The notes under the pieces were generated by a model. The model was not told the DNA's origin. It did not search any database and saw only the letters and a program-made list of their open reading frames with translations. The translations under genes and the position numbers were made by a program. From a virus, in the IMG/VR virus record IMGVR_UViG_3300027896_004018, positions 1-21,955 of that record: a stretch of DNA of 21,955 bases, one strand, 5' to 3'. Positions 1-21,955 of this stretch are shown one piece after another. The first letter of the stretch is position 1. Each line of letters begins with the position of its first letter.

Positions 1-1
1 T

Positions 2-625
2 GGTGGAACTGTTACTGAAGTAGGTATTCGAGTAATTACAGGTGGTACTGGATATACAAAAATTGTTGGCACTTATGGTGGATTAAACATACCTTTTGTA
101 ATTCCAATAACAGGATTGTTACCTGAAACATTTTATAGTGTTGAAGCATATGCAGTTACAACTGGTAGCGTAACTAATTTAGCTTCTGCCGAAACATTTA
201 CAACTGCACCAAATGCGCCACATGTTGGAAGCATAATACAACCTGTTAGTCCAAATGAAAAAGGAACTGTAATATTCACAAATTTACCAAACCATTCAAA
301 TACACTTCGTTGGTCAGGTACTACAACTGGTATAACCACTTCTCTTATTACTACTGGTTGTACAGTAAGTGGTTTGACTATAGGAACTTATTATTTTTCA
401 ATTAAAACTAATGTAAGTCCATATTATTCTCCAATTACTACGGTAGTAATTAAATCAACTGAAAATGTACCAACTGAAACCACTTCTGCTGGATATAATT
501 TATATCTTAGAACTGGTATTGGTGATAAAGCAGTTTTTGATGCTGCATTTGCAGCAATTGATCATGAAATTTATGTTGAAGTAACGTATATGCCTGAAGA
601 AATCGTGCAAGAAAATATAAAATAA
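2..625 (+). CDS. Partial tail fibre/adhesin-like protein with FN3/Ig-like domain (5' end missing)
   Basis: The reading frame is open to the left window edge, so the true start lies upstream. The visible 207 residues begin with a beta-rich segment resembling a fibronectin-III/Ig-like domain: alternating T/V/G/Y strands ending ETFTT, then a second short beta-rich stretch. Such domains are common in phage tail fibres and host-binding appendages. The last 45 or so residues contain FDAAFAAIDHEIYVEVTY and end NIK. They are almost identical to the C-terminus of the next gene (644-1909), which suggests a shared assembly or attachment module. That gene starts 18 nt downstream on the same strand, so the two are probably co-transcribed. 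The adhesin role is inferred from composition and from the partner's architecture; no enzymatic motif is visible. Confidence 0.7.
   Translation, partial: GGTVTEVGIRVITGGTGYTKIVGTYGGLNIPFVIPITGLLPETFYSVEAYAVTTGSVTNLASAETFTTAPNAPHVGSIIQPVSPNEKGTVIFTNLPNHSNTLRWSGTTTGITTSLITTGCTVSGLTIGTYYFSIKTNVSPYYSPITTVVIKSTENVPTETTSAGYNLYLRTGIGDKAVFDAAFAAIDHEIYVEVTYMPEEIVQENIK
535..625 (+). repeat. Direct repeat copy 1 (shared 3' end of adhesin genes)
   Basis: This 91-nt segment, ending with the TAA stop of the first gene, aligns without gaps to 1819-1909, which ends with the TAA stop of the second gene. I count six mismatches, mostly silent. It encodes the shared C-terminal module of the two adhesin-like proteins. 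Confidence 0.88.
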
Positions 626-643
626 CGTTAAAAATAAAAAAAC

Positions 644-1710
644 ATGTTTAATACAGGTGGTGGTTTTAATGATATTGTAAATGCTATAGCACTTCAAACT
701 AACAACAATATAATTGTTGGTGGTGATTTTACTACATATAGTGGTGGTACTATTATTGCAAATTCTATAATTAAATTAAATTCTGATGGTAGTGCTGATA
801 ATACATTTATTAGTAAGAGTGGCTTTACTGGTTTTATATATTCAATGGTGCTCCAAAATGATAATAAAATTATTATTGGCGGTCAATTTACTGAATATAG
901 TGGTCAGTCAGCAAATAATATAATACGTTTAAATTCTGATGGTACTATCGATACTAATTTTACAACTGGTAGTGGATTTAATGGTACTGTATGTGCAGTT
1001 GCATTACAATCAGATGGTAAAATACTTGTTGGTGGTGGTTTTAACTCATATAGTGGCATAACTGCAAATTTTGTAACTCGATTAAATTCTGACGGTAGTA
1101 AAGATGATGTATTTGATACTTCTGATAAAATTAAAAATAGTGTTAATACAATTGTATTACAACCAGATGAAAAAATATTTCTTGGTGGTAATTTTTATAA
1201 AGATTGTGGTGGAGCAGCAAATCGTATTATTAGATTAAATTCTGATAGTAGTATTGATAATACGTTTAATTCGGGTAATGGATTTAATGGCTATGTATAT
1301 ACAATTAAATTACTATCAGATTGTAAAATTCTTGTTGGGGGTAGTTTTAGTGTATATAGTGGTCAAAGTATACATAATATTATTAAATTAAATTCCAATG
1401 GTAATATTGATAATACATTTGTTAGTGGAGATGGTTTTGATGGCAGCGTATGTACAATTGCATTACAATCAAATGGAAAAATTCTTGCTGGAGGTAATTT
1501 TACCACATATAGTGGTCAAACAGCTAATTATATAACTCGATTAAATACCAACGGTACTATTGACAGCACATTTATTACTGGACATGGATTTAATGATAAT
1601 GTAAATAATATTACACTTCAACCAAATGGTAAAATAATTGTTGGAGGAGATTTTGGCATATATAGTGGTCAAACTGCTAATTATATAACTCGATTAAACT
1701 CAAATGGAAT
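644..1710 (+). repeat. Seven coding tandem repeats of about 153 bp
   Basis: The gene body consists of seven diverged repeats of 51-52 codons. Repeats 6 and 7 still share a 39-nt block, 1507-1545 and 1660-1698, with one mismatch. That points to recent duplication or gene conversion within the array. Spacing between the two blocks is 153 nt, exactly 51 codons, so the frame and blade register are kept. Confidence 0.8.
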
Positions 1711-1909
1711 TAATGATATTTATCCTGATGTAACTCCAGTTACCACAATTGATTTATCGTTATTAGAATATAGGTTATATGAAAGAACCAATATTGGTGA
1801 CGGAGCAACAGAATCTGCTTTTGATGCTGCATTTGCAGCAATTGATCATGAAATTTATATTGAAGTAACGTACATGCCTGAAGAAATTGTACAAGGAAAC
1901 ATAAAATAA
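644..1909 (+). CDS. Delta-60-repeat (seven-bladed beta-propeller-like) tail adhesin
   Basis: This 421-residue protein is almost entirely seven tandem repeats of about 51 residues. Each follows the pattern GFN-G-V-x-x-I-A-L-Q-x-(D/N)-G-K-I-(L/I)-V-G-G-x-F-x-x-Y-S-G, then a hydrophobic R/K-L-N-(S/T)-(D/N)-G-x-x-D-x-x-F stretch. This matches the known delta-60/DUF5122 repeat class, usually modelled as a beta-propeller in secreted bacterial proteins. Seven copies would close a seven-bladed propeller. After residue 360 or so, a linker leads into a C-terminal module (RLYERTNIG, FDAAFAAIDHEIYIEVTY) shared with the upstream gene. There is no signal peptide, as expected for a virion protein rather than a secreted one. 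The start ATG lies in an A-rich leader 18 nt after the previous stop. A host-surface-binding or decoration role is inferred. Confidence 0.8.
   Translation: MFNTGGGFNDIVNAIALQTNNNIIVGGDFTTYSGGTIIANSIIKLNSDGSADNTFISKSGFTGFIYSMVLQNDNKIIIGGQFTEYSGQSANNIIRLNSDGTIDTNFTTGSGFNGTVCAVALQSDGKILVGGGFNSYSGITANFVTRLNSDGSKDDVFDTSDKIKNSVNTIVLQPDEKIFLGGNFYKDCGGAANRIIRLNSDSSIDNTFNSGNGFNGYVYTIKLLSDCKILVGGSFSVYSGQSIHNIIKLNSNGNIDNTFVSGDGFDGSVCTIALQSNGKILAGGNFTTYSGQTANYITRLNTNGTIDSTFITGHGFNDNVNNITLQPNGKIIVGGDFGIYSGQTANYITRLNSNGINDIYPDVTPVTTIDLSLLEYRLYERTNIGDGATESAFDAAFAAIDHEIYIEVTYMPEEIVQGNIK
1819..1909 (+). repeat. Direct repeat copy 2 (shared 3' end of adhesin genes)
   Basis: This is the partner of 535-625: 91 nt, ungapped, six differences, ending exactly at the stop codon. 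Divergence is much lower than between the upstream parts of the two genes, which share nothing obvious. This indicates duplication or homologous exchange limited to the 3' module. Confidence 0.88.
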
Positions 1910-1911
1910 TT

Positions 1912-1937
1912 AATGGGGTCAATTAGACCCCATTTTT
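1912..1937. terminator. Bidirectional hairpin terminator
   Basis: A perfect GC-rich stem AATGGGGTC/GACCCCATT with loop AATTA is followed by T residues on the plus strand, and the minus strand also has flanking A/T. It sits between the convergent stops of the propeller gene (+, ends 1909) and the homing endonuclease gene (-, ends 1936), so it can serve both transcripts. Confidence 0.8.
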
Positions 1938-3222
1938 ATTTTAAAATATTTATTTTTTCAATCAATTGTTTTATGTTATTTTCTGGGTCATTTAAAAATT
2001 TTGTTTCATTTATTCTTATGAATGAGCATCCAAAATTTTTAGTAATATATTTTTCTCTTTCAATATCTTTTTTATTTAATTTAAATGTATTGTGTTTTTT
2101 TTCATCCCATTCAATACAAATATTATATTTTTCAATATAACCGTCAACCCAATATTTTATAAATTTTTTTTCACCGCCATTTAGGGCATGTTGAATAGGA
2201 ATATTTAATTTTTCTGAAAGCATATCTAAATAAGTTATTGATATTGGATTGTATGTTGGTACATGTTTAAGCCAAATTTCACCGTATCTTTTGATCATGG
2301 TATTTTGTGCTTTTAAAACAAATTCATTAAATTGTGTTGGGTTTTCAACTCCATATCTTTCCTTTAATGTTTTTATGCGCTTAAAAGCATTATTATAATT
2401 TTCATCATTATATCTTTCAAGTTTAGTCTTCTTCGCTTTAGCAATAATGCTATTGTTTTGAAATGGATTTTCTACACCAAAATGTTTAATTGTTGTATTC
2501 TTTTTTTTATTTTTAATTAATTCAACTTGATTGGTACTTTCACATCCATATTTTAATAAATTATTTTTAATTATTTTGTTTTTTACTACTTGTGATTGTG
2601 ATGGATATTCTGTGCCATATTTATTAATATTTGTTTTTTTTGCTTTATTTTTAATTATGATATTGTTTAATAAAAATTCAGACCCATATCTTTCAAGGTT
2701 AGTTTTTTTTACTTTGTCCTTTTGTGATTTCAATTTTAAATGATGTTCAACCCCGTATCTTTTTAAATTAGTTTGTTTTGTCTTTTCACGATATTCAATC
2801 GTTTGAGTATAGGACTCAACCCCATATCTTTTTAAATTAGTTTGTTTTGTCTTTTCTTTAAATTCTTTAGTCTGACTATAATTTTCAACGCCATATTTCT
2901 CCCTATTTGTTTGTTTAATTTTTTTAATGTTATTGAATCTACTTACACCATATTTCTTCAAACAAGTTTTTGTTATATTTTCTTTTACTTGTAATGAATT
3001 GCTTGCGCATTTTGTTGAACAAAATTCACGATAGCCAGATTTTAAATTTATAAAACCACACAGATTACCACAATAACATTTTGGTAACTTATCTATGTTA
3101 TTAATATAATTATAATATTTTTGTGTAAAATTATTTAATGTAAAATTAAGTGGATATTGAATTATTTTGGAATATAAATTATGATTGTTTTTCTTTATCG
3201 ATCTTTCTGTAATTCGTATCAT
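1936..3222 (-). CDS. Free-standing homing endonuclease with 11 KYGV-type repeats and a VSR-like PD-(D/E)XK nuclease end
   Basis: The 428-residue product starts at the ATG at 3222; a TTG two codons upstream is a weaker option. Residues 49-72 hold a zinc-binding candidate (CxC-x3-C, then C-x3-C). Residues 90 to about 315 carry eleven repeats of the form (K/R)YGVExxxQ, mostly spaced exactly 23 residues and very lysine/asparagine-rich, probably a DNA-binding array. The C-terminus has VDGY (D360), then CIEWDEKKH (E371, D373, H377), a downstream lysine/arginine helix and GCSFIRI. This is the usual layout of VSR-like PD-(D/E)XK endonucleases in mobile phage genes. It is the last gene of the minus-strand metabolic operon and overlaps the preceding gene by 44 nt, which suggests a late insertion. 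It probably makes the element mobile by cutting alleles that lack it. The exact target is unknown. Confidence 0.75.
   Translation of the reverse strand: MIRITERSIKKNNHNLYSKIIQYPLNFTLNNFTQKYYNYINNIDKLPKCYCGNLCGFINLKSGYREFCSTKCASNSLQVKENITKTCLKKYGVSRFNNIKKIKQTNREKYGVENYSQTKEFKEKTKQTNLKRYGVESYTQTIEYREKTKQTNLKRYGVEHHLKLKSQKDKVKKTNLERYGSEFLLNNIIIKNKAKKTNINKYGTEYPSQSQVVKNKIIKNNLLKYGCESTNQVELIKNKKKNTTIKHFGVENPFQNNSIIAKAKKTKLERYNDENYNNAFKRIKTLKERYGVENPTQFNEFVLKAQNTMIKRYGEIWLKHVPTYNPISITYLDMLSEKLNIPIQHALNGGEKKFIKYWVDGYIEKYNICIEWDEKKHNTFKLNKKDIEREKYITKNFGCSFIRINETKFLNDPENNIKQLIEKINILK
2750..2856 (-). repeat. Near-identical 38-nt direct repeats inside the homing endonuclease
   Basis: The 38-nt blocks 2750-2787 and 2819-2856 differ at one position and are offset by 69 nt, exactly 23 codons. 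They encode two adjacent KRYGVE repeat units, so at least part of the array grew by recent tandem duplication of one 23-residue unit. Confidence 0.8.
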
Positions 3223-3451
3223 TTTCAATTTTTTCTTTAACTTCCTTTATTTTCAATAAAAGAATTTCTTTTGCTTTATCATTAGGAAAAATATCAATAC
3301 TTTCTCCATATGATAAATACATATCAATTACAAAAAGAATAAGTTTTTTATCATAATTATTTAAATTTTTCTTTTTTAGACGACATATTGCCAGAGAAAG
3401 AAAAAGAACTACTAGTGCTAATAGTATGAGCAATATGTATAGTACGATCAT
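3179..3451 (-). CDS. Small membrane-anchored protein of unknown function
   Basis: The 90-residue product has one strong transmembrane helix at residues 2-23, very rich in L, I and V. A basic RLKKK stop-transfer segment follows. The rest is a charged helical domain with a lysine/glutamate-rich C-terminus. This predicts a cytoplasmic domain anchored in the inner membrane. The gene begins 4 nt after the upstream stop in the minus-strand operon, and its 3' end overlaps the homing endonuclease start by 44 nt. The family is not recognised. Its position suggests an early or middle accessory function aimed at the host envelope, but that is only inference. Confidence 0.65.
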   Translation of the reverse strand: MIVLYILLILLALVVLFLSLAICRLKKKNLNNYDKKLILFVIDMYLSYGESIDIFPNDKAKEILLLKIKEVKEKIENDTNYRKIDKEKQS

Positions 3452-3455
3452 CCAA

Positions 3456-3842
3456 TTATTTTAATTTATTTTCACGTACATATGCAATATGTGCCTCTCC
3501 AATGACTTTTAACCAATTAATTGATGTACCATTTTCACGATAATCAGTAATATAATCCATCATTTTATGAAAGAATCTTTCTTCTTGTGATTGTCCATTG
3601 AAAACAAGACCACGTTCTTTCCATGTATTGCCATAACGTTTTTCATCTTCTTTGAGTTGTAAAGCAACATCAACAAAAGTTGAACTCAGTTCTTCAATTA
3701 AATTAACATTCTTTAATTTTTCGTCAACATTTCTTATATGCACAATTGTTTCATTTTCAGAAATGTATTCAATGTGATCAACATCATATATGTTGCCTTT
3801 TTGATCTTTAACTATAACTAAATTTATTTCCATATTATTCAT
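3456..3842 (-). CDS. Conserved phage-type hypothetical protein
   Basis: The frame is open further up to 3908, but that would overlap the upstream gene by 74 nt. The ATG at 3842 gives an 8-nt ATGAATAA overlap, the same junction type as two others in this operon, and yields 128 residues; the ATG at 3833 is also possible. The N-terminal half looks like a small beta domain (EINLVIVKD, YDVDHIEYI). The C-terminal half is helical, with KRYGNTWKERGL and INWLKVIGEAHIAYVRE, a pattern I associate with small helical phage proteins near nucleotide-metabolism genes. No catalytic motif can be assigned with confidence. Confidence 0.65.
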   Translation of the reverse strand: MNNMEINLVIVKDQKGNIYDVDHIEYISENETIVHIRNVDEKLKNVNLIEELSSTFVDVALQLKEDEKRYGNTWKERGLVFNGQSQEERFFHKMMDYITDYRENGTSINWLKVIGEAHIAYVRENKLK

Positions 3843-4116
3843 TTTTCTTTTTGTTTTCAATAATTGTTTTAAATGTTTTTTTTTCAGATTGTGCAATTCT
3901 AAGTGCAATTAAGCAATCTTCCAATGTCTTAAGTTGAAAATTAATTCTTAATACTCGTGCAAGAGCATCATGCATCACAACATCATCCACATAGTCATTT
4001 ACTTTAATCTTGTTATTAAAGTGTTCAAGAGCATCATCACGTTTTTCAATTATGTACGCTATTGCTGTCATTATATCCAGCTTCAATTCTTCGGGTTGTT
4101 GTTTTTCTTTTTCCAT
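3835..4116 (-). CDS. Small helical hypothetical protein
   Basis: The 93-residue protein is predicted largely alpha-helical, with an acidic N-terminus (MEKEKQQPEELKLD) and a strongly basic tail (KKTFKTIIENKKKNE). It starts 5 nt after the thyA stop and shares the ATGAATAA overlap with the next gene, so it is translated within the operon. No family is recognised. Confidence 0.6.
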   Translation of the reverse strand: MEKEKQQPEELKLDIMTAIAYIIEKRDDALEHFNNKIKVNDYVDDVVMHDALARVLRINFQLKTLEDCLIALRIAQSEKKTFKTIIENKKKNE

Positions 4117-4121
4117 TTTAT

Positions 4122-5210
4122 TTATAATTTTTTATATCCTGTAAATAGTTCAGCTTCAATTTTCGGATGTGACACATAATTTTTTAATTTAAAATCATCA
4201 ATGGTTAAAGCTAATATATCATCCAAACCATTTAATTCTTTATCAATAATCATTTCTGGTAAATCATATGGTTTTCTTTCAATTTGCATTTTTGCAATTG
4301 GAATATGATTTACATATAAATGCGTATCGCCACCAATCCAAGTGGAAACACCTGCAATCATATTGCTTGCTTTTGCAACAATCATTAGAAGTAAAGACAT
4401 GCTTGCTAAATTAAAGGGCACGCCCAAAAAAGTATCACAACTTCTCTGATACATATTTAAATCAAGATAGAATTTTGGAATATTATGTTCATCACAAATT
4501 CTATTTAATTCGACATCATCTGTTGATTTTTGATTAAGTGGTTTATTCCATTCAACGTTTTGAAATAAATCCCATCTATCTTCAATGGTTAATGGTCTAA
4601 CAATAAACTGATACATCAAATGACAAGGCGGAAGTGCCATTTCTTTAAAATCTGCAGCATTCCACGCATTGATAATATGATAACGGCTATATGGATTATC
4701 TCTAAGTCCGTCAATAACATTTTTAACCTGATCAACTCCATTTTGGTTTCTCCATTGATGACCGTACACTTTACCAAGATCACCAAGTTTATATGTGGAA
4801 ATTATTCCTTCTAAAAATTTTGGGTCTTTCCAATATGTGCTTTTTGTAATCTGCATTAAATCATCTTCTTTTATTTTTTCAATGAATTCATCCATTGTAT
4901 ATACTTCATTTTGATCTTTAATATTAGCACAATATTTAAGATACCATCTGTAAGAATCTCCATCCCAAATATGTACATTATTATCAACAAGATATTTGAT
5001 ATTGGTATCACCATGTAAAAACCATAATAATTCATGAATTATTGTTTTCCATGCCATTTTCTTTGTGGTAAGAAGCGGAAATCCTTCTTGTAAATTCATT
5101 TGAATTATTGCATGTGATATGCCAATTGTATTGGGCATATTGGCTCTGCCACTTTCTTTTTCAACACCATTGTCAATGATGTTTTGAAGTAAATCTAAGT
5201 ATTGTTTCAT
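4122..5210 (-). CDS. thyA: Thymidylate synthase
   Basis: The enzyme converts dUMP to dTMP using methylene-tetrahydrofolate, supplying thymidine for phage DNA. Family signatures are clear: FPLLTTKK near residue 44, HELLWFLHGDTN at 59-70, VYGHQWR at 148-154, the active-site segment LPPCHLMYQF with catalytic Cys196, the folate/dUMP region RSCDTFLGVPFNLASM, and DTHLYVNH with His297 and Tyr299. At 362 residues it is longer than the 264-residue E. coli enzyme. The extra length falls mainly between residues 90 and 143 and between 207 and 245, both common sites of insertion in larger thymidylate synthases. The start overlaps the stop of the 59-residue upstream gene by ATGA. The dUTPase gene lies a few genes upstream and provides its substrate, so the operon makes a coherent dTMP pathway. 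Confidence 0.97.
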   Translation of the reverse strand: MKQYLDLLQNIIDNGVEKESGRANMPNTIGISHAIIQMNLQEGFPLLTTKKMAWKTIIHELLWFLHGDTNIKYLVDNNVHIWDGDSYRWYLKYCANIKDQNEVYTMDEFIEKIKEDDLMQITKSTYWKDPKFLEGIISTYKLGDLGKVYGHQWRNQNGVDQVKNVIDGLRDNPYSRYHIINAWNAADFKEMALPPCHLMYQFIVRPLTIEDRWDLFQNVEWNKPLNQKSTDDVELNRICDEHNIPKFYLDLNMYQRSCDTFLGVPFNLASMSLLLMIVAKASNMIAGVSTWIGGDTHLYVNHIPIAKMQIERKPYDLPEMIIDKELNGLDDILALTIDDFKLKNYVSHPKIEAELFTGYKKL

Positions 5211-5386
5211 TTTTCAATTAATCTTTTAATTTCTCTCAAGAAATTCAATGATAATAATTTTACAGAATTTTCATCATATGAATCTTTAGTATTTATTCTT
5301 TCGCTGAAAGTTACTTCAACATTCCCAATTATATTAAATTCCTCGTCAAATACGGCAATATTAATACCTTCAATTTTCTGTTCCAT
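5207..5386 (-). CDS. 59-residue hypothetical protein
   Basis: This short frame fills what would otherwise be a gap in the operon. It encodes MEQKIEGINIAVFDEEFN, continues through VEVTFSERINT and ends LREIKRLIEK. Its TGA stop overlaps the thyA ATG as ATGA, a classic translational-coupling arrangement. The composition (one beta-hairpin-like region, then a basic amphipathic helix) is protein-like and lacks runs of rare residues. The family is unknown. The perfect 4-nt overlap and the absence of any competing minus-strand gene are the main support. Confidence 0.65.
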   Translation of the reverse strand: MEQKIEGINIAVFDEEFNIIGNVEVTFSERINTKDSYDENSVKLLSLNFLREIKRLIEK

Positions 5387-5404
5387 TTTAATTAGAAATT
5401 ATTA

Positions 5405-5590
5405 TTACTTTTTATTATTTATTGCTTCAATCTCACGATTGATGCGGGTTATGTCAGCAGGTGTTAATGCAACCATATTTTTAGTTGTTTTTCCGTTGAC
5501 TTTTTCTGGTTTAGTTCCTCTTACGAGTTGTGCTTCAAGAACTTTCTTGGCATTTTCTCTTCTTGTTTTGTTTGCTGTTGCGCCTTTCAT
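5405..5590 (-). CDS. Small basic hypothetical protein
   Basis: The 61-residue product is lysine/arginine-rich (MKGATANKTRRENAKKV) and ends in a helix with ITRINREIEAINNKK. It lies 18 nt upstream of the 59-residue gene and 31 nt after dut in the same operon. Size and charge would fit a small nucleic-acid-binding or regulatory protein, but this is speculative and the family is not recognised. Confidence 0.6.
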   Translation of the reverse strand: MKGATANKTRRENAKKVLEAQLVRGTKPEKVNGKTTKNMVALTPADITRINREIEAINNKK

Positions 5591-5621
5591 ATATAATTAT
5601 TTATTTTCTAATTGATTTATT

Positions 5622-6047
5622 TTATTTTCCTGTACTTCCGAAACTACCAGTATTTCTTTGTGTTTCAGATAATTCATTAGTTACTTCAAAAACAACATCT
5701 TCTTTTGTTCTTAATTGTATTTGTAAAATTCTATCGCCCACATTATATGGTGATAATGTTGGTATTACATGATAAAAATATGCTTGATATTCTCCACGAT
5801 ATTCTTCATCACCAGTTCCAATACAATTACTTAATATAAGTCCTGTTTTATGTATTGAACTCCTTGATCGTAAATCCAATTGTGTATTTTCTGGTATTTC
5901 CAATGCGAATCCAAGTCCATAATGAATTCTTCCATCACCCAAATCTTTTTTTGATGTTGCAATAACATCATAGCAAGCATCAGTATTAATTGCTTTTTTT
6001 GGAACTTGTGCGTTAGGATGTAGTAATTTTATTTTAATTAATTTCAT
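5622..6047 (-). CDS. dut: dUTP diphosphatase (trimeric dUTPase)
   Basis: It hydrolyses dUTP to dUMP and pyrophosphate, keeping uracil out of phage DNA and feeding thymidylate synthase. All five trimeric dUTPase motifs are present, in order: NTDACYDVIA (21-30), LRSRSSI (59-65), GTGDEEYRGEY (76-86, usually GVIDxDYRGE), GDRILQIQL (104-112) and RNTGSFGSTG (131-140). The start was set at the ATG at 6047, giving 141 residues that begin MKLIKIKLLHP and lie 4 nt after the MazG-like stop. The frame stays open to 6131, but those extra residues would overlap the previous gene by 80 nt and lie outside the family. Motif 3 carries GTGDEE where most members have GVID, a mild deviation; the Asp and Tyr of the motif are kept. 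Confidence 0.95.
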   Translation of the reverse strand: MKLIKIKLLHPNAQVPKKAINTDACYDVIATSKKDLGDGRIHYGLGFALEIPENTQLDLRSRSSIHKTGLILSNCIGTGDEEYRGEYQAYFYHVIPTLSPYNVGDRILQIQLRTKEDVVFEVTNELSETQRNTGSFGSTGK

Positions 6048-6051
6048 TTTA

Positions 6052-6429
6052 TTATCTATCATCTCCATTTCCATGTAATGTACCTCTATCACGTCTTCCT
6101 TGTAATTTTTCAATATTTGTTGCTGCAACATCTTCCATTTTTAATCCCAGAGTGTCACACATTGAAGAAATATACCACAATTGGTCACCCAATTCTTTTT
6201 TTATTGCTTTAATGTCTTCTGGAGTAATATCACCACCCGCATCCCTTATTATTTTTTTGATTTTACCTTGTGTTTCTCCCGCTTCACCCATGCCCAGACC
6301 ATCATATGTAACTCTTAATAATAAAATTACATCATCAGGTAAGTTTGGATGTTTTTTAATAAATTTATCTAAAGATATTTTTAAAAAATTTGCTTCTTGT
6401 TGATATTCATTAAATGTTGTTATTTTCAT
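6052..6429 (-). CDS. MazG-like nucleotide pyrophosphohydrolase
   Basis: This 125-residue single-domain protein has the all-alpha NTP-pyrophosphatase signature. MGEAGETQGKIKK carries E49 and E52, and KKELGDQLWYI carries E79 and D82; together they form the ExxE/ExxD magnesium site. The C-terminal NIEKLQGRRDRGTLHGNGDDR is also typical of phage MazG-type enzymes. It probably hydrolyses nucleoside triphosphates to monophosphates, either house-cleaning dNTPs or lowering (p)ppGpp as proposed for other phage MazG proteins. Substrate cannot be read from sequence. It overlaps the upstream gene by 20 nt and is followed 4 nt later by dut. Confidence 0.9.
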   Translation of the reverse strand: MKITTFNEYQQEANFLKISLDKFIKKHPNLPDDVILLLRVTYDGLGMGEAGETQGKIKKIIRDAGGDITPEDIKAIKKELGDQLWYISSMCDTLGLKMEDVAATNIEKLQGRRDRGTLHGNGDDR

Positions 6430-6712
6430 TATTTAATATTTTAAATAAATCCATTAATTTTTCTGGGTCAGCCTTATGTTCAGATGCTTGAAGTTGTTTA
6501 TATCCTGCCATTATTTTATCATAATCCTCTTGCATTTTACGATTTTGCTCAATCAGTTCATCTGCTTGTTTTAATGCAAAACGTGCCTGACTACCTTGTT
6601 CATCAATATCGATTAATGGAACAGTACCATCGTAAGTCTTAGGGTCTGCATAAAATTTTAATGCTTCTTTAAGTAAAGTAATTATATTTTCGTATCCTTC
6701 TGGATTATTCAT
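6410..6712 (-). CDS. Small hypothetical protein with a phage-common helical motif
   Basis: The 100-residue product begins with a helical segment EALKFYADPKTYD followed by an acidic turn and ARFALKQADELIEQN. This pattern recurs in short phage proteins of unknown role. The rest is predicted to be a coiled helix. The start ATG overlaps the upstream stop as ATGAATAA, and the 3' end overlaps the MazG-like gene by 20 nt. Its place in the nucleotide-metabolism operon is the only functional clue. Confidence 0.65.
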   Translation of the reverse strand: MNNPEGYENIITLLKEALKFYADPKTYDGTVPLIDIDEQGSQARFALKQADELIEQNRKMQEDYDKIMAGYKQLQASEHKADPEKLMDLFKILNNENNNI

Positions 6713-6998
6713 GTCTTGGTATGTTAAAAAATTCCTTTACTTTCAGATAAATTTCTTTATCATTTTCAATCAATTTACCTTTCCAGAAAAAACCTTCTGG
6801 AGTAATTCGCATCATTTCATTACCTTGTCCTGCAAAAAAAACAATATTGTTTGCTTCAGCAGCGCAGGATTTAAGTGTAAGTACTGGATGTGCTTTCATA
6901 AATTGCATCGATGTAATACCTGTACCACCCAAATATTCTTGACCCTTTGGAATTGTTACTCTTTGTTCGGGAGTGCCGTTTAAATCTTCGTCATTCAT
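6705..6998 (-). CDS. Small hypothetical protein
   Basis: The start was chosen at the ATG at 6998, giving 97 residues and an 8-nt ATGAATGA overlap with the upstream gene; the frame also allows a start at 7022 with a 32-nt overlap. The C-terminal part (EMMRITPEGFFWKGKLIEND, then KVKEFF) looks like a small beta element plus helix that I associate with short phage and bacterial hypothetical proteins. No catalytic residues stand out. Confidence 0.6.
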   Translation of the reverse strand: MNDEDLNGTPEQRVTIPKGQEYLGGTGITSMQFMKAHPVLTLKSCAAEANNIVFFAGQGNEMMRITPEGFFWKGKLIENDKEIYLKVKEFFNIPRHE

Positions 6999-7350
6999 TT
7001 TCTTCGTCTTTTTTATTTTCATTGATTATTTTTCTATAATTTTCCACAATTTCTTTAAGTTCTTTTACTTCTGTAGGATATAATGTAAATTCTTTACGAT
7101 AAGGATGTTTATTGTTTTTATTAATATGCTTGAAGAACCATTTGCCTTGAGATTCAGCTTCTTCAAATTCTTTATACATTTCAAGCGTGACATTACCATA
7201 CGAATATGTATCTCCCCTGCTGAATGCAATATAAAGTCTTTGATTATTAGGAAAATATGTGGTTTTTAGTACATTGTCCGATTCAAATACTGATTCTATA
7301 TACCCCAGACTGCCGTCTTTTTCTTGAAATTCTTTGTGTTCTGCTAACAT
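6991..7350 (-). CDS. KTSC-domain protein
   Basis: The 119-residue protein contains a compact region at about residues 20-75: LKTTYFPNNQRLYIAFSRGD, then YSYGNVTLEMYKEFEEAESQ, then GKWFFKHI. This matches the KTSC domain pattern, in which a small beta sheet (L-x-V/I-x-F-x-x-G-x-x-Y-x-Y) is followed by a helix and a G-x-x-F-x-x-x-I segment. The domain is common in phages and is proposed to bind nucleic acid or assist RNA-related processes; the function is not established. It is the first gene of the minus-strand operon, about 12 nt from the predicted transcription start of a host-type promoter, so it is probably made early in infection. The tail after residue 90 is highly charged. Confidence 0.75.
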   Translation of the reverse strand: MLAEHKEFQEKDGSLGYIESVFESDNVLKTTYFPNNQRLYIAFSRGDTYSYGNVTLEMYKEFEEAESQGKWFFKHINKNNKHPYRKEFTLYPTEVKELKEIVENYRKIINENKKDEENE

Positions 7351-7368
7351 AAAACTATTTTAAGTAGG

Positions 7369-7399
7369 CAAATATAATGAATTAATTATTAAATGACAA
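7369..7399 (-). promoter_or_regulatory. Host-type (Bacteroidota) promoter of the metabolic operon
   Basis: Read on the minus strand this is TTG, 20 nt, then TATATTTG, an exact match to the Bacteroidota sigma-ABfr consensus (TTG, N17-23, TAnnTTTG). The -7 box ends 18 nt before the KTSC-protein ATG. The location and perfect match support early or middle transcription by host RNA polymerase. Confidence 0.7.
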
Positions 7400-7400
7400 G

Positions 7401-7415
7401 AGTATTTATATAAAA
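7401..7415 (+). promoter_or_regulatory. Candidate late promoter (AGTATTTAT motif) of the gp15-like gene
   Basis: AGTATTTATATAAAA lies 22 nt upstream of the ATG at 7423. The AGTATTTAT core recurs upstream of six other transcription units in this window, nearly all virion genes. See the separate finding. Confidence 0.55.
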
Positions 7416-7422
7416 AGTTTAT

Positions 7423-8187
7423 ATGTCACTTCCAAAGAAAACAAAATTAACACTTGATATCAATCCACCAAAAGTAGGTACTGAATTCTTAAAATACGGT
7501 ATGGATAGAATTGAAGAGCTTATGCGCTTAACTGATGTTAAAACAAAATATTTACCAAGGACAATTTTGCTTGAAGATTTAGATCAAGCACTTTTTGATT
7601 ATGTTAATGATGAAGGTATGAAAGCTGTTATTGAAGGCAGACCAGTTCCCACATTTTATCTTGATAATGATCGTTGGGGTGAATTTAGTAAAACTTGGAA
7701 ATTTGTTGATAATGATAAAAATGTACCTACACCATATATTACTGTTAGACGTATTGATAAACAAGCTGGTACAAGACTTGGTACAAAATACCGTATTCCA
7801 CAACCACGTAAATTCAGATATATGGATGTACCAATATTGGATAATGGAGAAGTTATTTATCTGAGATTTAAAATGCCTGAACCTACAAACGTTGATATGA
7901 TATATGAAGTTGCATTATTTACCAAATATAGAGTTGATGTTAATCAATATGATGAACAGGTTTTAAAAAACTTTGCTTCACGTCAGGAATATTTATTTAT
8001 TAAAGGTAATCCTCTTCCTCTTCTTTTTGAAGGTTTTGCTGAAGCAAATCCAATTGAAAATATTGATGGTGATAGATTTTTTGTATCAAAATATGCATTA
8101 AAAATTCTTGGATTTATTCAGGATGAAAAAGAATTTGAAATTGTAAAAACATTTAGAAAAACACGACTTAGTTATATTATTAAATAA
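7423..8187 (+). CDS. Probable T4 gp15-like tail terminator/sheath stabiliser
   Basis: The 254-residue product has a C-terminal half that resembles T4 gp15 as I remember it. The segment VDMIYEVALFTKYRVDVNQYDEQVLKNF parallels the gp15 region IYELSIFTRY followed by a D-rich turn and EQIL, and IDGDRFFVSKYALKI parallels the later IDGD region. (The first segment is described here by its key residues: IYE, LFTKY, NQYDEQ.) In T4 this protein caps the tail tube and sheath and joins the tail to the head. An N-terminal helical part contains RIEELMRL and a WGEFSKTW stretch. The gene is alone on the plus strand behind an AGTATTTAT motif. Its last 16 nt overlap the end of the convergent gene. The family call is from remembered similarity, so it is moderate. 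Confidence 0.55.
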   Translation: MSLPKKTKLTLDINPPKVGTEFLKYGMDRIEELMRLTDVKTKYLPRTILLEDLDQALFDYVNDEGMKAVIEGRPVPTFYLDNDRWGEFSKTWKFVDNDKNVPTPYITVRRIDKQAGTRLGTKYRIPQPRKFRYMDVPILDNGEVIYLRFKMPEPTNVDMIYEVALFTKYRVDVNQYDEQVLKNFASRQEYLFIKGNPLPLLFEGFAEANPIENIDGDRFFVSKYALKILGFIQDEKEFEIVKTFRKTRLSYIIK

Positions 8188-9014
8188 GTATTGGTTTTAT
8201 AATCATATGTGTTACCGCTTGGTGGATTCTGCTGTAAATTATTCATATTTGTAACAGTATTATTAAGTTTATCATTATATAATGTGTTGGTAACAAGTTC
8301 CTTAATAATAATATTTGGATAAGATGCTGTTAAAATTTCCCAAGTTTTGTTTATTAAATCTAATTGTGATTTAAAAAATACTCTTTCTGGTGTTGTTATA
8401 CCAATATTGTCGGCATTCATAAATGGTGTTATCATACCAGTTTTTGAATTATAAAAACTAAATTTAACATATCCGATAATTGTTGAACCAGTTTGTGCAT
8501 TTATATATGATAGTGGAACATACCAACGATATAATTGATTATTTACTGCTGCGCCTATTGTATATATAGGAACTGTACCTTTTTTAGTTAAATATGTTGT
8601 AAATATTTTTGTTTGACTATTAATATCAAAAGTATCGTAAAAATCTAAAATAAAAAAACTATTATTAAAGTTAGTTGTTCCACTAATTTCGTCTGATGTA
8701 AAACCTGTTGCCAAAAATGAAGATAAGTATACTGCTAAGGGTACAGAATAAAATTGAAATTGTAGTGTAATGGTATCATTTGGAAGTGGATTTAATTTAA
8801 ATCTTCTTTCTTCTCCGTCAATAACTGGATTTACAAGATCAAGTGTTTTGATTTGTGTTAAATTATCAATATCTTCACCATATTCAATAAAATTAATTGC
8901 TGAACCCAAAGAAATCATCAGATTTATTGAATTACCAGTAAGCGTAGTTCCTGTAGTACCAGTAGTACCAATTAAACTTGAATTAAATCTTATTTTTTGT
9001 TTTATTATTGACAT
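8172..9014 (-). CDS. Probable virion structural protein, unknown role
   Basis: This 280-residue protein is beta-rich, low in cysteine, without a signal peptide or enzymatic motif. Near the N-terminus it has a short Gly-Thr-Thr tandem (residues 16-24, GTTGTTGTT). The middle is rich in aromatic residues and T/N/S, typical of phage baseplate or tail proteins. Its ATG overlaps the stop of the 393-residue gene upstream by 10 nt, and the two are probably a co-translated pair. The 3' end overlaps the convergent gp15-like gene by 16 nt. The structural role is inferred from context. Confidence 0.6.
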   Translation of the reverse strand: MSIIKQKIRFNSSLIGTTGTTGTTLTGNSINLMISLGSAINFIEYGEDIDNLTQIKTLDLVNPVIDGEERRFKLNPLPNDTITLQFQFYSVPLAVYLSSFLATGFTSDEISGTTNFNNSFFILDFYDTFDINSQTKIFTTYLTKKGTVPIYTIGAAVNNQLYRWYVPLSYINAQTGSTIIGYVKFSFYNSKTGMITPFMNADNIGITTPERVFFKSQLDLINKTWEILTASYPNIIIKELVTNTLYNDKLNNTVTNMNNLQQNPPSGNTYDYKTNTYLII

Positions 9015-10186
9015 GGTTTTCCAATATTACTAATATCAGTAATTGGTACTGAATTTATTTTTGTAGCAAATCTATTATACCAAACTTCTTGGAATGCAGC
9101 TAACGTATCGGCATCGTCTAAGTCTGGTGTTATGCCTAATACCAGACTTGAAAATAGATATCTTTTTTTATTTACAAACGGATAATTAACGCCCAAATTA
9201 CTTGTGGGGTCAGTATATCCTTGTGGTAAAATATCTCTCCATACATAATTACCAAAAATATCTATTGGTGTTGCATAATATGGTATTGATGTTGTTTGAT
9301 CATATGAAGTACTACCAGTATTTACAAGATTTAAATCACTTGAAAAATATCTTAATTGAAATGAAATAAAAGGATTGTATTTCCAAATTAAGCGTCTGTT
9401 ATTGTTATTGGTATCTTTATATGGTGTTTGAATATAAAATGTTTGTGGAGATAGTTGTACTTGTAAAAACTCTTCTTTTGAATATTCAAGTAGATCGCCA
9501 ATTTTAGCATTAAAAAATGATTGCACATAATCACCAATATTTAAAGCTATTGGTGAAAAAATAAATTGACTTGGTATTCCTACTGCTGACCATACAGTAC
9601 CTGCCAATGTTTCTGGAGTGGCATAACCGTTTGCCATTGGTTTATATTGTGCGTATAAAAATAGTTCTGTAAGTGGAAAACCAAATTGATCAATGTAGGG
9701 TGAAACATCAAAATCTTCATTAAAACTGAAAGCATATGCTTGCTCACCATAAACATTATTTGAAAAACCAACAGGAAATATTTCAAAATCGTTTGGTGTG
9801 GCAATCACTTGAAAATATCTTGTCCATAATATTGTACTTCCACCGCTAATTATTTGAGTATAACCACTAACTGCAGGTCTGACGAGATAAAAATCAAATG
9901 AATTAAGAATGTTTTTACTATTACCACTAAATTGTGGATAAAAAAAGTCTGAGAATTGTGTATAATTGTTTTTTAATCCATTTAATAATGACATGTATTC
10001 AATTTTACCATAGATTCTGTATATTTCACTTGCTTCTCTTTCAGCATCAAATATATCAGTAGCACTAAGTATATTTCTGATATCATATTCGTTAATTAAT
10101 GCTACCTTGTTTGATAATTCAATTTTTTCATAATTATCAACATTAACTGAAGTGACGTTTTTTAGACTATTAAGTAATATTTCCAC
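9005..10186 (-). CDS. Probable virion structural protein, unknown role (GTG start)
   Basis: The 393-residue product starts at GTG (10184-10186). No in-frame ATG lies upstream before the promoter motif, and the next internal ATG is about 70 codons in. The N-terminal 75 residues look helical and conserved (INEYDIRNILSATDIF, EREASEIYRIYGKIEYMS). The remainder is aromatic-rich and beta-type, with LIWKYNPFISFQLRYF and a C-terminal FVNKKRYLFSSLVLGI segment. I do not recognise a named family. Location between other tail genes and the preceding GTATTTAT motif suggest a late virion or baseplate protein. Confidence 0.65.
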   Translation of the reverse strand: MEILLNSLKNVTSVNVDNYEKIELSNKVALINEYDIRNILSATDIFDAEREASEIYRIYGKIEYMSLLNGLKNNYTQFSDFFYPQFSGNSKNILNSFDFYLVRPAVSGYTQIISGGSTILWTRYFQVIATPNDFEIFPVGFSNNVYGEQAYAFSFNEDFDVSPYIDQFGFPLTELFLYAQYKPMANGYATPETLAGTVWSAVGIPSQFIFSPIALNIGDYVQSFFNAKIGDLLEYSKEEFLQVQLSPQTFYIQTPYKDTNNNNRRLIWKYNPFISFQLRYFSSDLNLVNTGSTSYDQTTSIPYYATPIDIFGNYVWRDILPQGYTDPTSNLGVNYPFVNKKRYLFSSLVLGITPDLDDADTLAAFQEVWYNRFATKINSVPITDISNIGKPCQ

Positions 10187-10203
10187 TCTTATAAATCTTT
10201 TAT

Positions 10204-10212
10204 ATAAATACC
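10204..10212 (-). promoter_or_regulatory. Candidate late promoter (GTATTTAT motif) for 10186-8172
   Basis: On the minus strand this reads GGTATTTAT followed by ATAAAAG, 18 nt before the GTG start. It matches the AGTATTTATATAAAA site of the gp15-like gene except for the first base. Confidence 0.5.
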
Positions 10213-10242
10213 TTAAAAATTTTTTATGAAATTTGTAACCTT

Positions 10243-10275
10243 TTTGATTGAATATACGTATAAGTCATATGTTTA
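10243..10275 (+). promoter_or_regulatory. Host-type promoter of the lipoprotein gene
   Basis: TTTG at 10243-10246, a 21-nt spacer and TATGTTTA at 10268-10275 match the Bacteroidota consensus TTTG/TAnnTTTG at all but the final base. The predicted transcription start is close to 10282, giving a leader of about 14 nt before the ATG at 10296. Confidence 0.5.
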
Positions 10276-10295
10276 ACCAATAAAAAATTATAATT

Positions 10296-10727
10296 ATGAA
10301 AAAATTTATTTATTTATCAATGTTATTTACTGCATTTGCTCTTATGAGTGTAAGCTGCACAAAACCCACTGATGATACTCCTGTGGTTAAAACTTCAGGT
10401 GAACTTTATCCTGCATATGTGGGTAAATGGAATAATGACAGCACAATTAATGGAGATGGTAGTGCGTTGTCCCCCGGTTCTACTGTTCGTCAATATGAAT
10501 TTGAATTTCAAGATGTAAAAGCAATTATAAGTGCAAAAAATTATGCTCCTGATATTATGCATTATAATTCGTGGTCTATTTCTGGAAATACTTTAACGTT
10601 TAGTAAAGGTATTGAAATTGTTGGTGATCAGAATTTTATAATCGTATCTCCGCCAACTAATAATAAAATGATATTACAATTTACCGATTATCTTGGAAAT
10701 ACTTATAAATATTTTTTAAATAAATAA
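10296..10727 (+). CDS. Phage-encoded lipoprotein with lipocalin-like C-terminal region
   Basis: The 143-residue product begins with a classic signal peptide: MKK, a hydrophobic core (FIYLSMLFTAFALM), then a lipobox ending S-V-S-C with Cys21 as the lipidated residue. The mature part starts with a disordered T/D/P-rich linker. It then has a small beta-rich domain containing LYPAYVGKWNNDS and SWSISGNTLTFSKG, which recalls the short lipocalin-like lipoproteins common in Bacteroidota. It would sit on the host inner or outer membrane. It stands alone on the plus strand between minus-strand virion genes, with its own host-type promoter and a strong terminator, the arrangement of a moron. A role in superinfection exclusion or host-surface change is plausible but not shown. 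Confidence 0.8.
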   Translation: MKKFIYLSMLFTAFALMSVSCTKPTDDTPVVKTSGELYPAYVGKWNNDSTINGDGSALSPGSTVRQYEFEFQDVKAIISAKNYAPDIMHYNSWSISGNTLTFSKGIEIVGDQNFIIVSPPTNNKMILQFTDYLGNTYKYFLNK

Positions 10728-10730
10728 ATT

Positions 10731-10754
10731 AAATTTCCAACTTTGGAAATTTTT
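10731..10754. terminator. Bidirectional hairpin terminator
   Basis: AAATTTCCAA and TTGGAAATTT form an inverted repeat separated by CT (effectively 9 bp with a 4-nt loop), flanked by T on one side and A on the other. It lies between the convergent stops of the lipoprotein gene (10727) and the 770-residue gene (10756). Confidence 0.65.
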
Positions 10755-10755
10755 G

Positions 10756-13068
10756 TTATATTATATTAAAATCAACAAGCATTTGAATACAATCATTGTT
10801 ATATATTCCTTTAAATATAAACGCTGTTGCTGGTTCATCAGAAGGCATAATTGAATATGGATAATTTTCATCCCATCCTTTCATTCCACTATTAGGTAAT
10901 AATGGAAGATCATCACCATAATTCCATCCATTTGTGGGAACACCACTTGTGTTGGGCAATAAATATTTAAATCCTTTAGCATTAATAATAATGCCATTAT
11001 TTAATATGTTACCATCACCAACAATATTCCATTTTCTAATATTTATACCCTTTAATGGTATTTTGCTAAGTTTTGTTAAAGTATCTTTAGATATTTGAAT
11101 AAAATCTGTTTTAAATGCATCTCCTCTTGCCATCATTTTAGTATTGATATATCCACCAAATATTTTTTGTTTATTATCATTTCTAAAATAAAAATCAATT
11201 GCATCAGGATTTAAAGCAAAGACACCTGCTTCTCCATAATTTCTACTTCCTCCTTGATGTTCAGACGAATCAATATATGTAAATTGTGGAAATGCCAAGC
11301 AAAAATTTAACCATTGACCACCAAAAAATTTCTCAGTTACTCCTAAATTACTAAATTCAGCATTTGGTGAAAAATCATATGTGAAATTTGTATTTGTACC
11401 TGATGGTGCTGCACCAATATAATTTTGTTCATCATATTTAACTTGTGTGACTCCATCGATACCAGCAACTTTAAACCATAAACCAGCGGTAGTTTTTCTG
11501 TAATTTCCCCAAGTACTGCTATCTAAATAGTTTATCGTATTTGTTTGATTATTATAATTTGTACTATTATTACCAATTACTGATTTTGTTGGAAAAAATT
11601 GTGCAACACTGTAAACTTCACCACCAGTAAATGTTGAATATGTTAATCTCCAAATATCATTATATGTATTTGGACTTGGAAAAAGTCCACTACCTGCCAT
11701 TTGACTATCTGATTCAATTATTGGAATATTTTGTGGTATTTTAAACCAACTGACACGGGCAGTATGCCCCGGATGACCATTTGCATATGTATCACTACCA
11801 CTAAATGTTTTATTTATTGGAATTATTGAATTATTATCGTCATATTTTGCTAATGCCATGCCATAAAATTTTGTAAATACCCCATATGGATAATTATCTG
11901 GAACTGGCGTTTCATTACCAAATTCATCAGTTATAACTTTATTTCTATTACAAGGAATGGTAAGTAAAAAATTACCATTATCATCAATATAAGAAAAATA
12001 TTCTGATTTATCTAATTCACGAATATCAGTTTGAAGATTATATGGATTAGGTGGGGGTGGTGGATATCCAAATGTATTATTTGCAATAATTGCATCAACT
12101 ATTGACATATCGACATTTGTACCAAAAGTAAATATTTTAAAATCAATAGGTGCTCGTCTATATACTCTAATATCCATATTGTTTTCTATTGAATCACTAA
12201 TATTATAAAATGCAATATCACTTGAGCTTATAGCTGGGTCACCATAAACTGCATCTTCACCCATTGTCATTGATGTGCCAAATATTGTAAAGTTTGATTG
12301 AAGTACGGCACGAACTCTAAAGTCTTGACGTGTTATTCCAATTGTAAAGTTTGCTGCATCACCCCAGAACGGCATTATTTCAACACTAATATCTTGTGTT
12401 TCAATATTGGGTAAATCATTTAAATCATTACTTGGTTTTATTGATTTACCACCCACAAATAAATTTGCTGGATAACCAGCAGTTATCATACTTGCTGGTG
12501 TCATACTATATTTGCCAATATCAGTAATATCAACACTTAAATGAACTATTTGTGTTCCTATTGGTACTCCAAAAATCATATAATCTCCAGCACTATTTGT
12601 TAATGCAGTATATTTATAATATTTTTTATAAACATCTAAAAATGTTTGATTTGTTACCAATTCTGGTTTAATCGGAAATGAACCAAATGGTTGTTTTGGT
12701 TTATATTCACCAGTTGCTTGTTCAATTTGTGAAACTCTTGGCAGTAAATTGTACCTTTTACCTTCATTATTTTGATCTCTGGGTGTTGTGTAAGGATAAA
12801 TGCTTGCTATTTCACCAATATTTGCATCTATACTATCCAAAGGAATAAAAACACTTATTTTTGCATTTGGTATTCCAATACCACCATTGGCAATTACTCT
12901 TCCAATTAAAACACCATAATCAGCATTGAAATTCTGATAAATATCTTTTGTACTAAGATTCATTGAAAGAAGTTCAAGGGTATCAACATTCTGATCAAGT
13001 TTTATTATAATATGACTATCTGAATCTGGTTCATTATTATTTAATTGAATACGTTGTGATTTATTCAT
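10756..13068 (-). CDS. Large virion structural protein with carboxypeptidase-regulatory-like beta-sandwich
   Basis: The 770-residue protein has near its N-terminus VLIGRVIANGGIGIPNAKIS and, after an insertion of about 90 residues, TALTNSAGDYMIFGVPIGT and VHLSVDITDIG. Together these form the typical strands of a CarboxypepD_reg/Cna-B-like beta-sandwich (G-x-V ... G-x-x-x-x-x-A-x-V ... T-x-x-x-G-x-Y-x-F). The domain is common in adhesive and structural phage proteins. The rest is a long aromatic-, N- and P-rich region with a PPPPP-type run near residue 340 and no enzyme motif. No signal peptide is present. It has an upstream AGTATTTAT motif and lies divergent to the tail sheath gene, supporting a late tail, baseplate or neck role. 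The exact part is unknown. Confidence 0.7.
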   Translation of the reverse strand: MNKSQRIQLNNNEPDSDSHIIIKLDQNVDTLELLSMNLSTKDIYQNFNADYGVLIGRVIANGGIGIPNAKISVFIPLDSIDANIGEIASIYPYTTPRDQNNEGKRYNLLPRVSQIEQATGEYKPKQPFGSFPIKPELVTNQTFLDVYKKYYKYTALTNSAGDYMIFGVPIGTQIVHLSVDITDIGKYSMTPASMITAGYPANLFVGGKSIKPSNDLNDLPNIETQDISVEIMPFWGDAANFTIGITRQDFRVRAVLQSNFTIFGTSMTMGEDAVYGDPAISSSDIAFYNISDSIENNMDIRVYRRAPIDFKIFTFGTNVDMSIVDAIIANNTFGYPPPPPNPYNLQTDIRELDKSEYFSYIDDNGNFLLTIPCNRNKVITDEFGNETPVPDNYPYGVFTKFYGMALAKYDDNNSIIPINKTFSGSDTYANGHPGHTARVSWFKIPQNIPIIESDSQMAGSGLFPSPNTYNDIWRLTYSTFTGGEVYSVAQFFPTKSVIGNNSTNYNNQTNTINYLDSSTWGNYRKTTAGLWFKVAGIDGVTQVKYDEQNYIGAAPSGTNTNFTYDFSPNAEFSNLGVTEKFFGGQWLNFCLAFPQFTYIDSSEHQGGSRNYGEAGVFALNPDAIDFYFRNDNKQKIFGGYINTKMMARGDAFKTDFIQISKDTLTKLSKIPLKGINIRKWNIVGDGNILNNGIIINAKGFKYLLPNTSGVPTNGWNYGDDLPLLPNSGMKGWDENYPYSIMPSDEPATAFIFKGIYNNDCIQMLVDFNII

Positions 13069-13083
13069 GGTAAACTATTTTCA

Positions 13084-13092
13084 ATAAATACT
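13084..13092 (-). promoter_or_regulatory. Candidate late promoter (AGTATTTAT) for 13068-10756
   Basis: On the minus strand TTTTAGTATTTATTGAAAA occurs 16 nt before the ATG at 13068. It is almost the same as the plus-strand site at 13299 (TTTTAGTATTTATTTGAAAA), so the two divergent genes share the motif and its flanks. Confidence 0.55.
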
Positions 13093-13298
13093 AAAATAAA
13101 GAATTTCTTATAAATGTGAAAATATTTTTAAAAAAAAGTGAATTTTTTTTTCAAGAAATTTCAGAAAATTTGAGGCAAAAAATTTGAAATTTTTCAAAAT
13201 CCAAGATGAAAAAATAGAAAAAGTTAAGAATTTGATTTTATGAGCAAGAACTGCAACTAGATAATAATTAATGTTAATTACCTTTTCAAGTATTTTTT

Positions 13299-13307
13299 AG
13301 TATTTAT
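13299..13307 (+). promoter_or_regulatory. Candidate late promoter (AGTATTTAT) of the tail sheath gene
   Basis: TTTTAGTATTTATTTGAAAA lies 72 nt upstream of the sheath ATG, leaving a longer A-rich leader than at the other sites. A partial copy (AAGTATTTTTT) lies 10 nt upstream. Confidence 0.55.
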
Positions 13308-13370
13308 TTGAAAAGTAAGATAGAACTTATATTAGAAAATAATAATAAAAAAAATTAATAATTAATAAAC

Positions 13371-16172
13371 ATGGCAGATTTTGTATTTACCTCTCCGGGT
13401 GTAAAATTTAAAGAACGTGATCTCACATTTGTGACACGTAACGTAGGTATCACTACATTAGGCTTAGTTGGTGAAACGTTAAAGGGACCTGCATTTGAAC
13501 ATATATATCTTCAAGATGCAACTCAGTTCGCAACAAGATTCGGTGCTCAAAGCATTGAGAAATTTCCAGCAAATGGAAATTTAAAATATCAATTACCATA
13601 TGTGGCAAATTCATATTTACAGGAAACCAATCAATTATATGTAACAAGAGTATTGGGATTATCTGGATATGATGCTGGTACTGGCTGGACACTTACATTA
13701 AGTGCTGGTGTTGACCCTGCAACTATTGTAAGTGGAGCAACAAGTGCATATACCGCAAATTTTACTGGCAACACTTTTATGGGTGTTGTTGTAAATATTG
13801 ATGGGGATAAAGGACTTGTGTTTTCAGGTTTTCATAAAACAGGTACGGCATTTAGCGGATATTCTTATTCATTCATTGTTAGTGGAATGACTGGTGCAAG
13901 TCATACTGCACATATTACAAGAGTATATTTAACTGGTACTTCATACAGTGCATATGAAAATATGGTACTTGCTGTTATTAGAAGTAGAGGTTATGTAACT
14001 GATCAGGTAAATTTACCATCAATAACAACATTTTATACAAAAACACTTACATTGCCAGCTTCTGGAAACACTACTGTTATTGGTTCGGGTGATTTATATG
14101 GTCAATTTACATTAGTTGCAACAAGTGGTTCAAGTGTGGCAAAATATACAGCCACATTAAATCCAAATTCGAGCAGTTTCTTACCAAATGTAATTGGTTC
14201 TTTGCCTAAAGACAAAAACACAAAAATTTGGACACAAGCAATATATCCAGATTTAATTCAAGTTTTGGATTCTGGTGGTGACACATATCCTTCAAAATTA
14301 GCAAAATATGGTCTTACTGGTGTGGCAGCATATGGTTACGGTGTTAGTAGTACTTTAATTACATTGAAATCTGATTTTTATAAAAATTATAAAACTCAAT
14401 TCCAGACACCTGAAACTCCTTGGGTTGTATCACAATTAAAGGGTAGTGAAATTGACAGATTATTTAAATTTGTTAGTATTTCAGATGGTGATGCAGCTAA
14501 TCAGGAAATCAAAATCAGTATTCAAAATATTAACCCAATTACATTGGAATTCGATGTTATTGTTCGTGATTTTAACGATACTGATGCAAATCCAGTAGTA
14601 TTGGAGTCCAATAAAAGATGTTCTTTAATCCAAGGACAAACAACTTTTATTGGACAACGTATTGGTACAACTGATGGAGTATATGATATTGTAAGTAATT
14701 ATATTATGGTTGAACTTGCAGATAATCTTTCACCTGATTTATTCCCAGCAGGTTTTGAAGGTTATGAATTTAATAATTATTCTAAAGCTGAAACTGGTGA
14801 TGGTTCAACTGATGGTAAAGCACCAATAATTCTTTATAAAACTGATTATACACAAACTGATAAAGTTAGAAAAGTATATTTAGGATTATCTGAAAATGGT
14901 TATAGTACAGCAAATGTTGTAGGAAGCGGTATTAATCAAAATATGTTCAATTTTAATGGTCAAACAACTTCACCTTCTGGTTTCACAAAAACTAAAGGCT
15001 TCCATATGGATTCTGGTGCAACTGGCACATATACTGAAGGAACAACAGTTATTGGAACATTTGAAACTGGTGCTGGTAGTTTCCAGAGTGTTGATGATGT
15101 TGTAAATAATTTAAATCCATATTATGACATTAATACAAGAAAATTCACATTAGTTCCTGCAGGTGGATTTGATGGTTGGGACGTTAACAGAGGTTATCGT
15201 TCATATGGCGACTTATATAATCAAGGTGCTATTTATGATGGTGTTGCTCCAAATGCACAAGCAGTAAATGACTTCCAAGCATGGCAGACAGCAATTAATA
15301 CATTCTCAAACCCCGAAGAAGTTACAATTAATGTTTTTGCAACTCCGGGTATCAACTGGTCAGATAATACCGTTTTAGTTCAAGACACAATCGATATGAT
15401 TGAAAATGATAGAGCAGATACATTATATGTAATCGATTCTCCACTTATTGGTCAGCCACAAGTAGTTGGTCAGGCAAAACAAGATGTTCAGTATGCAACA
15501 GATGTTGCTCAATTACTTACTGATACTGATATTGATAGCAGTTATTCATGTACTTATTTCCCTTGGATTCAACTCAGAGATACACAAAACAATGTTAATG
15601 TTTATATTCCACCTACAGGTGAAGTAGTAAAAGCAATGGCATATACCGATAATGTAGCATTCCCTTGGTTTGCACCTGCTGGTTTGAATCGTGGTGTAAC
15701 TGATGCAAGAAAATCAATGTTTAAATTATCACAAGAAGCTCGTGATGTATTATACAAAGGTAGAATTAATCCAATGGCTGACTTTGCAGATGCTGGTACA
15801 GCAATTTTTGGACAGAAAACATTGCAAGTTAAAGAAAGTGCTCTTGATAGAATCAATGTTCGTAGATTATTACTTCAGATTAAAGTTCTTATTTCAAATA
15901 TTGCAATCAGACTTGTATTTGAACAGGATGATCAAACAACAATTGATCAATTCATAACAAAATCTACTCCAGTACTTGATACAATCAAGAGAGAAAGAGG
16001 ATTAAATGATTACAGAATCAAAATGGATAGTAGTAATAATACTCCTGAATCAATGGATAGAGAAGAATTATATGGTGAATTATTCTTAAAACCAACACGT
16101 GCTGTTGAATTTATTGGAATTACATTTACAATCACTCCTTCTGGAGCATCATTTGCTGATATTGGAGCATAA
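13371..16172 (+). CDS. Contractile tail sheath protein (T4 gp18-like)
   Basis: The 933-residue product is the sheath that surrounds the tail tube and contracts on infection. The N-terminus has the family signature PGVKFKERDLT (9-19), followed by LVGETLKGPAFEH and an FGAQ segment. The C-terminal third carries the most conserved sheath region: PWFAPAGLNRG, INPMADF, GTAIFGQKTL, ESALDRINVRRLLLQIK and LVFEQDDQTT, ending with the terminal strand VEFIGITFTITPSG. It is much longer than T4 gp18 (659 residues). The extra length sits in a G/T/S-rich beta region at about 100-300 and another at about 480-590, probably surface-exposed domains. An AGTATTTAT motif lies upstream and a strong terminator follows, so it can be transcribed as a single high-level unit. 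Confidence 0.95.
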   Translation: MADFVFTSPGVKFKERDLTFVTRNVGITTLGLVGETLKGPAFEHIYLQDATQFATRFGAQSIEKFPANGNLKYQLPYVANSYLQETNQLYVTRVLGLSGYDAGTGWTLTLSAGVDPATIVSGATSAYTANFTGNTFMGVVVNIDGDKGLVFSGFHKTGTAFSGYSYSFIVSGMTGASHTAHITRVYLTGTSYSAYENMVLAVIRSRGYVTDQVNLPSITTFYTKTLTLPASGNTTVIGSGDLYGQFTLVATSGSSVAKYTATLNPNSSSFLPNVIGSLPKDKNTKIWTQAIYPDLIQVLDSGGDTYPSKLAKYGLTGVAAYGYGVSSTLITLKSDFYKNYKTQFQTPETPWVVSQLKGSEIDRLFKFVSISDGDAANQEIKISIQNINPITLEFDVIVRDFNDTDANPVVLESNKRCSLIQGQTTFIGQRIGTTDGVYDIVSNYIMVELADNLSPDLFPAGFEGYEFNNYSKAETGDGSTDGKAPIILYKTDYTQTDKVRKVYLGLSENGYSTANVVGSGINQNMFNFNGQTTSPSGFTKTKGFHMDSGATGTYTEGTTVIGTFETGAGSFQSVDDVVNNLNPYYDINTRKFTLVPAGGFDGWDVNRGYRSYGDLYNQGAIYDGVAPNAQAVNDFQAWQTAINTFSNPEEVTINVFATPGINWSDNTVLVQDTIDMIENDRADTLYVIDSPLIGQPQVVGQAKQDVQYATDVAQLLTDTDIDSSYSCTYFPWIQLRDTQNNVNVYIPPTGEVVKAMAYTDNVAFPWFAPAGLNRGVTDARKSMFKLSQEARDVLYKGRINPMADFADAGTAIFGQKTLQVKESALDRINVRRLLLQIKVLISNIAIRLVFEQDDQTTIDQFITKSTPVLDTIKRERGLNDYRIKMDSSNNTPESMDREELYGELFLKPTRAVEFIGITFTITPSGASFADIGA

Positions 16173-16187
16173 AATTTAAATTTTTAT

Positions 16188-16224
16188 AAAAAAAACCATT
16201 AAATATATGTTTAATGGTTTTTTT
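16188..16224 (+). terminator. Rho-independent terminator after the sheath gene
   Basis: A 14-bp stem, with AAAAAACCATTAAA paired to TTTAATGGTTTTTT, has loop TATATG and ends in a T run. It begins 16 nt after the sheath stop. Confidence 0.85.
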
Positions 16225-16234
16225 ATTCATTTAA

Positions 16235-16248
16235 TGTATTTATATTTG
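16235..16248 (+). promoter_or_regulatory. Composite promoter region of homing endonuclease 2
   Basis: TGTATTTAT (16235-16243), one base off the late motif, overlaps TATATTTG (16241-16248), an exact Bacteroidota -7 box. No clear -33 TTG is seen upstream, so which element is used is uncertain. It lies about 40 nt before the ATG at 16289. Confidence 0.4.
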
Positions 16249-16288
16249 CATAACTAAGTTAGTAGATTAAATGTAAATTTCACGATAT

Positions 16289-17863
16289 ATGGCAACAACA
16301 ATTAATTTAATTTGTAAACATTGTAAAAACACTTTTATTGTTAAAAAGGGAAGAGAAAGATTATTTTGTTCAAGTATGTGCAAATCTTTATATAGAACAA
16401 ATAATGATGAAAAGTATTATATTGAAAAGCATTGTGAATATTGTCAAAAAATATTTAAATCAAAAAAGAAAGAAAATAAAAAATTTTGTTCATATAAATG
16501 TTCTGGTTTAAATAAGAAAAAAATTTCAAAAGAAAATAGAACCTGTCTTGAATGTGGAGCGTTATTTTCAGAAAGAATAAAGCACAAAAGAAATTTTTGT
16601 TCTGAAACATGTAGAAAAAAGTGGCAAAATAAATCAGAAAATATAAAAAACAGACTTGATATGTCAAAAAAAGCTGTTTTAAATAAATATGGTGTTAATA
16701 ACACATTTCAGGTTGATTCAATTAGATTAAAAGCAAATATTAATTCTAAAAAAACATATAAAGAAAGAGGTTCTGAAATTATTAAAGCAAGTTTATTAAA
16801 AATAGAGAAAAAAAGACAAATTTCTTTAATTAAGAGATTTTCAGAAAAAGGATATGTTATACTAAATTTTAATAATAAAGATAATAAATTAACTGTTATA
16901 CATCCAGATGGGCATATATTTGAAAATGATAGAAATTTATTGGTAAATAGACTTAATCATAATGTTGAATTATCAACAATATTACAACCAATTGGCTCAT
17001 CACGAACAACATTTGAATTAAAAATATGTGATTTTTTAAAAAATAATAATATTAAATATATTTCAAATGATAGAAAAACAATTGATGGCGAGTTAGATAT
17101 TTATATCCCTTCACATAATTTAGCTATAGAAATAAACGGATTATATTGGCATTCAGAATATTATATTAATAATGATTATCATCTTATTAAAACAAAAAAA
17201 TGTATGGAAAAAAATATTCAATTATTACATTTTTTTGAAGATGAATTAATTGAAAAGTATGAAATTATTGAATCTATGATAAAAAGTAAATTAAATATTA
17301 TTAGTAATAAAATATTTGCAAGAAAATGTTATATTAATGAAATTGATGCTAAAATCGCATCTGAATTTTTAAAAAATAATCATATTCAGGGCAATGTAAA
17401 TGCTTCCATTAAAATAGGATTATTTTTTAAAAATGAACTTGTTTCAATAATGACATTTGGAAAATTAAGAAACGTACTTGGCAATAAAATAAAAGGTGAT
17501 AAAGAATATGAAATGTTACGATTTTGTAATAAACTTGATACAATTGTTGTTGGTGGAGCAAGTAAGTTATATAACTATTTTAAAATTAAATATATTCCCA
17601 ATAAAGTGATTAGTTTTGCAAATAAAAGATATTCAAATGGAAATTTATATAAACAATTGGGTTTTAAATTTGAATATGATACAACGCCAAATTATTGGTA
17701 TGTTTTAAATAAGGAAAGAAAACATAGATTTTTATATAGAAAACAATTACTTGTGAAAGATGGTTTTGATTCAAATAAAAGTGAGCATCAAATAATGTCA
17801 GAAAGAAAGATTCCAAGAATATATGATTGTGGATGTAGTAAGTTTATTGACGTTGGCGCATAA
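16289..17863 (+). CDS. Free-standing homing endonuclease: three zinc ribbons plus VSR-like nuclease
   Basis: The 524-residue product begins with three evenly built zinc ribbons, each Cx2C-x14-Cx3C: C9/12/27/31, C49/52/67/71 and C86/89/104/108. One KYGVNNTFQ repeat unit follows at 133-141, the same unit that is repeated eleven times in the endonuclease at 1936-3222. The nuclease core is FELKICDFL (E243), GELDIYIPSHNLAIEINGLY (E268, D270, E281) and WHSE (H288), the EDxHD/VSR-like pattern of free-standing phage homing endonucleases. A conserved C-terminal domain (NHIQG, TFGKLRN, YEMLRF, GGASKLYNYF, ISFANKRYSNG) is usual in this class and may bind DNA. It sits between the sheath and tail genes with its own promoter and terminator and is not needed for virion assembly; spread by cutting empty alleles is inferred. 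Confidence 0.85.
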   Translation: MATTINLICKHCKNTFIVKKGRERLFCSSMCKSLYRTNNDEKYYIEKHCEYCQKIFKSKKKENKKFCSYKCSGLNKKKISKENRTCLECGALFSERIKHKRNFCSETCRKKWQNKSENIKNRLDMSKKAVLNKYGVNNTFQVDSIRLKANINSKKTYKERGSEIIKASLLKIEKKRQISLIKRFSEKGYVILNFNNKDNKLTVIHPDGHIFENDRNLLVNRLNHNVELSTILQPIGSSRTTFELKICDFLKNNNIKYISNDRKTIDGELDIYIPSHNLAIEINGLYWHSEYYINNDYHLIKTKKCMEKNIQLLHFFEDELIEKYEIIESMIKSKLNIISNKIFARKCYINEIDAKIASEFLKNNHIQGNVNASIKIGLFFKNELVSIMTFGKLRNVLGNKIKGDKEYEMLRFCNKLDTIVVGGASKLYNYFKIKYIPNKVISFANKRYSNGNLYKQLGFKFEYDTTPNYWYVLNKERKHRFLYRKQLLVKDGFDSNKSEHQIMSERKIPRIYDCGCSKFIDVGA

Positions 17864-17884
17864 TAAACAATGACTTTAAATAAG

Positions 17885-17914
17885 AAGACCTATAATATTA
17901 TAGGTCTTTTTTTT
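17885..17914 (+). terminator. Strong terminator after homing endonuclease 2
   Basis: A perfect 24-nt palindrome (arms AAGACCTATA and TATAGGTCTT around ATAT) runs into eight T residues. It isolates the endonuclease from the next tail gene. Confidence 0.9.
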
Positions 17915-17921
17915 ATGTGTT

Positions 17922-17930
17922 AGTATTTAT
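17922..17930 (+). promoter_or_regulatory. Candidate late promoter (AGTATTTAT) of the acidic protein gene
   Basis: TTAGTATTTATGTAAAAATAA lies just after the terminator, 39 nt before the ATG at 17961. (Core is AGTATTTAT.) Because it lies between two plus-strand genes, only the plus direction makes sense. Confidence 0.55.
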
Positions 17931-17960
17931 GTAAAAATAATATTATAATTTTTTATAAAA

Positions 17961-18548
17961 ATGAATACAAAAAATAATAAAAAGGTATACAGTAAGCCAG
18001 TGGCTGAAAAACCAAAAGAAGAAATAATTGAACAACAGACAGAAGAAATTACAGAAAGTCATTCTATTGACTCTGAAGTATTCGAGACCAAATTATTTGT
18101 TCCTGAAGATGAAATATGGATTGAAAAACCAAGTTTAGATGAACTACAAGAAGAGTTAACAAAACAACTTGCAACACCAGAACCAGAAAAAACAACTGAA
18201 GAGTTTGTTAAAGATAATGAATTAAAAGAAAAACTTGAAGAACTTAAAACAAAATTTGAAGAATTTCAAACTGTTCAGGTAGAACCAATAATTCCTGAAC
18301 CAGAAATTGAATATACTTTAACTCCCGAACAAGAAAAAGAGGGTGCACAGGCAGTTGCTGATATGGTAAATAATCAAATTATTGAAGAATTAAAAGCATT
18401 AAATTATGTACCAAAAGAAAGTGTTACTGAAAAAATTAATGGAGAATATTTTTTAACTGAAAAACAGGCAAATCCTGAAAAAACATTAGAAAGTTTAAGT
18501 CAACATGAATTAAGACATTTTCACAGAACTGGTCAGATGCCAAAGTAA
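17961..18548 (+). CDS. Glutamate-rich acidic protein between sheath and tube, unknown function
   Basis: The 195-residue product has a basic N-terminal stretch (NTKNNKKVYSKP) and then a long, very acidic middle rich in E, P and K (EEIIEQQTEEITE; EPEKTTEEF; a coiled-coil-like ELKEKLEELKTKFEEFQ at about 93-109). A shorter, more folded C-terminus ends SQHELRHFHRTGQMPK. No family is recognised. Low-complexity acidic composition with a short folded end, in a gene between sheath and tube, fits a tail-assembly chaperone, scaffold or tube/sheath accessory protein, but this is inferred only from position. It has its own AGTATTTAT motif, so it is probably made with the other late proteins. Confidence 0.6.
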   Translation: MNTKNNKKVYSKPVAEKPKEEIIEQQTEEITESHSIDSEVFETKLFVPEDEIWIEKPSLDELQEELTKQLATPEPEKTTEEFVKDNELKEKLEELKTKFEEFQTVQVEPIIPEPEIEYTLTPEQEKEGAQAVADMVNNQIIEELKALNYVPKESVTEKINGEYFLTEKQANPEKTLESLSQHELRHFHRTGQMPK

Positions 18549-18583
18549 GATTTAAATTTTATTGAATTGTTTTCGAAGATGTA

Positions 18584-18592
18584 AGTATTTAT
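18584..18592 (+). promoter_or_regulatory. Candidate late promoter (AGTATTTAT) of the tail tube gene
   Basis: AAGTATTTATTATAAAAATAA lies 46 nt before the ATG at 18630 (core AGTATTTAT). A partial AAGTATTA copy follows 17 nt later. Confidence 0.55.
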
Positions 18593-18629
18593 TATAAAAA
18601 TAAGTATTACAATTTAAATAAACAGAAAT

Positions 18630-19118
18630 ATGGCAGATATGATAAGGGGTATCCCGTTTCAATATGAACCCAAAAGAATTAATAGATTCTTTGCAGAATT
18701 TGCAGATGAATTGGGTATTGAAGTTTGGAAAATTCAAAAGTTCAAAAGACCTTCAATGAAAATTAACTCAGTACAGATTCAGTTCATGAATGAACAGAAT
18801 TATGTAGCTGGCAGATATAATTGGGAAGAAATGCAGTTAACCTTCCTTGACCCAATCGGACCGTCTACGTCACAACAACTTATGGAGTGGGTTCGTTTAC
18901 ATGCAGAATCACTTACAGGTCGTGAAGGTTATGCAGCAGGTTATAAGAAAAACATTCTTTTAAAGGCAGTTGACCCAACAGGTGTTGAAGTTGAAAAATG
19001 GACTTTGGAACAATGTATGGTAACTGGTATCGATTTTGGTGAAAACAGTTATGAAGATGATGGTTTAACAACCATACAACTCACGCTCCAGCCGTGGCGT
19101 TGCATTTTAAATATGTAG
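18630..19118 (+). CDS. Tail tube protein (T4 gp19-like)
   Basis: The 162-residue product forms the inner tube of the contractile tail. Size matches T4 gp19 (163 residues). Shared features include an N-terminal PxRxNRFFAEF segment, a KFKRPSMKINSVQIQFMNEQ strand pair (compare the gp19 region with a PxGFMN motif), VAGRYNWEEMQLTF (gp19 has VAGxxTFDDWTVTV), a helical MEWVRLHAE, the GREGYAAGYKKNILL stretch before a KKxxVxK/WTLEQC strand, and a terminal IQLTLQPW (gp19 FEVTLALDYW). Its placement after the sheath gene is the standard myovirus order. Codons and base content are less AT-biased than in its unknown neighbours, as is usual for highly expressed virion genes. Confidence 0.9.
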   Translation: MADMIRGIPFQYEPKRINRFFAEFADELGIEVWKIQKFKRPSMKINSVQIQFMNEQNYVAGRYNWEEMQLTFLDPIGPSTSQQLMEWVRLHAESLTGREGYAAGYKKNILLKAVDPTGVEVEKWTLEQCMVTGIDFGENSYEDDGLTTIQLTLQPWRCILNM

Positions 19119-19154
19119 TTAATAATCAATTACTTACATATTATAAAAAATTTA

Positions 19155-19182
19155 AAAAAAGCCATTTAATTGTGGCTTTTTT
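19155..19182. terminator. Bidirectional hairpin terminator after the tail tube gene
   Basis: AAAAAAGCCA and TGGCTTTTTT pair around an 8-nt loop. A and T runs on the two sides let it act on the tube transcript (+) and on the convergent GIY-YIG gene (-), which stops at 19186. Confidence 0.85.
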
Positions 19183-19185
19183 GTT

Positions 19186-19827
19186 TTAAATTATATGTGC
19201 CCATGTTTTTCTTAATATAATTGAATTTATGTTTGAATGAGCAACATTAAATATTTTAGAAATATCTTTTTGTGAAATTCCTTCAATAAAATACATTTCA
19301 CGAATTCTAATAATATCTTCTGATTTTAATTTTGCTTTAGGATGATTTTCGCCAATAAAAGTAAGAATTCCTCTTCTTCCCAATGAGATTCTGTTTCTGG
19401 TTTCAACAGAAACTGGTTTATTAAAATTATGATGCTCAATTCCGTATTTACCAAACATTGGATTTTTTGCTCCTTGTTTTTGTAATGAAAGTATTTTTTT
19501 TGTTTTTTCACTGTGCTTTTTATTTAAAAATGAATGTTCAGGGTCGTTAACATTATAACCATAAATTTTGTTTGAAGAATCAAATATTTTTATAAATTCC
19601 TTTTCTTTTATTAATAGCTTATCTGTTGTGCATTCTAAAATTATTGAGAATTCAAAATTATTAACGCCATATTTATTCCATGCTGATTGTAAATGTGAAT
19701 TATGATGTAAATTATGAATTAAATGCCATTTATGATCACGCCATCTTTTTTTAATATCAATAGCACTACCAATATAAATTTTATTGTTTACTTTATTTAA
19801 TATTTTATATATTCCAGTAATTATCAT
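19186..19827 (-). CDS. GIY-YIG homing endonuclease (SegA/I-TevI-like)
   Basis: The 213-residue protein has a GIY-YIG nuclease domain at residues 1-90: GIY at 5-7, YIG at 18-20, catalytic Arg28 in KKRWRDH, and the metal-binding Glu in KEKEFI (E77 most likely). A NUMOD3-type DNA-binding region follows (HSEKTKKILS, NPMFGK, VETRNRISLG, residues about 100-150). The C-terminal 45 residues form a helix-turn-helix (IIRIREMYFIEGISQKDISKIFNV). This order is typical of phage mobile nucleases. The ATG directly abuts the TAA of the upstream nuclease gene (TAAATG), so it may be translated by re-initiation. Insertion next to a phage nuclease gene is a common site for such elements. Confidence 0.92.
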   Translation of the reverse strand: MIITGIYKILNKVNNKIYIGSAIDIKKRWRDHKWHLIHNLHHNSHLQSAWNKYGVNNFEFSIILECTTDKLLIKEKEFIKIFDSSNKIYGYNVNDPEHSFLNKKHSEKTKKILSLQKQGAKNPMFGKYGIEHHNFNKPVSVETRNRISLGRRGILTFIGENHPKAKLKSEDIIRIREMYFIEGISQKDISKIFNVAHSNINSIILRKTWAHII

Positions 19828-20622
19828 TTATGCTGCTAATTCAATTAATCTATTATTAAGAATAACATTGACATAATGTTCTCTATTTTTTGTTTCAATA
19901 ATTTGATAATTATCATTATTATGTGAAAACCAAACAATATATGATTTACCAAGTTTAATTGGTACATTCTTTTGAATTATTTGTTTATACATTTCCAATT
20001 GTAATGAATATATTTCCAGATCACAATCTTCTAATAAATATAAATCATCAAGTAGGTGTCTTTTAGGTTCATTAAATGTAAAATCTTTATTTGTTTTATG
20101 GTCCCAAATTTGAAATTCTTTTGCTTTTATATTATAAAATAAAATATCAAGCATTCCACCAACTAATGTTTCTTTATCACAAACAACCATTTCAGTTTTA
20201 ATTGGTATTAATCTGCCATGTACTTTTTCATAAAATTTGTCAACATGTTTTTTACAAATATCATAAGTATTTTGAACAGGGTCAAAGCCAAATTCATTTA
20301 ATATTAATTGTTTTGGATATTCAAATTTTTTATTTTGAAATAAATTTTCTGCATAATCATGTATTGCAGAACCTCTGATAGTGCCTTTTCTGTTGATAAA
20401 TTTCCATGCTCTAAGTATTTCAGCAGGACTTATATTAAATTCATTTCCTTTATATTCTGACCAAAATTCTTCATCAAAATTTTCTTGATATTTATGAATT
20501 AATGTAGTTACTGATATTAATTCTTTTCCGTCAATAAAATATTTATGTGGTTCATCATAAAATGTTACATCATTAAATGCTGTAAATAATTCATTTGGTA
20601 TTGCTGGAAATTCAATATTCAT
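19828..20622 (-). CDS. RecB/Cas4-like PD-(D/E)XK nuclease
   Basis: The 264-residue product carries the RecB-family nuclease motifs in order: GSAIHDYAE with H88, a conserved TEMVV strand with E144, GGMLDI with D159, WDHKTNK with D174 and K176, and YSLQLEMYK with Q208 and Y212. The N-terminus (EPHKYFIDGKELISVTTLI) is the usual beta-hairpin of phage exonucleases of this class. It probably processes DNA ends in recombination, replication or packaging, or degrades host DNA. There is no four-cysteine iron-sulphur cluster, unlike Cas4. It starts 22 nt after the baseplate gene stop, so it is read with virion genes even though it is enzymatic. Confidence 0.85.
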   Translation of the reverse strand: MNIEFPAIPNELFTAFNDVTFYDEPHKYFIDGKELISVTTLIHKYQENFDEEFWSEYKGNEFNISPAEILRAWKFINRKGTIRGSAIHDYAENLFQNKKFEYPKQLILNEFGFDPVQNTYDICKKHVDKFYEKVHGRLIPIKTEMVVCDKETLVGGMLDILFYNIKAKEFQIWDHKTNKDFTFNEPKRHLLDDLYLLEDCDLEIYSLQLEMYKQIIQKNVPIKLGKSYIVWFSHNNDNYQIIETKNREHYVNVILNNRLIELAA

Positions 20623-20644
20623 AAGGTGTAAAAGTATATAAATT

Positions 20645-21541
20645 TTAGTTAATTACAATATTGTTTTGTAAAATATTGTCAAAATTAATACTTTCCAAGT
20701 CTTTTATTAGTGCATCTTTATCTGCAGGAAGACCTGAATAACCATGAATATGATTTATAATTACTTTTCTTAATATATTCAATGCTGCTACCAATACGTC
20801 ACCTCTTGCAATTGGGTGTCCTTCAGTAAATATTCTTGTTCTGTCATCAGGAGTAAGTTCTGCTGCTTTAAATTGTGGTTTGCCTGTATGAGAAATTAAC
20901 GCAATTTTATCACCTTGTATTATTGAACTACTATAATAATCAGAATTTTGTTGTACAAAATTTTGTGGTTCAAATACAAGAGTAATGGCTGCTGGATTTT
21001 TTGTATTTAATTTTAATACATTACCGTTTTCATGTTTTCCTGCTCTTATATGAACTTCATTAGTTCGTAAAATAACATCAGTATTAACTTTGCCAACAAT
21101 TGCAACATCAGTTGGTGTAGGATAAATACCTTTTGCATCAGGAAGTGTTGATGGGGCAGGTTCTGGTACAGTCAATCCCATATTTGTGGTTGATAGTGCG
21201 GTATAAATTGTATCAAAACCAATTTTGTGTGGTTGTGATATTATACTACCCATCCAATATCTGCTTCTTTCAGGATATTTAATATCTTCTATTAAGACTC
21301 TTACTATTTCACCTACTTGTGGTATAATAAAAAAGAATTTTGGCAACATTGGATAACAATAAGGCAAGTCAGCATTTGCAGTTCTGTTATCCAAATCAGG
21401 TATTCTAACTTGAATTCTGCCACCATCGGTATTATCGGTAATAGATATTACCTCGCCATAATAAATCGTTCTGGTGACCTGATAAGTGCCTAATTTCTTA
21501 AAAGGATTACTTGTTTGTATGTAAGGTTTATCAAATGCCAT
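20645..21541 (-). CDS. Baseplate hub/spike protein with gp5-type OB-fold
   Basis: The 298-residue product has an N-terminal OB-fold domain at about 25-110: TRTIYYGEVISITD, GGRIQVRIPDLDNRT, YPMLPKFFFIIPQVGEIVRV and RYWMGSIIS. This is the pattern of the T4 gp5/phage baseplate central-spike OB domain, where a Gly-x-V/I-x-V-R-I-P-D strand is followed by a P-x-x-GE-x-V strand. The middle is a beta-rich linker with VHIRAGKHENGNVLKLN, resembling spike repeats. The C-terminus is helical (VLVAALNILRKVIINHIHGY), and there is no lysozyme insert as in T4 gp5. The gene overlaps the preceding stop as TAATG. It forms the tip or hub of the tail with the sheath and tube made from the other strand. Confidence 0.75.
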   Translation of the reverse strand: MAFDKPYIQTSNPFKKLGTYQVTRTIYYGEVISITDNTDGGRIQVRIPDLDNRTANADLPYCYPMLPKFFFIIPQVGEIVRVLIEDIKYPERSRYWMGSIISQPHKIGFDTIYTALSTTNMGLTVPEPAPSTLPDAKGIYPTPTDVAIVGKVNTDVILRTNEVHIRAGKHENGNVLKLNTKNPAAITLVFEPQNFVQQNSDYYSSSIIQGDKIALISHTGKPQFKAAELTPDDRTRIFTEGHPIARGDVLVAALNILRKVIINHIHGYSGLPADKDALIKDLESINFDNILQNNIVIN

Positions 21542-21747
21542 TATCTTTTCTCCATTTCTTCAATTAATTTTATATAAAAATTTTCTGCTTCAGATAATAA
21601 ATCAAGTTTTTCATTGATCTTTTTTTCGAGTTCTTCTGCTTCAAAAGCATAATTAATAATTTCCTGTTTTAACGTATCATGTTTTGTCTTAGTATCGTTA
21701 ATTAATTTATTTAATTCAATTGGTGAATATTTGCTTAAATCTTTCAT
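21541..21747 (-). CDS. Small coiled-coil protein
   Basis: The 68-residue product is almost wholly a predicted coiled coil: LNKLINDTKTKHDTLKQEI, then AFEAEELEKKINEKLDLLSEAENF, and an acidic end. It overlaps both neighbours as TAATG, at 21747 and at 21541, so its translation is coupled to them. It could be a baseplate chaperone or assembly factor for the next gene; no family is recognised. Confidence 0.65.
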   Translation of the reverse strand: MKDLSKYSPIELNKLINDTKTKHDTLKQEIINYAFEAEELEKKINEKLDLLSEAENFYIKLIEEMEKR

Positions 21748-21955
21748 TATTGTATAACTCCATATCCTTTAGCATAGTAAATGGTTGAACCAAATACCGA
21801 AACCGGTCCTGTAGGTGAAATACCTGCAGCCGTGAGTGTTATCCCGGGTGGTATTACCACCGTCAATAGTGCGTCTTGTTGTAATGCTTTTATATATTCT
21901 TCTGCTCTAATTCTTTCCATTATTTCATCTGGAGATATTCCACCTGAAGGTAATA
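21747..21955 (-). CDS. Partial virion-type protein, C-terminal end only
   Basis: The minus-strand frame is open from the right window edge to a TAA at 21747-21749, giving 68 or so residues. It reads ...GGISPDEIMERIRAEEYI..., then LLTVVIPPGITLTAAGISPT, and ends GYGVIQ. No start is visible inside the window. The stop overlaps the next ATG as TAATG, showing it heads this tightly coupled set with the coiled-coil and baseplate genes. The P/G/T-rich beta end suggests a structural protein, but the family is unknown. Confidence 0.6.
   Translation of the reverse strand, partial: LPSGGISPDEIMERIRAEEYIKALQQDALLTVVIPPGITLTAAGISPTGPVSVFGSTIYYAKGYGVIQ

Follow-up and report, generated by a model that had tools for sequence, protein, structure and literature searches.

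The stretch of DNA analysed here, referred to as the window, comprises 21,955 nt (positions 1 to 21,955 of IMG/VR record IMGVR_UViG_3300027896_004018). It carries the structural, late-assigned genes of a tail sheath protein (13371..16172, plus strand; phrog_23, E=1.4e-56) and a tail tube protein (18630..19118, plus strand; phrog_4542, E=1e-23). Each is preceded by the word AGTATTTAT in the setting of a late-type promoter, at 13299..13307 for the sheath (AGTATTTAT-TTG-AAA, preceded at ~12-17 nt by a CTTTT tract) and at 18584..18592 for the tube (AGTATTTAT-TAT-AAA), both on the plus strand. Further plus-strand sites are located at 7401..7409 (AGTATTTAT-ATA-AAA), before a conserved 254-aa gene (7423-8187) with the site in 11/11 orthologues, and at 17922..17930 (AGTATTTAT-GTA-AAA), before gene 17961-18548 and immediately downstream of an intrinsic terminator-like hairpin (17882..17911, plus strand). 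On the minus strand, AGTATTTAT-TGA-AAA at 13084..13092 precedes a 770-aa gene (10756-13068; site in 10/11 orthologues), and the variant GGTATTTAT-ATA-AAA at 10204..10212 precedes gene 9005-10186. The weakest site, TGTATTTAT at 16235..16243 (plus strand), follows a hairpin and a T-run and lacks the AAA at +12..+14; the gene behind it (16289-17863, plus strand) is homing-endonuclease-like, with a Pfam match to Mom and a match to Vsr below the cut-off.

Promoters of two other kinds adjoin these sites. Back to back with the late-type site at 7401 stands a promoter of the host (Bacteroidota) type, TTG-N20-TATATTTG (7369..7399, minus strand), assigned by its sequence, by the logo of this class (class H) and by class H promoters in 10/11 orthologues. 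It would serve a leftward early operon of KTSC-domain, dUTPase-like and thymidylate synthase-like genes, the KTSC domain being seen in the orthologue of the related record G001. Divergent from the late-type site at 10204 lies an ECF-like promoter of a second class, TGTAAC-N17-CGTATA (10234..10262, plus strand), recognised from its sequence and situated before a small lipoprotein-like gene (10296-10727).

Six exact copies of AGTATTTAT were counted in the window against 0.84 expected, a number reached in 0/100 shuffles: at 7401, 13299, 17922 and 18584 on the plus strand, at 13084 on the minus strand, and off target at 5288 on the plus strand. One-mismatch copies were near chance (34 versus 27 expected), so that the sites at 10204 and 16235 required other support, from a profile and from comparative tests. 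When a profile was trained on ten related records, with the window left out, and was then run over the window, its ranks 1-7 were exactly the seven sites listed in the first-pass annotation, with the same coordinates and strands; the site at 17922 was the top match, and those at 10204 and 16235 ranked 6 and 7. The copy at 5288, described earlier as off target, is indeed exact, but it falls outside the top 16 of the profile and has no A-run at +12..+14. From motif end to start codon, the plus-strand sites lie at distances of 13, 63, 45, 30 and 37 nt and the minus-strand sites at 17 and 15 nt. The original range of 16-72 nt mixed two ways of measuring and becomes 13-63 nt. The term virion-gene units is too broad for the site at 16235, and whether it suits several of the conserved genes, whose functions are not known, is unproven. 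A sigma-70 consensus scan of the window gave no excess of matches (91 versus 89.6 expected).

A near-identity search in annotated phages gave no match to the window, and no paper containing the word AGTATTTAT was found in the literature search. The comparative set consisted of ten related IMG/VR phage records and the window (11 records, 1.34 Mb). In this set AGTATTTAT was the most over-represented 9-mer before genes, found in 233 regions where 7.9 were expected. Of its 313 exact copies, 252 lay upstream of a gene and in its sense, most commonly 14-18 nt from the start codon. Genome-wide enrichment before late genes, as proposed from the window, was strongly borne out in the ten related records. 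The sheath gene had an exact AGTATTTAT upstream in all 26 relatives having upstream DNA, and late sites were assigned to the orthologue groups of sheath (11/11), tube (10/10), portal (10/10), baseplate hub (8/8) and head protease (8/10), with terminase genes also among those preceded by the motif. No late motif was found before the orthologues of thymidylate synthase (10), helicase (10) or PhoH (8), and ribonucleotide reductase carried a host-type promoter in 4/4 orthologues. Only [A/T/C]GTATTTAT and ACTATTTAT were clearly enriched as variants. Terminator-like hairpins were located upstream of 38 of 343 sites, compared with two after shuffling.

Based on these results the late motif was refined to [A/T/C]GTATTTAT-N3-AAA, preceded at 12-17 nt by a weak CTTTT tract (a gap of ~11 nt). 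Two further promoter classes occur in the same phages: TTG-N20-TAnnTTTG, of the host Bacteroidota type, and TGTAAC-N16/17-CGTATAA, of an ECF-sigma type. The TAnnTTTG -7 box is absent from the late word and logo and belongs to the separate class H. The ECF-type promoters sit in the non-structural arm, while the late class is a single-box one; common to both are GTAT at +1..+4, a T-tract at -15..-12 and A's at +12..+14. A role of AGTATTTAT as the -10-like element of late promoters in a clade of large tailed Bacteroidota phages is strongly supported by this sequence evidence. Transcription is predicted to begin on the AAA or directly behind it, some 4-8 nt past the motif; at most sites the start codon would then follow a leader of ~10-15 nt. 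The hosts of these viruses are probably Bacteroidota bacteria; a sheath search of bacterial genome contigs, performed for naming the host, gave no true relative, so the phylum is deduced from the TAnnTTTG promoters.

Related phages encode ECF-like sigma factors, with two in G001 and two in the 148-kb record G003, and promoter-like boxes precede the phage sigma genes. In G001 and G002, the largest two records, the gene of one such factor, SigB, follows that of primase, with a promoter of the host type ahead of them. SigB has regions 2 and 4 only and matches ECF models above the curated cut-off, which places it in the ECF family: TIGR02937 was matched with E=1e-20 (73.9 bits, cut-off 42.9), and PF04542, PF04545 and PF07638 were matched above their cut-offs in Pfam. 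Its nearest solved chains are sigmaE and SigW. In a structure model with a low overall pLDDT of 62, of which only region 2 (~72-89) was used, this region aligns to within 1.7-2.1 A with sigmaE in complex with -10 DNA. Contigs found through SigB alone show the late motif before their genes; co-occurrence of SigB and motif is weak proof because of shared ancestry. SigB was found in no annotated phage and is not present in the window fragment; judging from the relatives, the window's own phage presumably encodes it.

The data are best explained if the AGTATTTAT late promoters are read by the host core RNA polymerase together with a phage ECF-like sigma, for which SigB is the likeliest candidate, and we consider this reading probable. 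Of the two readers suggested in the first-pass annotation, a phage factor or a modified host polymerase, a phage specificity factor is now favoured, since ECF-like sigmas are encoded and an RNA polymerase was not found. We infer from the above that the promoters are active in vivo, that they act late, the timing being derived from gene function, and that SigB is the sigma reading them. Against SigB stands its region 4: a sigma with this region would be expected to use a distinct -35 box, but the promoters show no more than a weak T-rich tract, to which terminator T-runs may contribute.

In the proposed scheme, the host sigma would act first, at TTG-N20-TAnnTTTG, and switch on the genes for replication and nucleotide metabolism, among them primase-SigB and those of the phage ECF sigmas. 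Promoters of the form TGTAAC-N16/17-CGTATAA, before early and host-takeover genes, would be read by a second phage sigma, and SigB would next read AGTATTTAT before virion and packaging genes. A further reading, to which we give slightly less than even chances, is a two-step cascade of phage ECF-type sigmas: one would read TGTAAC-N16/17-CGTATAA, and SigB, evolved from the same kind, would read a sister promoter with the -35 nearly lost and the -10 now GTATTTAT, replacing the gp55/clamp of T4-like relatives.

It is rather unlikely that SigB does something else and the late promoter is read by a different factor, either another phage ECF sigma or a specificity factor, gp55-like or novel, that escaped detection. 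Several sigmas per phage would allow this, the weakness of the -35 region recalls single-element promoters like those read by phiEco32 gp36, a sigma without region 4 (PMC8948821), and G003 has the motif while SigB was not seen in it. However, the primase and SbcC-like genes that neighbour SigB are likewise missing from G003, so that this fragment probably does not cover the SigB region; the remaining sigmas are encoded in the arm that carries the TGTAAC..CGTATAA promoters, which they fit better; and T4 gp55 has no convincing homologue, the best phmmer hits (E=0.02) being unrelated small proteins and hhalign giving SigB and gp55 a probability of 0.4%. The gp55 result also counts against a T4-type late promoter running in the opposite direction (TATAAATA, served by gp55, gp33 and gp45). 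In favour of this reading, ATAAATACT, the reverse complement, overlaps the late box of T4, sheath and tube of these phages are of T4-like kind, and T4 itself has TTCTTTATAAATACT at two places. Nevertheless, 256 of 264 scorable intergenic copies face a gene in the AGTATTTAT sense (158 between tandem genes, 98 between divergent ones; 8 wrongly placed), as the orientation argument made from the window had held, and the gp45-clamp profile (PF02916), positive in T4, was negative in five related records. These phages may possess a diverged sliding clamp; the T4 reading is nonetheless almost negligible.

A translation or RNA-processing signal in the late mRNA leader could account for start codons often 14-18 nt downstream and for an A-rich flank of the kind that Bacteroidota initiation regions can have. 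It is very improbable, as the distance to the start codon can reach ~70 nt, most relatives having ~60 nt at the sheath gene, while the motif-to-AAA spacing stays fixed, the architecture is common to the ECF-type class, and terminators lie immediately before some sites. Large phages frequently encode their own RNA polymerases, and single-box promoters are common there, which would suit a promoter of a phage polymerase, multisubunit or T7-like. Yet no Rpb2 domain (RNA polymerase beta subunit) was matched in ten records, which are possibly incomplete, with controls positive in 14/14 genomes, and a T7-type polymerase was missing from G001 and G002 while T7's own was detected as control; we regard such a polymerase as hardly likely.

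No description of the transcription programmes of large uncultured Bacteroidota phages was found in the literature searched. With three separable promoter classes and candidate sigmas, sequence alone could serve to divide their genes, hundreds of unknown ones among them, into early and late. Should SigB be the reader of AGTATTTAT, the pair would be orthogonal to the unusual primary sigma of the host and useful for expression tools in Bacteroidota, and a T4-like virion would be driven by an ECF-type sigma in place of gp55 and clamp.

Bacteroidota primary sigma promoters have the form TTTG ... TAnnTTTG (PMC7366714); by sequence, this sigma would serve the early genes of the same phages, whereas the late word does not fit TAnnTTTG. 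The middle/late promoters of phiEco32, which host core polymerase reads with sigma gp36, have a highly conserved -10-like box tAATGTAtA, no clear -35 box and RNA starts 6-8 bp downstream (PMC8948821). The single conserved -10-like box before late genes, the lack of a clear -35 box, and probably the combination of host core polymerase and phage sigma, are shared with the present phages, which differ in the word AGTATTTAT, the Bacteroidota-type early promoters, the very large myovirus-like phages themselves, the additional bipartite ECF-type class and the retention of region 4 in SigB. Sigma gp47 of phage 7-11 recognises a bipartite late promoter, GTAAtg-(16)-aCTA (PMC8948821), resembling TGTAAC-N16/17-CGTATAA in its spacing and GTAA box; in 7-11 it is the bipartite class that is late, whereas in the present phages bipartite promoters occupy the non-structural arm and late ones have a single box. 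In T4, late promoters have the box TATAAATA in sense direction and depend on gp55, gp33 and gp45; the late sigma is a diverged region-2 protein, not an ECF one, and activation needs the clamp (PMC2988020). In the present phages the AGTATTTAT box is the reverse complement, SigB is of ECF type and a clamp was not found. In both systems a single AT-rich box lies roughly one helical turn ahead of the start (a predicted start in the present phages) and is followed by AT-rich sequence, -35 conservation is lacking, and late genes occupy both strands; here too, the sigma gene adjoins SbcC/SbcD-like genes.

All sites reported in the first-pass annotation were found at the positions given there; the window itself is a 21,955-base fragment from IMG/VR. 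The motif excess claimed there holds for exact copies of AGTATTTAT (6 vs 0.84 expected, a number reached in 0 of 100 shuffles), but not for the count with one mismatch allowed, which taken alone is near chance (34 vs 27). A profile trained without the window placed the seven reported sites at ranks 1 to 7, although this ranking is not fully independent because the training set contains orthologous sites. The copy at 5288, previously set apart as off-target, falls outside the top 16 and lacks the A-run.

A search with the sheath protein yielded 29 relatives in IMG/VR, and exact AGTATTTAT precedes the sheath gene in all 26 that have upstream DNA, at protein identities as low as 58%. Ten complete records (58-328 kb) were fetched and subjected to crude gene calling. 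Together with the window (1.34 Mb) they contain 313 exact copies, of which 252 are intergenic, in sense orientation and upstream of a gene, with a modal distance of 14-18 nt from motif end to start codon. By arrangement, 158 copies are tandem, 98 divergent, 6 wrong-way, 2 convergent and 47 inside genes; control words, shuffled or reversed, lie mostly within genes. The enrichment before late genes that the first-pass annotation proposed to look for beyond the window was found in this set: AGTATTTAT is the most enriched 9-mer across 914 upstream regions (233 vs 7.9 expected), and by orthologue group it precedes all sheath (11/11), tube and portal (10/10 each) and baseplate hub (8/8) genes, 8/10 of the head protease genes and 8/13 of the terminase genes, a group with more members than records, so that some members are split genes. 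The major capsid gene has no motif of its own, but the gene that it follows carries one in 10/10. No late motif was found for the thymidylate synthase, helicase and PhoH groups, while ribonucleotide reductase (4/4) and exonuclease (5/8) have host-type promoters. A late-type promoter is strongly supported by these results.

The logo of 240 sites extends the motif to AGTATTTAT-N3-AAA, with A at +12 to +14 (0.78, 0.94 and 0.91) and a weak CTTTT at -17 to -12. Enrichment among one-base variants is limited to changes at position 1 (to T, to C and in part to G) and to ACTATTTAT; the core TATTTAT tolerates little change. Hairpin-plus-T-run terminators lie immediately upstream of 38 of 343 sites (2 after shuffling), including 16235 and 17922 in the window.

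Two further promoter classes could be recognized, and the window contains all three. The host-type class, TTG-N18..20-TAnnTTTG (94 before genes vs 3 for the reversed pattern), agrees with the consensus for the primary sigma factor of Bacteroidota, which has TAnnTTTG at -7 and TTTG near -33 (PMC7366714); on this match, the phages probably infect a host of that phylum. Intergenic sites of the other class, TGTAAC-N16/17-CGTATAA, number 158 and cluster in a distinct non-structural arm of three related records (G001-G003). The box pair and spacing of this class are those of ECF-sigma promoters. The bipartite promoter of phage 7-11, GTAAtg-16-aCTA, is also comparable (PMC8948821). This class shares with the late motif GTAT at +1 to +4, a T-tract at -15 to -12 and the A-run at +12 to +14, whereas the TGTAAC box is missing from the late class. 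In G001 (1-20 kb, contig L036), ECF-type promoters TGTAACCTTT..CGTATAA at about 5536 and 178 (minus strand) seem to stand not only before small genes but also before non-coding sequences, tRNA-like or other.

The first-pass annotation proposed a phage factor or modified host polymerase; the likely reader is host core polymerase carrying a phage ECF-like sigma. Known phage systems of this kind include T4 (PMC2988020), phiEco32 and 7-11 (PMC8948821). The reverse complement of the motif partly resembles the T4 late box, which is recognized by gp55/gp33/gp45. The reverse complement occurs 72 times in the 914 upstream regions, which would be explained by divergent gene pairs; no gp55 homologue was found, and a T4-type clamp profile had no match in five records while detecting T4's own clamp. 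No RNA polymerase beta subunit was found in ten records, and no T7-type polymerase in G001 or G002. The phages do encode ECF-type sigma factors, of two families. Family A genes (G001 10693-11481, minus; G003 107478-108032 and 110718-111260, plus) lie in the non-structural arm, each with a TAnnTTTG box upstream. Family B, SigB (G001 239169-239831, G002 164883-165518, contigs L110-L114), overlaps a primase gene and is located close to SbcD- and SbcC-like genes; in G001 and G002 this primase gene is preceded by a host-type promoter. Contigs retrieved with SigB as the sole query have the late motif ahead of their genes, and L110 and L112 derive, judging from contig names, from the same metagenomes as the structural contigs L015/G009 and L027/G004. 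The nearest solved structures are sigmaE and SigW, and region 2, where the model has a confidence (pLDDT) of about 72-89, superposes on DNA-bound (-10) sigmaE region 2 at 1.7-2.1 A. SigB is a plausible candidate reader of the late promoter; it had no match among annotated phages. In G001 (L047 18208-19831), where SigB overlaps the primase gene end, an opposite-strand Hsp20-like gene is next in several relatives.

In the literature searched, mostly outside subscription journals, the AGTATTTAT word, this probably Bacteroidota host group and the combination of three promoter classes seem not to have been described. No AGTATTTAT-N4-AA was found in Mel-JY01, LR756508 or a Flavobacterium immuto phage.

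In the window, a minus-strand host-type promoter (7369-7399) stands back to back with the plus-strand late site at 7401. The two (7369-7409) share a 72-nt gap, the early promoter being kept in 10/11 orthologues and the late one in 11/11, and form a predicted early/late divergent switch. The KTSC-domain gene (6991-7350) belongs to a group with a host-type promoter in 10/11. An ECF-type promoter (10234-10262, plus) diverges from the minus-strand late site at 10204; under it, a small lipoprotein-like gene (10296-10727) stands alone amid opposite-strand late structural-region genes. Left of the sheath (13371-16172, phrog_23) and tube (18630-19118, phrog_4542) genes lies a block of leftward genes, among them a dUTPase-like and a thymidylate-synthase-like gene, both named from their translations. 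Probable selfish endonucleases are a zinc-finger/Vsr/Mom-like gene between sheath and tube (16289-17863), a GIY-YIG/NUMOD3 gene after the tube (19186-19827) and a DUF7487 plus REase-like gene (1936-3228). The adjoining genes at 116-625 and 644-1909, the latter with Delta-60-like repeats, have near-identical ends, DAAFAAIDHEIYVEVTYMPEEIVQ.NIK, which suggests a duplicated C-terminal tail.
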